DNA of 64,000 bases from a virus. The translations under genes were made by a program, and so were the position numbers. Below, piece after piece: positions 1-64,000 of this stretch. Position 1 is the stretch's first letter. Every line of letters begins with the position of its first letter. The stretch covers positions 1 through 64,000 of the IMG/VR virus record IMGVR_UViG_3300030333_008459, one strand, 5' to 3'. Under the pieces are notes generated by a model. That model was not told where the DNA came from. It searched no databases and worked only from the letters and a program-made list of their open reading frames with translations.

Positions 1-2
1 TA

Positions 3-3000
3 AGACACGCAGGGGACGAAAACACTAAGCTGAGTTTTGAAACAGATACTATTCATTTGGAAACGGATGGATCTAAGAGGTTAACCGTTGACTCCGATGG
101 TAATGTAGGTATAACAGGGAGCGTCAAAGGAACAGGTGTGGGTGATCGGATTACCCTCAATGGAACGGGATATTTAATATCGGGAGATGTAACAACCTCT
201 GAGTTGGGTCTTGGAACTGCTGCTACAAAAGACGTAGGAATAAGTAACACTAATGTCCTGCAAGCCAACAGCACTATTACAGATGATGATTTCCTAAGAG
301 TCGATGGAACTCAGATCGAGGGACGTTCTGCATCTGAGGTTCTTAGCGATATCGGAGCGCAAGCTTCCTTAACCTTTGGTATATCAAACACTAATGCTGT
401 TAAAATCGACAGCGCGAGTGTCGCTGATGACGAATACGCTAGATTTACCTCTGCTGGACTGGAAAGCCGTTCTAATTCTGAAATAAAAAGTGACATAGGG
501 CTTAGTAGTTCTGATTCCCCAACCTTCAATGGACTAACTGTCACGGGTGCAGCTGGTATATCGGGGGGAGCCAACTTTATCGGAACAGGGGTGGGTAATA
601 GGATAACCGCAGAAAATGGTAAAGTCTATCTAGTCTCTGGAGACATCACCGATACTGATACAAATACTTTTGTTACTGGTGCGTCTTTTAACACAAGTGA
701 TGGTGTTATTACATTAAGTCGCAACGATGCATCCACTGTTACAGCCGATCTAGACGGGCGTTTTATTTTAAGTAGCGCAACGGGTGCAGCTGCTCCGTTG
801 AATGTTGGTATTAGTAATACTAATGTCTTACAGGCTAACAGCACAATTGTAGATAATGATTTTCTCCGCATAGACGGCACTCAAGTAGAAGGAAGATCTG
901 CAAGCGAAGTTCTATCCGACATCGGAGGACAAGCGTCTTTAACTTTCGGAATCTCAAATACAAACGCTGTTAAGATTGATAGTGCAAGTGTTGCAGATGA
1001 TGAATATGCAAGATTTACTTCTGCTGGTCTTGAGAGTCGTTCCACTTCTGAGGTCAAAAGTGATATAGGCTTAAGTAGTGATGACTCTCCGACTTTCAAC
1101 GGGTTAACTGTCACGGGCGCAGCTGGTATATCGGGTGGGGCTAATTTTATTGGAACAGGGGTAGGCAATAGGATCACAGCCGAAAACGGTAAAGTCTATC
1201 TGGTGTCGGGTGATATTACCGATACTGACACAAATACTTTTATTACAGGAGCATCCTTTAACACCAGTGATGGTGTGTTAACACTAAGCAGAAATGATGC
1301 AGCAACTGTTACTACAGATCTAGATGGACGTTTTGTTTTAAGTAGCGCTACTGGTGCAGCCGCTCCGTTGAACGTGGGAATTAGCAATACAAATCTTTTA
1401 CAAGCGAATAGCTCGGTAATAGACAACGACTTCTTGAGAATAGACGGCACTCAAGTGGAGGGAAGATCTGCCTCTGAAGTTCTTTCGGACATTGGGGCGC
1501 AAGCGTCCCTCACCTTCGGCATATCAAATACAAATGCAGTAAAGATTGACAGCGCTTCGGTAGCTGATGACGAATATGCACGGTTTACTTCTGCTGGGTT
1601 AGAGAGCCGTTCTACTTCTGAAGTAGTTAGTGATATTGGAGCGGTAGCAACTGGTTCAACAGGACTATTAGCTAACTTAAGCGCAGTTGACGCAGATAAC
1701 GTAACAGTTAGTAATCTAGAGGTAGATAATTTAAAAGCTGGGGTCTTAGATACAGATCTTAGTAGTGTAAGCTCAAGTGATGATACTCTAGCTTCAGCAA
1801 AAGCTATCAAATCTTATGTTGATAGCACTGTTATCCCTGATACAAACACCTTTGTTACTGGAGCGTTATTTAATACAAGCGATGGTGTTTTGACACTAAG
1901 CAGAAATGATGCATCCACTGTTACTACAGATCTAGATGGACGGTTCGTTTTAAGTAGCGCCACTGGTGCAGCCGCTCCGTTGAATGTAGGAATCAGTAAT
2001 ACTAACGTTATTCAGGCGAACAACACACTTGTAGATAATGATTTCCTTAGAATAGACGGAACGCAAGTGGAAGGAAGATCCGCTTCGGAGGTTCTCTCCG
2101 ACATCGGAGGACAGGCATCATTAACATTTGGTATTTCAAATACTAATGCTGTTAAGATAGATAGCGCATCAGTAGCTGATGACGAATATGCTAGGTTTAC
2201 CTCTGCTGGATTAGAAAGTCGCTCTACCTCTGAAGTTAAAAGCGACATAGGGTTGAGTGCTAACGATTCTCCGACATTTAATGGATTAACTGTCACAGGA
2301 GCGGCTGGTATATCTGGTGGAGCTAACTTTATCGGAACAGGTATAGGTAATCGAATTACCGCTGAAAACGGTAAAGTTTATTTGGTGTCGGGAGATGTCA
2401 CCACTTCAGAATTAGGACTTGGCACTGCTGCTACAAAGGACGTAGGTATTAGCAATAATAATGTCATCCAAGCAAATAACACGCTTGTTGATAATGATTT
2501 CTTAAGAATAGATGGCACACAAGTAGAGGGAAGATCGGCATCAGAAGTCCTGTCGGATATCGGAGGACAAGCTTCACTTACCTTCGGCATAGCAAACACA
2601 AACGCTGTTAAAATTGACAGCGCAGACGTTGCTGACGACGAATATGCTAGATTTACAGCTGACGGCCTTGAAAGTCGTTCAACATCAGAGGTTCTTAGTG
2701 ATATCGGGGCGCAAGCCTCGCTGACCTTTGGGATCTCAAACACGAATGCTGTAAAGATCGACAGCGCTTCAGTAGCAGATGATGAATACGCAAGATTTAC
2801 CGCTAACGGCTTAGAGAGTAGATCTACTTCAGAAGTAAAAAGTGATATAGGTTTGTCATCAAATGATTCTCCAACTTTTAATGGATTAAAATCCACGGGT
2901 GCAGCAGGAATTTCGGGAGGAGCAAACTTTATTGGCACGGGTATAGGCAACCGAATCACAGCCGAAAACGGTAAACCTTATCTTATTTCTGGAGATGTCA

Positions 3001-4364
3001 CTACATCTGAACTAGGACTTGGCACTGCTGCTACAAAGGATGTTGGAATTAGTAACAACAATGTCATCCAAGCAAATAATACCTTGGTAGATAACGACTT
3101 CCTCAGAATAGATGGCACTCAAGTCGAAGGTAGATCAGCTTCTGAAGTCTTATCTGACATCGGAGGACAAGCTTCGCTTACCTTCGGAATAGCAAACACA
3201 AACGCTGTTAAGATTGATAGCGCAAGTGTTGCTGACGATGAGTATGCGCGGTTTACTGCTAACGGTTTAGAGAGTCGTTCGACATCTGAGGTCAGGTCTG
3301 ATATAGGGCTGGGGGAAGCTGCCACACTGGATACTGGCATTTCTGCGGGAGAAGTCGCTGTGTTTACGGGAAGTGTCGTGGATAATGATTTTCTTCGTGT
3401 TGATGGAACAGCGATTGAAGGTAGATCAGCTTCTGAAGTTCTGAGCGACATTGGAGCGCAAGCTTCGTTGACTTTTGGAATATCAAATACGAATGCCGTT
3501 AAGATAGACAGCGCATCAGTCGCTGATGATGAGTATGCTAGATTTACAGCTGATGGATTAGAGAGTCGCTCTACTTCTGAAGTCTTGTCTGACATTGGAG
3601 GGGTTGCTGATGGAGGCTCTCCGACTTTCGATAGTATCTATCTTCAAAACACAATTTATCATGATGGAGATACAGACACTCGTATAGATGTTAGCGCGGA
3701 TACAATCCAACTTGCTACAGCAGGAACTACAGCACTTACAGTAGCTTCAAACAGCAATGTCGGTATAGGAACAGCAACTCCCAACGCTTCATATAAACTC
3801 CATACGCAGGGACTTTCCTATGCAACAGGAATGGTTGTAGGAGGCGGTCTGGTTGGGGCTTCGATTGAAAACGGATTAGCAGTAGAAGGAAAAACTGCAT
3901 TAGGTTATTATTCAACCAGTAACACACTGGGAGTATACGGAAACGCTAGCGTGGGGACATCTTATATAAGCTCCTCCGCTCCTTCTAATGGTCTAATAGT
4001 TCAAGGAAATGTTGGGGTTGGAACTCAATCGCCAGCAACTGCCCTTGAGGTCAATGGCGCAATAAAAGGTGGAGTAAATGTTTCTGATAAAAGCGCTGAT
4101 TTTACTTTATCATCAGCTGATAATGGAAACTTTATTAACGGAACATCTACTTCATTCGATCAAATATCAATCTCTAGTGATATAGGCGCAAACTTTAACT
4201 GTTGTGTAATGCATCCAACATCAGATGTTGACATTGTGGCTTCCAGTAGTATGATTGTTAATGGCGTGACAGATGGCACTGTGACTCTAGCATCTGGATA
4301 TCAACCAGCTTCTATAGTTAGAATCGCATCCAATAGTTACGCGGTATTCGGTAATTTATTATGA
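3..4364 (+). CDS. Repetitive tail fibre protein (5' end outside window)
   Basis: This is a phage tail fibre or adhesin subunit that probably trimerises and contacts the host surface. The frame is open from the left edge, so the true start is upstream. The first internal candidate (TTG at 57) falls inside a motif (HAGDENTKLSFETDT) that recurs in related form near the C-terminus (YHDGDTDTRIDVSADT), so it is not a real start. More than 1450 residues are visible. Most are copies of a module containing DNDFLRIDGTQVEGRS, ASLTFGISNTNAVKID and VADDEYARFT, with linkers of the type NTFVTGASFNTSDGV, which is common in marine phage fibres. The last 200 residues are non-repetitive and begin with a VGIGTATP motif typical of fibre tips. 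No S74 chaperone motif is evident. The stop overlaps the next start (ATGA). Fibre identity is secure; receptor and exact position in the virion are unknown. Confidence 0.9.
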   Translation, partial: RHAGDENTKLSFETDTIHLETDGSKRLTVDSDGNVGITGSVKGTGVGDRITLNGTGYLISGDVTTSELGLGTAATKDVGISNTNVLQANSTITDDDFLRVDGTQIEGRSASEVLSDIGAQASLTFGISNTNAVKIDSASVADDEYARFTSAGLESRSNSEIKSDIGLSSSDSPTFNGLTVTGAAGISGGANFIGTGVGNRITAENGKVYLVSGDITDTDTNTFVTGASFNTSDGVITLSRNDASTVTADLDGRFILSSATGAAAPLNVGISNTNVLQANSTIVDNDFLRIDGTQVEGRSASEVLSDIGGQASLTFGISNTNAVKIDSASVADDEYARFTSAGLESRSTSEVKSDIGLSSDDSPTFNGLTVTGAAGISGGANFIGTGVGNRITAENGKVYLVSGDITDTDTNTFITGASFNTSDGVLTLSRNDAATVTTDLDGRFVLSSATGAAAPLNVGISNTNLLQANSSVIDNDFLRIDGTQVEGRSASEVLSDIGAQASLTFGISNTNAVKIDSASVADDEYARFTSAGLESRSTSEVVSDIGAVATGSTGLLANLSAVDADNVTVSNLEVDNLKAGVLDTDLSSVSSSDDTLASAKAIKSYVDSTVIPDTNTFVTGALFNTSDGVLTLSRNDASTVTTDLDGRFVLSSATGAAAPLNVGISNTNVIQANNTLVDNDFLRIDGTQVEGRSASEVLSDIGGQASLTFGISNTNAVKIDSASVADDEYARFTSAGLESRSTSEVKSDIGLSANDSPTFNGLTVTGAAGISGGANFIGTGIGNRITAENGKVYLVSGDVTTSELGLGTAATKDVGISNNNVIQANNTLVDNDFLRIDGTQVEGRSASEVLSDIGGQASLTFGIANTNAVKIDSADVADDEYARFTADGLESRSTSEVLSDIGAQASLTFGISNTNAVKIDSASVADDEYARFTANGLESRSTSEVKSDIGLSSNDSPTFNGLKSTGAAGISGGANFIGTGIGNRITAENGKPYLISGDVTTSELGLGTAATKDVGISNNNVIQANNTLVDNDFLRIDGTQVEGRSASEVLSDIGGQASLTFGIANTNAVKIDSASVADDEYARFTANGLESRSTSEVRSDIGLGEAATLDTGISAGEVAVFTGSVVDNDFLRVDGTAIEGRSASEVLSDIGAQASLTFGISNTNAVKIDSASVADDEYARFTADGLESRSTSEVLSDIGGVADGGSPTFDSIYLQNTIYHDGDTDTRIDVSADTIQLATAGTTALTVASNSNVGIGTATPNASYKLHTQGLSYATGMVVGGGLVGASIENGLAVEGKTALGYYSTSNTLGVYGNASVGTSYISSSAPSNGLIVQGNVGVGTQSPATALEVNGAIKGGVNVSDKSADFTLSSADNGNFINGTSTSFDQISISSDIGANFNCCVMHPTSDVDIVASSSMIVNGVTDGTVTLASGYQPASIVRIASNSYAVFGNLL
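228..3605 (+). repeat. Tandem coding repeats in the tail fibre gene
   Basis: The module with the DFLR(V/I)DGT core occurs seven times. The VADDEYARFT core occurs eight times. The GNRITAENGK block occurs four times, with a diverged fifth copy near the start. The DTNTF.TGA.FNTSDGV block occurs three times. The spacing is irregular because modules are shuffled and partly duplicated. Protein copies are almost identical, but the DNA differs at many third codon positions, so these are not recent DNA duplications. Confidence 0.9.
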
Positions 4365-5341
4365 TTATAAGACCCTCAATGTCGGGGATATTCGAAAAAC
4401 ATGTAGAAACTCCTCTGGATATAAGCGGTATGCCCACCGCAAGGCTAGCCTATGGATTAAGGCTGCTTCGTGCTGCTTACACTGGTGCTGCTATAAGAGT
4501 TAGAAGAGATTCTGATAGCACCGAAGCAGATGTTTATTTTTACAATCAAAAAGAAGTAACCCTTAACAGTCTGACTAGCGCAGGGAGCACCCTTAGAGAT
4601 TTTGTAGGAAGCAACTCAGCTTTCGTTACTAAGTGGTATAACCAAAGTGGCAATACAAGCACTCAACAAGGTGGAGGATCTTGGAGCGGATATCCAACTG
4701 CACCAGATGCAGTCCAAACAACTACAAGTAGACAGCCTGAGTTAATTTCTTCTGGAGTGTTTAACAGAGGGCTTAAATGTGTTACCTCTGGGGGATATAG
4801 CGCTTCTGGAGATTATTTGCAAGTAAACCAATACAGATTACCTAATACTGACGATAATTTTAGTTTAGTTATGGCTTGTGAAGTATTTAATTTTACAGGA
4901 GCTGGCGGTCTCATTACTAATTTAGATAATTTTAATGATGGAGTAGAAATGATTTATTTATCTGGTGGAAGTTACAGGTTAGCTGTAGATGCTTATGACG
5001 AAGATAGTGCTAGTGGTTATCCAACATATACACGCACAATAGTTGGTTCATACTACGACAGGCAAAGATCAACTGCCGCAGGAGGAGATGGAAAATCCAT
5101 GATACTTAGAGTGAGCGGGACCGAAACCACTAGAGACGTAAATGAAGATAAACATATTGGTAGATCGGATAGATTTAGAATTGGTTGCAGAAGAATAAGC
5201 AACAATCCTTTTAATGGAATAATCAGAGAAGTTTATGTATTTGATTCAAGCGCGGGATCGGGGAAAGCTGCATTAGATGATGACCTTAAACTTGCATTAG
5301 AGAGAAATGTCGCAATATATAACGAGGTTAATTACGCATGA
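4361..5341 (+). CDS. Tail-associated protein with LamG / arabinofuranosidase-B-like fold
   Basis: A 326-residue virion protein, probably a fibre-tip or accessory carbohydrate-binding protein. Residues about 28-60 (ARLAYGLRLLRAAYTG followed by AAIRVRRDSDSTEADV) and about 85-100 (FVTKWYNQSGN) match the signature of the concanavalin A-like domain found in alpha-L-arabinofuranosidase B relatives and in many phage tail proteins. The C-terminal third (RFRIGCRRISNNPFNGIIREVYV) is LamG-like. Whether it binds or cleaves glycans cannot be told; no catalytic pair is assigned. It starts inside the stop of the tail fibre gene (ATGA), which suggests coupled translation and co-assembly. Confidence 0.7.
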   Translation: MIIRPSMSGIFEKHVETPLDISGMPTARLAYGLRLLRAAYTGAAIRVRRDSDSTEADVYFYNQKEVTLNSLTSAGSTLRDFVGSNSAFVTKWYNQSGNTSTQQGGGSWSGYPTAPDAVQTTTSRQPELISSGVFNRGLKCVTSGGYSASGDYLQVNQYRLPNTDDNFSLVMACEVFNFTGAGGLITNLDNFNDGVEMIYLSGGSYRLAVDAYDEDSASGYPTYTRTIVGSYYDRQRSTAAGGDGKSMILRVSGTETTRDVNEDKHIGRSDRFRIGCRRISNNPFNGIIREVYVFDSSAGSGKAALDDDLKLALERNVAIYNEVNYA

Positions 5342-5631
5342 GATATTTAAAATTCGAAAATATTGATGGTGCCGAACAAAGAAGCAGAGAGCTTTGGGAG
5401 GAAAAATTGGGGCGACCTAAGAAGGAAGAAGATGAATCAGAATTCATGTATGGTTGGGAAATCTCTGAAAGCAGCGAAGGAGGATCGTATCTGTTAATAG
5501 ATGATGGCGGCATGATCCTCAGTGACGAAGAAAAGCTGGCTCTAGAACCAGAGCAGTCTTATCAAGATTGGCGCGAACAATATCAGCCCGAATCAGTGCA
5601 AATCGAAAGAGAAGAACTTGAATCAATGTAG
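5338..5631 (+). CDS. Small acidic protein, unknown function
   Basis: A 97-residue acidic protein with no family I recognise. It is rich in Glu and Asp and ends in a Glu-rich stretch (DWREQYQPESVQIEREEL), which looks helical. It starts in the stop codon of the LamG-like tail gene (ATGA) with a GAGG motif about 10 bases upstream. Small acidic proteins coded just after fibre genes are often fibre-assembly chaperones, but nothing in this sequence proves that. A promoter for the next gene lies over its last codons. Confidence 0.6.
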   Translation: MRYLKFENIDGAEQRSRELWEEKLGRPKKEEDESEFMYGWEISESSEGGSYLLIDDGGMILSDEEKLALEPEQSYQDWREQYQPESVQIEREELESM

Positions 5632-5645
5632 CAAGAACATATAAT
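5618..5645 (+). promoter_or_regulatory. Sigma70-type promoter for the 5652 gene
   Basis: TTGAAT at 5618-5623, a 16-base spacer, and TATAAT at 5640-5645. The predicted transcription start (6-8 bases after the -10) coincides with the ATG at 5652, so the message would be leaderless. The same 16-base spacing recurs at 11365, 45321 and 60325. Confidence 0.6.
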
Positions 5646-5651
5646 TTATGT

Positions 5652-6308
5652 ATGCTAGACTGTCTTTTTTTAGTCCCTATAGACCATAGAGGGATTCAAG
5701 GTAAATTGTTCCGTCAATATTTACAGTTGCAATCTTGGTGCGACCGAAATAACTCAGCTATATTTACAGTAAACGGATTGTTTCTGAATTTCGCTCGTAA
5801 CTCTTTAGCTACAGGAGGAAAAGGATTGACCGATCCTCGACCGCCAGAGGCTAAGTGGCTATTTTGGATCGACTCAGATATCGCATTCACAATTGAACAG
5901 GTAGAAAAACTACTGTCAGTTCCAGAAGAACACAAATTTTGCAATGGGTGGTATGTGCAAGACTCTAGTGATAACGCTATGTGTGGGATGTGGGACGAGG
6001 ATTTTTTTAGCACAAATTACCACATGCCCTTCTTTTCAGCGAATATTTTGACTCAAATAGGGCAGGAGAAACCAGATACCTTAATAGAGGCAGACTTTAC
6101 GGGATTTGGTTTCACTCGTTTGGCGAGTTCTATTATAGAGCAAATGGTTTATCCTTATTTTACTCTAAATATACAAGAGTTAGGAAAGTTTAGAGATATG
6201 AGTTTTGACGATGTAAGTTTCTGTCAAAATTGCGAAAATCAAACAGGCGTTAAGCCTTTAATAGTGCCGAGCTTACGAGTGGGTCACTTGAAATCCTTTA
6301 TTGTATAA
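5652..6308 (+). CDS. GT-A-like glycosyltransferase
   Basis: A 218-residue putative glycosyltransferase of GT-A (Rossmann-like) type. The key segment is WLFWIDSDIAF (about residues 73-83), where DSD fits the metal- and nucleotide-sugar-binding DxD motif. The N-terminal VPIDHRG segment and the later FTGFGFTRL segment fit small phage and marine-virus proteins of this class. Substrate is unknown. It is the last plus-strand gene here and lies apart from the main sugar island; a good promoter ends 6 bases before the ATG. Its 3' end overlaps the convergent minus-strand gene by 25 bases. Confidence 0.65.
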   Translation: MLDCLFLVPIDHRGIQGKLFRQYLQLQSWCDRNNSAIFTVNGLFLNFARNSLATGGKGLTDPRPPEAKWLFWIDSDIAFTIEQVEKLLSVPEEHKFCNGWYVQDSSDNAMCGMWDEDFFSTNYHMPFFSANILTQIGQEKPDTLIEADFTGFGFTRLASSIIEQMVYPYFTLNIQELGKFRDMSFDDVSFCQNCENQTGVKPLIVPSLRVGHLKSFIV

Positions 6309-6508
6309 GCTTGAAAGTGAGGAGTATTGCCTTCTTGAAAGTCGTTTTTAAAAATTAAACAGGGAACTTTCTCTCCATTTATTTCAAGGACACCTGATAA
6401 ATAATTAGTGCCATTTTCTTTTTTCTTTATCCAAAATGCGCCGAGCTTATTCTGGGTCCACTCCGAAGGTTGTTTGCTTGAGGAGTTCGATAAAGTCTCT
6501 TCTGGCAT
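6284..6508 (-). CDS. Small protein, DUF736-like, unknown function
   Basis: A 74-residue protein. Its core (GAFWIKKKENGTNYLSGVLE and VPCLIFKND) resembles small beta-rich proteins of the DUF736 type that begin with an 'A.W+K....G..Y.SG.+.' pattern. Function is unknown, and the match is by eye only. It overlaps the 3' end of the convergent glycosyltransferase by 25 bases and the preceding 53-codon gene by 53 bases. Confidence 0.55.
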   Translation of the reverse strand: MPEETLSNSSSKQPSEWTQNKLGAFWIKKKENGTNYLSGVLEINGEKVPCLIFKNDFQEGNTPHFQAYTIKDFK

Positions 6509-6617
6509 GACTGGGTAGTTTTTTATATTGTTTTTTTAAACGACGATAGACTCTTTTAGATACAGGATCAGTAGGATTACAAATCTCTCTCAGTTCTCTA
6601 GATATTTTATTATTCAT
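6456..6617 (-). CDS. Small basic protein (53 aa), unknown function
   Basis: A short frame of 53 codons that starts with ATG at 6617 and ends with TAA. It begins MNNKISRELREICNPTDPV and continues with a very basic stretch (SKRVYRRLKKQYKKLPSHAR). It fits the surrounding gene chain: its ATG lies just inside the end of the GNAT gene (ATG 6617, GNAT stop 6614), and it overlaps the next gene. Basic amphipathic helices suggest nucleic-acid or protein binding, but no family is recognised. Confidence 0.55.
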
Positions 6618-7072
6618 AATTTAGCTATGTATGTTTCCGAGTCTTTTATGAAACCCATTTTTTCATAAAACTTAGCCACTTTTTCAGATTTAGGATGAGC
6701 CATAACTCTGTTCATAGTAATATATTTAAATTCTTTTTCTTTAGCGAATTTTAAGGCGGCTGCTAAAAGTTTATAGCCAACAGTGGGGTTCTTAGACAAC
6801 CAAATATATTCGGCAAATATTTCTTCTCCAAATTTTTCATTTCTATTATTAATAAAAGCTATAACGGCATCATACTTGCCATCAGAATTTTTGTTACCCC
6901 AAAGAAAAAAATTCCAAGCTAGAATTCTTTTGTTACCAAAAGCATTAAAGATATATTCTTTATTATGGTTTAAGAAATGATGACCTTCATGTTCGTTTTC
7001 ATGAAGATGTAAATCAAAAACATCATCTAGCAGCTTTTGAAATTCAGAAGGATCTGTGATTCTTCTAATCAC
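6614..7072 (-). CDS. GNAT-family N-acetyltransferase
   Basis: A 152-residue acetyltransferase of the GNAT fold, which transfers acetyl from acetyl-CoA to an amine. The C-terminal half has the expected pattern. FAEYIWLSKNPTVGYKLLAA is motif A, although the usual Q/RxxGxG/A acetyl-CoA loop is reduced to NPTVGYK. It is followed by MAHPKSEKVAKFYEKMGF, the typical end of the fold with N/S-x-x-A-x-x-F/Y-Y-x-x-x-G-F. Substrate unknown. It overlaps the upstream gene by four bases. Confidence 0.75.
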   Translation of the reverse strand: MIRRITDPSEFQKLLDDVFDLHLHENEHEGHHFLNHNKEYIFNAFGNKRILAWNFFLWGNKNSDGKYDAVIAFINNRNEKFGEEIFAEYIWLSKNPTVGYKLLAAALKFAKEKEFKYITMNRVMAHPKSEKVAKFYEKMGFIKDSETYIAKL

Positions 7073-7845
7073 TTATTAAGAACAACAATTAATTTCCGAG
7101 CTTCTTTGGCGGGGATATCCTTGTAGGAGGACCATTCCTTTGCATCTTCGTTCCTATAGGCATCCTTCTTCCATAAGTCTCGCAAGACACCTTTGCAATC
7201 TTGAAAAGAGCCAACATTGTATTTGTCCCTGAGAATTTTCTCTAAAAGATCTACAGGTGTTATAGGGCTAGCAACAACTTCTGACTCGTAGGATTGAGCA
7301 CTTCCTTGAGATTTGTCGATCTCATCTGCCCCGACAATATGGATGTTAAGATAATTACGGACACAACGGACAAAAGCCCTATTGCAAGCTATAGTTTCGA
7401 GAAACTTAGCACAAAAAGAATCCGTGTTATCTAAAGTAGCATTAGCGGTATCCTCGTATTCAATACCGCACAGACTTTCGTAATTAGGTAACCAAGCAAT
7501 CCGACACTTCGCTGTTACATAACCTTCAGATACATTATCCACCTCATATGCTACACCACGATAACCACGAAGTTTAGCCAACTCTTTTATGCCACCGAGC
7601 ATGATTAACAATTGTTTGTCTTCCAGCCCGTCGATAGAATTAGGAACAGCTTGGTTTCTAGCTTCAAACCACCCTCTGTTGGGATACAAGAATTCTGGCT
7701 TAATCATAGCTCTCCAATCAACAGAGCCGTCTTCGTTGTAGATATAATCTACATTTTCGAATAAACCTTCCCCATTACGTTGATAAATATCTGGTCCGTA
7801 GATTTTTTTAGCGGCTTTCTTTTTAGCTGTTTTATTCTGACTCAT
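7069..7845 (-). CDS. Putative single-strand annealing (Rad52/ERF-like) protein
   Basis: 258 residues. The central segment FLETIACNRAFVRCVRNYL (about residues 150-168) resembles the conserved 'A-x-x-R-A-x-x-R-A' helix of phage annealing proteins of the ERF/Rad52 superfamily. The C-terminal part (YKDIPAKEARKLIVVL) resembles the small C-terminal helical domain often attached to such proteins. The N-terminus is very lysine-rich (KTAKKKAAKK). A role in recombination would suit a phage with a RecA-like protein and SSB. The assignment is weak and rests on pattern memory; a general ssDNA-binding role is an alternative. Confidence 0.35.
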   Translation of the reverse strand: MSQNKTAKKKAAKKIYGPDIYQRNGEGLFENVDYIYNEDGSVDWRAMIKPEFLYPNRGWFEARNQAVPNSIDGLEDKQLLIMLGGIKELAKLRGYRGVAYEVDNVSEGYVTAKCRIAWLPNYESLCGIEYEDTANATLDNTDSFCAKFLETIACNRAFVRCVRNYLNIHIVGADEIDKSQGSAQSYESEVVASPITPVDLLEKILRDKYNVGSFQDCKGVLRDLWKKDAYRNEDAKEWSSYKDIPAKEARKLIVVLNK

Positions 7846-8977
7846 AAATATAAAAGTGGTCTAACTCTCTCCAATATTCAGGACTATCCAACACTTTATT
7901 GTTCCTGTCAAGTCCTTTTTTGAAATGAGCGTAACTTAGATACTCTTTACCTTCACATACTATTCTTTTCCGCGAGATAAAACGTGTTTTTTCTGTGATT
8001 TCGCAAGGTTTTTCTCTAGCAGGATAAGCGTATCTTACAGGAATGTCAAAATACTTATTACGCAGAGCGCTTACATGTTCTTCTTTTTTTGATAAAATAT
8101 TTAAATTAACACCCAATCTTTTAACGAACCTAAAATAGTTTTCGGGGATATCTTCATCCATGTCATCAATGAATAAAAAGAAGTCTTGGAGGTTATTAGC
8201 TATTTTTTGTAAACCTTGAGGTTGAATTAATTTATCAGAGCAAATAGAGGAGATTTTATATTCGCTGAAATACTTAAGAAAAACATCTTCGTTAAGGCCG
8301 TAGTCAGGTCTTAACATAATACGTTGATTAGCAGAAACATTGAGGCGAGTAAAAGCTGTAGGAACTATCTCAAGTAAATCCTGATTAAAGCCACTACCCG
8401 CATAAAGAGTCTTAAAGTTTACTCTAGGTTCAGTTATTTTTAGTAAATCTAAAACGCTTTGAGCCACTACTTCAGGTTTAATTTTAGTTATTTGTGACTT
8501 GGGATCTTGACTATCAAAGCAGGGTTTTTTATCCCACTTAGGAGCTAAATTTACATTCATGGATGGGCTGGAAAAAATAGGACGGTTAACTTCAGGGTAA
8601 GTATTACCAAACAAATTTACCGTTGGTATTTTTTTTGCGCTGGCTAAATGATTTAAAGCGTTGTCGGAGCCTAAGTGCAACAAAGAATTAGATAGAAGAA
8701 AGCTTTGTTGTTTAAAGGTTAAATTTAAAGCTTGATCAACTCCTTCTATTTTAGATTTACCTCCTAACTGAACTACTTTTATGGAATTGTTTTTGAGGAA
8801 AGGAGAAAGTAAGTTTAAGACTAATTCATAAAAAGGATAATGTTTTGATTGTATGTCATCATCATTAGCCAAGGTTATATATTTTTCAATAGTTAAAGGA
8901 AAGAAGTGATCTTTGACTATAGGAAGAGAAATTTTTACTCCCAAATTTTTAGCATATTCTTCTAGTAAATGAGACAT
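7832..8977 (-). CDS. C-terminal half of a GT9-type heptosyltransferase
   Basis: 381 residues. Residues about 60-140 show the nucleotide-binding half of the GT9 (LPS heptosyltransferase) GT-B fold: VQLGGKSKIEGVDQALNL, LLSNSLLHLGSDNALNHLAS (the 'lv..sDtG..Hla' motif) and TVNLFGNTYPEVNRP. The rest is a less familiar domain, possibly methyltransferase- or Rossmann-like. The matching N-terminal GT9 half is encoded at the end of the upstream gene, two bases away and in another frame. The two products probably work as one enzyme, or a frameshift joins them. Confidence 0.65.
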   Translation of the reverse strand: MSHLLEEYAKNLGVKISLPIVKDHFFPLTIEKYITLANDDDIQSKHYPFYELVLNLLSPFLKNNSIKVVQLGGKSKIEGVDQALNLTFKQQSFLLSNSLLHLGSDNALNHLASAKKIPTVNLFGNTYPEVNRPIFSSPSMNVNLAPKWDKKPCFDSQDPKSQITKIKPEVVAQSVLDLLKITEPRVNFKTLYAGSGFNQDLLEIVPTAFTRLNVSANQRIMLRPDYGLNEDVFLKYFSEYKISSICSDKLIQPQGLQKIANNLQDFFLFIDDMDEDIPENYFRFVKRLGVNLNILSKKEEHVSALRNKYFDIPVRYAYPAREKPCEITEKTRFISRKRIVCEGKEYLSYAHFKKGLDRNNKVLDSPEYWRELDHFYIYESE

Positions 8978-8979
8978 AA

Positions 8980-10875
8980 TTAACGTAGTGAAAATTGATG
9001 TTTGTTTAAACCATTATGGATGAAAGAAATATTTTTTTGGGTAGTTGTGTTTGGATAAAACACCATCTCAAATAAACCTTCATGATCTCCCGCTCCTTCC
9101 ATTACAAAAGAATTTTCTACTACAGGAGAATAAGCAATAACTCTATGGACATAAGGGTTGTCGTCTATAAATGGAAAATATTGAGGATTAGTGAATATAT
9201 ATATATTGTAATTCTTGTATTGTTTTTTAAGGTTTTTTATGAGTGAATTTACCAATAACACATCCGTCTCAGTTTGCGGGATAACGACTGCGATACGTTT
9301 GCCTTTATCTTTCTCTCCCAATATATCTGAAAGTTCTACAGTTTTAGATTTAGACAATTGTTCTCTAGCCACGTTTTTAAAATAATTAACAATTTCTGCG
9401 GCTGGAGTCCCTGAGTTTAATTTACCCATCCAATGCTTAAATCCTTGAGAGTTAGCATCTACATCATCTCTTATGATATTTTTATATATATCAATCAAAA
9501 ACTCTTCTTTACTGATATAATTGGCTAACGGTTCATAATCAGGATTATATTCGATAGTGTCCTTAGGATCGAAGTCATAATCCACAGATGGCATAGCATC
9601 AATTATTTGCTCTAATTGTTTTCCTATTGATTTGGTAGAAAAATTTTCAATAGTCCATTGACGAGCCTTCCGTTCGGTTGCTCTTTTCTCTTCTTTATCC
9701 ATAAGCCAAACTAATTCTAGTTTGTCACAGATATCTGAAGCGTGTGTAGAGGCTTTAATAAATTGAGTCCCAGGCTCTCTGTATTCACTCCATTCAAGGG
9801 GGAAGCCTCCTGATTCTTCGGTGCAAGTATCTTCACCACAGGAGTAGTTAGTCACCAAAGTAATCAACTCTGACAACTTAGCTTCTTGGATAGGTATCTC
9901 TTGACCGCCGCTTGTAAAAGGATGGCAATATACATCCATAAGATTATATATTTCGTTAAGCTGTTGATCTGTTACACCTCTAGAAGTATTAGTTGTGTTA
10001 AGCGTTTTTTCAGAACCACACTTATTGCACTTTTGTTCTTGACCAGAGAATGGTCTTATTTCATACGAAAGACAGTTAGAGCATACATAGGTGGTTAAAA
10101 CATCTGAAGGATCTATATTTTTTTCGTTTAGTAAGCGAGGTATATCCCACCCTTCGCTCCAATGAGTGTGTAGAAGTAATTTTGCTTTTGGATTTTTTTG
10201 TTTAAAAAGTTTAAATCCCTCTAAAATATTAGGAACGCTTTTTCTAAGTTGATTTCTAAAAACAAATCCTACAATAAATTCATCAGTAAGACCGTGGGAT
10301 TCTCTTAGTTTTTTGCGATCCTCTTCGTTATGTCTAAAAAACATATTTTCGTCTAACGACCCTCTTAAAGTTTTTACATGATCATACCCTAGTTCTTTCA
10401 TAGCTTTTTCTGCGAAAGAGGACCAAACGTAATAATGTTTTACTTTAGGAGCAAAGTCCACTGCTTGAGGTAAAATAGGGAGGCTATCTAAAGTAGTCCA
10501 TATCATGGTATTAATTTTATGCCACCAAGGTTTTAAATTATAGTTATTGAAAGCCCATATATCTTCCATTCCTATATAAACATCGGGTTTAAATTCTTGG
10601 ATAGCTTTATCAATTAACTTAGCTCCATATCCAGCATCTCTTTTTTCTTCCTCAGATTGTATTGATTGAATTACATGGGCAGGAGGTGATGCTCCCCGAC
10701 ACTCCCAAGGAACCTGTTGCGTTGCTGGTGAATCCCATTCAATACCGTTAGCTAATTCTACTAAATTATATTTACCAGTATCAAAAAGATACCGCATAAT
10801 ATTTTTTTTATTTTTACCAAACCCAGTAAAGGCTCTGCAAAAATTAGAATGTATTAACACTGTTTTTTTGCTCAT
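8980..10875 (-). CDS. GT4-type glycosyltransferase fused to DUF4214 and an N-terminal GT9 half
   Basis: 631 residues with several modules. Residues 1-420 form a GT-B glycosyltransferase of family-4 type, with the sugar-nucleotide region HPFTSGGQEIPIQEAK near 318-333. A four-cysteine zinc ribbon is inserted at C265, C268, C283 and C286. Residues about 454-500 match a DUF4214-like helical domain (EEFLIDIYKNIIRDD, FKHWMGKLNSGT). Residues 526-631 look like the first Rossmann half of a GT9 heptosyltransferase (KRIAVVIPQTETDVLLVNSL), cut off just where the next gene takes over. It overlaps the upstream gene by 32 bases. Acceptors and donors are unknown. Confidence 0.7.
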   Translation of the reverse strand: MSKKTVLIHSNFCRAFTGFGKNKKNIMRYLFDTGKYNLVELANGIEWDSPATQQVPWECRGASPPAHVIQSIQSEEEKRDAGYGAKLIDKAIQEFKPDVYIGMEDIWAFNNYNLKPWWHKINTMIWTTLDSLPILPQAVDFAPKVKHYYVWSSFAEKAMKELGYDHVKTLRGSLDENMFFRHNEEDRKKLRESHGLTDEFIVGFVFRNQLRKSVPNILEGFKLFKQKNPKAKLLLHTHWSEGWDIPRLLNEKNIDPSDVLTTYVCSNCLSYEIRPFSGQEQKCNKCGSEKTLNTTNTSRGVTDQQLNEIYNLMDVYCHPFTSGGQEIPIQEAKLSELITLVTNYSCGEDTCTEESGGFPLEWSEYREPGTQFIKASTHASDICDKLELVWLMDKEEKRATERKARQWTIENFSTKSIGKQLEQIIDAMPSVDYDFDPKDTIEYNPDYEPLANYISKEEFLIDIYKNIIRDDVDANSQGFKHWMGKLNSGTPAAEIVNYFKNVAREQLSKSKTVELSDILGEKDKGKRIAVVIPQTETDVLLVNSLIKNLKKQYKNYNIYIFTNPQYFPFIDDNPYVHRVIAYSPVVENSFVMEGAGDHEGLFEMVFYPNTTTQKNISFIHNGLNKHQFSLR

Positions 10876-11359
10876 CTAAAATTTTCCTTTGATTCAAATT
10901 ATTTTGTAACCTATGAATATAAAGTTCTTGGAGGAAGAATTTGCAAAATTCAAGCAATCCATACCCTTCAGACATTTCCACACCAATACCAAACTTGTTA
11001 GCTGAGTTACGAGTCACTCCAAAGGAGAAGGCTTTAGTGCCGTCTTTTTTGGTATAAGGTTTAAAGGAAATGGAAGTTTTGTTATCCTCGTAAGAGTGGA
11101 ACGCAGAAAACTCCGTATAGTTAGTTATAGCATTTATAAGACCCCCTACTTCGATTTCGTTTAACTTAATAGAAATAGATTTTTCAGGATCTTTAGCGTT
11201 ACCCGAAAAAGAACCGCTTCTCTTTGATGCGTCCCAAGAATACTGCTTCACAGCCCTGACATAAACACAAGGCTCTTGGTTTTTATTGTTAGCTCCAATA
11301 TCGAAGCTGAAGGCGCATCCCGTGTTCTTGGAATTAGGCTTATAATACTGAACAATCAT
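10844..11359 (-). CDS. Putative ssDNA-binding protein (PC4/Whirly-like), phage conserved
   Basis: 171 residues, mostly beta strand followed by a C-terminal helix. Conserved-looking blocks are VRAVKQYSWDASKRSGSF, EKSISIKLNEIEVGG and TEFSAFHSYEDNKTSISF. This pattern is familiar from phage proteins that have the same '+QYSWD...GSF..N...P.KSI.IK' core. The alternating strands and aromatic residues suggest a PC4- or Whirly-type ssDNA-binding fold, but that is inference. A promoter with a 16-base spacer lies directly upstream, and the message may be leaderless. Confidence 0.4.
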   Translation of the reverse strand: MIVQYYKPNSKNTGCAFSFDIGANNKNQEPCVYVRAVKQYSWDASKRSGSFSGNAKDPEKSISIKLNEIEVGGLINAITNYTEFSAFHSYEDNKTSISFKPYTKKDGTKAFSFGVTRNSANKFGIGVEMSEGYGLLEFCKFFLQELYIHRLQNNLNQRKILDEQKNSVNTF

Positions 11360-11364
11360 GTAAG

Positions 11365-11392
11365 ATTGTATGTATTAAAGCATAAAATTCAA
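11365..11392 (-). promoter_or_regulatory. Sigma70-type promoter for the 11359 gene
   Basis: Read on the minus strand: TTGAAT (11392-11387), a 16-base spacer, TACAAT (11370-11365). The expected start of transcription falls on the ATG at 11359. An imperfect dyad (GGTGTCT-GT-AGACTCC, about 11400-11415) lies just upstream. Nothing else is seen in the 68-base gap. Confidence 0.5.
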
Positions 11393-11427
11393 TTATCTTT
11401 GGAGTCTACAGACACCTCTTTTTTAGG

Positions 11428-12687
11428 TCATCCATGATCACCTTTAGCTTTCTCTATTTGTTTTTGTGTAGGAGCACCTTTGTCTCCTTTTTTACGCATT
11501 TTTTCACCAGAGCCGCTTTTGATGCGTTCTTTTTTCTTTCTGATGTTTTCCCAAAGACTGCTGTCAGACTCTTTTTTCTTCTTAATAATTTCATCATGGC
11601 GTTTCATGAAAGCCTCATGATTGGGACCAGCCATATAAAGAGTTTTGCCGTCTTCGCTTTTGTGAGTGTGGAAACCTTGTAAGCCTAATTTTTTTGCATC
11701 CTTGAGGGCTTCTTCTTTGGTTTTAAAATAGTGCTGCATAGGATCAGCAGCAGCTTTAGCTATGTCAGAATCAGCTTTCCTGTATGATTCTTTAACCTTG
11801 CCCCCTCTCCGCATTTTGAGAAACATATTAACTCTAGCCATAGCCCAGCCATGACGAGACATATTAGGTCGATGAGATGTGCTGAAAGCTCCAGCGCCAC
11901 GCCGATACACCTTTTTAAGTTGACCAAGAGTTACTTTTTTAGAATGCTTAGAATTATGTTCTTTGACTTTTTCTTTTAGAGAATTTGTGGTTTTTTCGCT
12001 AAATGTAATCTTGCCACCCTTTTCTCCCGCGCTTCCTTTGGGGTTTTTCTTGGAACCTTTCTTTCTTTCACTTGGTTCAGCAGGAGTTTGAGCACCGCTT
12101 TTGCGACCCCTACGTTTAGCCGCCTCAGAAACATCTGCATCTGGGACATTGGCTAAATTAGGGTTCATTGCTAAAAGTTCATCGTGATCGAAAATTGTTT
12201 CACCATCCCATTCATATTCGCTCTCTAAAGACCCCTCTACCTTCTTTCCAGACCTCCACTGCTTACAAGACCAATAGCGAGCTTTATACTTCGGACCTGG
12301 GTTGTCACAATTATGCCTAGCTCTAAAGCTTTTTCTGCGAGCAGGGTCATCCCTCTTTATTTCCATATTGGGGTCACCAAAATTTACTTTTACGATATTA
12401 CCTTTTTCGTTTTTGACGTAAACAGAGAACTTTTTCGGACCTTTTGGGGTTCTGAAAGGTTTGTTTAGGGTTTTATTCTCCTTAGCGGCTTCAGAAAATA
12501 TAATATATTCCGTGTCGCCTTCCCCCACTACGAGAGAGGCTTCGCTTAAACCCTTTTTATACTGAGAAAAACAGACTGCTGCTCTTTGTTTATTGTCCTT
12601 GAATTCATCCTTACCAGCTAAATCTAGCATACATCTGTTCATGAACTCAGAACGCTTCTCTTTGTCTTTGGGAGATGGGAGTGGCAT
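11428..12687 (-). CDS. Conserved phage protein with DUF5872-type domain
   Basis: 419 residues, strongly basic, built from several short modules seen in phage genomes. Residues 1-45 begin PLPSPKDKEKRSEFMNRCML. The middle has RKSFRARHNCDNPGPKYKAR followed by YWSCKQW, whose cysteines and histidine may bind metal. The region around residues 225-300 carries GQLKKVYRRGAGAFSTSH and GWAMARVNMFLKM, which match the DUF5872-type pattern. The C-terminal part has a DUF2188-like strand-helix unit (GFHTHKSEDGKTLYMAGP). Function is unknown; such proteins are often annotated as structural or head-associated. A shorter relative is coded at 42202-42618. Confidence 0.6.
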   Translation of the reverse strand: MPLPSPKDKEKRSEFMNRCMLDLAGKDEFKDNKQRAAVCFSQYKKGLSEASLVVGEGDTEYIIFSEAAKENKTLNKPFRTPKGPKKFSVYVKNEKGNIVKVNFGDPNMEIKRDDPARRKSFRARHNCDNPGPKYKARYWSCKQWRSGKKVEGSLESEYEWDGETIFDHDELLAMNPNLANVPDADVSEAAKRRGRKSGAQTPAEPSERKKGSKKNPKGSAGEKGGKITFSEKTTNSLKEKVKEHNSKHSKKVTLGQLKKVYRRGAGAFSTSHRPNMSRHGWAMARVNMFLKMRRGGKVKESYRKADSDIAKAAADPMQHYFKTKEEALKDAKKLGLQGFHTHKSEDGKTLYMAGPNHEAFMKRHDEIIKKKKESDSSLWENIRKKKERIKSGSGEKMRKKGDKGAPTQKQIEKAKGDHG

Positions 12688-12689
12688 AC

Positions 12690-13754
12690 TTATGCTTTTA
12701 CACCAAAAATAGGCTCACATATCGTTTTCATGATAAAATCACGATTTTCTTTAAACACAGGAATACTACAAAACCTGTTGTAAGAATGAGCAAAAGTGTC
12801 CGCTATATAAAAAAGCTTATCATATCTAAAAGAATCGTATAAATAGACTTCTTTTATGTAAGATGTAACTAGTTCAGCTAATTTTTTTCTCAATTGTAAA
12901 TTGTAAATTCCATCAAAAATATCCTTATCAAAAGAGATGGATAAAGAATCACAAACCATTTTAAGAAATCTATCGTCATCCTTAGTCTCTAAACCAAGCT
13001 CCAGCATAAGATCTACAATGTCTATAAAAGGATGCCCCATACATAGATCTGACAAAAAATCAAAGTAGAACCCATCATAGCCATAGAAAATAGAGTCTAA
13101 GGAAATAGAAGCATGACATTTGTATTTAAAATGTTTTTTAACTTTATCTGCGTATTCTAATATTTCTGCTTCTAGGTTCTTCATCAGACGCTGGCAAAGC
13201 GGATAGTTGGTATAACTTTGAAAAGCTCCTATAATATCCTTGGGCAGAAAAACAGAAGGATCTAGGTCTTTCGCAAATTTTTTGATTACGCTATTATAGG
13301 ATCTGCGGACGCGCTTATCATTAAAAACTTCAGAATATGCTTGAGAGAAATCTTGAAAGTCTTCAAAAATAATAGATCTCCCATAGTCTCTTATATTTTC
13401 AGCGGGAGATACCTGTGTGAGTAAGCATGTTATGGTTTCTCCTATTTTAATTTCGCGATAATCTATAAAATTAGGAATACGTTTGCACTTATTGTTTTTT
13501 AATGAAGAGGCTTCTCTTTTAAGGATGCCCTCTGGGTCGCTAAGAGAAATTTTTAAATTCATTCTCTGGTTTTCTTCTCCATAGAAAGAAAAAAGATCAA
13601 AATTATCGTAGATTCCTAAGAGACTAATGTTTTTAGGTTCCAGTTTAGCATCCAGTTTTTTTAAGACCTGACAAGCAAATTTTTTATCGTCTTCTGGATC
13701 GCCTCGTTCTTGGAAAGAATAAGCTTTATCTTTAAATAAAGAAGAGATTCTCAT
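12690..13754 (-). CDS. Kinase-fold protein (APH/choline kinase-like), probably inactive
   Basis: 354 residues with the layout of aminoglycoside phosphotransferase or choline kinase folds. An N-lobe contains LKISLSD (Lys68) and a glutamate at about position 80, then a helical C-lobe. The catalytic loop expected as HxDxxxxN reads HASISLDS (214-221), so the catalytic Asp and the metal-binding Asn are missing. The following YFDFLSDLCMGHPFIDIVDL (229-248) keeps the DFG-like Asp and the 'G.P..D' element. This suggests a pseudokinase or a changed mechanism. Its ATG lies 10 bases after a terminator-like hairpin, with no room for a separate promoter. Confidence 0.5.
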   Translation of the reverse strand: MRISSLFKDKAYSFQERGDPEDDKKFACQVLKKLDAKLEPKNISLLGIYDNFDLFSFYGEENQRMNLKISLSDPEGILKREASSLKNNKCKRIPNFIDYREIKIGETITCLLTQVSPAENIRDYGRSIIFEDFQDFSQAYSEVFNDKRVRRSYNSVIKKFAKDLDPSVFLPKDIIGAFQSYTNYPLCQRLMKNLEAEILEYADKVKKHFKYKCHASISLDSIFYGYDGFYFDFLSDLCMGHPFIDIVDLMLELGLETKDDDRFLKMVCDSLSISFDKDIFDGIYNLQLRKKLAELVTSYIKEVYLYDSFRYDKLFYIADTFAHSYNRFCSIPVFKENRDFIMKTICEPIFGVKA

Positions 13755-13763
13755 CGCTTATAA

Positions 13764-13799
13764 TAAAAAACCAACCCCCTTTTTCAAGGAGGTTGGTTT
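13764..13799 (-). terminator. Rho-independent terminator or attenuator
   Basis: On the minus strand, AAACCAACC (13799-13791) pairs with GGTTGGTTT (13776-13768). An inner CCTT/AAGG stem closes a GAAA tetraloop, and a run of six T residues follows the stem. One C/A mismatch separates the two stem parts. It lies between the small gene at 13837 and the kinase-fold gene. Confidence 0.75.
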
Positions 13800-13831
13800 A
13801 AAGAAGGAGGATTAACCGCTTCTTATCCCAA

Positions 13832-13849
13832 CAAGGTTAAAAAACCTTG
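13832..13849 (-). terminator. Stop-codon hairpin preceding the terminator
   Basis: CAAGGTT and AACCTTG form a perfect 7-bp stem with a four-base loop. The TAA stop of the 13837 gene lies inside it. It has no T-run, so it is more likely an RNA-stabilising or processing hairpin next to the true terminator. Confidence 0.45.
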
Positions 13850-14061
13850 CCGAAACTTTGCTCTGCAAGACGCACCCCACAAATACTGCTCTTGGCAAAC
13901 TTGCGGTCCACGCCAGCGTTGCGATCATAAACCTTAACGTAATTATCAGTCTCACCCATAAGCTGGGCATTAAGGGATTCACCTTGAGAGGTGTAGAGAC
14001 CGAAAAACCTACCCTTGGTGTTACGGATCGCTCGCATGACTCTAGTGTTAACTCGTTTCAT
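13837..14061 (-). CDS. Small basic protein, unknown function
   Basis: 74 residues from the ATG at 14061 (MKRVNTRVMRAIRNTKGRFF). An upstream in-frame TTG at 14097 would add 12 residues, but it lies inside the Clp gene and has poorer context. A GAGG motif is 24 bases before the ATG, so initiation is uncertain. The protein looks like a small beta-barrel (FFGLYTSQGESLNAQLMG, DNYVKVYDRNAG) and could be an Sm- or SH3-like nucleic-acid binder, but that is a guess. It is followed by two hairpins, the second a terminator. Confidence 0.6.
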   Translation of the reverse strand: MKRVNTRVMRAIRNTKGRFFGLYTSQGESLNAQLMGETDNYVKVYDRNAGVDRKFAKSSICGVRLAEQSFGKVF

Positions 14062-14071
14062 ATGCACAATA

Positions 14072-16501
14072 TTATGTGAATGAAACCTCTTTGTCAACTA
14101 TTTTTAGAGAAATTTTTTCTGCTTTGTTATTTTGCACTATAAACTTAGATAAAGGCACTTGAATCAAGGTTTTAACTAAATTTTTAATTTGTCTCGCGTG
14201 GCTATTTTTCTCTTTAATTTTATTGAAAATGTATTTTTTAATACTTGGATGGTATTTTATATGTATTTTTCTATCTACTAATCTTTCACTAATAAGATTA
14301 AGCTCCGTGCTAATTATTTTATTTAGATGGTTGTCTGATAACTTATTAAAATAAAGTATTTCGTCTAATCGAGCTAATAATTCGGGTCGTAAATGATTCT
14401 CTAAAGATTTTTTGTATAATTCAGAATCATTTTTATTCTCAGGAAGAAAACCAACACTGCGTTTAGATTTTTCATTATGACCTATATTGGAAGTCATAAC
14501 TATAATACTCCTGCTGAAATCAACATCTCTATTTAAGTTATCAGTAGCCTTTCCTTCGTCTAATATATGAAGAAGTAAATCTAGTATTTTAGGATCGCAC
14601 TTCTCTACTTCATCAAACAAAATTACACAATTAGGATTATTGCGAACAAATTCAGTTAATAAACCACCCTCTTCAAAGCCTACATATCCAGCATTAGCAC
14701 CAATAAGTTTAGAAACGCCAGTTTTGTCCTGATACTCGCTCATGTTTAACTGGATAAAAGACTTCTCGTTACCAAAAAAATACTTAGCTATTTTTTTAGC
14801 TGTGAAAGTTTTACCTACACTTGTGCCACCAATAAACAAGAAGTTAGATAAAGGTTTGCAAGGGTCATTTAGGCCAGCTTTAGCACAAGCTAAAGAATTA
14901 TGAATAGAAGATATTATATCTTCTTGTCCAAATATTTCGCTATTCATCTGTTTGGCAAAGTTTACAAATGAGGAGCTGTTTTTGGTTATTGTTTTGGCTG
15001 AAAGACCTGTTTTTTCAGTAAAAACTGCTATTATATCTTTTTGTCTAATTTTTTGCTTACGACCGTGAGGTTTCGTTATATCAGCCAATTCTTGCAAGTA
15101 TACTTTTAAAATTGTGGTGAATTTTTCCTCATCTAAATTCTTTTCGTCTCCGCTCTCTACTAAGAAATCACAAAGATCTTTTCTAGCATCAGACATTTTA
15201 GAAGAAATCTTGACGTATTTTATCTTAGTTCTAGCTCCAATTTGATCTATCAAATCAAAAGCTTTATCTGGAAATCTTTTGTTGCTTAAGAATTTGTGGC
15301 AAAAATCTAAAATAGTGTCAATATCCTCTTCTTTGTAATTAACGTGATGAAAATCTTCATAAAAAGGAAGAGCTTTCATGACAATTTCCTTAGTATCAGC
15401 TTTAGAAGGTTCATTAATAATGATTTTATCAAACCTTCTTTTCATGGCTGTGTCTTTCTCAAAAAACTTTTTATATTCTTGTGAAGTAGTGGCACCAATA
15501 CACTTAATATCCCCACGGGCTAATGCTGGTTTTAACATATTGGAAGCGTCAACAGCCCCCTCTGAATTACCAGCTCCTATTATCGTATGTATCTCATCAA
15601 AGAATAAAACCACCTTAGGGTCTTTCTCTGCTTCAGCTATTAAAGCCTTAAATCGCTCTTCAAATTCACCCCTATATTTAGTCCCAGCTACCATAGCGCT
15701 TATGTCTACCGCGCAAATTTGCATCATAGATAGATGAGGAGGCACTTGCTGAGTAACAATTTTTTGGGCCAAGCCTTCCACTACAGCAGTTTTACCTACG
15801 CCAGCTTCACCCACTAAAATAGCATTGCTTTTATTCTTTTTGGAAAGGATTTCTATTAATTCTGTGGTTTCTCGATCCCTACCTGTAATTTTAGCTGATT
15901 TCTTTTCGATAAACCTTTCATTAAGGTTTATACAAAATTGATCTAAATAACTTAAAGGAGCTTTTTCTTCTTCTCGGGAAAAAGAGCCTCTTTTCCCCTC
16001 TATCTGGAGAATTGTTTTGATTTGATCTGTGGGAGGTATGCTGGTTTCTAGCACATGTGTTTCAATAACATCTTTTATGTGGATAGGATCAATGCCTTCT
16101 GAACGCAAATGGTCTATAAACTCGCCGCCACTATCAATAGCTATATATAAAATATGCTCCACCCCGATAAAAAAACTATCAAAAGTATCTGAAAATTCTT
16201 TTGCTAGCAAAATTATTTCATTTATTTCTTGGTGCCATCCACCTTGACCTTTACTAGACTCAAAAGATTTCTCGTTTTTTATTGAGTAGTCTTTAAAAAT
16301 TTTAACAAATTTTTGAGAATCAAGGGGAACCCCGTAACCTTTAAGCTTTAAAATGCAGCTGTCGGATAGGTTCGATAAACAACCATAAATGAGATGTGGA
16401 GCAGAAACAAGAGAGTGACCGTTAGCTTCCGCAAATTTTTTAGCGTCTTTTAAACCTTTTTTCGCTTTAGGGGTGAGATTAAAATCAGTTAGGCCCATCA
16501 T
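14072..16501 (-). CDS. ClpA/ClpC-like double AAA+ unfoldase
   Basis: 809 residues. A Clp N-domain spans about 1-145. AAA+ module D1 has Walker A GEAGVGKT (231-238), pore loop KYRG (275-278), Walker B FFDEIH and arginine-finger region MKRRF (353-357). Module D2 has Walker A GGTSVGKT (558-565), pore loop GYVGFEEGG (605-613), Walker B LFDEVEK and sensor 1 TSN (670-672). There is no long ClpB-type middle domain. After sensor 1 comes KRSVGFLPE, at the place where ClpA, ClpX and ClpC carry the IGL/IGF/VGF tripeptide that docks on ClpP. It is therefore likely to unfold proteins, possibly feeding host ClpP. No ClpP gene is in the window. It lies directly after the polymerase gene. Confidence 0.9.
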   Translation of the reverse strand: MMGLTDFNLTPKAKKGLKDAKKFAEANGHSLVSAPHLIYGCLSNLSDSCILKLKGYGVPLDSQKFVKIFKDYSIKNEKSFESSKGQGGWHQEINEIILLAKEFSDTFDSFFIGVEHILYIAIDSGGEFIDHLRSEGIDPIHIKDVIETHVLETSIPPTDQIKTILQIEGKRGSFSREEEKAPLSYLDQFCINLNERFIEKKSAKITGRDRETTELIEILSKKNKSNAILVGEAGVGKTAVVEGLAQKIVTQQVPPHLSMMQICAVDISAMVAGTKYRGEFEERFKALIAEAEKDPKVVLFFDEIHTIIGAGNSEGAVDASNMLKPALARGDIKCIGATTSQEYKKFFEKDTAMKRRFDKIIINEPSKADTKEIVMKALPFYEDFHHVNYKEEDIDTILDFCHKFLSNKRFPDKAFDLIDQIGARTKIKYVKISSKMSDARKDLCDFLVESGDEKNLDEEKFTTILKVYLQELADITKPHGRKQKIRQKDIIAVFTEKTGLSAKTITKNSSSFVNFAKQMNSEIFGQEDIISSIHNSLACAKAGLNDPCKPLSNFLFIGGTSVGKTFTAKKIAKYFFGNEKSFIQLNMSEYQDKTGVSKLIGANAGYVGFEEGGLLTEFVRNNPNCVILFDEVEKCDPKILDLLLHILDEGKATDNLNRDVDFSRSIIVMTSNIGHNEKSKRSVGFLPENKNDSELYKKSLENHLRPELLARLDEILYFNKLSDNHLNKIISTELNLISERLVDRKIHIKYHPSIKKYIFNKIKEKNSHARQIKNLVKTLIQVPLSKFIVQNNKAEKISLKIVDKEVSFT

Positions 16502-16512
16502 AATTCTTTACA

Positions 16513-19068
16513 CTATTTAATTTCAGATAACTTCATGTAGATTTTATCCTTTAGAGGAAAAAGTTTGTCAACAAAAACAACATCGTCTCCTTTGGAGCCA
16601 TAAATGATAATTATATCTCCTTTAACTGGTAGTTTTTTACCTTCATCTAGGTAATCTGTAAGACGAGAAGCGCGATTGCTGTCCAGAAACAAAGCATTCA
16701 CATTGCCAACTTCATCTTGAATATCTAAACGAGCGTATTTGTTGCCATTTCTGCTAGTCCTTCTAATAATATCGGTGATAACACCTACAAATTTAACATT
16801 AGCTCTCTCTGCTAGATCGCGGACAACAGAAGAGGAGTGGAAATCGTCTTCGTAACTGAAAACCTCTCTTATGTTGAATGAGTAGCTATATCCTAGTAAT
16901 TTTTCCTCAAAATACCAATTAGAGTATTTAATGTGTTTGGAGTTCATTTCGTATATCTCTTTGTAAGGTGAGAACTTTTTACGAAATGTCTCAAAACGCC
17001 TATCTGTAAACATCTGGCGGTTGTCATCGCCTACCATTTTATCTTTGCGAGTTTCATGGATCGCTGTGATAATATCATAATTATATTTATCTCCTAAGGC
17101 GATCAAGTTTCTCTTTTCTCGATCAGTGAGAATGTTGAAGGTCTGAGCTTCAAGAACTAATCGGCATCTGTTGCTGTGGACAAAAGAATCGAGTAAACCA
17201 GCTTGGATAAGAGCTGATAAGATACCTATATTAAGCCCAGCTTGTTTTGCAGACAGGAAGACTTCATATTTGTTCGCAAATGAATCCTCTCTAAATTCTA
17301 ACAACGACTCTAAAACCTTAGTAGAAACCCCTTTAATTGAGTTAAGACCATATCTAATGTTTTCACCCTCAATTTTAAAGTCAATGTCAGACTTGTTGAG
17401 ATCGGGCGGCAAAAGTTTTATGCCGAAATCCCCTAGTTCTTGAGTAATCTTAGCTATTTCTTCGTGAGAATTAGGTTCATACTTTGTATATTTTAAAAGA
17501 CTTAAAAAGAACTCTTTAGGGTGGTTAAATTTAAGATATACAGTGCAAGCTGCCAGATAAGCATAACTAATTGAGTGTGACTTGTTGAAAGAGTAGTTAG
17601 CAGAGTCTTCAGCTACGCTCCACAAGACATCTCCGATGGCAGGATCGAGATTGTTTTGTTGTATTTTTTCTTCGATCTTAGCTTTCCACGCTGGCATCTG
17701 ATCCACCTTCTTCTTCCCTACGATACGCCGTAACTGCTCCGATTCATCAAGGCTGAAGCCTACTTTAACAGCCATTTTCATGAGCTGTTCCTGATACAAG
17801 GGGATACCGCCTGTATAACTTAAAATATCATCAAAAAATTCATGAACCGACTGAGATTCCCCTGTTCTGACATATTCTGCGTATCTATCCTTAAAGTCTA
17901 AAGCTCCAGGTCTAGCAATAGCGACAACAGCAGAAAGCTGCTCCAGATCCCGTGGAGCTATTTGCTGACACACCTTGAAGTTGGTATCTGCTTCGATCTG
18001 GAAAAGCCCCTGTGGAGAGCGTAGACAAGAGAGGGCTGCGTATATGGAAGGGTCATGAGGATCTATCTCAGAGGCTTCTATACCTATCTGCTTACAAACA
18101 TCATGCACTACAGATAAAGTCCTCAAACCAAGAATATCAAACTTAACGCTTAGACTCGCCACATCATTCATGTCATAGCCAGAAACCAATGCCCCATCAT
18201 TTGTAGTTTGGAGTGGCATAATATCGTCTAAATCATAATAAGAGATACAAATACCAGAAGGGTGAACTCCTGTGTTTTTATTTAACCCTTGAAGTTTTTT
18301 AGCTATGCGAAAAGCTTTAGAGTGCTTATCTGCATAAGCCTTGAAGGTTTCGCTCTCTTCATATGCATCATCAAGTTTAGCTACGATCCCAAAGTGTTTC
18401 GGGATTGTATCACTAATTTGGTTTACTTCTGCTTCGCTTAAATCTTCTACTATCTTACCGCACTCTTTCATGCAGAGCTTACTGCTCAAAGTATTAAGAG
18501 TCAGAATTTTAGAAGTGCGTCCTTCGAACTTTTTCTCGATGTAGGCAATCACCTCGGCACGACGATCATAAGAGATATCGTTATCAACATCAGCTAGCAA
18601 GCTACCATCAAGATAAATTTCTCCATTATGTTCTATTTTTTTGGCCCTGCTTTTAGAGACAAATCTTTCGAAGAAAAGATCATACTCAATGGGATCAATG
18701 TTAGTGACCCCGATTACATAAAGAACCAGAGAACCTGCCGCACTCCCCCGACCTGCGCCTGTCGGGATATCGTTTTCCTTACAATAGTTAAGAATATCCC
18801 AATTTAGAAGAATATAGTCTACAAACCCTAAATCTTGGAAAATTGTTAATTCTTCTTTTATTCTTTCATAATAAGTTTGAGCGTTATCAAATTTATCAAT
18901 CCCCTTCTCTTGGACTTTTTTGTAGCAAAGCTTTCTTAGGAACTGGAAGTTATTCCCCAGGTCATTACAAGAAACTTCGTCATAATATTTTTTTTCTATT
19001 TGGATTTCTGGAAGCTTAACACCCACAGGAAAGGGAGTTTTGTAGCCCGTGTATTTGGTGGCATTCAT
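16513..19068 (-). CDS. dnaE: DNA polymerase III alpha, polymerase part (PHP domain absent)
   Basis: 851 residues; the likely replicative polymerase. GAGRGSAAGSL (104-114) and LFFERFVSKSR match the DnaE palm. The catalytic aspartates are present: D160 and D162 in ADVDND, and D311 in VKFDILGLRTL. The fingers region (VAIARPGALDF, IPLYQEQLMKMA, NKSHSISYAYLA) and the helix-hairpin-helix region follow, then a C-terminal OB fold (KFVGVITDIIRRTSRNG). E. coli DnaE has its first catalytic Asp at 401, so about 240 N-terminal residues are missing here. They correspond to the separate PHP gene at 19678-20448. An exonuclease gene lies between the two. All overlap or nearly touch, implying one operon. Confidence 0.9.
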   Translation of the reverse strand: MNATKYTGYKTPFPVGVKLPEIQIEKKYYDEVSCNDLGNNFQFLRKLCYKKVQEKGIDKFDNAQTYYERIKEELTIFQDLGFVDYILLNWDILNYCKENDIPTGAGRGSAAGSLVLYVIGVTNIDPIEYDLFFERFVSKSRAKKIEHNGEIYLDGSLLADVDNDISYDRRAEVIAYIEKKFEGRTSKILTLNTLSSKLCMKECGKIVEDLSEAEVNQISDTIPKHFGIVAKLDDAYEESETFKAYADKHSKAFRIAKKLQGLNKNTGVHPSGICISYYDLDDIMPLQTTNDGALVSGYDMNDVASLSVKFDILGLRTLSVVHDVCKQIGIEASEIDPHDPSIYAALSCLRSPQGLFQIEADTNFKVCQQIAPRDLEQLSAVVAIARPGALDFKDRYAEYVRTGESQSVHEFFDDILSYTGGIPLYQEQLMKMAVKVGFSLDESEQLRRIVGKKKVDQMPAWKAKIEEKIQQNNLDPAIGDVLWSVAEDSANYSFNKSHSISYAYLAACTVYLKFNHPKEFFLSLLKYTKYEPNSHEEIAKITQELGDFGIKLLPPDLNKSDIDFKIEGENIRYGLNSIKGVSTKVLESLLEFREDSFANKYEVFLSAKQAGLNIGILSALIQAGLLDSFVHSNRCRLVLEAQTFNILTDREKRNLIALGDKYNYDIITAIHETRKDKMVGDDNRQMFTDRRFETFRKKFSPYKEIYEMNSKHIKYSNWYFEEKLLGYSYSFNIREVFSYEDDFHSSSVVRDLAERANVKFVGVITDIIRRTSRNGNKYARLDIQDEVGNVNALFLDSNRASRLTDYLDEGKKLPVKGDIIIIYGSKGDDVVFVDKLFPLKDKIYMKLSEIK

Positions 19069-19697
19069 ATATCCAATTCAAAAAGTTGTTTACGGAAAAA
19101 TTTAAAATTCATTTCAATATCATAAAGGGCATCATGAAGTCTCTTGGGATCATGAGGTATATTATATTTCTTCAAAAGAAACCCTTGGGATGTTTTTAAA
19201 CCCCTCTCTCTATAATTCAGCAATCTATACTGCCAACTTAGAAAGTCTTTTTTATCCACAGGAATTTGCTTCGCAATGGCAACAGCTAAAGCTCTGGTGT
19301 CAATCATTCTAGGTAAGTAACAATATGTAGATGGTAGATTTATCAACTTCCTCCATACATTAAGCATATAGACATCAAATCCCAGCACATTATGTCCGAC
19401 TAGAAAGGTATTTGGATCATAAAAATCTTCAGCAAAAACATCCCATACTTCTTTAGGCGATTGACATTTCTTTTCATACTGTTTCTGAGAAAAACCAGTA
19501 ATCCTTGCAGCCTCTTCAGAAATATTTAAATCAGGCCACTCAATGTATAAATCTCTCTTTTTTATAACCCTATCCCCTTCTGCGACCAACCAAGCAACTT
19601 GCCAAGGTCTAGAAGAAACTAGGTTCAGTCCCTCAGTCTCCGTATCAAAAACAAGATACTTTTGTTTTTTATCAAATCTAAGCAGGGGTTCGGTCAT
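19065..19697 (-). CDS. DnaQ-like 3'-5' exonuclease (proofreading)
   Basis: 210 residues of the DEDDh exonuclease family, like DNA polymerase III epsilon. Motif I is FDTETEGL (about 17-24), motif II VGHNVLGFDVYML (98-110), and motif III HDALYDIEMNF near the C-terminus with the DEDDh histidine. It probably proofreads for the split polymerase, since its gene sits between the PHP gene (20-base overlap) and the polymerase gene (4-base overlap). The order PHP, exonuclease, polymerase recalls the domain order of PolC, although the polymerase itself is DnaE-like. Confidence 0.9.
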   Translation of the reverse strand: MTEPLLRFDKKQKYLVFDTETEGLNLVSSRPWQVAWLVAEGDRVIKKRDLYIEWPDLNISEEAARITGFSQKQYEKKCQSPKEVWDVFAEDFYDPNTFLVGHNVLGFDVYMLNVWRKLINLPSTYCYLPRMIDTRALAVAIAKQIPVDKKDFLSWQYRLLNYRERGLKTSQGFLLKKYNIPHDPKRLHDALYDIEMNFKFFRKQLFELDI

Positions 19698-20448
19698 AGT
19701 TTAAATGTTTTTTCTCTAGGTAAGACTCAAAGCAAAACTCTGCGCTACCAAAGTGATTCAAGTTTGGGTTGCTCAATGTGGCGGCTTTGCCAAAATTTCG
19801 ATTACACAAAATCTTGTAGGTTTGCAGGGCTTCTGCGTCTTCTCTGTTTTTGTATAAAATTGTTTTTACTGACTTAACAGGTCTCATCATGCTGCGAGCG
19901 AACTTTCTTACTTTTTCTGCTAAAATAGCATCAAACGGCAGATTGTTACACTCTATCCAAAATGTCGGCAATACCTTATGAAAATCAGGTAAGCACTTCT
20001 TCATGTGAAAGTTATTATTAAATATAAAAGAATCATAAAAAGGTATCACAAGCTCCAAATTCTCATCAAGCAATGAGTTCAGAAAACCGAAATCTACTTT
20101 ACCAGTCTCGGTATGAGCAAAAGAATAAATCCTGTAAAGAAGGCGACAGCCTTTGTCGTTATTAGCAAAGATTATAATCTTATGATCTGAATCATCGTCA
20201 TCATAAATACCGTTACAGCAGGTTATCCTTAACCCAAACACAAGGTTCATCCCAGCCTCTTTACAACGATTGTGGGCCGTCACAAAACCCGTCATAGAAT
20301 CTTCGACTAACACTAAAGATTTAATCGAATTCTCCTTGCAGATTTCTATGATACTATCTGCACCTCCCTCGGATGATTCTTCGTCAAGAGTTAGGATACT
20401 CTTTCCTATAGAGTAGGTTGACTTAAATACTGGAGTCATCACCAGCAT
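19678..20448 (-). CDS. Stand-alone PHP domain of DNA polymerase III alpha
   Basis: 256 residues that line up with the N-terminal PHP domain of DnaE. SIIEICKENSIKSLVLVEDS fits 'l...a...gm.alaltD', CKEAGMNLVFGLRI fits 'c..aGikpi.G.e', and IIIFANNDKGCRLLYRIYS fits 'l.lLa.n..Gy.nL..l.s'. The metal-binding residues of active PHP domains (HxH near the N-terminus, DH after the second strand) are absent: the start reads FKSTYSIG and the second site reads VEDS. The domain is therefore probably structural, holding the polymerase or the exonuclease. The product ends where the polymerase gene product begins in DnaE terms. Confidence 0.75.
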   Translation of the reverse strand: MLVMTPVFKSTYSIGKSILTLDEESSEGGADSIIEICKENSIKSLVLVEDSMTGFVTAHNRCKEAGMNLVFGLRITCCNGIYDDDDSDHKIIIFANNDKGCRLLYRIYSFAHTETGKVDFGFLNSLLDENLELVIPFYDSFIFNNNFHMKKCLPDFHKVLPTFWIECNNLPFDAILAEKVRKFARSMMRPVKSVKTILYKNREDAEALQTYKILCNRNFGKAATLSNPNLNHFGSAEFCFESYLEKKHLNYDRTPA

Positions 20449-20470
20449 CTTAAACCTTTGTATCCAAAGG

Positions 20471-21496
20471 TCAAGAGGAATGTGCGGGGCATCCCTGATA
20501 ATATTTCATTTCATAACTGCAACCCTCGGGAACTAAATCCTCAGAAAATTCATCTTCGAAATAAGAGGTGATAAATTTTCCCTCTGCGTTGGTAACTTCA
20601 TAATAAAAGAAATCAAACTTCATGGGGCAATGCCACTTCGGATTGCCGTCTATTTTTAATTCTCCTTTTTTTGTGGCGAATCCACATAGAAGTTTGCCGC
20701 TAAACGAATTATCTTTCGGGAAACCTTGATGAGCGGCATAGTTTTTCTGGGCATCTTTTTCTGAAAAGTTATCTAAATATTTTTGTATTTCAGACAACTG
20801 CATTTCAAATCCTTTTAACTCATCCTCGTCAAGAGGTTTCATACGCACAACGCCTGACTTTTTTGCATCAGGGTCGAGATCAAACTTCAAAAACAAGAAC
20901 TCGCTAACCCTCTCAGAATATTCGGGAAATAAATTTTTTACCGCAAGGCTATACATAAGATCTTGCAGATTATCGGTTTGATCTTTTCCCTTGAAGACTT
21001 CTTTGCTTGTTTTGAAGTCTCTAATTATAGCAAACTTTTTTCTCTTATATAAAAATAATTTGTCTATAAATCCTCTAATTTTATATTTTATGTCTCCGTC
21101 ATTTTTTACAATGTCGAAGTCTTTTTCTGAGTATTCTTCTGTTGGGTTTCCTAAGTCTGTCCCAAAAAAATCATAAGACAGACCATTGAAAATCATGTCT
21201 TTCATCATATCCACATTATCACAATCATCTATTCCCTCTCTGATTGCGTGTTTAAGGATTAATCTTTTAATAGACGGAACAGAAAATACATCTTGGGTTT
21301 TTAATATTTTATTATAATATTTTTTTCTACCCTTAAGACCCAAAACTTCAAAAACCAAGTGACATATCGAGCCTCTTTTGGCCCCTTCGTTGCTTTTATC
21401 AGGAAGCTTTAGTTTATACTTGCACCAGTAAAGCCATGAACACGATTGTGCCGTTTTTATTCTGCTTGCAGACAACGGCGTTTCGAGTTCAGGCAT
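20471..21496 (-). CDS. RecB/Cas4/AddB-type PD-(D/E)XK nuclease
   Basis: 341 residues. The start LSASRIKTAQSCSWLYWCKY is the typical opening of RecB-family nucleases. GSICHLVFEVL carries the motif-I histidine, IRGFIDKLFLYKRKKFAIIR with DFKTSK after it gives the D...DxK active site, and LQDLMYSLAV is the QxxxY-like helix. One or two cysteines near the N-terminus and several near the C-terminus (LLCGF, WHCPMKF, GCSYEMKYYQGC) could bind an iron-sulfur cluster as in Cas4 and AddB. It probably processes DNA ends for replication or recombination. Located between the primase and PHP genes. Confidence 0.75.
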   Translation of the reverse strand: MPELETPLSASRIKTAQSCSWLYWCKYKLKLPDKSNEGAKRGSICHLVFEVLGLKGRKKYYNKILKTQDVFSVPSIKRLILKHAIREGIDDCDNVDMMKDMIFNGLSYDFFGTDLGNPTEEYSEKDFDIVKNDGDIKYKIRGFIDKLFLYKRKKFAIIRDFKTSKEVFKGKDQTDNLQDLMYSLAVKNLFPEYSERVSEFLFLKFDLDPDAKKSGVVRMKPLDEDELKGFEMQLSEIQKYLDNFSEKDAQKNYAAHQGFPKDNSFSGKLLCGFATKKGELKIDGNPKWHCPMKFDFFYYEVTNAEGKFITSYFEDEFSEDLVPEGCSYEMKYYQGCPAHSS

Positions 21497-22553
21497 CGCT
21501 AAGTATTAAGGCTGTTTTAATTTCTTTCTTAGTGAAGTAAGATGGGTTGTTTTGAACAAAGTCTAAGATATATTTTATTTGTGCAGCCTTATCTATATCT
21601 TTACTTAGCCAATTACTGAAATCATAACCATCTAAATGAGCGTCACCAAAATCATTATATGGCTTGGGAGGGAATTTTACAGTAAGCGCATCTAAATCAA
21701 AATATCTAGAGAGCTTTATGAAGCTTTTTATCCCCGCTATGAACCCTCTATTTTGCCCACTATTTTCATCATTATTTGTTGAAATGCATATATGACGAAT
21801 AGAGTAGCCACAAAGATAATTGACAATGTTATTATTAACAGATAGGCCAAAAATGACCAAAACGTTTTTAATACCTTGTTCATAAAGAGATAACGCATCA
21901 CCAATACTTTCTACTAAAATAACTTCTTGTTTTGTTTTGATTTCCGCATCAACACCAGTGTTTGTGTTAAAAGCGGGATAAACCCAATTGTTGCGTCTTC
22001 CTATATGCTTCCATTTTGGATAATCATTATCTGAATCAACCTTTCTACCAGAAAAGCCAATTATTTGATTATGCTCATTAAAAATAGGGAAAACCATTCT
22101 CCTATACATTTTACCGACACCCGCCAAGCCAGATTGAAATGCTTCTTGTGTTTGTTTGGAAATTTTTCTCTGCTCGTAAAAGTGATAATTCGGGAAAAGC
22201 CTTTCAAGAGAGGAATCTGGATAAATTTTTTCCATTTCTATTGTTTCTTTTGCAGAATAAAGCTCAGAGGTTTCTAGTGTGCGCCCCCCAAGCAACTCCT
22301 TTATTTGTTTGTCGTCTTTGACAGTTAATCGGACCAAAGCCTCAAAAGGCATAGAGCCTTTGTTTTGAACAAAGTCCATCCAAACCCCTGTGTTTTTGTA
22401 TACTTTTACAGCGGTTTTATTGTCTCCGTCTCGATATAAAGCCTGTGTCCTCCAGTGATCTCCACAATCAATCAGCTGATAACCGATTGACTCTAGTATA
22501 CCTTGGAAGTCTTCAGAACTGATCGAAGTCAGGGATTTCTTCTTGGACTCCAT
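21489..22553 (-). CDS. DnaG-like primase (TOPRIM)
   Basis: 354 residues. The N-terminal part contains a degenerate CHC2-like region (DHWRTQALYRDGDNKTAVKV) without the zinc-binding cysteines. Then come the primase core (MYRRMVFPIFNEHNQIIGFS, GRKV) and the TOPRIM domain with EVILVESIGDALSLYEQG (the 'vvEG..D' glutamate) and ICISTNNDENSGQNRG (the DxD part). It makes RNA primers for the helicase-polymerase complex. The start is embedded 41 bases inside the helicase gene, so the two are co-translated. Confidence 0.8.
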   Translation of the reverse strand: MESKKKSLTSISSEDFQGILESIGYQLIDCGDHWRTQALYRDGDNKTAVKVYKNTGVWMDFVQNKGSMPFEALVRLTVKDDKQIKELLGGRTLETSELYSAKETIEMEKIYPDSSLERLFPNYHFYEQRKISKQTQEAFQSGLAGVGKMYRRMVFPIFNEHNQIIGFSGRKVDSDNDYPKWKHIGRRNNWVYPAFNTNTGVDAEIKTKQEVILVESIGDALSLYEQGIKNVLVIFGLSVNNNIVNYLCGYSIRHICISTNNDENSGQNRGFIAGIKSFIKLSRYFDLDALTVKFPPKPYNDFGDAHLDGYDFSNWLSKDIDKAAQIKYILDFVQNNPSYFTKKEIKTALILSDA

Positions 22554-24030
22554 TGCTATCTAATTCTTCTTCACCATCAAGCATTCTTGCTATATCTCTT
22601 AAGTCTCCTCTTTCTGAGATATTAAAGTTATTAAAATCTAGGTTAATTGAGTTTTTACGAAGTGAGTCGCCAATCCTCACTGGCTCAACTGCGCCAGCTA
22701 TGTCACTGCCCAAATGACGAGCCTTGACGTTTATTAGTTTGTGACTACCAAACCTGCCCCCCTCTGTCTCCATCTCATCAGCAGTCTTGTTGCGTAAGAT
22801 AAACATATGAGAGCAGAACTGTGTGATTCTATCAGAAAGGGAAACAATAGACTCATCATCTACAATGTTTTGAGAGTTCCTATTATTGGTTATGCCATAC
22901 CTGTTAGACTGCACTGAAGTGATCATGGGTATGACAGGATTCCCGTCATGCAAAATCTCTTTTTGAACACACTTTTTAAACTTGTCCACCATCTCACCGA
23001 CAACCTGCCACTCTGATTTGTTAGCGATGTTTTCAGATGTGGTTTTTATATAATCAAAAGAAAATACCATAGGGTTGCCGCGACCGACCTTAGAATAGTA
23101 AAATCTCTTCAGGGTATTAACCATAGAGTCCACATCCATGCCCCCTACATTGTAATAATAGAATTTTAAATTCTTAACCTTAGGCCAAACTGCTCTGACC
23201 TTTTTAACAACATCCTCTCCTGCTCGTCTCCATTTACCACTCTCAAGAAGATGCATTGAAACACCAGACAGGGCAGCGCATTGACGCATAATAAGCTCCT
23301 CTTTGCTCATTTCACCATTGTCGAAGTGAAGAACAGGGACATCATACTGAAGACTAACCTTGGTAGAGTAATCCATGCAAAATTGAGTTTTACCCACACC
23401 AGACCTAGCTACAATAACAGTTATATTACCAGCACGTAGAAGAGAGCCGTAAATCTCATTAACCTTTGGGTGCGGACCCATCATACCAAACTCTGTGAGC
23501 GGGTTATTACCCCGATCCTCTACAAGAGCCTCCATTTCCTCATATATGTTCTCTGGGACATCGTTGCCCATTTCATAAAGGTTGATGCGAGAATTATATG
23601 CGCTATCTGCTGCTTCAATTATGGCGCGATAAGATGCCTCAGGAGGCATGTTTTTCATCTTTTTGCCGATGTCTTGAGAGGACTCTAGAATTTCGCGTCT
23701 TATTGAGTATTTTTTTAGCTCCTTAGCTGTTTTAAGGGTATTGCCCTTCGGCACTTTCCTGAGAGCTAAAGATTTAATGTAGTCGGAGGGATTTAAATTG
23801 TCTTCGAAAGACAACCCAACCTCGTTTACCCTTTGAGCAATGATAACCTCATCTATTTCGTCTCCAGCATCAATAGCTTGTTTAATAACACGAAAAATAG
23901 CAGAATGCAGAGAGCTTTGTTTGGAGTAAAAATCAGAGTTACCTATAAAATTAGATATCTCCGCTAAAGAATCAGGCTCTTTAATTAGACCCGCTAAAAG
24001 CTGCTTTTCTAATTCAAAATTATAAATCAT
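22513..24030 (-). CDS. DnaB-like replicative helicase
   Basis: 505 residues. The N-terminal helical domain starts FELEKQLLAGLIKEPDSL, which is the typical DnaB opening. The RecA-like motor has Walker A ARSGVGKT (208-215), H1a-type LHFDNGEMSKEEL, Walker B VFSFDYIKT and a late ITSVQSNR element resembling 'visQlnR'. It unwinds DNA at the fork in 5'-3' direction as a hexamer and is expected to bind the primase. First large gene of the replication part after the recombinase; overlaps its neighbours by 11 and 41 bases. Confidence 0.9.
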   Translation of the reverse strand: MIYNFELEKQLLAGLIKEPDSLAEISNFIGNSDFYSKQSSLHSAIFRVIKQAIDAGDEIDEVIIAQRVNEVGLSFEDNLNPSDYIKSLALRKVPKGNTLKTAKELKKYSIRREILESSQDIGKKMKNMPPEASYRAIIEAADSAYNSRINLYEMGNDVPENIYEEMEALVEDRGNNPLTEFGMMGPHPKVNEIYGSLLRAGNITVIVARSGVGKTQFCMDYSTKVSLQYDVPVLHFDNGEMSKEELIMRQCAALSGVSMHLLESGKWRRAGEDVVKKVRAVWPKVKNLKFYYYNVGGMDVDSMVNTLKRFYYSKVGRGNPMVFSFDYIKTTSENIANKSEWQVVGEMVDKFKKCVQKEILHDGNPVIPMITSVQSNRYGITNNRNSQNIVDDESIVSLSDRITQFCSHMFILRNKTADEMETEGGRFGSHKLINVKARHLGSDIAGAVEPVRIGDSLRKNSINLDFNNFNISERGDLRDIARMLDGEEELDSNGVQEEIPDFDQF

Positions 24031-24262
24031 TTTCTCTAGGATCTTGGGCGCTAGCTAAGTGGTTTTCAAGGGCTTTCGTCAAAGCAAATTCTGTCATGCC
24101 GCAATCAAATTTGCAATATATTAATGGTCTGCCGCTCTCAGATGAGACAGCCATGATTACACCTTTATATTTATCTACCCCGCCTGAAAGGTCATATATT
24201 TTCTCAACCAGTTCAGATGGTATGCAAAACTCAGAGCCATCATTGTTATCTTCTATATTCAT
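24020..24262 (-). CDS. Small acidic protein, unknown function
   Basis: 80 residues, no family recognised. It contains IPSELVEKIYDLSGGVDKYK and a compact alpha/beta-looking core (GVIMAVSSESGRPLIYCKFD). It sits between the nuclease and the helicase genes with overlaps on both sides, so it is probably part of the replication operon. A helper of helicase loading is conceivable, but nothing shows it. Confidence 0.6.
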   Translation of the reverse strand: MNIEDNNDGSEFCIPSELVEKIYDLSGGVDKYKGVIMAVSSESGRPLIYCKFDCGMTEFALTKALENHLASAQDPRENDL

Positions 24263-24666
24263 AGATAAATATCTTGTTTTTTAAAAAGAGAAGCGTGTAT
24301 TTCATCCTGAGGATACACCTCTGCTAGCTTTATATTATTAGCTTTACAGAAGTCAAGCTTCTTTTCGTCTCTTTTAAGTTGGTCAGCGTATTTAAAGCGA
24401 TTCTTGTGAAAGAATTTAACAAATTTAGTATGTTGCGCTCCTTGCACTTCCACTGCTATTTTTTTGTTAGCATTGTAAAAATCTAAAGTAAGACGAGTCC
24501 CGACCACTCTAAACTCTTCGAAGACGATATCGTTCTTCCAATACTTTTTTAAGAATTTTTTTACTTGAGTTTGAAACTTGCTGCGACTTGGTTTGCTCCA
24601 GTCAATTAAATACTTTTTGGCGTTCTTGAGGTTCCTCTGTTTGCCATATGAGTCAACAAACTTCAT
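24259..24666 (-). CDS. Small PD-(D/E)XK nuclease-fold protein (DUF559/Vsr-like)
   Basis: 135 residues. Residues about 50-110 have the restriction-endonuclease-like core: FEEFRVVGTRLTLDFYNANK gives the Asp, KIAVEVQGAQHTKF the E-x-Q variant of the E-x-K motif, and FRYADQ-type helix and LKRDEKKLDFCKANN the following helices. It resembles DUF559/Vsr-like nicking or repair enzymes and small phage endonucleases. It lies between recombinase and helicase genes, so a role in DNA repair, recombination or host-DNA cleavage is likely. Confidence 0.7.
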   Translation of the reverse strand: MKFVDSYGKQRNLKNAKKYLIDWSKPSRSKFQTQVKKFLKKYWKNDIVFEEFRVVGTRLTLDFYNANKKIAVEVQGAQHTKFVKFFHKNRFKYADQLKRDEKKLDFCKANNIKLAEVYPQDEIHASLFKKQDIYL

Positions 24667-25778
24667 CCTGTAACTTCTTCTTTAAAATAATCAAAAAGGA
24701 AGTTAGATAGTTTTTTATCTCCCTCTATGTGAGAAAATAGTTTTGGCTCTCCTTGTATTTTTTCTGGGAACTCTAAGTCGTTTTCAGATAAAATCTCTAA
24801 AAATTCTTGCGTTGGATAAAGCCACGCGCCCTTCTTCGTGAGGAAGTCCCAACCCCAAAGCATTCCAACTATTTCTTTCTCTCTCCAAATAGAGTTGCCC
24901 CCTTTTCTGCCATAGCGGATAGGGTAAGAGATCGTGCTATTAGTTTTTTCATTAGGTGATTTTTTAATAGTAACCTTAGCGTGATGGCCAATAATCGGAT
25001 TTTTCTTCTCGTCAACCATTTTTAAAGAGGGGTTTTGCAGAATTAAATCTCCTTTAAATCTAGGTTCAAATTCTATAATACTGTTAGCGAAATGCAGCAA
25101 AGCATTACCGCCTGTAGCGGTAGTTTGACGAACAGGAGCTTTCGAGTAAGGGTCGATTTTTATGTCTGCACGGACTTGGCTAATAAAAATAGCCATATGA
25201 CCACGCTTACCAAGAGCTACGCTTGTTTTCTTGCAAAAATCAGAAGCCACCACAGCCCCTCCCGCTACCTTTGTAGCGTCTTCGAAACCTTTGGTGAAAT
25301 CGTCCCTCCTAATCAGGCCATCCATAGAGTCCACAATAAAGCAATATCTCTGCTTATCGGGGTTATCTGTGATTAACGTCCTAACTAAACCCATAGCAGA
25401 CTCATAGATGTTTGTCTCGTAAACAAAACAGGTGCCATCACTCCAACTGTCTTTATCAAATGCAAAGGTGACACCAGATCTCTCTTGCATCTCTGGCCCG
25501 AGCCTTCCTTCCGCTTTAATATAAATACCTCTTGAATTAGGGATGGTCGCTAGAAAGTTTTTCATAACCTCTAACGACTCAGAGGTTTTGCCTCCCTCGT
25601 TGATCCCTGTAAAACGATGTAGCCCAGGAGAGAAGCCTCCCCCTAGATAGGCATCAAACTGTAAAGATCCACTGGTTACCTTGTAGTCAATGGTTTCTTC
25701 GAAGTTGTAATGATCTTTTTTGTTTTCCTTAAGATAGCTCTCAAGAATATCCTCCGATTTACGTTGTTCTTCACTCAT
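24663..25778 (-). CDS. RecA/UvsX-like recombinase
   Basis: 371 residues. The RecA-type core starts at SGSLQFDAYLGGGFSPGLH, with Walker A GINEGGKT (58-65), Walker B CFIVDSMDGL and the strand AIFISQVRADI with the expected Gln. The region FKGDLILQNPSL and IIGHHAKVTIKKSPNEK (followed by KTN) matches the 'g..v.akv.KNK' end of RecA/UvsX. It probably drives homologous recombination and recombination-dependent replication. Overlaps both neighbours (ATGA type). Confidence 0.85.
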   Translation of the reverse strand: MSEEQRKSEDILESYLKENKKDHYNFEETIDYKVTSGSLQFDAYLGGGFSPGLHRFTGINEGGKTSESLEVMKNFLATIPNSRGIYIKAEGRLGPEMQERSGVTFAFDKDSWSDGTCFVYETNIYESAMGLVRTLITDNPDKQRYCFIVDSMDGLIRRDDFTKGFEDATKVAGGAVVASDFCKKTSVALGKRGHMAIFISQVRADIKIDPYSKAPVRQTTATGGNALLHFANSIIEFEPRFKGDLILQNPSLKMVDEKKNPIIGHHAKVTIKKSPNEKTNSTISYPIRYGRKGGNSIWREKEIVGMLWGWDFLTKKGAWLYPTQEFLEILSENDLEFPEKIQGEPKLFSHIEGDKKLSNFLFDYFKEEVTG

Positions 25779-26118
25779 CTAAAAAATCTTTTACCGTTCG
25801 TTTTCTTGGGGTGATTACAACATCTTCCCCTGCCTTCTCGCCTATATCATAGGTTTGATACTTAGACAAATCAACTCTAAAATTGAAAGCCCTGAACTTT
25901 TCATCAAGAGCGCTTTTAAGTTTAGGGCTTGTGTAGTAAGCCATTGAATCAATCTTGCGACCGAAGTCTACAATATCCATAAACTCCAGTGAATAACGAT
26001 CACATAGATCGTTAAGAAGTTTCATTTCTCTAGCAAAAAAGGGTCTCCTTCCCTTATCGGGGACTTCAACAAGACGAAAGATAATATCTCTTTTGTTTGG
26101 ACCTTTTTGCTTAGACAC
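25771..26118 (-). CDS. Small basic protein next to recombinase, unknown function
   Basis: 115 residues from a GTG start that overlaps the stop of gmd (TAGTG). It has a basic N-terminus (MSKQKGPNKRDIIFRLVEVP) and a conserved-looking end (KRTVKDFLDE). Its helical middle (REMKLLNDLCDRYSLEFMDI) suggests a compact domain. It precedes the RecA-like gene and may be a recombination mediator or DNA-binding helper, but that is only inferred from position. Confidence 0.6.
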   Translation of the reverse strand: MSKQKGPNKRDIIFRLVEVPDKGRRPFFAREMKLLNDLCDRYSLEFMDIVDFGRKIDSMAYYTSPKLKSALDEKFRAFNFRVDLSKYQTYDIGEKAGEDVVITPRKRTVKDFLDE

Positions 26119-27164
26119 TACGGATACATAACAGCAGAGGCATCTTTGTCAACCATCTTCTTCACAAGCTGGATAAAATTAGTTTTAGGATTCCAGCCAA
26201 GTTCTTCACGGGCTTTAGTAGAATCTCCGAGAAGTAAATTAACCTCTGCTGGTCTATAAAAATCTGAATTAATTTCAACAAAACAATCGCGACCATGCAT
26301 GTATCTTTCTTCAAGGCCGTCACCTTCCCATGTGCAAGCGTTTCTGTGAAAACCAACAAAATTAAAAGCTTCCTCTACAAACTCTCTGATGGTATGCGTT
26401 TCGCCAGATGATAAGACATAATCTTTAGGCTGTTCTCTTTCTTGGTTTAACATACGCCACACACCACTTACAAAATCTTCAGCATCACTCCAGTCTCTTT
26501 TTGTGTCTAAGTTACCTAATTGCATAGGTATTATCACCTTTCCTCTTTCGTATTCTGATAAAATCCTAGCTACGTTTTTAGTAATTTTACGAGTGACAAA
26601 CTCTTCTCCTCGACGCACACCTTCATGATTAAAAAGCCACCCTTGAACTGCGTAGAGTTTGTAAGAATCCCTGAACACTTTGACCAAGTGTCTAGCAGAG
26701 CATTTAGAAGCTCCATAAGGACTTCTGGGACGCAACGGATGACTCTCGTCCTGTGGAGTGGTAACCACATCTCCAAATTCCTCAGAGCTTCCTGCGTTGT
26801 AATAACGACAAGATGGTTGGTGTTTTCTAATTGCTTCTAACTGATGTAGCACAGCCATGCAATTCGTTTGCATGTGATTTACTGGCATCTCCCAACTATT
26901 TCCGACGAAAGAATTCGCAGCGAAGTTTATGAAATAATCTGGCTTATGTTTAGCTATAACCCCATCGGTGTTTTGAGCGTCAGTTACATCTAAATCAATA
27001 AGAAAAAAACGATCATTATTTTCTAGATGTTTAATATTTTTATGGTTCTTGACGCTTAGTCTTCTTACCCCTCCTATAACTGTGTGCCGAGTATGCTTAA
27101 GAAGATAGTCTGCCATGTGGCTACCATCTTGCCCTGTCACTCCTGTTATAATTATTTTTTTCAT
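26118..27164 (-). CDS. gmd: GDP-mannose 4,6-dehydratase
   Basis: 348 residues. It converts GDP-D-mannose to GDP-4-keto-6-deoxymannose, the entry to GDP-fucose, GDP-rhamnose and related sugars. The extended SDR features are clear: GVTGQDGSHMADYLL (NADP-binding TGxxGQDGS), RYYNAGSSEEFG, SPYGASKCSARHLVK (YxxxK) and LFNHEGVRRGEEFVTRKIT. Length is normal for Gmd. The SDR gene at 30553 is a candidate partner reductase/epimerase. It starts one base after the cupin gene ends. Confidence 0.92.
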   Translation of the reverse strand: MKKIIITGVTGQDGSHMADYLLKHTRHTVIGGVRRLSVKNHKNIKHLENNDRFFLIDLDVTDAQNTDGVIAKHKPDYFINFAANSFVGNSWEMPVNHMQTNCMAVLHQLEAIRKHQPSCRYYNAGSSEEFGDVVTTPQDESHPLRPRSPYGASKCSARHLVKVFRDSYKLYAVQGWLFNHEGVRRGEEFVTRKITKNVARILSEYERGKVIIPMQLGNLDTKRDWSDAEDFVSGVWRMLNQEREQPKDYVLSSGETHTIREFVEEAFNFVGFHRNACTWEGDGLEERYMHGRDCFVEINSDFYRPAEVNLLLGDSTKAREELGWNPKTNFIQLVKKMVDKDASAVMYP

Positions 27165-27165
27165 T

Positions 27166-27525
27166 TTAGTCTCCTTTTTCTAATCTATAACTATCACTCT
27201 CAAAATGCTGGGTAGAAAACTCAAACAACTCCGTATCCTCCATCGCCTTAATTTGATGGCGAAGCAACACGGGGACATGAAAGCTGTCGCCTTTTGTTAA
27301 GAGAATTTCTTCAGCAGTTTCTATGTCATCACCCTCACTAAATTTTAAAACAATAGACCCAGATTGCACAAAAAAAACTTCGTCTTTAAGTTTGTGATAA
27401 TGCCAAGAAAATTTTTTATCTTTGACTAAATAAAGAAGCTTACCACAATACTCTGGCTTATTAACAATCCACTTTTCGAAACCCCAACCTTTGGGGACTA
27501 GTTTAATTTGAGAAGAAGTCTTCAT
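27166..27525 (-). CDS. Cupin sugar-phosphate isomerase-like protein
   Basis: 119 residues of the cupin fold. It has WHYHKLKDEVFFVQSGSI (cupin motif 1 with two His and Glu) and LTKGDSFHVPVLLRHQIKA (motif 2 with GDSFHVPxxxxH). It resembles the isomerase part of type II phosphomannose isomerases and capsule-cluster cupins such as WbuC-like proteins. A role in making or modifying a mannose-type nucleotide sugar fits the adjacent gmd. Overlaps the HAD gene by 23 bases. Confidence 0.75.
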   Translation of the reverse strand: MKTSSQIKLVPKGWGFEKWIVNKPEYCGKLLYLVKDKKFSWHYHKLKDEVFFVQSGSIVLKFSEGDDIETAEEILLTKGDSFHVPVLLRHQIKAMEDTELFEFSTQHFESDSYRLEKGD

Positions 27526-27811
27526 CTTTAATTGCTTTGTCGTCTATGTATAAATCTCCCGCAGGTTTTCCCATGAAAAGTTCGTGATAATTAACCCCCC
27601 ATTCTTGGAGTTGTTTTTTTGTAAGGTCTTCAAACAATAAAGCGTTTTCATTATTCGATCTACCCATACCTCTAGCGGTTAAAAAATGTATAACGTTTCC
27701 TTCTTTATAAAGATTATTTACTTTTTTAATTCGATCCCAGAGAGGCTCAGAGTTTTCGTAGCCTTTATCACTATTGCAGATAGTGCCGTCTATGTCAAAC
27801 ACGTAAGTCAT
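27503..27811 (-). CDS. Small HAD-family phosphatase (capsule/LPS type)
   Basis: 102 residues. FDIDGTICNS (5-14) is the HAD motif I (DxDGT), IHFLTARGMG is motif II (Thr), and GDLYIDDKAIKDEDFF is motif IV (DD). Lysine of motif III may be GKPAG. The cap domain is missing. This type is frequent in capsule and LPS clusters together with RfaE-like nucleotidyltransferases, as here. It is too short and lacks the zinc loop of GmhB. The substrate is probably a sugar phosphate. Confidence 0.75.
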   Translation of the reverse strand: MTYVFDIDGTICNSDKGYENSEPLWDRIKKVNNLYKEGNVIHFLTARGMGRSNNENALLFEDLTKKQLQEWGVNYHELFMGKPAGDLYIDDKAIKDEDFFSN

Positions 27812-28206
27812 AGTTTTCGAAGAAGGTTTGAGGTAGAAAAATCTCCGACCCTTTCGAAGAACAAAACATCTTCTGCAAACTCTGCACCTATTACTTCCTT
27901 AGTTTGCCAATCAGAGCCAACAACAAGATAATCTGGTCCGTAAGAGGCAATCATGTCTCTTAGTTCTGAGTCAGACCCAAAAGTTCTTATCTCATCAATG
28001 TATTTAATACATTTTAAAAAGAAATAACGATCCTCTAAGGTGTTGATGGGTCTAGTGGAGCCTTTGTTCTCTCTAATTCTTTGGTCGCTATCTATGCCTA
28101 CAATTAAGTGGTCTCCCTTGCTTTTAGCAAATTTAAAAAGCTCTAAATGACCTCTGTGAAGGACATCAAAAGTTCCGTTTACCCAGACTTTTTTAGTAGT
28201 TGGCAT
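27808..28206 (-). CDS. HldE-C/RfaE2-like heptose-1-phosphate nucleotidyltransferase
   Basis: 132 residues from the ATG at 28206; an upstream TTG lies within the preceding gene and is not needed. GTFDVLHRGHLELF holds the HxGH motif of cytidylyl/adenylyltransferases. RPINTLEDR corresponds to RPVNPLEQR of HldE, YGPDYLVVGSDW to the 'LPDLLVKGGD' region, and FSTSNLLRKL to the C-terminal 'ST..I..k' of HldE. It probably activates a heptose-1-phosphate or related sugar phosphate with ATP or CTP. Its HldE kinase counterpart is three genes upstream (29396). Confidence 0.8.
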   Translation of the reverse strand: MPTTKKVWVNGTFDVLHRGHLELFKFAKSKGDHLIVGIDSDQRIRENKGSTRPINTLEDRYFFLKCIKYIDEIRTFGSDSELRDMIASYGPDYLVVGSDWQTKEVIGAEFAEDVLFFERVGDFSTSNLLRKL

Positions 28207-29119
28207 GACGAGGTTGATCAATAAGGCTATACATTTTGATCAATTGCTTGATGCCCATATCTAAATCGTATTTACATTTAAAACCCGTATCGTAAATTTT
28301 CTGGCTGCTTACAATGTAGTCTCTTTTATCTGGATCTTGAGTAAATTCAGCTTTAATTATTTCAATAGGTAGATGTTCGCCAATTTTTTCAGCGAGCTGA
28401 CGTTTATTCATATTTATTTCGTCATTGCCTATGTTGAAAGTTTCATTAGAACACTTTTCCCAATTGTCTAAAATGAAATTATATACCCTACAAATATCAA
28501 GAATGTGGATATAGTTTCTCATAAACTCGCACTCATATAAAACTAAAACCTTATCCTTAAGAGCTTTCAAAACAAAATTGTTAACCAAAAGATCCGTTCG
28601 GGGGCGCGTAGATGGGCCGAAGACTGTAGCCAATCTAAGAGTGCAGCAGCCTTCAGTATTTTGGTAGACTTTCTCAGCATCCACTTTAGTTACGCCATAA
28701 AGAGATAGCGGGTTAAGTGGGGACTCCTCGGTGCATACACCACTATCACTAGATCCATAGCCAGAATTAGTGCAGGGGTAGATAACTATCTGATCTCGGG
28801 ATTTGTTTTCAGCTATCCACTCATTAACCTGATAGTTAACTTTAACAGCTTCCGTAGGTTGGGCTTCACAAAGAGGGAATCCCACTAAACATGCAAGAGG
28901 AATAATCACATCACAACCATCCATTATTTTTTTTAAAGGGACTATACTTTTAACGTCTAAATTTTGGAATTCAAAATTTTCATGAAGAGTATACCTTAAG
29001 AGAGATGTTGGTTCATATTTTAAATTATCAACGACAACAACTTTATGGCCTCTCTCTAGCAGAAAACCAACAAGTTCGCTCCCTATGTATCCAGCGCCTC
29101 CTGTAACTAGTATTTTCAT
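28193..29119 (-). CDS. NAD-dependent sugar epimerase/dehydratase (SDR)
   Basis: 308 residues, extended SDR. TGGAGYIGSELVGFLL binds NAD(P), VVVDNL follows the second strand, YPCTNSGYGSS carries the Ser/Thr site, and LYGVTKVDAEK has the YxxxK catalytic pair. It acts on a nucleotide sugar; in a heptose pathway an HldD-like epimerase would be expected, but the sequence does not decide between HldD-, UDP-glucose 4-epimerase- and dehydratase-type activity. It overlaps the nucleotidyltransferase gene by 14 bases. Confidence 0.75.
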   Translation of the reverse strand: MKILVTGGAGYIGSELVGFLLERGHKVVVVDNLKYEPTSLLRYTLHENFEFQNLDVKSIVPLKKIMDGCDVIIPLACLVGFPLCEAQPTEAVKVNYQVNEWIAENKSRDQIVIYPCTNSGYGSSDSGVCTEESPLNPLSLYGVTKVDAEKVYQNTEGCCTLRLATVFGPSTRPRTDLLVNNFVLKALKDKVLVLYECEFMRNYIHILDICRVYNFILDNWEKCSNETFNIGNDEINMNKRQLAEKIGEHLPIEIIKAEFTQDPDKRDYIVSSQKIYDTGFKCKYDLDMGIKQLIKMYSLIDQPRHANY

Positions 29120-29406
29120 CTTTTAACTCTACCTAAAATCCAATCCTTCAACATAATCCAGTCGCAAGCCTTAGCCCATAAAGGATTAGAAAAAGCAGCG
29201 GGTTTATTTTTCTCAAAAACAAAATGACCTGTCCATGCAAAGGGGTATACCACAAAAGGGGTCAAAAGTAACAAGAGCCAAAGTTGCCAATGCAAGACTA
29301 AAACTATAAACGAGATAGTGCATAGCTGGCCCAAAACATGCAATCTTCTGCACCATTTGTTTTGATGCTTAGATAAATAATATTGATAGTATTCTTTAAA
29401 ATTCAT
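29116..29406 (-). CDS. Mpo1/DUF962-like membrane protein
   Basis: 96 residues from the ATG at 29406, which overlaps the end of the kinase gene by 11 bases; a longer reading frame starts upstream but inside that gene. Two hydrophobic segments (LCTISFIVLVLHWQLWLLLL and LTPFVVYPFAWTGHFVF) are flanked by NKWCRRLHVLGQ and FVFEKNKPAAFSNPLWAK. These are the hallmarks of the DUF962/Mpo1 family, including the conserved His residues and the 'AW.gHf..E.n.Pa.f..P' block. In yeast, Mpo1 is an iron-dependent lipid alpha-oxidation dioxygenase. Its role in this sugar cluster is unclear. Confidence 0.7.
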   Translation of the reverse strand: MNFKEYYQYYLSKHQNKWCRRLHVLGQLCTISFIVLVLHWQLWLLLLLTPFVVYPFAWTGHFVFEKNKPAAFSNPLWAKACDWIMLKDWILGRVKR

Positions 29407-30142
29407 TAACAGTAGTAACTCCTTTCTTTTGCACAACTATAGTAGCGCATTCGTTGGCGTAGTCAATTGCTTTTTCTATGTTTTTGGTGTTAATAAAATT
29501 AACACATAAAGCAGCCAAAAAAGTGTCTCCTGCTCCACAGGGGTCTTTTATTTCAACTTTTTCGACGGGAAAATGCTTATCTCCTAGTTTGCAACCTTTC
29601 CCCGACAAGGTTTGTATTACTTTATCGTAAGTCCAAGAATTTTGTTTTATATAGTTAAGAGAGTTCTCGTATTCTTCTTGGTTTATCTTTATAAAAGAAG
29701 ATTCTTTACAAAAATCTCCTAAAGGTTTTTTAGTGTCAATAAAAACATTGTGATGATTTTTACAAATAAACTCAATATCCTCATCTAAAAGGAAACCTTT
29801 ATTGTAGTCGGAAATTATTACCAAATTATGTTTTTTTAGAAGATCTGCTTTTAGACCAGATATTCTTTGGACTCTTTCCTCTCCTGAGTCCACCCTCATA
29901 AACATATGATTTGTTTTTTTATCTATGTATCGAGTTTTTTCGATTATGGCTGTATTAGTTTTAAGAGTAGCCCTTTCCCCGAGAGACACAACGTTTTGGT
30001 AAACGTTACCAGCCATCCCTAAATTTTGTTTTTCGTGAGAAGGTATAAAAGATGGGACGGGAAAATCTGGGCAAAGGCGCTCACAGGAACCATAAATATA
30101 GATATCCTTGCAGCTATCACCTATAACTAAAATTTCAGCCAT
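29396..30142 (-). CDS. PfkB-type sugar kinase, HldE-N/RfaE1-like
   Basis: 248 residues. The start ILVIGDSCKDIYIYGSCERL mirrors HldE 'vmVvGDvmlDrY.yG...ri', followed by PVPSFIPSHEKQNLGMAGNV. IKDPCGAGDTFLAALC is the PfkB signature with the catalytic Asp. VFIDTKKPLGDF matches the 'DpKg' strand. It is shorter than HldE-N (about 310) because an internal segment is reduced. It probably phosphorylates heptose-7-phosphate or a similar sugar phosphate at C1. The nucleotidyltransferase half of HldE is encoded separately at 27808. Confidence 0.8.
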   Translation of the reverse strand: MAEILVIGDSCKDIYIYGSCERLCPDFPVPSFIPSHEKQNLGMAGNVYQNVVSLGERATLKTNTAIIEKTRYIDKKTNHMFMRVDSGEERVQRISGLKADLLKKHNLVIISDYNKGFLLDEDIEFICKNHHNVFIDTKKPLGDFCKESSFIKINQEEYENSLNYIKQNSWTYDKVIQTLSGKGCKLGDKHFPVEKVEIKDPCGAGDTFLAALCVNFINTKNIEKAIDYANECATIVVQKKGVTTVNEF

Positions 30143-30551
30143 CCCAACTTATTTCCCAATCTTCGAATTCAGCAGCTAAACAGTCTATTTTGTAATCTTT
30201 TCGGCCATTACAAAGATTTTGTATTTTATTTTTAGATGTGTTTCTAATCCCGTTTAAGCCGTGAGTCAACTCTAAACTATTTCCTTCTTTTATTCCCTTG
30301 CGATAATTTGATTCATTGTGCCAAATGTGAAGATTCATTTGGGATAAAACAATTATAGCTCTAATAGTGTTAGCGTCTAAATATATTTCCCCTTCTTCTA
30401 AAATTGCATCAATATCATGCAATATTTCTTGTATTTCTGTGGCATATTCTTTTTTATGCTCACTAATAAAAACTTCTTTCAGTTGAACTATAGACAGCCT
30501 ATCTACCAGCTCAGATAAAGTGGGTAAATACTTTCTTTCTTTTTTTTCCAT
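30135..30551 (-). CDS. DUF4254-like helical protein
   Basis: 138 residues. The start LPTLSELVDRLSIVQLKEVF resembles the 'gELiDrLsIl.LKi' opening of DUF4254-type proteins, which occur in sugar-biosynthesis clusters. The rest is helical (ATEIQEILHDIDAILEE). No catalytic motif is visible. It overlaps the kinase gene by eight bases. Confidence 0.55.
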   Translation of the reverse strand: MEKKERKYLPTLSELVDRLSIVQLKEVFISEHKKEYATEIQEILHDIDAILEEGEIYLDANTIRAIIVLSQMNLHIWHNESNYRKGIKEGNSLELTHGLNGIRNTSKNKIQNLCNGRKDYKIDCLAAEFEDWEISWDG

Positions 30552-30552
30552 T

Positions 30553-31443
30553 TTAAAGATGTAGGCTTTTATACCAGTTAATAGTTTTCTCTAAACCCTT
30601 TTTAAGAGGTCGTAGTAGGTTTAAGTCGGAAGTCTTGTTAATATCCAAAAGTTTAGACTTTACCCCTACATATTTACTTAGATCGTGCTCTATAAGGTTA
30701 TGATCATAGTTGTATAGCTCACAAACATATTTAGCAAAATCATTTATAGAGTGATCTTCCCCAGCACCCAAATTAAATATTTCGTTGTTCTGTCCAAGTA
30801 GATTAATCATTGTCTGACAAGCATCCTCTACATATATCAGCTCTCTCCTAGCTGTGCCATCACCCCATATGACAAATTTTTTATCATCGTATTTGGCTTT
30901 GTGGCAGTTTTTTATAAAATCGAAAATAAAATGATTGTCATTTTCTTCAAAATTAGGGCCATATAAAGTAGAGGGAACAAAATAAAGCCATTTCAAGCCA
31001 TATTGTTCTGCGTAAGATTTTAAACCCACCAATAGCATTCTTTTAGTCATCGCGTAGGTATATAAACCCTCATCAGGTTGGCCCTTTAAATAATTATCTT
31101 CTGTGAGCGGAAGTTCGGGGGAGTAAGAACAGCTAGTCCCCATTGCTATCATCTTTGCTTGTCTCTGATGGTCGTTCCAATATTTTAAAATATTAGAATT
31201 TATTCTTTGATTAATTTCAAATTGCTCACCCTTATGGTGCAAACAATAATCTCCCGCTTTTGTGTGCGCGGCTAAATGAAAAATATAATCAAATTTTATA
31301 GAATTATAAATGTGCAGGTTCTTATCGCACATTAAATTGCCAACCTGAGTATTGGAAAAATGAAGCTCCCACCCTTTTGCTTCTAAGATTTCCACTAAAT
31401 GGCGACCCAAAAAACCACTACATCCTGTAACTAGAATTTTCAT
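30553..31443 (-). CDS. NAD-dependent epimerase/reductase (GDP-fucose-synthase-like SDR)
   Basis: 296 residues, extended SDR. ILVTGCSGFLGRHLVEIL binds NADP, AMGTSCSYSPELP carries the Ser site and YTYAMTKRMLLVG the YxxxK pair. VPSTLYGPNFEENDNHFIFD and the late VIWGDGTARRELIYVEDACQ are strongly reminiscent of GDP-L-fucose synthase (Fcl) and of GDP-6-deoxy-heptose reductases. Together with gmd it could finish a GDP-linked deoxysugar. Starts at TAATG with its upstream neighbour. Confidence 0.8.
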   Translation of the reverse strand: MKILVTGCSGFLGRHLVEILEAKGWELHFSNTQVGNLMCDKNLHIYNSIKFDYIFHLAAHTKAGDYCLHHKGEQFEINQRINSNILKYWNDHQRQAKMIAMGTSCSYSPELPLTEDNYLKGQPDEGLYTYAMTKRMLLVGLKSYAEQYGLKWLYFVPSTLYGPNFEENDNHFIFDFIKNCHKAKYDDKKFVIWGDGTARRELIYVEDACQTMINLLGQNNEIFNLGAGEDHSINDFAKYVCELYNYDHNLIEHDLSKYVGVKSKLLDINKTSDLNLLRPLKKGLEKTINWYKSLHL

Positions 31444-32273
31444 TAGTTTCTACCCATGAAATACCTTCTCACAAAGGTATAGCTTTTGTCTTCTTTAATG
31501 GCTCTCCAAATAGATAGCCATATTTCTGCATTAACACGGGCCATATCGCTATCAGCTGTAAACTCTAGGCCATATTTTTTCTTTCGAAGCCATATATCAG
31601 CACCTTCAGTGACGCTTCCTTCGAAACCTCTGATGCCGCAAGCGTGATGATAAACTATATCGCCATAAATGCCGAAACAAACTCTATGAGCGTCAAACTC
31701 GTTTGTTCTGTTAAGCTCTTTAAGTGTTAAGTTAGCGGCGTTTATTCTGTCCAACATTCCTCTTTGCGGATTTTGATAAGGATGGTGAGAAAGGTGGGGA
31801 TGTGAGTGTATTGTCCAAGCTAGATTGTTTAGTTGCCATGTTTTTTTTGTGGTGGCGAAAAAACATAAATGAGGGATTTCATGATAATCATGACTATGAT
31901 GGTAATTTTCTCTCATTACTACCGCTGTTATATCGTGTGTAGCTAAGTTTTCTTTTACAGCATTTTGCCAATTTTTGTCGCATGGAAATGCATCACAGTC
32001 TAAAAATACAATTATGTCATCATCTGTTAATTGAGAGCTGATGGTTTCGACAGCTTTATTTACTTGGTCGTAATGTTCTCCATCTATGGCACGGTAAAAT
32101 CTATAATTAGGATAATATTTATCTAAATTAGAAATATCCTCGTCTGACTTATTTAAATTCTTATCTAAAAAACAATGAACGGTATAAGCTCTAGCGTCTG
32201 TGTATTTTTGAAGGTGCTGCGCCTGAACTTCAAGCCAGTCATCTCTTCCAAATATATTTGTTATTATGTGCAT
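31443..32273 (-). CDS. Putative glycosyltransferase (GT-A-like)
   Basis: 276 residues. The central IIVFLDCDAFPCDKNW segment (about 95-110) looks like a GT-A strand with a DxD motif. A histidine-rich stretch (ENYHHSHDYHEIPHLCFF, HSHPHLSHHPYQNP) follows and might bind metal. The C-terminus is basic. It is probably a glycosyltransferase of the sugar island, but I do not recognise a named family. Overlaps the SDR gene by one base. Confidence 0.55.
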   Translation of the reverse strand: MHIITNIFGRDDWLEVQAQHLQKYTDARAYTVHCFLDKNLNKSDEDISNLDKYYPNYRFYRAIDGEHYDQVNKAVETISSQLTDDDIIVFLDCDAFPCDKNWQNAVKENLATHDITAVVMRENYHHSHDYHEIPHLCFFATTKKTWQLNNLAWTIHSHPHLSHHPYQNPQRGMLDRINAANLTLKELNRTNEFDAHRVCFGIYGDIVYHHACGIRGFEGSVTEGADIWLRKKKYGLEFTADSDMARVNAEIWLSIWRAIKEDKSYTFVRRYFMGRN

Positions 32274-32279
32274 ATATTT

Positions 32280-33026
32280 TTATCCTATCCACTCTACATC
32301 AGAGCTTTTTAATAAATCATTAGATGTCCATCCATTTTTTAGGGAAATTAGAGGGTTGTTTGTTTCTTTGCAAAATGTCATAAAAAACCCAAAAAGAGAA
32401 GAAAAGTATTTATAGCTAAGGCTTACGTCTTTATAGCCTTTTAGCTCTAAATATCTAAGAACAAGTTTAAATTCAGCAGGAATATAAATTGGAGTATCTT
32501 CGTAAGGTAATGACCAAAAATTTATCATTTCATCTATTGGCCCCAAGTTGGCGAAGTCGGCAATGTAATTGTAGTCGTTTACATCCTCGACTAAAGCAGA
32601 ATACCTTTCTTGTATCCAAGGTATTAATCCTCCATAATGTTGGGTAATTGGTATGCATTTATCTGTATGCTTACAATAAGCCATTTGATGAATGCGGTCA
32701 TCAAATTTATATGTGTCTATAAATTCTTTTGGATCTGTAAAAATTAAATCTGATCTTATTTTGATAACGTGGGTTGCCCCTAAAGCCTTAGCTAAATGCA
32801 GCCCACTAACTGTAGAATTTATCTGTAAATTAACATTTCCATAACCAGCATATGCAGGAGCAGGAGACTTAGCGAGCGTAACATTAGAATTATTTATATC
32901 TTTAAGGTCATTAATGGAAGCGCTAGCTTCGGTTGACCATATAACATTTTCTACATCGCGGACATTATCTAAAACTTCCCGACAATATTTAGTGTGACCC
33001 TGTATTAATAAATATATTTTTTTCAT
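32280..33026 (-). CDS. WavE-like LPS biosynthesis glycosyltransferase
   Basis: 248 residues. The block GNVNLQINSTVSGLHLAKAL followed by GATHVIKIRSDLIF is characteristic of the WavE family, named after an LPS core gene of Vibrio cholerae. RSD serves as the DxD-like site. It presumably adds a sugar to a polysaccharide at the inner membrane, though no membrane segment is seen. Six bases separate it from the next gene. Confidence 0.75.
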   Translation of the reverse strand: MKKIYLLIQGHTKYCREVLDNVRDVENVIWSTEASASINDLKDINNSNVTLAKSPAPAYAGYGNVNLQINSTVSGLHLAKALGATHVIKIRSDLIFTDPKEFIDTYKFDDRIHQMAYCKHTDKCIPITQHYGGLIPWIQERYSALVEDVNDYNYIADFANLGPIDEMINFWSLPYEDTPIYIPAEFKLVLRYLELKGYKDVSLSYKYFSSLFGFFMTFCKETNNPLISLKNGWTSNDLLKSSDVEWIG

Positions 33027-33036
33027 TATGACAGCG

Positions 33037-34242
33037 TTATACTATTCTAATCTCAGGAAACGGGACAATAAATTTGACCCCAGTTTCAAGTAAGTCTTTG
33101 TTCTTTTTAAATACCTCCCCTGCAAAGTTGTGAGCTAATAATAAATAATAATCAGGTGTATCTTCAAGAGACTCTCTCGTTATGGGAATATGACTTTGAG
33201 GCAAATATAGTCCGACTTTCAAATCGTTAACTTCAACACATTTATCTATTAAGGTATTATCAATATCAAAGTAATTCAACAATGTATTACCCTTGGCAGG
33301 AGCACCATATGCGTAAATTTTAGCATTAGGATTTTCAGATTTTATCTTTATCAGTAAATCCTTTAATTCATTTTTTTTAGATTTTATTTTCTCAGCAAAA
33401 TTAAGGAAAGCTTCTCTGTTATACTTTTTGTCTTTTTGTAACCAGCCTTTACAGCGGGTGGTCTCTTCAAAAACTGGAGTCTTGGAAATCTTAGCGATGA
33501 TACTACCGCTGTGGATGTCGCTGTAATAGGCATCAAAAAGACTAAACCCATAAGGTTCTAGCAGATTTTTCAAGCTCTGAAGGGTATAAAAGCAAAGATG
33601 CTCATGATAAATTCCATCAAAATTTAACTTTTCCACCATAGTCCCAGCATACATAAATTGCACTACGAAAACACCATCATCTGACAAGGCTTTTTTGATT
33701 CCCCTTATGACGCTATGAAGCTGTTCTAAATGAAAAAAGACACCAGAAGCGTTGATTAGTTTTACTTTGTTTTCTAGATTATGGTTATCAATCAAATCCT
33801 CATTAAAGAAATCATTGATTGTGGGAACTCCTGACTTGATAGCTAACTCGGATATATTGTCAGCCGATTCCACGTTTAGAACGTTTTTTAAACCAGCTTT
33901 TTTATATTGCAATAATTGAGTCCCATCATTGCCTCCGATGTCGAGAATTAAATCATCGGACTTAAGGTCGAATTGTGTTTTGTTTTCTAAGGCTAGTTCA
34001 TAAAAGTGTTTAGAAAGAGAAGAGGTCGTAGAAGAAACGTAAGTGTGATTTTTGAACATTACTTCTTTCGGGACCGTGTAGTTTAATTGTAGAAGCTCAC
34101 AGTCATCGCACTGAACTAGGTGAAGAGGATATTTCTCTTCTTTCCCCAAGCGTTCTTTAGTTAAGAAATCATTGCACCAAGGATGATCTCCTAAATTTAA
34201 AATACTGGTAAGATTGGTGCTATTGCAAGATCTACAGTTCAT
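33037..34242 (-). CDS. Sugar C-methyltransferase (SAM-dependent)
   Basis: 401 residues with three parts. An N-terminal zinc site (CRSCNSTNL and QCDDCELLQL) is followed by a Rossmann methyltransferase core (LILDIGGNDGTQLLQYKKAG as SAM-binding motif I and IYHEHLCFYTLQSL). The C-terminal putative binding domain has KIYAYGAPAKGNTLLNYF. This is the architecture of C-methyltransferases that act on keto-deoxysugars (NovU/TylC3-type). It would act on a 4-keto sugar supplied by the gmd-type dehydratases in the cluster. Confidence 0.85.
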   Translation of the reverse strand: MNCRSCNSTNLTSILNLGDHPWCNDFLTKERLGKEEKYPLHLVQCDDCELLQLNYTVPKEVMFKNHTYVSSTTSSLSKHFYELALENKTQFDLKSDDLILDIGGNDGTQLLQYKKAGLKNVLNVESADNISELAIKSGVPTINDFFNEDLIDNHNLENKVKLINASGVFFHLEQLHSVIRGIKKALSDDGVFVVQFMYAGTMVEKLNFDGIYHEHLCFYTLQSLKNLLEPYGFSLFDAYYSDIHSGSIIAKISKTPVFEETTRCKGWLQKDKKYNREAFLNFAEKIKSKKNELKDLLIKIKSENPNAKIYAYGAPAKGNTLLNYFDIDNTLIDKCVEVNDLKVGLYLPQSHIPITRESLEDTPDYYLLLAHNFAGEVFKKNKDLLETGVKFIVPFPEIRIV

Positions 34243-35173
34243 TTTTCTCTATATACTTAATTAAACGATCACAAGTGTAATTTTCAACAGAATGATCAAA
34301 AGAGTCCTCCATCATATCCTTGTAATTGCTCCAATTGGATAGAATCTCGGTTATTTTTAATCTAAGATCATCTTCGTTGTCAAAATAAATAAAATGTTTA
34401 TCAGGATTATACCACTGTTCAACAACATTCCAATGGTCTCGTTCGACTAAATTTACTGTTTTAGCCAAAGAAGCCTCTATAAAGCGAGATTTTAATTGAG
34501 GCAGTATGCCCTCAGAATCCACATGAGAGAACGCGATATTTTGACTCCAAGAAGGCTGGCTTTTTATGTAATGCAAATCTACTTCGTTTCGGATAGGAAA
34601 ATTATTATAGCATACTGATATTTTACATTCAGATATTTTTTGCATTTTCTCCTGATGTGTTAAATTTAAATCAGTAGCGTGGGGAATACAGGCTTGAGTC
34701 AAAGGATTGATGCCATGAGTCATGGTCATGTAGCGATAATTAAAGTTGCTTAATAAATTCAACATTCCTAGATACTTGCGCCCATGAATGCCACCGTGGT
34801 AACAAACGTCATATTTTTTTTCAGTATGTTCTGGAATATATCTTGAGTGAAACGGATACCAAACTTTTTGATACTTGTCGGTATTTTTAATTTTGTTAAG
34901 CCATTCTGCCGTAAAAGGACAAATAGAATAAATTGAATCAAACCTGTCTTCACAGTTTATATCGTAAGGGCCGCAAAACTCCGTAGGAGGGACCACGTTC
35001 AGATATATGTTCTTTGAGTGTTTAGATAGTAAATCGGAATGAGCTTGGTTGCAAATAAATGTATAACCATAATAAAGAGCGGTTGATATATCCTCTGATT
35101 GAAAATCTTCTAGGTCAAAGTAGTTAGTGTTTGTCCCTTTTATTTCGACAGAAAGATCTTTATATATTTTCAT
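34232..35173 (-). CDS. GT-B-type glycosyltransferase
   Basis: 313 residues. The C-terminal half has the look of CgeB- or group-1-like glycosyltransferases: CKISVCYNNFPIRNEVDLHY, PQLKSRFIEASLAKTVNLVE (donor-binding region) and YNPDKHFIYFDNEDDLRLKI. The last motif is typical of surface-glycan glycosyltransferases. The N-terminal half is less familiar. Donor and acceptor are unknown. Overlaps its neighbours by 11 bases and one base. Confidence 0.65.
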   Translation of the reverse strand: MKIYKDLSVEIKGTNTNYFDLEDFQSEDISTALYYGYTFICNQAHSDLLSKHSKNIYLNVVPPTEFCGPYDINCEDRFDSIYSICPFTAEWLNKIKNTDKYQKVWYPFHSRYIPEHTEKKYDVCYHGGIHGRKYLGMLNLLSNFNYRYMTMTHGINPLTQACIPHATDLNLTHQEKMQKISECKISVCYNNFPIRNEVDLHYIKSQPSWSQNIAFSHVDSEGILPQLKSRFIEASLAKTVNLVERDHWNVVEQWYNPDKHFIYFDNEDDLRLKITEILSNWSNYKDMMEDSFDHSVENYTCDRLIKYIEKNEL

Positions 35174-35958
35174 TAAAAAATCCCCCTTTCACAAGGGTTT
35201 ATTTTATACTTTAAAATAAGAGGAAACAACTCTTTATAATATTCTTTCAGGTTCCACTTACCTTTAACAACAGCTGAAGCGGTATAAGGAAATACATGAG
35301 AATCGTAATGACAATCCCCGCGTAAAGGCTCTTTGTTATAAGCAACCACGCCCTGTAAATTTAAATTTTTGCAGACTTCATTTGCTTCTACCTCAAAATG
35401 ACCGCCTAAAACTCCTTTTTGTCCGATATGAAGATTTGGCCCCAATTCGTGGATTTTTTCAAGAGTCTTTTTTCTCCATATCCCTGCTGTTTGGCTATAA
35501 AAAAACGGTTGATCATGAGACAAATAAAAAAGGTCGTTAGAAAGTTTTTTAGGAGTAATGTTTGGCCCCCTAGTAAACCTTATAAAAGAAAGATCTTGAT
35601 TCTCCTCCAATATTTTTAAATAGTTAGAAATTTTTGACAAATTAACTGCGTCATACAAAATATAATCTTCATTTAAATAAAGAATAAAATCTTCTTTTAC
35701 TTCTTTAAGAGACTCTAAATACTGCACTCTAAAACAGTCGTCCTTATTGTATAAAACTGCTTTATACCTTGTGGAAAGCCCAAGTGAATTATCAGTAAAA
35801 ACATAACTTGTTCCAATGAACCCTTGTTCCATGCTTGGTTCTAAAAAGTGTTTTTCAAGTTGACCAAAAAAGATTGGCCACAGATCAGAACTTGAAGAGT
35901 GGGTGTTTATAACAACAGATAGAGATGAAAACATTTTATTGGTTTTTGAATATTTCAA
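35173..35958 (-). CDS. GT-A-type glycosyltransferase-like protein
   Basis: 261 residues. LSVVINTHSSSSDLWPIF is a GT2-like opening strand. EDFILYLNEDYILYDA carries NED in place of a DxD motif. YSQTAGIWRKKTLEKI and GGHFEVEANEVCKNL resemble the acceptor side of capsule glycosyltransferases. The product may act on the same glycan as the neighbouring genes. Family not certain. Confidence 0.55.
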   Translation of the reverse strand: MKYSKTNKMFSSLSVVINTHSSSSDLWPIFFGQLEKHFLEPSMEQGFIGTSYVFTDNSLGLSTRYKAVLYNKDDCFRVQYLESLKEVKEDFILYLNEDYILYDAVNLSKISNYLKILEENQDLSFIRFTRGPNITPKKLSNDLFYLSHDQPFFYSQTAGIWRKKTLEKIHELGPNLHIGQKGVLGGHFEVEANEVCKNLNLQGVVAYNKEPLRGDCHYDSHVFPYTASAVVKGKWNLKEYYKELFPLILKYKINPCERGIF

Positions 35959-36538
35959 AAGTTGTTAAGTCCCTATAGTCTGGTTCTTCAATTTGGTCTG
36001 CCGCATGTTTGGGGTAAACATTTAAAAGCATCATTCCCCTCGCCGCCCATTCAGGCGTTATATAAGAATTGTATCCTAAAAAATCAGGCTGATCTAGACT
36101 GTAAGGTGTTTTTTCGTCTCGACCAGACCACCTTAGCTTTTTCAAAGCTTTGTATATTTTAAAATCATCTGTTAAAATAGCTCCACCTTTGCCTATTTTA
36201 AGAGGCTTTTTGATGCCAAAAGATAAACACATCATGGTCCCTTCTATATACATGTTTGATGTCAGTCTTTTAGCGGCATCATAAATAGGATAAGGTTTTA
36301 ATTGATAAATGCCATGCCATTTTACATCCTCAAACTTAACCTCGCCACCCGCTTGGATAATAGATTGAGGCACAGAAATATAAGTTCTTTTGGGGATTGT
36401 AACTTCTTTTACTTTTAAATAATCACAACACAGTTTTAAAGCGTTAGTGCAGTTATCACACACCACCGCAAACGGAGCGCCTGTGTATTCCGCTAGATTT
36501 TCTTCGAACATACCTACTATTTTTTGTGGGTCGTTCAT
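35936..36538 (-). CDS. Short DegT/DnrJ-type aminotransferase-like protein
   Basis: 200 residues from the ATG at 36538, which overlaps the stop of the GNAT gene (ATGA); a start further upstream would lie inside that gene. YTGAPFAVVCDNCTNALKL and PKRTYISVPQSIIQAGGEVK match the PLP-dependent DegT fold. LSFGIKKPLKIGKGGAIL contains the S-F-x-x-x-K motif with the PLP-binding lysine. Usual enzymes have about 370 residues; the C-terminal domain is missing. It may be a compact aminotransferase or a remnant. Coupling to a GNAT gene suggests an amino-N-acetyl sugar. Confidence 0.7.
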   Translation of the reverse strand: MNDPQKIVGMFEENLAEYTGAPFAVVCDNCTNALKLCCDYLKVKEVTIPKRTYISVPQSIIQAGGEVKFEDVKWHGIYQLKPYPIYDAAKRLTSNMYIEGTMMCLSFGIKKPLKIGKGGAILTDDFKIYKALKKLRWSGRDEKTPYSLDQPDFLGYNSYITPEWAARGMMLLNVYPKHAADQIEEPDYRDLTTFEIFKNQ

Positions 36539-36909
36539 CTCTCTAAAATATAATATTTCTTTTTGAAGCCACAAGACTCAAAAAGAGCGATACTTTTCGA
36601 ATTTTTAATTTTTACTTTAGCAAAAGCCTCGGGGTGTTTTTCTATAAATTTACTCAACATAAACTTGCCGACACCTTTTTTTTGATGGCTTTTAATAATT
36701 GCTATCCGTATATCTTTATCAACGCTTCCTATGAATCCTATCGGGACTTTCTCTTCTAAACAAATTAGGTAATTTGAATTGTTTTTACGCATGAATTTTT
36801 CATGCTCATAAAAGCCTATGTTTTTTTGAGATACAAAACCCTCCTTAAGTTCATTCCTTAAGGAAAGAACAAAATCCCAGTATTTTTCTTCGCAGGGGAC
36901 TAACTCCAT
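36535..36909 (-). CDS. GNAT-family N-acetyltransferase (sugar amine type)
   Basis: 124 residues. IRIAIIKSHQKKGVGKFMLS holds the acetyl-CoA-binding Q-K-K-G-V-G motif, and NSKSIALFESCGFKK the typical C-terminal pattern. The size and the coupling to the aminotransferase-like gene suggest it acetylates an amino sugar, as PseH-like or capsule GNATs do. It overlaps the GT-D gene by 10 bases. Confidence 0.8.
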   Translation of the reverse strand: MELVPCEEKYWDFVLSLRNELKEGFVSQKNIGFYEHEKFMRKNNSNYLICLEEKVPIGFIGSVDKDIRIAIIKSHQKKGVGKFMLSKFIEKHPEAFAKVKIKNSKSIALFESCGFKKKYYILER

Positions 36910-37718
36910 AGGTCTATGTCTTGTGGGGCTGGGTTTTCTGGATTAGACCAGTATGTTTTAAGATAAGTTCTCATCGCTTTCCATCCCTCTAGTTGTAAAT
37001 ATGGTCCTAAAGCTGACCCAATATCCATGTATTGGTTTTTATCAAAGTCTTTATACAGCTCATAACATAAAAAATTACTTAAAGACGCAGCGGCGAATAA
37101 AAACAAATGATTTTCTATGTTGTTTTCTTTTATCCAATGTTTGCAAGCGTCAATTAAATAATAGTCGTCTTTCATGCAATTAGGACCAACAGGAAAGTGT
37201 TTTTTTACTTTAAAGGGTAGCTTGTCAAATTTTGAATTTTTGTTGCTAACAAGAACTACGTTTTTCCCCGCTAATAAAGGAACCACCTCTGAAACAAAAT
37301 GCTTATAGTTGTCATTAATTAACACATTGCTAAATGTAAGGTGTTCATCGTCTCCCTCTTCATACAGATCCTTGCAAAACTGCCAAGAAGAAGAACCATC
37401 TTGACCATTATGGGGTGGTATACCCTTAAAATAATTTTCTTTTCTAAATTTAAAAGCTTCTACAAGCTTGGTGTGCAGGTAAGGGGTTTCTTCGGGAATA
37501 AATTTTTTCTGCTCCTCGTCTTTCTTAAAAGCATATGAAGGTAGCTGGAGAGTTTGCCCTTCATATATGTCTCCTTGGACTAGAATGCCGTCTCCTAAGA
37601 TAAGGGTTTTATTTCTAAGAACAGTTAGCTCACCATCCGAAAATCGAGCAAAACTAAATGGTTTGTCAGACTCTATTAACGTGACTATCTTGTCAAATTC
37701 TCCTTTAAATGTTTTCAT
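36900..37718 (-). CDS. GT-D-fold glycosyltransferase
   Basis: 272 residues from the ATG at 37718 (ATGA with the upstream stop); a GTG further upstream lies inside that gene. FSFARFSDGELTVLRN is the 'RfgDGE' signature of GT-D-fold (DUF1792-type) glycosyltransferases. GKNVVLVSNKNSKF, HLFLFAAASLSNFLCYELY and MDIGSALGPYLQLEG are the other conserved blocks. It adds a hexose to a glycan or glycoprotein in known examples. The assignment is good; the acceptor is unknown. Confidence 0.8.
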   Translation of the reverse strand: MKTFKGEFDKIVTLIESDKPFSFARFSDGELTVLRNKTLILGDGILVQGDIYEGQTLQLPSYAFKKDEEQKKFIPEETPYLHTKLVEAFKFRKENYFKGIPPHNGQDGSSSWQFCKDLYEEGDDEHLTFSNVLINDNYKHFVSEVVPLLAGKNVVLVSNKNSKFDKLPFKVKKHFPVGPNCMKDDYYLIDACKHWIKENNIENHLFLFAAASLSNFLCYELYKDFDKNQYMDIGSALGPYLQLEGWKAMRTYLKTYWSNPENPAPQDIDLWS

Positions 37719-38767
37719 TTGTAATTGTCTTTCGCCCACTCATAAATACGACTTAGAGACTCTTCTAAGTCAATATCAAGAACGTATCCTAATTCTTTTT
37801 GGATCTTCTTAACAGATGGACATCTCCTCTTAGGCTCATGCTTATATACAATTGGAGGCTCTATCAACTCTATCATATTTTTAGTGCCAGAAACCTTTTC
37901 CACTAGTTTGGCCAAGTCTACCATAGAAATTTCATTTTCAGGATTTCCTATATGATATAAAATATCCTTTCCTTGTGTTAAAACTTGAATGCAACCCGCT
38001 AGAAAATCTCCATACCAACAAAAAGTTCTAGTTTGAGTTCCTGGGGCATAAATTCTCATCTTTTCTCCTTTTAGACAGTTCGAAATAAAATTTGGAATTA
38101 CTCTCTTATCGTCTTGTCTGAAATAACCAACAACGTTGAATGGCCTAACTATTTTGCAATCTACGTTAAACTGATCTTTGAAAATATATGAGATTGTTTC
38201 AATATACATTTTTGTTACATCGTAACAAGATCTTTTGTCTAAGGTTTTTGCTGTGGGAGTATAACTCTCATCTGTAGGAATAAACTCTTTAGATGGAGTT
38301 CCTAAAACCTCTGAAGAAGAAAAATTTAATATTTTGGCATTATTGGACAAGGCTGTTTGAAGAAGGTTTTTAGTTCCCTCTGTAGAAACATCCATCGTTT
38401 CAAGGGGATATCTTTCATAATAGTAAGGGCTAGCACATCCACTACAATTAATAATAAAATCTATTTTTTCTTTATAAAGCTTTAGGCTTAAATAACTACT
38501 TGTTAAATCGTGATGTAAATTTATAAGCGTATCATCTTCCAGAAGATCTTTTCTTTCTCTTCCTAAAAAATTATCAAGCGATATAATTCGACACTTATTT
38601 TTAAACTTAAAATGATTTAAAAATAAAAGATATCTTACAAACAAAGCACCCAAAAATCCTGCTCCTCCACAAACCAAAATAGTTTTTCCTTCAAAGGAAT
38701 AACAGTTACTTTCTGTTTTTTTGTATATTTCTTCGAAATCTCTATAGTAGCAGTCTTTAAGTTGCAT
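37715..38767 (-). CDS. NAD-dependent nucleotide-sugar epimerase/decarboxylase (UXS-like SDR)
   Basis: 350 residues, extended SDR. GKTILVCGGAGFLGALFVRY binds NAD. ASPYYYERYPLETMDVSTEG closely resembles the UDP-glucuronate decarboxylase 'ASP..Y...P..T......GT' block. SSSEVLGTP and RSCYDVTKMYIETI hold the Ser and YxxxK sites, and IVRPFNVVGYFRQDDKRVIP resembles the 'iaRifNtyGp' block. Likely activity is on a UDP- or GDP-linked sugar acid or hexose. Overlaps the 2-epimerase gene by 11 bases. Confidence 0.75.
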   Translation of the reverse strand: MQLKDCYYRDFEEIYKKTESNCYSFEGKTILVCGGAGFLGALFVRYLLFLNHFKFKNKCRIISLDNFLGRERKDLLEDDTLINLHHDLTSSYLSLKLYKEKIDFIINCSGCASPYYYERYPLETMDVSTEGTKNLLQTALSNNAKILNFSSSEVLGTPSKEFIPTDESYTPTAKTLDKRSCYDVTKMYIETISYIFKDQFNVDCKIVRPFNVVGYFRQDDKRVIPNFISNCLKGEKMRIYAPGTQTRTFCWYGDFLAGCIQVLTQGKDILYHIGNPENEISMVDLAKLVEKVSGTKNMIELIEPPIVYKHEPKRRCPSVKKIQKELGYVLDIDLEESLSRIYEWAKDNYK

Positions 38768-39746
38768 TGATTATTTCAGCTATTTTTTGAGAAGATTTAC
38801 CGTCACCAAAGGGACAGTCTGAATCTACTTGATAATTATCCTTTAAAGATTCAAAAATTCCAACAAGTTTGTCGGGTGTGCGACACATGACCAAGTGTCC
38901 TGAAGCTTTGCCTTCTGGTCTTTCTGTGCTTTTCCTACAGACAATAACTTTCTTATTCAAAAAACTTCCTTCTTCTTGCAACCCTCCGCTATCACTAATT
39001 ACAAGTTTACATTTGGCTAAAATATCTAATAGAGTATTATGAGGCAATGGGTCTAAAACGTTAACGTGAGATAATAAATGTTTGTAGCGAGAAACGTTTG
39101 GGTTGGGGTGTAGAGGCAAAATAAACTCTAAAGAAGCATTTTCTTTTGCTAGTTTATTAACCTGCTTAAACCACTCTGACATAAATTTGTGATTTTCTCT
39201 TCGATGGAGCGTTACTAATATTTTGTTATCGTATTCACATTTTTCTTTATAAGAAACAAGATTGTCTAAAACTGTATTGCCAACTATATGGCAGTCGCCT
39301 TTGACTAATTCGTGTGAAAGGTGATCTTTAGATAAAGAGGTAGGACAAAAGTTGACATCTGAAATCCTTGAAATCATCTGCCTGTATGCCTCTTCGGGAT
39401 ATGGGTGATCTAGGTTATAACTTCTTAATCCAGCCTCTAAGTAGTAAATTTTCTTATGGTTATGAAATGCAGCCAATGCACACGCAAAAGCTGAAGCTGT
39501 ATCCCCTTGAACTAAAATAGCGTCGAAGTCTCCACTTGGAAACTGGAGCAGACAGTCACTAACTATTTGATCCAATCTTTTGTCTGGGTGAGACGCATGT
39601 ATGTAGACCTTATGATCTGTTTTTATGGATTTTAGTAGATCAGTATGTTGGCCTGTAAACAAAAGCTCATAGTTATCCAATACTTCTAAAAGCGGTTTAA
39701 CCTTAAGCCACTCAGGTCTAGTGCCAAAACATATTAAAATCTTCAT
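38757..39746 (-). CDS. wecB: UDP-N-acetylglucosamine 2-epimerase-like
   Basis: 329 residues. ILICFGTRPEWLKVKPLLEV and ELLFTGQHTDLL are the diagnostic N-terminal motifs. VQGDTASAFACALAAF, YYLEAGLRS, PYPEEAYRQMISRISD and LVISDSGGLQEEG (UDP-binding Glu) follow as in WecB. It converts UDP-GlcNAc to UDP-ManNAc in known examples. Slightly shorter than the usual 370. It provides a ManNAc-type donor for the glycosyltransferases around it. Confidence 0.85.
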   Translation of the reverse strand: MKILICFGTRPEWLKVKPLLEVLDNYELLFTGQHTDLLKSIKTDHKVYIHASHPDKRLDQIVSDCLLQFPSGDFDAILVQGDTASAFACALAAFHNHKKIYYLEAGLRSYNLDHPYPEEAYRQMISRISDVNFCPTSLSKDHLSHELVKGDCHIVGNTVLDNLVSYKEKCEYDNKILVTLHRRENHKFMSEWFKQVNKLAKENASLEFILPLHPNPNVSRYKHLLSHVNVLDPLPHNTLLDILAKCKLVISDSGGLQEEGSFLNKKVIVCRKSTERPEGKASGHLVMCRTPDKLVGIFESLKDNYQVDSDCPFGDGKSSQKIAEIINAT

Positions 39747-40480
39747 TCAACCTTTAACAGTTTAAATCCCTTGTCATAATAATGCTTTAAAGACAGCCCA
39801 AAGTCAATACCATTTGAATTTACTGAGATGGAATTTTCATCAACCCCGTAAGTCATGGCTGATTTAGGCTGACTACCCCATAGTTCTAAGTCATCTTCGG
39901 GGTGCGGTGGGACATAAGTGTTAAGATTTAAATATTTTTGAATAGCATAAGAAAAATGCACATCTTCTCCACAAATATTATTTAAAGGTGGACCCGTTTC
40001 TCTCCAAAAAGCACCTAAAAGATCTCGGTGAAAAAACCAAGAGTGACCTACTATATCTACTTGTTTTTTCTCTTGGTTAGGGTTGGGCCAACCAAAGCGT
40101 TCAAACGACTTATATCCCACATCATTAAAGACCACTCCTACTGTTCCATATAAGCCGTTTTCTTCTTTAATAGAGTTGATACAATTTTCTGCCCACTTAC
40201 TGCCTGGGATTGTGTCATCGTCTAATAAACATATATATTCTGATTTTGCGTTTAAGGCAAAGGCAAATCTAGCCCAAACTCCATAATTGTGATTATTGTG
40301 AGAAATTTTTATCTGACCAGAATCATCTTGTAAGTAAAAATAATTTTCGCGCTTTTCGGGTTGATTTTGCCAAATCATAATTTCATTTGGCTTAATTGTT
40401 TGTTTTGTAATAGCCTCTGTTTGCTCTTTGAGAGTATGAGGTCTTTGCCAAGTGTTTAAAACAAAAGTCACAGTGTCCAT
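39743..40480 (-). CDS. Glycosyltransferase family 2-like
   Basis: 245 residues. TVTFVLNTWQRPHTLKEQTE is the GT2 opening, EYICLLDDDTIPGSKWAEN holds the DDD nucleotide-sugar motif (about 97-99), and NICGEDVHFSYAIQKYLN the ED acceptor-side motif. It is probably an inverting GT-A enzyme that extends the island's glycan. Overlaps the upstream gene by four bases. Confidence 0.8.
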   Translation of the reverse strand: MDTVTFVLNTWQRPHTLKEQTEAITKQTIKPNEIMIWQNQPEKRENYFYLQDDSGQIKISHNNHNYGVWARFAFALNAKSEYICLLDDDTIPGSKWAENCINSIKEENGLYGTVGVVFNDVGYKSFERFGWPNPNQEKKQVDIVGHSWFFHRDLLGAFWRETGPPLNNICGEDVHFSYAIQKYLNLNTYVPPHPEDDLELWGSQPKSAMTYGVDENSISVNSNGIDFGLSLKHYYDKGFKLLKVE

Positions 40481-40481
40481 A

Positions 40482-41327
40482 TTATTGAAATAGTTTAAAT
40501 GTTAAATCTGAAGGGTTAAAATCTCCCCAAGTGTCTTCGTATAAGTTTTTGCAAAGGTCTAGGTCTTTGAATTCTGACCAATCATTAATTATTAACAATG
40601 GTATGCCTAGTTCTTTAAACTTTTCTACCCCATGCCATCTTTGCACAATGGGAACGCTCTTCATATAAATAGATTCCCATGTTTTGTGACAATCCACCCC
40701 GTTTCCGATTGGAGAAACTGTAAAGTAAGATTGAGCGATGTCAGAAAGATAATTTTCCTGAGTAGAATTTACAAAATCGTCGTGTTCTTTTATAGATGAA
40801 GCATTTGGATAATTTTTTTCTAATTTTAAACAGTGCTCGGAACCCAGCTGCTCTATGCAATACTTGCGAGCCGCAAAATTAGTCGAAACATTAAAGTTTG
40901 CATAAACTGTATTGTTTTTTTCTAAATTATTAGAAGAGATATTTAAGAATCTTTCTTGATTTCCATGAGACCATTTAGGATTAGCTATACCTATGGGTAT
41001 AGGTTTTACTTTTGGATGATCAAACAAGAGATTTTGAGTATACCAGTGAGAAATATTCGGAAATAAATCTAATACATATTCTATTTTCTCCTTATCAAAA
41101 TTTATATCAGAGTTGTGAGTTACTAAAACAAATTGTTCTGGTAATTTTATCGCTCCAATTTTAACATAAGTAGAAAAAAGAGAAAGCTTTTCAGGCTTGC
41201 AGAAAAAATAATCGTTTTCTAGATCGTGATCAATAATGTAACTAAACTCATCTTGCCTAGCGTCTTTATAGTTACTCAGTTGATTTCTGCACTGATGCTT
41301 AAAATATGTTCCGCATAAAAATTTCAT
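40482..41327 (-). CDS. Exostosin-like (GT47-type) glycosyltransferase
   Basis: 281 residues from the ATG at 41327, which overlaps the previous stop (ATGA). QSYFTVSPIGNGVDCHKTWE, followed by SIYMKSVPIVQRW, is the signature of exostosin-type GT47 donor domains. Earlier, FVLVTHNSDINFD and PIGIANPKWSHGNQERFLN are typical of related bacterial and viral proteins. It probably transfers a sugar to a cell-surface or virion glycan. Confidence 0.75.
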   Translation of the reverse strand: MKFLCGTYFKHQCRNQLSNYKDARQDEFSYIIDHDLENDYFFCKPEKLSLFSTYVKIGAIKLPEQFVLVTHNSDINFDKEKIEYVLDLFPNISHWYTQNLLFDHPKVKPIPIGIANPKWSHGNQERFLNISSNNLEKNNTVYANFNVSTNFAARKYCIEQLGSEHCLKLEKNYPNASSIKEHDDFVNSTQENYLSDIAQSYFTVSPIGNGVDCHKTWESIYMKSVPIVQRWHGVEKFKELGIPLLIINDWSEFKDLDLCKNLYEDTWGDFNPSDLTFKLFQ

Positions 41328-42175
41328 AATAATGTTTTCTCCCAAAATATAGAGGCCGCGTTTTTACAGCCGTTTTTGAATTCATCATAACCAACATTTT
41401 GGAACTCAAGATAAGACCCAAGTTTATTGGTGTCTCCTATTATATCTTCTACCCCACAAAGCAAAGCTTCAGCTATCATACGACAAAAAGGTTCATTTAC
41501 TATCGGATGATGAAACAGAGAATTACATTTTTGAAAAACTTCTGCTATTTCAGAGTGTTTCTTTTGTCCGTTAAATTTAATATTAGGATAAGGATTGAAG
41601 AGAGCTTCTATGTTCATTTCCCCCCACCCAAAGACATCAACATTTCTGTTTAGATTGCTTTTCGCGAAATCAATTAAATGATTTAGACCTTTTAGGGGAT
41701 GTAAATAACCACAATAAACAACGTCATAGTCTTTCTCACAATCGACTTTTTTAAAAATATTAGTGTTTATTGGGTCGTAATTAATCTCTGTGTTACAAAA
41801 ATAATCACCATACATTTTCTTGAAGAATTCACGATGGAAATTACTTAAAAAGAATATTTTTTTTGTAGATTCAAATAGGTCTTTTCTGCGGTTTGGCTCA
41901 AGATATAAACAAGAATCGTGTTCTAGTCGTATGTGTTTGGGGTGTTTTATAATAAAATCTAGCTTTTCAGGGTTCTTGTTGTTTATAATTTCTAAGTTAG
42001 AACTAATTAAAAGATCATAATAGGATAAAAAATCAACCACAGAAGAAGTGTGATTATGTTCCACTACTTCATAGCCTAGTTCTCTGCCTCTCTCAATTAT
42101 AAGAGAGTTACTTAGCTGCGCTCCTCCCGAATTTTGTTCTAAGCTGAAGTCAGATACAAATAGAACCCTCATCAT
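41324..42175 (-). CDS. Glycosyltransferase family 4
   Basis: 283 residues. RVLFVSDFSLEQNSGGAQLS is the N-terminal acceptor domain with the GGA loop. YDVVYCGYLHPLKGLNHLID opens the donor domain, and HHPIVNEPFCRMIAEALLCG is the E-x7-E region of GT4. It is the first gene of the sugar island in transcription order. A perfect 8-bp inverted repeat covers its two tandem ATG codons. Confidence 0.8.
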   Translation of the reverse strand: MMRVLFVSDFSLEQNSGGAQLSNSLIIERGRELGYEVVEHNHTSSVVDFLSYYDLLISSNLEIINNKNPEKLDFIIKHPKHIRLEHDSCLYLEPNRRKDLFESTKKIFFLSNFHREFFKKMYGDYFCNTEINYDPINTNIFKKVDCEKDYDVVYCGYLHPLKGLNHLIDFAKSNLNRNVDVFGWGEMNIEALFNPYPNIKFNGQKKHSEIAEVFQKCNSLFHHPIVNEPFCRMIAEALLCGVEDIIGDTNKLGSYLEFQNVGYDEFKNGCKNAASIFWEKTLL

Positions 42176-42189
42176 ACAGTGTGTATGAT
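42171..42189. repeat. Inverted repeat over the start of the sugar island
   Basis: ATCATACA at 42171-42178 and TGTATGAT at 42182-42189 are perfect inverted copies with a 3-base centre. They span the ATGATG start codons of the GT4 gene. A TATAAT (42193-42188, minus strand) overlaps the repeat, but no good -35 lies 16-17 bases upstream. It could be an operator or a start-codon hairpin. Confidence 0.45.
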
Positions 42190-42201
42190 TATAGGAGTCT
42201 T

Positions 42202-42618
42202 TTACTGTTCTTCTACCTCAAGAGGGAAAAATGTTTTCTCCGCTTCGTCATCAGTAATATGAGACAATAAAAGGTCAGATCGAGAAATTAGAAAATCTTT
42301 ATTAGAAAACCTCCAGAAAGGCTCAGAATCCTCCTGAATATAGCTTTTATCAGTTCCTTTGATAATATCCATGTCGTGGAACTTGTAAGAATCGTTAACT
42401 TTTTCCCCTGAAACAAGCTTTAAAAACATATTGACCCTAGCCATAGCCCACTGAGCTGTAGTCTTGCAGGGTTCCCAGTTAACTTGAGCCGCTTTTTCAC
42501 CTCTTTTGTATACTCTTATCAGTTTTTCGACCGTAACAGTATTTTTGTTGGTTTTATTAAATTTAATAACCTTTGCTGCTAGGCAGGTATAAATTTTTTC
42601 TGAAAAAATGCGATTCAT
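42202..42618 (-). CDS. Short DUF5872-type protein
   Basis: 138 residues. VEKLIRVYKRGEKAAQ and QWAMARVNMFLKLVSGEKV match the repeat unit GQLKKVYRRGAGAF and WAMARVNMFLKMRRGGKV of the larger protein coded at 11428. The rest is acidic (ITDDEAEKTFFPLEVEEQ). It sits between ribonucleotide reductase and the sugar island. Function unknown. A good AAAGG ribosome site lies directly before the ATG. Confidence 0.6.
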   Translation of the reverse strand: MNRIFSEKIYTCLAAKVIKFNKTNKNTVTVEKLIRVYKRGEKAAQVNWEPCKTTAQWAMARVNMFLKLVSGEKVNDSYKFHDMDIIKGTDKSYIQEDSEPFWRFSNKDFLISRSDLLLSHITDDEAEKTFFPLEVEEQ

Positions 42619-42634
42619 CCTTTATTTCTTACAC

Positions 42635-44281
42635 TTAACCTTCACAAGAAGAACAATTTAAAATAGAACGCGCTAACTCTTGGCTTGGATTCGCGCTTCT
42701 TTGATAATAGAAACTTTTAACGCCTTGTTCCCATCCAAAAATAAGAAGCTCGCTTACTTGTTTTGGGGGGCATTTCGGAGAAATCATCAAATTGAGGCTT
42801 TGTCCTTGATCTATAAACTTTTGGCGCTGAGAAGCTTGGATAACGATTTCTTTTTGAGATGTTTCTCCGAATGTTTTAAATACAGATTTTTCTTCGTCAG
42901 ATAAAAAATCTAAGTGTTGGACTGAGCCGCCCTTACTAAGAATAGACTTCCAAGTGGTTTGAGTATTTTTCTTCTTTTCTTCTAAAAGTCTTTCTAGATA
43001 AGGATTTTTGTAAGTGAATTTACCTTTAGCTAGATCCTTGGTGAAGTAATTGCTATTCAAGGGTTCGATTGATGGCGAAACCTGACCTAGTATAAAAGAA
43101 CTGGAAGTTGTAGGTGCAATCGCCATTGTTGTCATATTGCGCCTACCATAACCTTCTAGATGCGATGGCTCACCCAATAAGACGGATAATTGTTTTGTCG
43201 CGCTATCTGCTTTTTCTCTTATTGTTTTGTGAATTTCTGTGTTTATAAACTTAGCCTCCATACCTTCGAATGGAATCAATTTAGATTGCAAGAAAGAGTG
43301 CCATCCAAGAACTCCGACACCTAAAGCTCTCTGCCTCTTAGCAAAGTTGTGAGAAGCTTTCATATAGGGTATATCTTCTGTTTTTTGGATATACTCTTCC
43401 ATTACGGCATCCAGAAAATAAACAAGGGTCTCAATCGCATCAGTTTTAACTATCTCGTCCCATTCTAGAAGATTCAGAGAAGACAAACAACAGACAAAAG
43501 ATTCTTCTTCCGAAGAATGTAAGAATATTTCGCTACAAAGATTGGAGGCGTGGATTTGTAAGTTTTTATCTTTGTAAGGTTTGGGAGCTTGTTGGTTGGC
43601 GGTATCCGTAAAAAATATGTAAGGATAACCAGTTTCAAATCTTTTTCTTATGATCGAAGCCCATACAGATCTCTTTTTCTTGTCGCCCTCTATCATGGAG
43701 CGCATCCATTCGTCTGCAATGCAAACAGCAAAAGACATTTCTTGGATTGGATTACCCTCGCTGCGTATCCTTAAAAATTCATTAATGTCAGGATGATCTA
43801 CAGGTAGATAAGCTGCAAAAGATCCTCTTCTGACATTGCTTTGAGAAACAACAGAGGAAACTTTGTCAAATAATTCCATAAAATGGACTGGGCCACTTGA
43901 AGTCCCTCCCGCTGAAATTTCAACCCCTCTTCCTCTTAGCTCTCCAAAATATCCAGAAGTGCCAGAGCCATGTTTTGTCTGCATCCCTACTTCAGCTTGC
44001 TTGTCCAGAATGGCATCCATTCGGTCTTCTATGAAGACTCCATTGCAAGAAATAGGAAGACCTCTATCTCTGCCGAAGTTAGCCCACACAGGGCTAGCTA
44101 GAGAATAAAAACCTCTTCTTAGATAATCTTCAAACTTATCAGAAAAACCTTTTATTTTTAGAAGCTTTTCTGCGGTGACAGCGATGTCATGACCTCGCTG
44201 TTCTGCTGATTCTCCCTCTCTCAAATATCCCCGCTTTAAAAAATCTCGGGAATCTTTATTAAGCCACTTATATCTTTTCAT
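42635..44281 (-). CDS. nrdA: Ribonucleotide reductase, large (alpha) subunit, class I
   Basis: 548 residues, shorter than most NrdA because the N-terminal ATP-cone is absent. C79 (LPISCNGV) and C264/C265 (SFVCCLSSLN) fit the redox pair. N247-x-C249-x-E251 (SNLCSE) is the radical active site. GVGVLGWHSFLQ, MAIAPTTSSSFILGQVSPSI (substrate phosphate loop) and the final CSSCEG redox tail are in place. Without the ATP-cone, overall activity is not shut down by dATP, which suits a phage. Overlaps nrdB by four bases. Confidence 0.95.
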   Translation of the reverse strand: MKRYKWLNKDSRDFLKRGYLREGESAEQRGHDIAVTAEKLLKIKGFSDKFEDYLRRGFYSLASPVWANFGRDRGLPISCNGVFIEDRMDAILDKQAEVGMQTKHGSGTSGYFGELRGRGVEISAGGTSSGPVHFMELFDKVSSVVSQSNVRRGSFAAYLPVDHPDINEFLRIRSEGNPIQEMSFAVCIADEWMRSMIEGDKKKRSVWASIIRKRFETGYPYIFFTDTANQQAPKPYKDKNLQIHASNLCSEIFLHSSEEESFVCCLSSLNLLEWDEIVKTDAIETLVYFLDAVMEEYIQKTEDIPYMKASHNFAKRQRALGVGVLGWHSFLQSKLIPFEGMEAKFINTEIHKTIREKADSATKQLSVLLGEPSHLEGYGRRNMTTMAIAPTTSSSFILGQVSPSIEPLNSNYFTKDLAKGKFTYKNPYLERLLEEKKKNTQTTWKSILSKGGSVQHLDFLSDEEKSVFKTFGETSQKEIVIQASQRQKFIDQGQSLNLMISPKCPPKQVSELLIFGWEQGVKSFYYQRSANPSQELARSILNCSSCEG

Positions 44282-45252
44282 TCAAAAAGGTCTTCAGCAT
44301 CGAATGTTTGAGAATTTTTAGAATACTCTACAGGACGAGAGTGGAAAAAATCTGTGGCATTGTTGCCAATTAATTCCTCTTCGAACCACATTGTATCCTC
44401 CAACACCGAAGTGTCAACATCAAACGCTGTAGAAAAGCCGATTTTTTCTAGAGAGTCGTTTATTCTATTTTTAATAAACTCTTTCAATATGTCGGCATTA
44501 AGTCCTTTTTCGTTAAATCCATTCACCATCCAATCTACAATATTGCTTTCTGCTAAAAAAGCAGCCTTAGCCTCTGTAAAAATCCTCTCTTCTAGTTCCT
44601 CGTCAAAAAGTTCGGGATGTTCACTGCGGATAGTGTTAATGATTTTGATTCCAGCAAGAGCGTGAATGTTTTCTTCGTTTCTGGTATATTTTACCTGCTG
44701 ACCAGTATCCTTGAGAACGTTTCGATAACGATTAAACCAATTGATTATGTAAAACTGACTAAATAAAGAAACGTTTTCCACAAAAAGAGTAAAAAGAATT
44801 AAGGCATAAACATAATGCTTCTTAGAATCTTTATAAAACCGATGAGTATATTTTCTTAGGTAATTTACTCGCCCCTCTATGAAATCTAATTCCATGTTTT
44901 GTTCGAATATATGCTCTAATCCTAAGACCTTCAGCAGTCTCTCATAGGCATTATTATGAATTACCTCAACGTTAGCCATTACATACCCTAAATCTGTTAA
45001 ACTTGGGTGAGGTAAATTGTCTCCCAGCTTGCTCCAGAACTTTTTGACGGCGACTTCAATCTGACCAATCGCGGACAAGGTTCTGATAATTATTTCTTTT
45101 TCTTGGTCATCCAAATTGACATTAAAGTCCTGAATATCGCTACTAAAGCTGAACTCCTTGTCGGTCCAAAAACCGTTATGCATTGCCTCTATAAACTCCT
45201 GCGCCCAAGGGTAGTGATCAGGCTTCCTCGATACTTGTTCTTCAAAAATCAT
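44278..45252 (-). CDS. nrdB: Ribonucleotide reductase, small (beta) subunit, class I
   Basis: 324 residues. Metal ligands fit the ferritin-like fold: E66 (QIEVAV), E96 and H99 (VEVIH), E159 (LFVENV), and E194 with H197 (ENIH). Y103 lies four residues after H99, as does the radical tyrosine Y122 of E. coli. The first ligand is Glu, not Asp, as in many phage and Bacteroidota-like enzymes. The acidic C-terminus (FDAEDLFE) is the expected docking tail. First gene of the minus-strand block; a possible promoter is at 45270-45296. Confidence 0.93.
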   Translation of the reverse strand: MIFEEQVSRKPDHYPWAQEFIEAMHNGFWTDKEFSFSSDIQDFNVNLDDQEKEIIIRTLSAIGQIEVAVKKFWSKLGDNLPHPSLTDLGYVMANVEVIHNNAYERLLKVLGLEHIFEQNMELDFIEGRVNYLRKYTHRFYKDSKKHYVYALILFTLFVENVSLFSQFYIINWFNRYRNVLKDTGQQVKYTRNEENIHALAGIKIINTIRSEHPELFDEELEERIFTEAKAAFLAESNIVDWMVNGFNEKGLNADILKEFIKNRINDSLEKIGFSTAFDVDTSVLEDTMWFEEELIGNNATDFFHSRPVEYSKNSQTFDAEDLFE

Positions 45253-45269
45253 GGTTAAAGGAATTTACA

Positions 45270-45296
45270 CTTATACTACTCGTAGCTCCTCGTCAA
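45270..45296 (-). promoter_or_regulatory. Possible sigma70-type promoter for nrdB
   Basis: Minus strand: TTGACG (45296-45291), a 15-base spacer, TATAAG (45275-45270). Both hexamers match at five of six positions; the spacer is short. It adjoins the 45297-45311 palindrome, so a repressor bound there could block it. Confidence 0.45.
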
Positions 45297-45311
45297 CAGG
45301 AAAATTTCCTG
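45297..45311. promoter_or_regulatory. Operator-like palindrome between divergent promoters
   Basis: CAGGAAAATTTCCTG has perfect 7-bp arms around one central base. It lies between the nrdB promoter and the sigma-factor promoter (45321). A tight palindrome with no loop is more operator-like than hairpin-like, and no gene upstream needs a terminator here. Confidence 0.55.
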
Positions 45312-45320
45312 AATTTTTTG

Positions 45321-45348
45321 TTGACAAAATATTTCATAACCTTATAAT
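45321..45348 (+). promoter_or_regulatory. Consensus sigma70 promoter for the sigma-factor operon
   Basis: TTGACA at 45321-45326 and TATAAT at 45343-45348 with a 16-base spacer: both hexamers are perfect. It reads towards the sigma-factor gene. Expected start near 45355 gives a leader of about 134 bases that includes the 45387-45412 inverted repeat and the TATAAATA boxes. Confidence 0.85.
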
Positions 45349-45386
45349 TACCGTGAAACGGCTTTAAGAAACGATTCTTCGCTTTG

Positions 45387-45412
45387 TAACGTAATAGGTT
45401 AAGAATACGTTA
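45387..45412. repeat. Inverted repeat in the sigma-operon leader
   Basis: TAACGTA (45387-45393) and TACGTTA (45406-45412) are inverted copies with a 12-base gap. A smaller dyad AAGAA-ACGA-TTCTT lies at 45366-45379. Both are within the predicted leader, so they may be operator sites or RNA structure. Confidence 0.4.
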
Positions 45413-45431
45413 TTCGTAAAGTAAAACGTTT

Positions 45432-45450
45432 TATAAATATATTATAAATA
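45432..45450 (+). promoter_or_regulatory. Tandem T4-late-like TATAAATA boxes
   Basis: TATAAATA at 45432-45439 and again at 45443-45450. This octamer is the T4 late promoter element read by gp55. The second box would start transcription near 45457, about 32 bases before the ATG at 45489. Single copies inside genes at 25520 and 40664 show that chance matches occur in this AT-rich DNA. Confidence 0.45.
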
Positions 45451-45488
45451 TTGCAGAATTTTTGGAAAAAGAAGAAAAAGATCTTAAG

Positions 45489-46070
45489 ATGTTTGAAGTG
45501 CAGACCGACCTAACACTGATTTCTAACATCCAGAGCAATAATGACGAAGATAGTCTTATCGAGCTTATAAACAGGCACTCTGGCATCTACCATAGCATGG
45601 TAAACCAGTTTTTATCTAGCCCACGATACTGCTTAGATAAGAGTCAAGTTGTGAGTGAAAAAGATTCTGTAATTTACAGCTCCGCTCTTAATTACGACCC
45701 AGAAAGAAAAACAAAATTTTCCACTCATTTAGCGAATCAAACAAAGTGGAAGTGTTTAAATATTCTCAATAAAAAGAAGAAAAATAAAGAGGTTTTTATT
45801 GATGACAATAACACCTATACAGAACCTTATTGTGAAAGCTTCGTTCAGCAAATAAACAAAGAGGAGGCAATTAATATGTTTAAAAATTGCTTAGAGAAAG
45901 AAAAAGATCATCGGGTTAAAAAAATTATTGACATGCGATATAATGTGAGTCACAATAAACTCACTCCTTGGAGAAAAATTGCAAAAGAAGTTGACATGAG
46001 TATTCAGGGATGTATAAACATTCACAACAAGTTCATTAACAAAGTAAAAAAAGAAGGAAATTATGTTTAA
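45489..46070 (+). CDS. Small sigma-70-family factor (T4 gp55-like)
   Basis: 193 residues from the ATG at 45489; an upstream TTG at 45462 is possible but would sit about 5 bases after the late-box start. SLIELINRHSGIYHSMVNQF and FSTHLANQTKWKCLNIL resemble sigma region 2 (core binding and -10 recognition). DHRVKKIIDMRY and TPWRKIAKEVDMSIQGC, then INIHNKFINKVK, form a region 4-like helix-turn-helix. The size fits the T4 late sigma gp55. It probably directs host RNA polymerase to phage late promoters. It overlaps ssb by eight bases. Confidence 0.8.
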   Translation: MFEVQTDLTLISNIQSNNDEDSLIELINRHSGIYHSMVNQFLSSPRYCLDKSQVVSEKDSVIYSSALNYDPERKTKFSTHLANQTKWKCLNILNKKKKNKEVFIDDNNTYTEPYCESFVQQINKEEAINMFKNCLEKEKDHRVKKIIDMRYNVSHNKLTPWRKIAKEVDMSIQGCINIHNKFINKVKKEGNYV

Positions 46071-46428
46071 TTCAATTACAGCAGCTGCCTATCTTGTAAA
46101 AGATCCAGAAGTCCGCACTACTAGTTCGGGTAAAAAAGTCGCCACTCTGAGGGCGGGTATTTCCACATCTAATGCTAAAACGAAATGTTTTATTGACATC
46201 GAGTATTGGGACAAGACAGCAGAGATTGCCGAAAAATATCTCACTAAAGGAAGAGAGTTCATGGTTCAAGGTGAACTTTGCATGTCTTCTTGGGAGAAAG
46301 ATGGAAAAAATTTCAGCAAATACTTCGTCAGGGGAAAAGATTTACAGTTTCTCAGTTCAGGTAAAAAGTCTGATTCTGATTCGCAAACTTCAGAGGTGGA
46401 AGAATCTGAAGACCTTGTTCCATTTTAA
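46063..46428 (+). CDS. ssb: Single-stranded DNA-binding protein
   Basis: 121 residues. The OB fold is bacterial-type: MFNSITAAAYLVKDPEVRTT, FIDIEYWDKTAEIAEKYLTK and GKNFSKYFVRGKDLQFL. An acidic tail ends in EDLVPF, the SSB peptide that docks repair and replication partners (consensus DDDIPF). An AAGGA ribosome site lies five bases before the ATG. It coats ssDNA for the replisome encoded at 16.5-25.8 kb. Translation is coupled to the sigma gene. Confidence 0.92.
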   Translation: MFNSITAAAYLVKDPEVRTTSSGKKVATLRAGISTSNAKTKCFIDIEYWDKTAEIAEKYLTKGREFMVQGELCMSSWEKDGKNFSKYFVRGKDLQFLSSGKKSDSDSQTSEVEESEDLVPF

Positions 46429-47510
46429 TGAAAGACAAACTCCTTTTAGAAGTCCCACTTAACAGGTTAAGCTTCGGTAATGTTAGCTATAACATTATCC
46501 GAGAGCTTTATAAGCTAGATGCTGATATAGCCATTTTTCCTATTGGTCCTATCGAGCAAATTGATCTCTCTGCTTTCGATGTTAAGGATGATATTAAAAA
46601 ATATATAGACGATGCCATACAAAAAAGATGGGACTTCATAGGTAAGATACCATCTCTTAAGCTGTGGCATCTGGGCGGTTCAGAAAATAGAAAAAGCAAA
46701 GATCAGTTTCTGTATACGTTTTATGAGTGCAATCAGCCTACTAAACAAGAATTAGCTATCTGTTCCGCGCAAGATAGAACTTTTTTTAGTTCTACATACG
46801 CCACAAAAGCATTTAAAAATAGAGGGTGTGAGAATGTTTCTTTTGTTCCACTTGGGTTTGACCCTGATTTTTTTAGAACTGAAAAAACATATCTAAAAGA
46901 TGTAGTTCATTTTGGGTTGATGGGAAAATTCGAAAACAGAAAACATACTCAAAAGATTATAAGAACTTGGCTTAAAAAGTATGGGAACAATAATAATTAT
47001 CAGCTTTCTTGCTGTGTATCCAATCCCTTCTTTAAGCCAGATCAAATGAAATCTATCATTACCGAAACTCTTGAGGGTAAAAATTATAACAATATTAATT
47101 TTTTACCACCTCTGGCAAAAAACAATGAGGTTAACGAACTTTTAAATTCAATAGATATTGATTTAACTGGATTATCAGGAGGAGAGGGCTGGAATTTGCC
47201 CTCTTTTAATTCCACCTGTTTGGGAAAGTGGAGCGTTGTTTTGAATTGCACATCTCATAAAGATTGGGCTACCGAAAAAAATTCTATATTAATAGAGCCA
47301 TCAGGAGAAATGCCTGTAGCTGATGGTATTTTCTTTTCACAAAATAATGAGGTCAACCAAGGAACTTTCTATACTTGGACAGAAGAAGAGGCTATATCCG
47401 CTATGGAGACAGCGGAACAAAAGGCGGGACAAATTAACTCAGAGGGACAAAAATTAGCGGAAAAAATGACATACGCTAAGACTACTGAAAGCATTTTATC
47501 CTTTATTTAG
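46428..47510 (+). CDS. GT-B-type glycosyltransferase
   Basis: 360 residues. The N-terminal half has LLLEVPLNRLSFGNVSYNII, a start typical of group-1 glycosyltransferases in phages. The donor half has VVHFGLMGKFENRKHTQKII, NNINFLPPLAKNNEVNELLN and GLSGGEGWNLPSFNSTCLGK, where GGEGW fits the sugar-nucleotide loop. Substrate unknown. It sits between ssb and hsp20, away from the sugar island, and starts at TAATG. Confidence 0.75.
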   Translation: MKDKLLLEVPLNRLSFGNVSYNIIRELYKLDADIAIFPIGPIEQIDLSAFDVKDDIKKYIDDAIQKRWDFIGKIPSLKLWHLGGSENRKSKDQFLYTFYECNQPTKQELAICSAQDRTFFSSTYATKAFKNRGCENVSFVPLGFDPDFFRTEKTYLKDVVHFGLMGKFENRKHTQKIIRTWLKKYGNNNNYQLSCCVSNPFFKPDQMKSIITETLEGKNYNNINFLPPLAKNNEVNELLNSIDIDLTGLSGGEGWNLPSFNSTCLGKWSVVLNCTSHKDWATEKNSILIEPSGEMPVADGIFFSQNNEVNQGTFYTWTEEEAISAMETAEQKAGQINSEGQKLAEKMTYAKTTESILSFI

Positions 47511-47550
47511 TGTATTTTAGTGTTGGTATTACAATTGCTATTTAATAATT

Positions 47551-47877
47551 ATGAATCCACTTTTTGAAAAGCTATTCGACAATCCCTCCTATCCTTTTAC
47601 TCTTAATACTAATGTATCTGTTTTGGACAAAGGAGATGTTTACACCGCAGAACTAGAACTCGCTGGAATCTCTAAAGAGGAAATAAAATTAACAGTCGTA
47701 GATGGTGTTTTAAACGTTCACGCTGAAAATAAAGATCGCAAAAAAAGGTTTAAAATATATTTAACAACTGATGTATCAGAAGGACACATTTCTTCTAAGT
47801 TAAAAAACGGCCTACTCACTATCACAATGCCCAAGAAAGAGGTTTGCGAAGGAAGAAATATTGAAATCGAAACGTAA
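47551..47877 (+). CDS. Hsp20/alpha-crystallin small heat-shock protein
   Basis: 108 residues. The alpha-crystallin domain is complete: VYTAELELAGISKEEIKLTV, DGVLNVHAENK, and SSKLKNGLLTITMPKKE with the 'A/GxLxxxxPK' motif. The C-terminus has an I-x-I element (NIEIET) used for oligomer docking. It is a holdase chaperone; T4-like cyanophages also carry hsp20. The 40-base gap upstream contains AT-rich sequence without a clear promoter. Confidence 0.88.
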   Translation: MNPLFEKLFDNPSYPFTLNTNVSVLDKGDVYTAELELAGISKEEIKLTVVDGVLNVHAENKDRKKRFKIYLTTDVSEGHISSKLKNGLLTITMPKKEVCEGRNIEIET

Positions 47878-48263
47878 TGCCTATTTATGTTTACAAAAAT
47901 CCTGAAACAAACGAATACCGCGAGGTATTCCAAGGGATGAATGATAAACACATTTATTCAGAGGATGGTGTTGAGTGGAAGAGGGTTTTTCTTTCACCCA
48001 ACGCTTCCATTGATAGCTCAATAGACCCGTTCAATAAACAGCAATATATGGATGCCACCCATAAGAAGAAAGGGACTATGGGTGATATGATGGACCTATC
48101 TGCTGAACTAAGCGCTAAACGGTCAGAAAAAATAGGAGGCTTAGACCCTGTAAAAGAAAAGTTTTACGATAACTATGCGAAAGAAAGAAAAGGCGCTCAA
48201 CACCCTGAAAGAATAAAAGAACGTGGTTATGAAAGCAAAAGAGTTAAGATTGATTACGACTAG
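47877..48263 (+). CDS. FmdB-like small protein without zinc cysteines
   Basis: 128 residues. The start MPIYVYKNPETNEYREVFQG follows the opening of FmdB-type zinc-ribbon proteins (MPxYeYxC...), but the cysteines are replaced. The rest is charged and helical (KEKFYDNYAKERKGAQHPER). Such phage versions are common; function unknown. Its TAG stop overlaps the TAG stop of the convergent tail gene in a single CTAG. Confidence 0.6.
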   Translation: MPIYVYKNPETNEYREVFQGMNDKHIYSEDGVEWKRVFLSPNASIDSSIDPFNKQQYMDATHKKKGTMGDMMDLSAELSAKRSEKIGGLDPVKEKFYDNYAKERKGAQHPERIKERGYESKRVKIDYD

Positions 48264-49429
48264 TGGAACACAGTCGAATCACAATGCCCACTAATTTTTA
48301 AACCTTCTGTTTCTGTAACCGCGAAAGAAAATTCAGCGTCAAATTGCATTTGCCCGTTTATCGCCATTCCATAATTGTAAGAATTTAATTTTGCGTTTTC
48401 TATCTTATAAAGAGCTTGATTTTGAACAGGATCGACATCAGCAGCCAAACGCAATTCAAAACTATAATCTTCGTCACTGTCCAAGACTCCTGTTAAGATA
48501 CCCGCATCTAATCCTGACACAAGAGAGGAAACTGAAAATTTGCCATTAGCGGGGAATTGTGCTTTTCTATTGTAAGCAAAATCATTTCCTAATCCGTAAG
48601 AAGAGACCCTCGGCAAATCAACCGACAGATCTAAAGATTGAATAAAATGTGTCCCAGATAAGTTTTGCCCCCCTACCTGCATATTTTGTAATGTTATATC
48701 ACTATTGCTATTAACTGGATTTAATATAGGGGGTCTTGTTTGAGATATAGTATAACCAACATTTGGAGAAAACGTAAAGGAAGTTGAGGCTGCATTATCG
48801 TTGTTTCCACTTTCTAAATTAATAGCTGGGGAATTCATTGTTTCTCCAGTTATGTTTTCGAAAACAACGTTAGAGCAGATATAGTTTGTAGAAACAATAG
48901 GTAATCCCCCCACTGCATAACTAAGTCCGTATGTTGTAGGGAAACAGTTCCCAAAAGCCATTGCATCAAAACCTGATAAATTTATAGTCTCATCGTCAAA
49001 TGTTATATCATAATCTTTTAAAGCGTTAGTCCCCTGTCTCGGAGCCATAAAAACATAAAAATTTGTAGATTTCCCGACCACACCAGAAAACATATTATGT
49101 AGTCCAGTTAAATAATGCCCCTTCCCAGCGGCGGTGGGTGTTTCCATTAAAAACCCCCCATTACACTCATTAGTCATCCACGGCTGGCCGAAAAAAGAAA
49201 TTGTTAATTCTACGTTAGGCTGTTGCACAATACCATTAAAAGAAAAATCTTGACTACCTACTTGTTTCAAATTTTGGCGAGGTAATTGTATAGAATAGTT
49301 GACTTCTTGAACCCCACCATAAAGACATAACTGTCGTTTAGCAAAAGGACTTCCTCCCGCAACAAAAGCCTCATCTGTGTTTTGGGTTGCTACAAAAGCA
49401 ATATTGCTTTTTATAATATCTCTAGCCAT
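48260..49429 (-). CDS. Tail tube-like virion protein (paralogue of the 62306 protein)
   Basis: 389 residues, beta-rich. It shares a pattern with the 381-residue protein at 62306: VQEVNYSIQLPRQNLKQVG against VQSANYSYTINRQDVNQYG; LSYAVGGLPIVST against LSVGSLPTASVS; and FIQSLDLSVDLPRV followed by GNDFAYNRKAQFP, against HIQSATISIPLSR and STFAFARTVDFP. It is therefore a second tail-tube- or tail-terminator-like protein. It is the last gene of the tape-measure operon. Confidence 0.65.
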   Translation of the reverse strand: MARDIIKSNIAFVATQNTDEAFVAGGSPFAKRQLCLYGGVQEVNYSIQLPRQNLKQVGSQDFSFNGIVQQPNVELTISFFGQPWMTNECNGGFLMETPTAAGKGHYLTGLHNMFSGVVGKSTNFYVFMAPRQGTNALKDYDITFDDETINLSGFDAMAFGNCFPTTYGLSYAVGGLPIVSTNYICSNVVFENITGETMNSPAINLESGNNDNAASTSFTFSPNVGYTISQTRPPILNPVNSNSDITLQNMQVGGQNLSGTHFIQSLDLSVDLPRVSSYGLGNDFAYNRKAQFPANGKFSVSSLVSGLDAGILTGVLDSDEDYSFELRLAADVDPVQNQALYKIENAKLNSYNYGMAINGQMQFDAEFSFAVTETEGLKISGHCDSTVFH

Positions 49430-49430
49430 T

Positions 49431-50381
49431 TTATGTTCCTGTTGGTATTACCCCGAGTGGATCTTCTATTAATTCAACTGTTAAATCATTAGAGTTGTAA
49501 GAAACCCAAGTGTGACTCCACTGAGGACAATAATAAACTTTAGGTCTATCATATAACGAGGGAATTTGATGCTCAAATCTTCTGTATCCACCTTTTCTTT
49601 CTAAAAAATGAAGCATACACTTTAACTGATCATCAGTTATATTTTTATAAGTATAGCTCATGTTAAATGTAGCTATATTATTATTTGTTTTTAATCTCTC
49701 TTTAAAAGAGTTATTGAAGTTTATAATATCAGCCTTAATAGTTACATCGTTTTGAGTTCCGATATCTGGTTCGAAGAAAAACTTTTGAGACCAAATTGAA
49801 TCTGAACCTGTAGGGCTATTTGTTTCAGTAGAAGTGTGGTCTCCACTACAATAGTAAAAATTATCTAATTTGTTTCCATTAATTCCAGTATAAACCACAT
49901 CATATTTTAAATAGTTAACGCCTTGGCCCCAGTCTTGGAAAGGCAAGTTAGAGAAAGATCCTCCTGACCAATTTAACAAAGTAGGAGCACGATTTATACT
50001 AACGCTAGCAGCAACCTCAAAATGCTGATTGTTAATAAAATTAACAGCATAATTATTACAAACTCCTGAAACAGTATGATATACTCTAGTGTCAGGTATA
50101 AACTCAAACTGGTTGTCTCCTGACTGATTTTCAAAAAACGCCACTAGTTTTTGAGCATTTGTTTCATTGACATCATATCTAACATTAAACTCTGCTGTCA
50201 AACTGTTGAGAGACATGGGAATTAAATTATAATAAAAATCATCAGTAACATAACTGTGATTATCAGCTGCAAAGCTTACCTGAGATCCGTAAACAGGACT
50301 TAACGAAAGATCAGCCAGCTCGCTTGGAACTGTGACCCCCGAGACATTAATGTCTCTATTATAGAATAAGCTTTCTCCCAT
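49431..50381 (-). CDS. Minor tail/tail-tip protein with duplicated domain
   Basis: 316 residues. Two beta-rich units of similar plan are seen. In the first (about 50-130), LTAEFNVRYDVNETNAQKLV and FFENQSGDNQFEF. In the second (about 215-310), ATFNMSYTYKNITDDQLKCM, FLERKGGYRRFEHQIPS and PKVYYCPQWSHTW. The pattern is familiar from phage tail-tip (lambda gpM/gpL-type) proteins. It follows the tape measure region and is likely at the tail tip. Confidence 0.65.
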   Translation of the reverse strand: MGESLFYNRDINVSGVTVPSELADLSLSPVYGSQVSFAADNHSYVTDDFYYNLIPMSLNSLTAEFNVRYDVNETNAQKLVAFFENQSGDNQFEFIPDTRVYHTVSGVCNNYAVNFINNQHFEVAASVSINRAPTLLNWSGGSFSNLPFQDWGQGVNYLKYDVVYTGINGNKLDNFYYCSGDHTSTETNSPTGSDSIWSQKFFFEPDIGTQNDVTIKADIINFNNSFKERLKTNNNIATFNMSYTYKNITDDQLKCMLHFLERKGGYRRFEHQIPSLYDRPKVYYCPQWSHTWVSYNSNDLTVELIEDPLGVIPTGT

Positions 50382-51190
50382 TATTGATTTCCTATATAGT
50401 TAAGGTTTAGCCTTAGAGAACCATCAGCAGAAGATGAAAGCTCCTCACTAACTAGCACCGCAGACGGCAAACGATATGTCTGAATGGTTGACCCATCTCT
50501 TCCTTTGACTGTTAAAACAACAACATCTGAATTTCCAAACTTTCCCCCTCTTCCATCTTTACCCGAAGTTAAAAAATTATATCCACTTTCAGGCATAGCG
50601 TCATCAACATCTAGCTGTATCGAAGCGGTGTAAGCAGTAGGGTGTATAGCCTTGACTTCTGATGGAGACTGACTACCTATCGTGTAATATGGCTTAATAG
50701 TATAAGTCTTTGAATAATCAAAACCTAAAACTCTGTTTGTAGTAGAGTTGTTACAAGTAGCGGTAATTGAACCCTGAGTCGGGATATCTATATTGCTAGT
50801 GGTTGTTCCTGATGCGTTAGCTCCACTTCTTAATTCATCATAAATAACAAAATTATAATTAACCCGAGGGATTGCGCCGACAGCTACGTTAACTGAATAA
50901 TTAGTTAAATAACCATTAGTAAAACCATAAGATGAATTATTATAATTTAAACTACCACTTGCCCTTTGTCCTATAGTTAAATCTTCTATAGTTGTATCAG
51001 AGATAAGATATCTAGAAACAGAAAGGCTTTGTTCAGTCGGACCTCCAACCGTTGTCACTCCTCCTAAATATCCCAAAGGCTTGCTGAGATTAGCGGAGTT
51101 TCTATAGCCTATATCTACAGAATTAACGCCTGATATCTCTTCTCCATCTACAAAAAAGTGGGAGTCGTAATTTAACCTTGTTCCAAACAT
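50381..51190 (-). CDS. Tail protein, likely tube or tip
   Basis: 269 residues, beta-rich and Gly/Ser-rich. TNYSVNVAVGAIPRVNYNFV resembles LTDYSVDLSVGSLPTASVSM of the 62306 tail protein. SIQLDVDDAMPESGYNFL and RDGSTIQTYRLPSAVLVSEE suggest strands and the end of a tube fold. It directly follows the tape measure gene, so it is probably a tail initiator or distal tail protein. Confidence 0.6.
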   Translation of the reverse strand: MFGTRLNYDSHFFVDGEEISGVNSVDIGYRNSANLSKPLGYLGGVTTVGGPTEQSLSVSRYLISDTTIEDLTIGQRASGSLNYNNSSYGFTNGYLTNYSVNVAVGAIPRVNYNFVIYDELRSGANASGTTTSNIDIPTQGSITATCNNSTTNRVLGFDYSKTYTIKPYYTIGSQSPSEVKAIHPTAYTASIQLDVDDAMPESGYNFLTSGKDGRGGKFGNSDVVVLTVKGRDGSTIQTYRLPSAVLVSEELSSSADGSLRLNLNYIGNQ

Positions 51191-51196
51191 TTTTTA

Positions 51197-54100
51197 TTAC
51201 CTTCTTAATGATCCACCTAATCTTTTCTCCTCTTCTATTGTTTGTCTCACAACATCTCTAATTCTTAAAGCTAAAGTTTGCTGCTCCTCATCGCCGCCGC
51301 CTTCAGTTGTCTGTGTCCCGTCAGAATTAACAGTAATATTAATTACAGTTTCTCCACCTTCTCCAGAAACATTTATAAGTTGATCCAATCTTGAAACTAT
51401 CGCCTCAGTTCCACCTTCTAAACTACCCCCTCCATTTAAATTAGAAAGGTTTCCACGCCCGATGCGCTGGGTGGCGGCAGCATTCATAACAAATTCTCCA
51501 CCCGACAACATGCTGGGGACCGTATCTACTCCAGCAGTGGGAGAGATATATCCACCAGTAGCATGTTTATCTAGGTTTATACCAGCTGCTGAGTTAGATC
51601 TTAACCAAGCTTGCAGTTCAGCTTCGGTTTGTGGTGTTACGACATTTCTCGGGGTTCCCAATGGCGGCAGAACACCTGCGGCTCCAGCTGTCGCAGTATC
51701 CGCAAAGGATGATGGCCCAGGTCTAAATCTAAATCTACTTGGTCTCACTCCACCTGTAAATCCAGTGCCTACCGTATTTCCAACCCTAGCGGCTGCTTGA
51801 TTGATTTCTTGTATATTTTCGGAAGTTACATTGTCTAAGTTTTCTATGGCAGAAGCTTGCCCCATGTTAAAAAAGTTGCCTATCGCTCTTCCTGCTCTAG
51901 CGAAAAAACCTCCCCCCTCTCCAGACGAGTTACTAAGAACACCGCTTGCTCCTCCACCCAACATAATCCCAGCCCCGCTATCAGAAGAAAGTCCAGCTGA
52001 TTCAACTCCACCAGATTCTCCTCCTCCTTGATTAACAAGACCACTAACCCCAGCCGCTACTACAGCGCTAATAACGGAACCTAATAAAGCTCTTCTTTGT
52101 TGCTCTCGTTGTTCTCTTAATTGTTCTTCAAGCTGTGATTGTCTCGCAAATAAACCAAATGCCTCTCTTTGGGATTCTTGTTCTCTTTGAAACAGAGGGC
52201 TATTCCTTCTTCCAAACATCGTGAGACGAGCGCTCATAGGTTCTAAAGAAGCAAAGCCTAATCCTTCGCCACCCCCAACTCTATCAAACTGTCCGCTAGT
52301 CGAAGATTGGGTGGCAAAACGAAGCAGATCTCTACTCCCTGTTATTGATCCTTGACCGAAAGTTCCTGGGCTGTAGAAACCTCCCGCTTGCATCTGAGGA
52401 ACATTGCCTTCATTTAAATCTTCTAAAAATGCTCTTCCATATCTATTCACGGAAGCTCTTCTGATAACAAACTCGCCACCAGTTAATAACGTAGGAACAT
52501 CATCCCTAGTTCCTGAACCGCCCGTGATTATACCGCCTCTGTTTTTCTTTTCTCCTCCAAACAAAAAACTTAAAAGATTAAAACCACCGCCGCCGCCCTT
52601 TCCTAGACCTACCCCTGTGATCTGGTCAACAGCGCTCTGCATAAAGCCTTTAGCTAATAAACTAAAGAAATCTGTGGCAGCGGCTCTAAGGGCATCTCCT
52701 AAACTTTCACCCCTAGCTATCGCATCTACAAGGGCATCGGACATGGTGTTTTTAAAATTTATGGCCGCATTCTCTATTGTAGTAGCAAGAGTATCTGCAT
52801 TGTTTATAGCATCAAACTCTGGCCTCTCTCTTAGTCTCTGTAAAACACTACGCCTCTTGTCGCTTGCGTCTTGGATTATACTTGGCTCTACATCAGCAGG
52901 GCCACCCGCAACAGCGGCAGCTCTTCGCGCTGCGGCTAAACCCGCTCCTCCAAAACCAACTTTCTCTAATTGTCTAGAAGACTCTTGTAAATCATTAGCT
53001 GTTTTTATTCTTATTCCTATCAGCTCAAGTTCAGCCTTAGATTGAGCAAGAGTAGCCTCTGTGGACTGCCTAGATAATTCTGTTTCTTGCTTTAATGCTT
53101 CAAGGCGCTTCTTGATTTGAACTGTTTCTGTATCTGTAAGATTCTTAAGAGAGTCTTCAATTATTTTAAAAGCTTCTTCTGTCGTTTTAGCTTCGGCTAT
53201 TCTTTTCTTTAAATCTAACCTTGCCCCCTTTTGAATATCAGCAATATCTTCTTCCTTGAAGCCAGCTGTCCGTAATTCCTGTCCGCGAAGTTGCTGCCCC
53301 CTAGTATTAAAAGTCGGACCCAAGTCAAAACTTCTAGCCCTTTCTAACAATCTGGCTTCTCTTTCTCCTGCCCGTGATGTTTCTATACCAAAATTAAGCC
53401 CACGAATCTGCCTTTGTAAGCCTTCTCTTTGTTCGGGATTCAGCCCCCCTTGATCCAAAGTTCTTTGCGCGTCTCTTTTTAATCTTTCTAGGTCAGCTAT
53501 GTCTTCATTTGATTGGAATACTTGATCAAAGGCATCTTTACCAATTTGAAGGTCTAAAAGAGTTCTGGCTGTATCTAAGTTATCTCTTATTCTGTCGGTA
53601 TTATCAGCGGCTTTTTTTGTTGCTAATTCGAATGCGTTTGCAGCCTCAACAGATCCATCACCCGCCTCGACAATTTTGACCATGTTTTTAGCTATCTCTT
53701 CAGCGTTAATATTCCTTTTGTTATCAAATCCTAAAACTTTTTGAATAACCGCAGCTATTGCATTAGCATCTGTCAATTGTTTTACGGTCAATTTAGAAAG
53801 TTCATCTTGAAGATCTAGCCTTTGTTGTTCATTAGCGCTTAAACCTTCTACTGAATCTATCGCCTGTTTTACTAATTCGAATCTTCTTTTTAACAATTTA
53901 TTGTTAAGTTCAAATTCTAATTTTTGAGTGCGGAGATTTCTGAGTTCGTCTTTATTTAAAGTGCCTAAGCTTTCCGCTAATTTAATTCTTCTATCAAAAT
54001 CTTTTGTGGTAGTAAGCTCTACTTGGCGTTTATCTAAAGCTCCCTTTAATAGTTCTTTGGTTAATTTTAATTCTTCTCTTCTACCCTCATCGGCAGTAGC

Positions 54101-57100
54101 GGCTATTTCTTGTTCTATCCTTTTTATCTCTTCTTTGATTATTTTTTCTTTTTCCGAAAGGGTCAAACTCTCACCAACGTTAGCAAATTCTGGACCTGCC
54201 ACTCTTCTTATATTCTTTAAAGCTTCTTCGGGTAAAAAACTACCCGACCCCGCTTGTAAATTTTTTAGAAAATTATCCAAGCTCCCTGCCCCGAAACCAC
54301 TTTTTCTAAGCAAGTTCCGAAAATCGTTTTCCTCTTTCTCAAAAGCTTTTCGACCTTCCTCAATGACGGGAATTAATCTTCTAATAGCTTCGTCAAATTC
54401 ACCCCTAGTTAAGACGGCTCCTTCAAACTCTCTTCCAGTTTCTGGGTCTCTAAACTTACCAAAAGTCCCTCCTCCTGGGCCTCTGGCTTCTTCTCTCAAA
54501 ACCTCTCTAACAAGCGCGGGATCTACATTAGCAAGACGGGCTTGTTGAAAAAGATTCTCGATATTCTTTCTAAATTCCTCGTCTTTTTTACCTAATGGGG
54601 TGTTTGCTATACCCACATCTCCAGTCATCCGTGCCTTTATCAATGCTTGAAATTGATCATTGAACTCAGCATTCGACAAAGCTTGGGCTGCTTGGAACTG
54701 ACGATCATCTAACCCAAATTCTCTAAAATCTCTCGATGCCTGTGACTTTAGTTGTCCTTGTTCTAAATTAGATAAATTATTCAGCTGTCTCGTAGCTCCT
54801 TTAGCGGCATCAGCTAATCTATTCATGTTTCTTGTGTTGAGTTCGTTAATGCCTCTTGACTCCATCAAAGCTTTATCAAGTCCGTTATAAACAGCTACTG
54901 TTGCCCCTATTGCTGCGCCAGCAATACTCAAACCACCCAAAAACTTTCCAAATCCAGCAGTGATTGTCTTGCTCGATGCCGCCATATCATTTGCAAAACC
55001 CTTTATTGCAGTCCCCGCAAAAGCTATAGTCGTTAGTGTGGTAACCATTTTGGTTAGTTCGTTCGTAACTTTTCCCATTTTGGTTTCAGCACCTGAAGTA
55101 GCTCCTTGTAATGCAGCCATCGCTGCTGTCACAGCGAAGATCGGGCCTAGTAGATCTCTCTGACCTCCTGGGGGTGTTGGCGCAGTTCCTCTGTTTAGAG
55201 AAGGAGCAGGGTTGCCGCCTCTTTGCCCAGGAACATTCACCGCAAGGTCTCTCCCTGTTGGAAACTGGTAATTTGGTATATACCCTCCAGCAAAAGGAAT
55301 AGCCCCAGTAGGCTCATCCCTTGTATTTGTCACAGCAAGACCCATTGGGTTGTCTTGATTTCTAAGTCGGGGGTCTTGATTTACTCTAATTTGGTTAATT
55401 GGTAAGCCAGCGGCACTTTCTCTTTGTATTGCGTCTTGCAGCGCTCCTCCACCATTAGCAAAGTTCGGTATGTAACCAGAAGCATTTCTTCTGAACGCGG
55501 CACCCGCTCCCCTTGGGTATACTAACGAACTCCCGCTTCCTACGCTGGGATTTAATTGTCTGACAAGAGATTGTTGCGCTGTGTTTAAGCTCGAAAATTG
55601 TGTGTTTGCTGATCGTCCTGTAGCTCTAGCCCCTTCTGCTCCTATTCGCTTACTGCCAAATCCTTTGCCGCCAAAACGCGCTTGCCCTTGTCCTCTAACG
55701 GCAAATATTTTTTGTGCGGTGCTTATAATATGTTTTAGATCATCATTTACTTTAGCTTCTCCTCCAAGCGACCCCACGTTCTCTCCTCTTATTCCAAACA
55801 AAGATCTTATATCAGCGTTAACTGGTGTATCAAGTCTGGTGTTGCCAGCAAATCCAGCCGCATCCTTAAATTCTTGACCCGATAAAAAAGCCTTAATCAT
55901 TGACTCAAACATCAAGCCCGAAACCCCACTAGTGTCTCCAGGTTTTATAAAGTTTTGTAAGAATTCCTTTTTACCACTTTCATTAAGAATCTTTTTAGAA
56001 TTAGGAAGTCTTTTGAAAAACTGAACAGAAAATCTACCAGATGTTTTTGCTAAACGTTCTGATATTGTTTTGGTGTCAAAAGGGGGTCTTCCTTTTTCAT
56101 TTGGCGCTATACCATAAGATGGGACTTTAATTTTAAAAGTCGGGCTAGCTTTATCATTTAGAATATTTTTTGGTATACTAGCCTCTTGAGATACAAATCT
56201 TTGAACGCCTTTTGTATCTGTGTATGAAAATACTTGGTTCGCTGGCTTGTCTCCCTTTCTAGCACCTATCAATAAAACAATACCATTGTCAGTATTCATT
56301 CCTCTCGGTTTCGCGAAATTAGGAATAAACCCTGTAGATGCCCCGATTTTCTTAGCTCCAGCAGGAAGACCCATCGAAGCAACCATGTCTTGGTTAAATA
56401 TAGCCGATCCGCTTTTTCCTGCAAAGTTTGGAACAATAAACTCGCTAGTATTAGCTACGACTGGTCCTCTCTGACCTCCTCCGAAATTAAAGTTGGGTAT
56501 AGTTACTGGGCGAGCAGAGGGAGGCGCTCCCCCTACTCCGCGAGCTATATCTTGTTGTTCTGATCCATAGCCTCTAACAGCATTAAAATTAGGAATATAT
56601 CCTCCAGCCGCTCTTCCTGCTCTAGCGCCAGCAGTCCCCCTAAGCACGGCAGGAGCTATTCGACCCGCAATACCTTGCATCTGAGTCATTATTCGCAACT
56701 GCTCGTTTAAAGCGGTTGTAAAGAATTTGATTTGAGCCGCTCGTTTTTGCTCGGTGCTTAGAGTGCTATTTTCAATGCTTAAAATTTGCTGCTGGATTCC
56801 CTTGTTACCCAAAAGCGTTGACGCTATTTGTCCTTGAAGTGTCGCTTGTTGTTGCGCGGCTTTATTCAGACCAAAGAAAGTTTTTAAAGACCCTACCCCA
56901 AACCTTACCAAATCAACGGTAAGTTTAGCAACAATAGCCCCAAATATAGCCAACCCAGGTCCAGCTAGAACTCCACCTATTCCTTTAACTATGCCTTTAG
57001 CAAAATCAGAACCAATACCTTCTCCTCCTAAAATTTCTTTGACATTGTTTACTAAACTATTAAAAAATCCTAACACATTTTGCAAGCTCTCGGTTATTCC

Positions 57101-58240
57101 TATCTTGCCAAGAGTGTCAGCTAATTCTTTAAGATTTATAGTTGCCTCATTGATAGCTGTTGAAAGAGTTTTATTTAAAGCAACGTTCCGTTGATAAGCC
57201 TCGTTTGTTGCTTTTGCGGCAACGTCAGTAATTTCTATAGCAGTTGATGTTTTTGAATTATAGTCATCAAGGATAGCCAAGAATGGAGCGATTTGGAATT
57301 TACCAACCAAGTTTTCAGCTATCTGAAGCTTTTGAGCGTCAGGGAGTTTTTGGATGGTGTCGGCTAAGTTTTGAATAAGTTTAGTTCCACTTAAAACTGC
57401 ACCTGAAGCGTCCTCGACTTGCACCCCTAATTGTTGCATGGTCTTAAGCTTGTCAAGACTCTGTATCCGAGTAAAAATTGTTTTAAAAGAGTTACCAATA
57501 ACAGCACCACCCCTCGCGGTTTTTTCTTGGACCGCCGAAATAACACCCACTAATTCATCTAGACTTACTCCAGCCTGAATTGCAACCGCACCTGATCGCT
57601 TGATACCTTCAATCAAATCTCTTTCTGATACAGCTGCTTTAATAGAAGCAGCAGAAAGCTTGTTCAAAACCTCGCTGCTCGTTACACCATCTTTATTAAA
57701 AGAGTTAATAGCGGCAGTTAGTCCTGCCACAGCCTCGGTCGCACCTAACCCAGACAAACGACTTAAAACCAAAGCATCATTCAATCTAGCTATAACCTGC
57801 TCTGTCTTTAAACCTTGACGGCTTAATTCCAATGCTGCACCCGCAACTGTATCAAACGATTGTTCTGTATTTCGAGCTACATCAAAAATTGTTCTCTTAA
57901 ATGCTTCTAGTTGGGTAGTTGTTTGTCCTAAGATAGTATTGATGCTAGCCATTTGTTTTTCAACCTGAATGGTAGTGCTAACCAACTCTTTAAATCCTTG
58001 AGTGACTGCGTTAAGAACCCCAACAGAAGCGCCGAAAGCTAACACCCTTGCGTTAGCCGCTTCCATCGACTTCGTAAACTGGTCTGCCTTACCAGTAATG
58101 CGCCCCAAAGGTTGAGATAAACCTTCAATACTTTTGGCGCTAGTGCCTAAATTTATCTTAAGATTTTTACCAGCTTTCTTCGCTTGAGCCTCAATGCTAG
58201 CTTGTAATCCTGTAACTGTTGCTGGTATTCTTAATGGCAT
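51197..58240 (-). CDS. Tail tape measure protein with embedded nuclease-like domain
   Basis: 2347 residues; sets tail length and is usually ejected ahead of or with DNA. Residues about 60-400 match TP901-type tape measures (VGVLNAVTQGFKELVSTTIQ, FDTVAGAALELSRQGL). At about 1.5 Å per residue the tail would be near 350 nm. Hydrophobic segments lie near 410-450, 1030-1125 and 2050-2070. A motif GYIPNF or variants recurs at about 547, 580, 601, 637, 922 and 986. Between the fourth and fifth, residues about 775-832 look like a PD-(D/E)XK fold (FE779, D804/D810, E828-A-K830). The C-terminus has two GGEFV blocks (about 1920 and 2247). A GGAG ribosome site precedes the ATG. Confidence 0.93.
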   Translation of the reverse strand: MPLRIPATVTGLQASIEAQAKKAGKNLKINLGTSAKSIEGLSQPLGRITGKADQFTKSMEAANARVLAFGASVGVLNAVTQGFKELVSTTIQVEKQMASINTILGQTTTQLEAFKRTIFDVARNTEQSFDTVAGAALELSRQGLKTEQVIARLNDALVLSRLSGLGATEAVAGLTAAINSFNKDGVTSSEVLNKLSAASIKAAVSERDLIEGIKRSGAVAIQAGVSLDELVGVISAVQEKTARGGAVIGNSFKTIFTRIQSLDKLKTMQQLGVQVEDASGAVLSGTKLIQNLADTIQKLPDAQKLQIAENLVGKFQIAPFLAILDDYNSKTSTAIEITDVAAKATNEAYQRNVALNKTLSTAINEATINLKELADTLGKIGITESLQNVLGFFNSLVNNVKEILGGEGIGSDFAKGIVKGIGGVLAGPGLAIFGAIVAKLTVDLVRFGVGSLKTFFGLNKAAQQQATLQGQIASTLLGNKGIQQQILSIENSTLSTEQKRAAQIKFFTTALNEQLRIMTQMQGIAGRIAPAVLRGTAGARAGRAAGGYIPNFNAVRGYGSEQQDIARGVGGAPPSARPVTIPNFNFGGGQRGPVVANTSEFIVPNFAGKSGSAIFNQDMVASMGLPAGAKKIGASTGFIPNFAKPRGMNTDNGIVLLIGARKGDKPANQVFSYTDTKGVQRFVSQEASIPKNILNDKASPTFKIKVPSYGIAPNEKGRPPFDTKTISERLAKTSGRFSVQFFKRLPNSKKILNESGKKEFLQNFIKPGDTSGVSGLMFESMIKAFLSGQEFKDAAGFAGNTRLDTPVNADIRSLFGIRGENVGSLGGEAKVNDDLKHIISTAQKIFAVRGQGQARFGGKGFGSKRIGAEGARATGRSANTQFSSLNTAQQSLVRQLNPSVGSGSSLVYPRGAGAAFRRNASGYIPNFANGGGALQDAIQRESAAGLPINQIRVNQDPRLRNQDNPMGLAVTNTRDEPTGAIPFAGGYIPNYQFPTGRDLAVNVPGQRGGNPAPSLNRGTAPTPPGGQRDLLGPIFAVTAAMAALQGATSGAETKMGKVTNELTKMVTTLTTIAFAGTAIKGFANDMAASSKTITAGFGKFLGGLSIAGAAIGATVAVYNGLDKALMESRGINELNTRNMNRLADAAKGATRQLNNLSNLEQGQLKSQASRDFREFGLDDRQFQAAQALSNAEFNDQFQALIKARMTGDVGIANTPLGKKDEEFRKNIENLFQQARLANVDPALVREVLREEARGPGGGTFGKFRDPETGREFEGAVLTRGEFDEAIRRLIPVIEEGRKAFEKEENDFRNLLRKSGFGAGSLDNFLKNLQAGSGSFLPEEALKNIRRVAGPEFANVGESLTLSEKEKIIKEEIKRIEQEIAATADEGRREELKLTKELLKGALDKRQVELTTTKDFDRRIKLAESLGTLNKDELRNLRTQKLEFELNNKLLKRRFELVKQAIDSVEGLSANEQQRLDLQDELSKLTVKQLTDANAIAAVIQKVLGFDNKRNINAEEIAKNMVKIVEAGDGSVEAANAFELATKKAADNTDRIRDNLDTARTLLDLQIGKDAFDQVFQSNEDIADLERLKRDAQRTLDQGGLNPEQREGLQRQIRGLNFGIETSRAGEREARLLERARSFDLGPTFNTRGQQLRGQELRTAGFKEEDIADIQKGARLDLKKRIAEAKTTEEAFKIIEDSLKNLTDTETVQIKKRLEALKQETELSRQSTEATLAQSKAELELIGIRIKTANDLQESSRQLEKVGFGGAGLAAARRAAAVAGGPADVEPSIIQDASDKRRSVLQRLRERPEFDAINNADTLATTIENAAINFKNTMSDALVDAIARGESLGDALRAAATDFFSLLAKGFMQSAVDQITGVGLGKGGGGGFNLLSFLFGGEKKNRGGIITGGSGTRDDVPTLLTGGEFVIRRASVNRYGRAFLEDLNEGNVPQMQAGGFYSPGTFGQGSITGSRDLLRFATQSSTSGQFDRVGGGEGLGFASLEPMSARLTMFGRRNSPLFQREQESQREAFGLFARQSQLEEQLREQREQQRRALLGSVISAVVAAGVSGLVNQGGGESGGVESAGLSSDSGAGIMLGGGASGVLSNSSGEGGGFFARAGRAIGNFFNMGQASAIENLDNVTSENIQEINQAAARVGNTVGTGFTGGVRPSRFRFRPGPSSFADTATAGAAGVLPPLGTPRNVVTPQTEAELQAWLRSNSAAGINLDKHATGGYISPTAGVDTVPSMLSGGEFVMNAAATQRIGRGNLSNLNGGGSLEGGTEAIVSRLDQLINVSGEGGETVINITVNSDGTQTTEGGGDEEQQTLALRIRDVVRQTIEEEKRLGGSLRR

Positions 58241-58250
58241 CTCCGTAAAC

Positions 58251-58271
58251 CTTTGTATTATTTACACAAAG
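58251..58271 (-). repeat. Hairpin in the leader before the tape measure gene
   Basis: CTTTGT and ACAAAG (58271-58266 and 58256-58251 on the minus strand) form a 6-bp stem with a 9-base loop in the 33-base gap, just upstream of the GGAG ribosome site. It may set the ratio of chaperone to tape measure, or may be chance. Confidence 0.35.
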
Positions 58272-58273
58272 AT

Positions 58274-59257
58274 TTACACATCATGCCCAGCTAATCGCAT
58301 CATTTGTTCCATATTAAGCTGCCCCCCATGTTTTTCTGCTTCTTCAGATAAAGCTTTATTGCCTTGAGCAGCATCAAACGTTTTCATATCAGATTTTGTA
58401 GCCCCAAAAACAAAAGAAGAATCAGCGTCATCTTTTATTCCTGTTTTTCTTTTATCCTTATTTCTTTGAGCGTCAGAAAAAGCCAAAAGTTTTTCAGGAT
58501 CTTGTTTTATATTGTCAGGGATATCATCTGTGTTTTGGAAAATATTAAAAAACATTCTCCCATACAAAGCCACACGCAATTGATAAACACTTAAAGCTGT
58601 AACTGGTTTACGGTAAAAACCATAAACATCCTCACAAAGAGACAGATACATAGAAAAAAAAGGACGCAACACAGCTTCTTGTATTTTAAGATCAGTAAAC
58701 CTTTCTCCTATATCTGCTTGAGCCATATTAATCTTAATGACTTCCCAGCTCTCCAACCTCCCGAACTCCTCCTCTGTATATAAGTGTTCTGTTAAATCAG
58801 GATCTTTAAATAATAAAAATCTTAAAATTTCATCACTGCTTCTAGTCGTCGCATATTCTTCAGCAGTTTTCCCTATAACCTCCTGTCTTTTTGTTAGCAA
58901 CTCTGCTAGTTCTTTTTGTTTTTCCTTTATAGTATTATGCATCTCCTCTCTTTGAGATGGCAGAGGTAAAAGGTTTTGGGTATTTTTTAGATTTTTTATT
59001 TCAAATTCTTTAGAGGCTATTTCGCTATCTTCCTCATGAGACCAAATTTCCTCCTCTATAACATATTTAAGCCTGTCTTTTTCGGATTCTAAACCTCTAG
59101 ACAAAGCTAAGTTTTTATATTTTTCATAATACTTATGTAAATATCTTTGGTCTTTCAAGCTAATATGCTTAAAATAAGCTTCCTTGCCTTCTATTTGAGC
59201 TTCTGTGTATCCATCAAAAGCTTCCCCGACTAAGGAGATGTATAGTTCGTCATTCAA
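58274..59257 (-). CDS. Tail assembly chaperone, downstream (T-like) part
   Basis: 327 residues, charged and helical, coded directly before the tape measure gene. Coiled-coil-prone stretches include KNLKNTQNLLPLPSQREE and KEKQKELAELLTKRQEV. The end has NMEQMMRLAGHDV. The only in-frame start near the 5' end is TTG at 59257, which overlaps the TGA of the previous gene and has no evident ribosome site. The frame is -1 relative to that gene. It may therefore be made mainly as a frameshift extension, as in lambda gpG-gpT. The independent start remains possible. Confidence 0.65.
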   Translation of the reverse strand: MNDELYISLVGEAFDGYTEAQIEGKEAYFKHISLKDQRYLHKYYEKYKNLALSRGLESEKDRLKYVIEEEIWSHEEDSEIASKEFEIKNLKNTQNLLPLPSQREEMHNTIKEKQKELAELLTKRQEVIGKTAEEYATTRSSDEILRFLLFKDPDLTEHLYTEEEFGRLESWEVIKINMAQADIGERFTDLKIQEAVLRPFFSMYLSLCEDVYGFYRKPVTALSVYQLRVALYGRMFFNIFQNTDDIPDNIKQDPEKLLAFSDAQRNKDKRKTGIKDDADSSFVFGATKSDMKTFDAAQGNKALSEEAEKHGGQLNMEQMMRLAGHDV

Positions 59258-60009
59258 AGATCGCCTTTTTCCACTTGCTCGATAAGATTATTGAACTCAT
59301 CAGGGGTGGAGGCTTGATTGAAGAACCAAAACGCTAGAATGGTGGTGACCTTTTTTACCACAGCAAGATAAAAATCATCTGACACATCTTCTTTTAAATA
59401 GTAATCTTCTATCTTTTGTTCAAAATCTTCCCCCTCAAAATAAGAAACAGGTTGCTCATCATCTTCTCTTTGAACATGAGTTAGCATTAAGGTATACCAC
59501 AACAAAAGACGGTTTTGGGCTTTTACGTCAGCAGTATGATCAAAAAGAGACTGCATAGAAGACTCGGCATCTACGATCTTTCTACGGGCAACTGAAAGCT
59601 CATTCTTAAGTTCTTCTAAACGTTCTTTTTGTTTATCGCTCTTTTTTTCTATAGTTTCCAATCGAGCATACTCATTCTGAATGTCAAAAATTTCTTTATA
59701 CAACTTACCATAATCTTTTGCATCATCTTCTGACCATACGCCCCCTGTATCGCTGTATTTTTTGTAGAGCATTGCTTTAGTTAGAATACCACGTTTCACA
59801 CAACGGCTCATTTCGACAGAATATTCCAATTCTGCATCTTCTAACTCGCGACGAGAAGGTCTCTTTAACCTGACCTGAACAGGGACTTTCTCTGTTACTT
59901 TCTTTGTAACAGTAGTTTCCTCTCCTGTTTTTTTATTTTTTCGAGTGTGCGTCTTCTCTACTTCTTTTTCTTCATCCAAAGTGAACGAATATAATTCTTT
60001 AAATTCCAT
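59254..60009 (-). CDS. Tail assembly chaperone, upstream (G-like) part
   Basis: 251 residues, highly charged. It begins MEFKELYSFTLDEEKEVEKT, has a lysine-rich region (HTRKNKKTGEETTVTKK), a coiled coil (NEYARLETIEKKSDKQKERL, EELKNELSVARRKIVDAESS) and a C-terminal helical domain. Position before a tape measure gene and the overlap with a -1 frame partner are typical of tail tube/tape chaperones. It is predicted to coat and keep the 2347-residue tape measure soluble until the tail tube forms. Confidence 0.65.
   Translation of the reverse strand: MEFKELYSFTLDEEKEVEKTHTRKNKKTGEETTVTKKVTEKVPVQVRLKRPSRRELEDAELEYSVEMSRCVKRGILTKAMLYKKYSDTGGVWSEDDAKDYGKLYKEIFDIQNEYARLETIEKKSDKQKERLEELKNELSVARRKIVDAESSMQSLFDHTADVKAQNRLLLWYTLMLTHVQREDDEQPVSYFEGEDFEQKIEDYYLKEDVSDDFYLAVVKKVTTILAFWFFNQASTPDEFNNLIEQVEKGDL
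59266..59272 (-). other. Candidate -1 ribosomal slippage site
   Basis: On the minus strand the zero-frame codons GTG GAA AAA GGC give the slippery-type run GGAAAAAGG (59272-59264). The site is 4 codons before the TGA of the upstream chaperone gene. The -1 frame is open from about 10 codons before the TTG into the 327-residue frame. The heptamer G-GAA-AAA is not a perfect X-XXY-YYZ match, so the site is a candidate only. Confidence 0.4.
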
Positions 60010-60020
60010 AACCTTATTCC

Positions 60021-60308
60021 TTATTTAAAAACGAAACTTATACTGTAATTATTTAAGTTAGAATCAAAATTTCTAATTGATTCGTTACCAATATCTAAAA
60101 TTCTTTTTCTGATCCAGTTAACTTTTTGAGGCGTAAAGTGATTAGCTGTATTAATGATTGCATGATATTTTTCAGGGATGTTTTGATAAAGTTTTTCATA
60201 ATGAAAATCATGATCCATTTTCATATCCTCAACCATCACTAGCATCGTCTTAAAAAGCCTTGAAATTTCACTATTAGACGATTTACTTAAATTTTTTTTA
60301 GCGTCCAT
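60021..60308 (-). CDS. Small helical protein, first gene of the tail operon
   Basis: 95 residues. A basic, Ser-rich start (MDAKKNLSKSSNSEISRLFK) is followed by helical segments (MLVMVEDMKMDHDFHYEKLY, KVNWIRKRILDIGNESIRNF). No family recognised. A strong promoter precedes it and a 12-base gap follows. It could be a regulator or a tail assembly factor. Confidence 0.6.
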   Translation of the reverse strand: MDAKKNLSKSSNSEISRLFKTMLVMVEDMKMDHDFHYEKLYQNIPEKYHAIINTANHFTPQKVNWIRKRILDIGNESIRNFDSNLNNYSISFVFK

Positions 60309-60324
60309 GCCTTAAACCTATCTT

Positions 60325-60352
60325 ATTATATAATTTAAAGTGTAAAAATCAA
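60325..60352 (-). promoter_or_regulatory. Sigma70-type promoter of the tail operon with palindromic -10
   Basis: Minus strand: TTGATT (60352-60347), a 16-base spacer, TATAAT (60330-60325). The -10 is part of the perfect palindrome ATTATATAAT (60325-60334), so the plus strand also has TATAAT (60329-60334), 19 bases before the ATG at 60354. No plus-strand -35 is seen. Transcription may run both ways. Confidence 0.65.
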
Positions 60353-60353
60353 T

Positions 60354-60821
60354 ATGGCAGGGTTTTTAAGCACAGATCAAATAAACAAAGTCAGAGACCT
60401 TATGGGGACTTTGCATACGACATTTGCCAGAACTATAACAGTTTATAAGACCGCAAAAAAAACATTGATAGCTTCCACTACTTCGTGGAACTCTCTTTAT
60501 GGTAGGACTAATACAGGCTCAAATGATTCTGTTGAATACACAATAGTTTCAGAAACTTTTCAAGCTAGAATCTACTACGACGATATGGATACAGCCTATC
60601 TCACAGATGATGGGCCGTCCGAACAAGCAGGAACACAAAATAAAGTTGTTGTTTCTGATGGCACAGTAAGAATAGTGGTAGAAGAAGATGCCTATGACTA
60701 TCTTAGCGAATCTCGCAGGGTAGAATTTGACGGAACAAAATTTATTATAGAAAGTGATGGACAGCCCCGAGGTTTCACATCAAACCAATTTTATACTTTC
60801 ATCCTTACTCCTACTGAATAA
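60354..60821 (+). CDS. Putative head-tail connector or tail completion protein
   Basis: 155 residues, beta-rich (RITVYKTAKKTLIASTTSWN is close to the plan ARTITVYKTAKKTL; VEYTIVSETFQARIYYDD). Position after the tail operon and before tail proteins suggests a neck or connector role. The closest remembered pattern is small head-closure or tail-completion proteins, but no family is certain. Divergent from the 60308 gene, with a shared promoter. Confidence 0.45.
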   Translation: MAGFLSTDQINKVRDLMGTLHTTFARTITVYKTAKKTLIASTTSWNSLYGRTNTGSNDSVEYTIVSETFQARIYYDDMDTAYLTDDGPSEQAGTQNKVVVSDGTVRIVVEEDAYDYLSESRRVEFDGTKFIIESDGQPRGFTSNQFYTFILTPTE

Positions 60822-61408
60822 TGGCATCTTTAGAACCAGATGTGATTGCAGCTCTGAGCCGCCAAGTTCCTAAATTAACACGAAATAATTTAGAAAAAGA
60901 GACGCGCAGAAAATTTAAAGAGCTTAAAGGTCAAATGATAAGCGAGTTTCTCGCTCTACCTGTCACTCAGGAAATAATGGCTGGGCCAAACGGAGTAAAT
61001 ATTAGTGGCAGTTTAGGAGGCGTAAGTAATCTTTTTGCGTTCATAGGTTTTAATCAGGGAGATGATCCTATTGCCCCCATTTTAACTTTATTAGAAGCGG
61101 TTAACCTTCAATACGATTCAGATATAAAAAGATCTACTAGAGGGTTTGGTGTTAATTTTAAGGTAAATTTACCTCTACCTGAAGAAATTTTTGCAATTAC
61201 ACCTTTACCTTGGGCTACAGGTAGAAGCTGGGCCGAAGGAATTGAACGGGGTCTATCTGGTCTGGGTCACTTATTAAAGAAAAGCAAGGGTAGATCAGGC
61301 GCGGCTATCCAAACCCGTGTAAAAGTAAGAGGCGGTAAATTTCAAAATACCCCTTATATTTCAGCCTTTCTTAAAAAATATAAACAAAAGTTTGAACAAT
61401 TGAAATGA
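60821..61408 (+). CDS. Putative tail completion / neck protein
   Basis: 195 residues. A helical, basic start (KLTRNNLEKETRRKFKELKG) leads to a glycine-rich middle (GVNISGSLGGVSNLFAFIGF) and a basic C-terminus (ISAFLKKYKQKFEQLK). The size and order fit tail terminator or completion proteins, but no motif proves it. Starts at TAATG after the preceding gene. Confidence 0.45.
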   Translation: MASLEPDVIAALSRQVPKLTRNNLEKETRRKFKELKGQMISEFLALPVTQEIMAGPNGVNISGSLGGVSNLFAFIGFNQGDDPIAPILTLLEAVNLQYDSDIKRSTRGFGVNFKVNLPLPEEIFAITPLPWATGRSWAEGIERGLSGLGHLLKKSKGRSGAAIQTRVKVRGGKFQNTPYISAFLKKYKQKFEQLK

Positions 61409-62253
61409 AGGAGCAATTCCAACACAAATTAACCACATCTTTTTTTCTGTGGTTTGATAATTTTCTACTTAAAAAGGGAGAAGCTTTTAGTAATAAAACA
61501 GGAACTTTTTTTAATTATTCAGACACATTGCTTGATTCTGATTATACCCCTTATGGTAGTCCTTATAAGCAATGGGTCACTGATTCATCTATTTCAGGAG
61601 CCACCATTCCTACGGGAGTTTTCATTGATGGCAGCTTTTCAGGCAGAAACAACGGTGTTGTTTTGGACTTTTCTAATGGTAGAGCTTTGGTTTCAGGATC
61701 TGTAACAGACTCTACAATAACAGGAGAATTTGCAGTTAAAGACTTCAGTGTTTATTTAACCAACGATACAGAAGACGATTTAATTGTTGAAAATAAATAT
61801 GTTGTTAATTCTCGTCTTCCCTCAGGACCAGACACCTATATCGCTCCTTATGACGATGTGGTCCCCGCCGTATTTCTATCTACGTCAGTAAGCGAAAACA
61901 AGCCCTTTGCTTTCGGAGGTATGGAAAACACAAATATTCACGCTAACGCCGTAGTCTTAGCAGAAGACACTTATCAGTTAGATGGTGTTTTGTCTATTTT
62001 TATGGATTCTGTAAACGAATCTTTTACCCCAATTCCAATGAGCGGTTACCCTATAACTGAGTTAGGAGATCTGAAAGGGGATACTTATAGTTATACAGAT
62101 GCCATAAGTCCTTATAGCGATGAAGAAAAATTTATTGTAAACAAAGTCAGAGTATCAAAACTAACCGACCGAACAAGAAAAAACTTAGCGAATGAGCTTT
62201 ATATAGGGTTTATTGATTTTGATTTAATAAAAAACAGGATGCGCTTTGAGTAG
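61405..62253 (+). CDS. Virion structural protein, unknown
   Basis: 282 residues, beta-rich with many Asp/Ser/Thr/Gly. Segments such as GVFIDGSFSGRNNGVVLDFS, NGRALVSGSVTD and FAVKDFSVYLTNDTEDDLIV suggest a jelly-roll- or Ig-like virion protein. Located between neck-like and major tail genes; the exact role is not clear. Overlaps the previous gene (ATGA type). Confidence 0.5.
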   Translation: MKEQFQHKLTTSFFLWFDNFLLKKGEAFSNKTGTFFNYSDTLLDSDYTPYGSPYKQWVTDSSISGATIPTGVFIDGSFSGRNNGVVLDFSNGRALVSGSVTDSTITGEFAVKDFSVYLTNDTEDDLIVENKYVVNSRLPSGPDTYIAPYDDVVPAVFLSTSVSENKPFAFGGMENTNIHANAVVLAEDTYQLDGVLSIFMDSVNESFTPIPMSGYPITELGDLKGDTYSYTDAISPYSDEEKFIVNKVRVSKLTDRTRKNLANELYIGFIDFDLIKNRMRFE

Positions 62254-62273
62254 TAATTTCACATTTTAATAAT
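62246..62273 (+). promoter_or_regulatory. Possible promoter for the major tail protein gene
   Basis: TTGAGT at 62246-62251, a 16-base spacer, AATAAT at 62268-62273. Weaker than the other promoters, but the same spacer length. It lies 32 bases before the ATG at 62306; AAAGGAAAG lies between. Confidence 0.35.
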
Positions 62274-62305
62274 AAAACTGTAAACAAAGGAAAGAATCTT
62301 TTATC

Positions 62306-63451
62306 ATGGCCAGCAGAAATAGAGTAATTTACCAATCAGAAGGGCTTTTTGTGAGCAGGGACGCTAGCTTAACGGGTGAAGCCGATAATGAGCAGCTCCA
62401 ACGAGTTCAAAGCGCTAACTACAGCTATACAATTAACCGTCAAGACGTTAACCAATACGGCGAGCTTGCTCGTATTGACTCTTTAGTTCTTGAGCCGCCG
62501 ACAGTTAGTGTTGACTTTTCTTATTATTTAACGGACGGCTTTAATGAAAGATGTTTAGATTTTTATGTTCAGACGGGTAACGCCATCAAAACCCAACTCA
62601 CAGCTCCAGGCAACTTTGCGTCTGGTCACCTTACTGCTGGATCGGGAAAAAATATTTATATTGTCACTTCTCCTGAGGGAGAAGACTTCAACGCAGGAGA
62701 TGCTTATGAGGCTAGTGATAAAATTATCGGTATTGGTAATGCTTACTTAACTGATTATTCTGTTGATCTTTCTGTGGGTTCTCTCCCCACCGCTAGTGTT
62801 AGCATGGAGGGAGCCAACGTTCGTAGTTCCGCTGGAACCGCAATCAAAAACCCAGCTGTAAACCAAGCAGATGGATCAGAGTTCACCTCCAATAACGTCA
62901 CCCTTCCTGTAGGTAAAACAGGAGGTGCGGGAGCTGCGAGTGGTGGCATTACTGCACTAAAGCCAGGAGATATCACATTATCTCTGACAGCTTTTGATGG
63001 CGAAACTGTCTCAGATCTTAGTGCTACCGAAGGTATTCACATACAAAGCGCTACTATTTCCATTCCTCTTTCGAGAACTCCTCTGGACCGTCTCGGAAGC
63101 ACCTTTGCTTTCGCACGGACTGTTGATTTCCCAGTCGTTACGACTCTTAGTGTTAGCGCGATTATGAATGAAACAGATGCTGATAACTTAGCTGATAATC
63201 TGGAGCTACCAGAACGAGATGTTTCTATCACCCTGAAAGATGCTAATGAAAACACTGCTCTGTTATGGGATTTTAAAGGAGCACTGGTCGAAAGCGAAAG
63301 CTGGAGTTCTAGTATTGGGGCAAACAAGTCTGTAGACATTACATTCACTGCTCAAATTGGTGGTCCCGAAGATGTCGCTGATGGAGTCTTCTTAAGCGGT
63401 ATTAATGGTGACCCCGCTTTTAATCTGTATCAAGCTGGACCTGCATCATAA
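62306..63451 (+). CDS. Probable major tail (tube) protein
   Basis: 381 residues. QSANYSYTINRQDVNQYG and LTDYSVDLSVGSLPTASVSM are the start and middle of a beta-sandwich; HIQSATISIPLSRTPLD and RLGSTFAFARTVDFPV belong to the second half. The same blocks recur in diverged form in the 48260 and 50381 proteins, so tube-like folds are duplicated in this phage. It has its own possible promoter and AAAGGA ribosome site, which fits high expression of a major virion protein. Confidence 0.6.
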   Translation: MASRNRVIYQSEGLFVSRDASLTGEADNEQLQRVQSANYSYTINRQDVNQYGELARIDSLVLEPPTVSVDFSYYLTDGFNERCLDFYVQTGNAIKTQLTAPGNFASGHLTAGSGKNIYIVTSPEGEDFNAGDAYEASDKIIGIGNAYLTDYSVDLSVGSLPTASVSMEGANVRSSAGTAIKNPAVNQADGSEFTSNNVTLPVGKTGGAGAASGGITALKPGDITLSLTAFDGETVSDLSATEGIHIQSATISIPLSRTPLDRLGSTFAFARTVDFPVVTTLSVSAIMNETDADNLADNLELPERDVSITLKDANENTALLWDFKGALVESESWSSSIGANKSVDITFTAQIGGPEDVADGVFLSGINGDPAFNLYQAGPAS

Positions 63452-63453
63452 CG

Positions 63454-63711
63454 ATGAAAGAAAGATCTTTTACAAAGAGGGTCGCGACAGAAAAACCTGT
63501 CGCGGCCCCCAAGCCTAAAAAAGATCCTGCACCCGCAGAATCAACAGAGCTGCCTTGGAAAACACATGAGGACATTACTAACGCCTTTTTAAAAGGCAGT
63601 CCGAGCGAAGCAGTTTTAAAAGGACACGCTAAAATTTTAGGAATAGAATATAATTCTAATTTTGAAGAATTTTTTAACGATGCTTTAGAGGCATTTAACA
63701 AACTCAAGTAA
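63454..63711 (+). CDS. Small protein, unknown function
   Basis: 85 residues. A basic, Pro/Ala-rich N-terminal tail (KRVATEKPVAAPKPKKDPAP) is followed by a small helical domain (THEDITNAFLKGSPSEAVLK). Position directly after the major tail gene suggests a tail assembly or chaperone role, not proven. Confidence 0.55.
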   Translation: MKERSFTKRVATEKPVAAPKPKKDPAPAESTELPWKTHEDITNAFLKGSPSEAVLKGHAKILGIEYNSNFEEFFNDALEAFNKLK

Positions 63712-63713
63712 TC

Positions 63714-63956
63714 ATGCCCGACAATAAAAAAACAACTAAAAAAGCTGCTGCACCTAAAAAAGCACCTGCTAAAAAAGTTACCGCTGCTAAAGAAGAGCTT
63801 AAGCCAAAACCTAAAGCTGAAACTCCTAAAACACTAAGGGCGTTAAAAGATCAATATTTCGCAGCTATAGCGGCTAATCCAACTAAAAAGGATTCTATTC
63901 GCGCTAAATATAAAAAAGAAAGACTTGCTCTTAAGAAGTCTCTCAAAAAGCGTTAA
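63714..63956 (+). CDS. Small Lys/Ala/Pro-rich protein
   Basis: 80 residues. The N-terminal half is a histone-H1-like low-complexity tail (KKTTKKAAAPKKAPAKKVTA). The C-terminal half is a helix (TLRALKDQYFAAIAANPTKK). Nucleic-acid binding is possible because of the charge. It is the last gene seen; the final 44 bases of the window hold nothing I can identify. Confidence 0.55.
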   Translation: MPDNKKTTKKAAAPKKAPAKKVTAAKEELKPKPKAETPKTLRALKDQYFAAIAANPTKKDSIRAKYKKERLALKKSLKKR

Positions 63957-64000
63957 TATCTAGTTACTTGATATCCTAGCCCACTGCCGTCTATTCCACC

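Follow-up and report, generated by a model that had tools for sequence, protein, structure and literature searches.

The locus described here raises the question of whether three neighbouring genes of a virus, encoding a PHP-like protein, an exonuclease and a polymerase that lacks a PHP domain, together specify a single DNA replicase, and what a detached PHP protein would contribute to it. We examined the genes in a window of 64,000 nucleotides (positions 1 to 64,000 of the IMG/VR record IMGVR_UViG_3300030333_008459), together with their relatives in viral sequences.

The PHP, exonuclease and polymerase genes

The open reading frames were exactly those given in an earlier note on this DNA. The PHP-domain gene (19678..20448, 256 aa), the exonuclease gene (19065..19697, 210 aa) and the polymerase gene (16513..19068, 851 aa) follow one another on the minus strand. 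The PHP and exonuclease genes overlap by 20 nt (19678..19697), and the exonuclease stop overlaps the polymerase start by 4 nt, ATGA (19065..19068), through which these two genes are likely to be translationally coupled. Upstream lie, all on the minus strand, genes for a PD-(D/E)XK nuclease (20471..21496), a DnaG-like primase with a Toprim domain (21489..22553), a DnaB-like replicative helicase (22513..24030) and a UvsX/RecA-like recombinase (24663..25778). The next gene downstream of the polymerase, on the same strand, encodes a ClpA/ClpB-like AAA+ protein (14072..16501); this gene and that for the nuclease are conserved neighbours in relatives. The three genes are therefore flanked by primase and helicase on one side and by the Clp-like ATPase on the other. 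A beta-clamp domain was looked for in the partial genome and not found.

The polymerase is a DnaE-type core. It matched the Pfam families PF07733 (2e-61), the finger domain PF17657 (8e-29) and HHH_6 (PF14579, 6e-18), with a weak match to a C-terminal OB domain (PF01336, 4e-4). In the alignment with E. coli DnaE (dnaE of NC_000913), the palm residues D160 and D162 corresponded to D401 and D403, and D311 to D555; all three aspartates were invariant in the clade alignment. The match to phrog_405 (1190 positions) covered positions 325-1054 (1.6e-159), so that the PHP domain is absent from this chain. The alignment and the phrog_405 positions thus confirmed the catalytic residues proposed earlier as well as the start of the polymerase at the PHP/palm boundary. 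The AlphaFold2 model (pLDDT 86.7) was matched by Foldseek to the DnaE structures of Mtb, Taq and E. coli, with a far better score for DnaE (2e-41) than for PolC (2e-19). The region corresponding to the clamp motif (QADMF in E. coli) was unconserved across the clade. In a tree that left out PolC sequences because of their very long branches, the polymerases formed a clade of their own (100/100), outside the bacterial DnaE1, DnaE2 and DnaE3 groups.

The 256-residue protein matched phrog_405 at positions 61-290 (1.5e-12), so that it and the polymerase cover adjacent stretches of one PHROG. The window copy scored 25.8 bits against the Pfam PHP profile PF02811, 0.6 bits under the gathering score of 26.4, while 38 of the 48 PHP proteins of the clade matched this profile (best 2.7e-10). 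Profile-profile comparison with DnaE PHP domains by hhalign gave a probability of 97.5 and an E-value of 6e-12 over 227 columns. The protein is uninterrupted and aligned to residues 12-248 of E. coli DnaE. With its AlphaFold2 model (pLDDT 87.7), the top 18 PDB matches in Foldseek were all PHP domains of DnaE (E. coli, Taq and Mtb), while a profile search against PDB sequences gave a single weak match to a PolC PHP domain (E 0.02). A tblastn search of the phage collection gave no match even at E=1, so that profiles were required. At E<1e-3, an HMM trained on split-clade sequences only failed to recover the majority of PHP domains from bacteria and from fused polymerases. The relation to PHP consequently rests on the PHROG, Pfam, profile-profile and structure results. 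By HMM and by structure the similarity is significant, and the possibility that the product has no likeness to PHP can be set aside.

The gene between them encodes a DEDDh 3'-5' exonuclease (RNase_T, 8.4e-17; phrog_192 exonuclease subunit, 6e-24), as had been proposed. Its active site is intact, and all five residues (D18, E20, D108, H188 and D193) were invariant in the alignment. In E. coli, epsilon binds PHP through its C-terminal tail. The phage chain ends ~17 residues past the last active-site aspartate and has no such tail, so any contact between the PHP protein and the exonuclease must differ from that in E. coli.

Conservation of the arrangement in the clade

The separate-gene order PHP, exonuclease, polymerase was observed in all ~150 distinct polymerase sequences of the clade (54-92% identical). 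Where the upstream region was present (95 + 58 distinct relatives), all three genes were found in the same order on one strand, and in none of these relatives were they fused. The PHP gene was never found away from the other two in the ~150 sequences, and the linkage persisted down to 54-61% polymerase identity. In some relatives, unrelated genes intervene between the PHP and exonuclease genes (up to ~1.8 kb) or between the exonuclease and polymerase genes. The simplest reading of such an invariant linkage is one putative three-subunit enzyme. Judged from sequence, the three products most likely form one replicase core in which PHP is a non-catalytic structural subunit.

One close relative lies on a contig of a Lokiarchaeota MAG (JABXKB010000009.1). 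An archaeal host is not supported by this, as the gene order on this contig is that of the phages.

The spacing of the genes bears on a different and unlikely explanation, in which PHP would bind, stabilise or position the exonuclease only, as a proofreading accessory, and the polymerase would work without a PHP domain. The overlap of the PHP and exonuclease genes in the window fits this, as do their adjacency in 90 of the 95 relatives of the first set and the commoner insertions there between exonuclease and polymerase (15) than between PHP and exonuclease (5). However, the deeper set showed the reverse, with PHP often 0.1-1.8 kb from the exonuclease gene while the exonuclease and polymerase genes still overlapped. 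To our knowledge, PHP is packed on the polymerase in all known C-family structures, which also argues against a role confined to the exonuclease.

The PHP gene is under strongly purifying selection. Per site, nonsynonymous change amounted to 0.12-0.27 while synonymous change was saturated (~0.8), and the exonuclease behaved alike. PHP diverged faster than the polymerase (37-82% versus 63-92% identity), which is compatible with a looser PHP role.

The role of the separate PHP protein

All nine positions of the catalytic metal-ligand motif of PHP, HHDHEH[C/H]DH (PMC12926913), are substituted in the window copy. The loss of the ligand positions in the alignments bears out the earlier proposal of a PHP without a metal site. 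Five basic positions at or beside the former site (K9, K16, R74, K90 and K195) are conserved in nearly all of the 48 members.

These basic residues, along with the faster evolution of PHP, would suit a protein that has left the replicase for another role, such as binding a nucleic acid or a phosphate ligand in the former metal pocket. We regard such a departure as quite improbable, since in the ~150 sequences the gene was never found away from those of the exonuclease and polymerase, and its fold matches the PHP of DnaE rather than free-standing PHP enzymes.

Trans-splicing by an intein or intron, which would restore an ordinary fused DnaE in the mature protein, has precedents: a split intein rebuilds the DnaE of cyanobacteria (mentioned in PMC3919608), one clade member (L163) has a cis intein in its polymerase, and the DnaE of Alicyclobacillus phage KKP_3916 is in several pieces. 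At the sequence level it is refuted, and we give it very little credence. The PHP protein is PHP nearly end to end without an intein segment, the alignments indicated no extra segment at its end or at the polymerase start, the overlapping genes leave no space for an intron, and the exonuclease gene intervenes, as do unrelated genes in other members. That the split reflects an error in sequencing or assembly, or a pseudogene in decay, is refuted and scarcely credible. Nothing speaks for it beyond the PHP copy of the window falling slightly under the Pfam cut-off, the arrangement recurs in ~150 distinct, independent sequences, purifying selection is strong, and no read error can place a complete exonuclease gene inside a split polymerase gene that often.

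We thus favour the three-gene replicase core, and consider this explanation as a whole (the split, PHP acting in trans and its structural role) to be probable. On this reading the source is a tailed phage from a clade without cultured members, and the division of its DnaE-type gene between PHP and palm goes back to an ancestor of that clade, the arrangement having been retained since. PHP would most likely assemble on the polymerase in trans, in the same place as in a fused DnaE, where it may support the polymerase and keep the exonuclease close to the primer end. Without a metal site in PHP, proofreading would come from the exonuclease alone. We infer the physical assembly, the scaffold role and the status of the enzyme as the replicative polymerase of the phage. 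The literature fits this explanation: PHP is structural in E. coli, proofreading exonucleases on separate chains accompany variant PHP domains (PMC3666897), and epsilon binds the PHP of DnaE1 (PMC3919608). Counting against it are the missing epsilon-like tail of the exonuclease, the faster divergence of PHP, the unconserved clamp-motif region and the absence of a beta-clamp domain from the partial genome.

A large family of uncultured phages would accordingly have its copying enzyme in three proteins, with PHP, normally on the polymerase's own chain, detached. This natural detachment makes the long-debated role of PHP testable by adding or omitting the protein, without domain surgery; reconstitution of the polymerase with or without PHP, and with or without the exonuclease, would measure its contribution. 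Our literature search for a split between PHP and polymerase found no description, and an earlier mention may exist. Viral replicases were reportedly surveyed by Kazlauskas and Venclovas in 2011.

Comparison with known replicases

The phage proteins resemble E. coli DnaE and DnaQ: the order of the palm, fingers, HhH and C-terminal OB is shared, PHP is degenerate and the DEDDh exonuclease is separate. They differ from the bacterial systems in that PHP is a gene product of its own, the exonuclease is without the epsilon tail and the polymerase falls outside bacterial DnaE in the tree.

With PolC they share the order of PHP, exonuclease and polymerase along the DNA, and the earlier note had read this as mimicry of the PolC domain order. 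However, PolC is one chain in which the exonuclease interrupts PHP and the OB is N-terminal, whereas the phage genes are separate, PHP is complete, the OB is C-terminal and the structural match to PolC is much weaker. The shared order is hence no evidence of PolC ancestry. The PolC comparison falls away from the earlier reading, while the DnaE split at PHP/palm, the intact separate exonuclease, the loss of metal ligands and the linkage stand.

The nearest annotated relatives of the polymerase are fused phage DnaE-like polymerases of the same family, phrog_405 (Brevibacillus phage Sundance, Streptomyces phages, Gordonia phage Stormageddon), at 26-30% identity. In the annotated records checked, these differ in carrying PHP and polymerase in one chain, except for the cluster R type. 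The human-gut 'Bacteriophage sp.' records (MT83xxxx) and Pseudomonas phage Y1 were rejected as fused relatives; their polymerases fell among bacterial DnaE1, are probably bacterial contamination and were excluded from the evidence on phages.

Splitting of phage DnaE is not unique to this clade. Cluster R mycobacteriophages (Send513, Papyrus and others) also have a separate PHP (311 aa) and a polymerase of 770 aa that starts at the palm. However, they form a separate lineage in the tree, retain most PHP metal ligands and have as intervening gene one for a 128-aa protein of phrog_17644 rather than an exonuclease. In several cluster R records the PHP gene is annotated as a 'sliding clamp' gene.

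A second uncultured phage clade (L268-L300) likewise encodes DnaE as subunits, separated by a DEDDh exonuclease gene, but the split lies at palm/fingers, and PHP is fused to the palm with its metal ligands kept. A sister relation of the two clades had support of 94 in a quick tree and 80/52 in a careful one, and we do not claim it. On balance we lean towards an obligate three-subunit C-family replicase with PHP as a free, metal-free scaffold whose former metal pocket has been rebuilt with conserved basic residues and, more broadly, towards repeated splitting of Pol III alpha by uncultured phages along domain boundaries, PHP/palm in this clade and palm/fingers in the second, the two parts being separated in each case by the gene for the proofreading exonuclease. 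Stranger still would be the split replicative polymerase of the second clade, whose palm and fingers lie in different proteins.

Anatomy and active sites of the split DnaE-type polymerase genes

We observed three genes on the minus strand, encoding a PHP-like protein of 256 aa (20448-19678), an exonuclease of 210 aa (19697-19065) and a polymerase of 851 aa (19068-16513). The PHP and exonuclease genes overlap by 20 nt and the exonuclease and polymerase genes by 4 nt. This anatomy agrees with the earlier note, which had proposed a DNA polymerase III alpha split into PHP, exonuclease and polymerase genes. Within the source IMG/VR virus record (78,499 bp, of which the window is a part), they belong to a replication block. 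Upstream of them come genes for a PD-(D/E)XK nuclease, a DnaG-like primase, a DnaB-like helicase and a UvsX-like recombinase; downstream, a gene encodes a Clp-type AAA+ protein. A small ORF between the helicase and recombinase genes (24259-24666) resembles HNH/intron-encoded nucleases, and a large nucleotide-sugar epimerase and glycosyltransferase block occupies 26118-41345.

The polymerase was assigned to the DnaE family by Pfam and PHROG. Alignment with E. coli dnaE (taken from NC_000913) confirmed the catalytic aspartates claimed earlier, D160 and D162, and added the third, D311. The chain begins at a point equivalent to about residue 265-270 of the E. coli protein, within the linker behind its PHP, and closes with a C-terminal OB fold. 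A 14-residue insertion directly before the DxD motif was absent from the other aligned sequences except Sundance. In a structure search with the AlphaFold2 model (pLDDT 86.7, pTM 0.83), DnaE from M. tuberculosis, Taq and E. coli matched with values from 2e-41 to 3e-27, as against 2e-19 at best for PolC, the other PolC matches being worse.

The PHP protein covers positions 61-290 of phrog_405, a 1190-position PHROG family of DnaE-like polymerases, and the polymerase covers 325-1054. This family was matched by 42/48 clade PHP proteins, while PF02811, marginal for the window copy, was significant in 38 of the 48. Profile-profile comparison with DnaE PHP domains gave 97.5% (E 6e-12) over almost the full length, equivalent to E. 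coli 12-248. The best 18 PDB matches of the AlphaFold2 model (pLDDT 87.7) were DnaE PHP domains, followed by PolC, with the non-polymerase PHP protein RNase AM ranking far below both. The PHP-like identity suggested for the 256-residue product was thus borne out, as was the claim that it lacks the metal site, since all nine ligand positions are substituted (9/9). In the alignment, these include (E. coli numbering first) H12 to K9, D19 to K16, D69 to R74, H83 to K90, D201 to T196 and R203 to L198. K9, K16, R74 and K90, together with K195, are conserved basic residues (48 members) and, judging from their position, may form a basic cluster where the metals sat.

The DEDDh residues of the exonuclease (D18, E20, D108, H188 and D193) are invariant. 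Among sequences with solved structures, it is closest to the T. maritima PolC-type exonuclease, DnaQ and epsilon. Because the chain stops shortly past the active-site helix, with a conserved ending (FRKQLFELDI in the window), the epsilon-type PHP-binding tail is missing.

Linkage and selection

Relatives were collected from IMG/VR scans, the window-clade polymerases being 54-92% identical to the query used. Counts are of distinct polymerase sequences; because a few contigs occur in both sets, the total is given as about 150. Wherever the upstream region was present, PHP, exonuclease and polymerase were separate, in that order and on one strand (95/95 in the first set, 58/58 in the second); 19 and 1 respectively, truncated at contig ends, were left out. 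Of the 95, 20 have an unrelated gene within the trio, and by eye the inserted genes include FkbM-like methyltransferase, cupin-like and SET-like proteins. The PHP-exonuclease gap reaches 1.8 kb in the second set. Separate, ordered genes in about 150 sequences, some of them with unrelated genes in between, rule out a read error (the alternative raised in the earlier note), a frameshift fusion and intein rejoining.

The PHP gene is under strong purifying selection, with pN of 0.12-0.27 and saturated synonymous sites (pS about 0.8), and the exonuclease gene is much alike. The polymerase of one relative (L163:5992-9780) carries an intein of roughly 385 residues at an RRxVGKKK motif.

Phylogeny and other phage DnaE arrangements

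A careful phylogeny placed the split polymerases in a single clade (100/100) outside bacterial DnaE. In the annotated phage relatives examined, PHP and polymerase share one chain (Sundance, SarahRose, RHEph10, Belfort, Stormageddon, PS1, phiK7B1, pCD1602_4, WFC, FBPa21, JayJay, Ldl1, BUCT082 and SA2). The exception was the cluster R mycobacteriophages: their gene 72 encodes a separate 311-aa PHP in which most metal ligands are kept, and the polymerase (770 aa) is the product of gene 74. Cluster R is a separate lineage in the tree, and PHP detachment has therefore arisen at least twice. The separate PHP gene precedes the PHP-less DnaE in Mycobacterium phage Papyrus (L105:2638-6259), as in 10 further records of the cluster, and is labelled 'DNA polymerase III sliding clamp' in several GenBank entries. 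Six unverified 'phage' records (L094-L099: MT835501, OQ572403, MT836494, MT837297, MT835750 and MT836709) were set aside as probable bacterial contamination, their DnaE grouping with bacterial DnaE1 in the tree.

A second clade of uncultured phages has DnaE split elsewhere (L268:3985-8414; also L269 and L271-L300). It was recognised first from two contigs belonging to a MAG, and about 30 viral contigs followed. The first gene encodes PHP+palm (about 625 aa), the second a DEDDh exonuclease (about 230 aa) and the third fingers+HhH+OB (about 545 aa), and this arrangement holds down to 36-52% identity. MAG JABXKB01, labelled Lokiarchaeota (L166, L254, L258, L270), holds three DnaE-like contigs that appear to come from phages with two distinct types of split DnaE. 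In a further locus (L304:4992-9441), the DnaE break lies ahead of the catalytic DxD and leaves ORFs of 404 and 670 aa; its position is close to that of a break point in Alicyclobacillus phage KKP_3916 (L093). The DnaE of this phage lies in at least four pieces, all annotated hypothetical, with other ORFs between, and its interruptions are probably introns or homing genes.

Comparison with known replicases

The data establish the anatomy of the three genes, their active sites, their linkage and the selection on them. The simplest account is that PHP, exonuclease and polymerase would build one replicase core in trans; we infer this assembly, the scaffold role and the replicative function. A literature search, with a 2011 viral-replicase survey outside its reach, found no paper describing a free PHP subunit. 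The split arrangement with a separate PHP gene is real, conserved and, apparently, undescribed. In C-family polymerases PHP has a structural role and is the docking site for the separate exonuclease in DnaE1, and loss of its metal ligands accompanies a separate exonuclease (PMC3666897, PMC3919608); the same pairing is seen in the window. The split enzyme would work like a DnaE-epsilon core, but a PHP on the polymerase chain, one of the features that define known DnaE, is absent, and so are three features of PolC.
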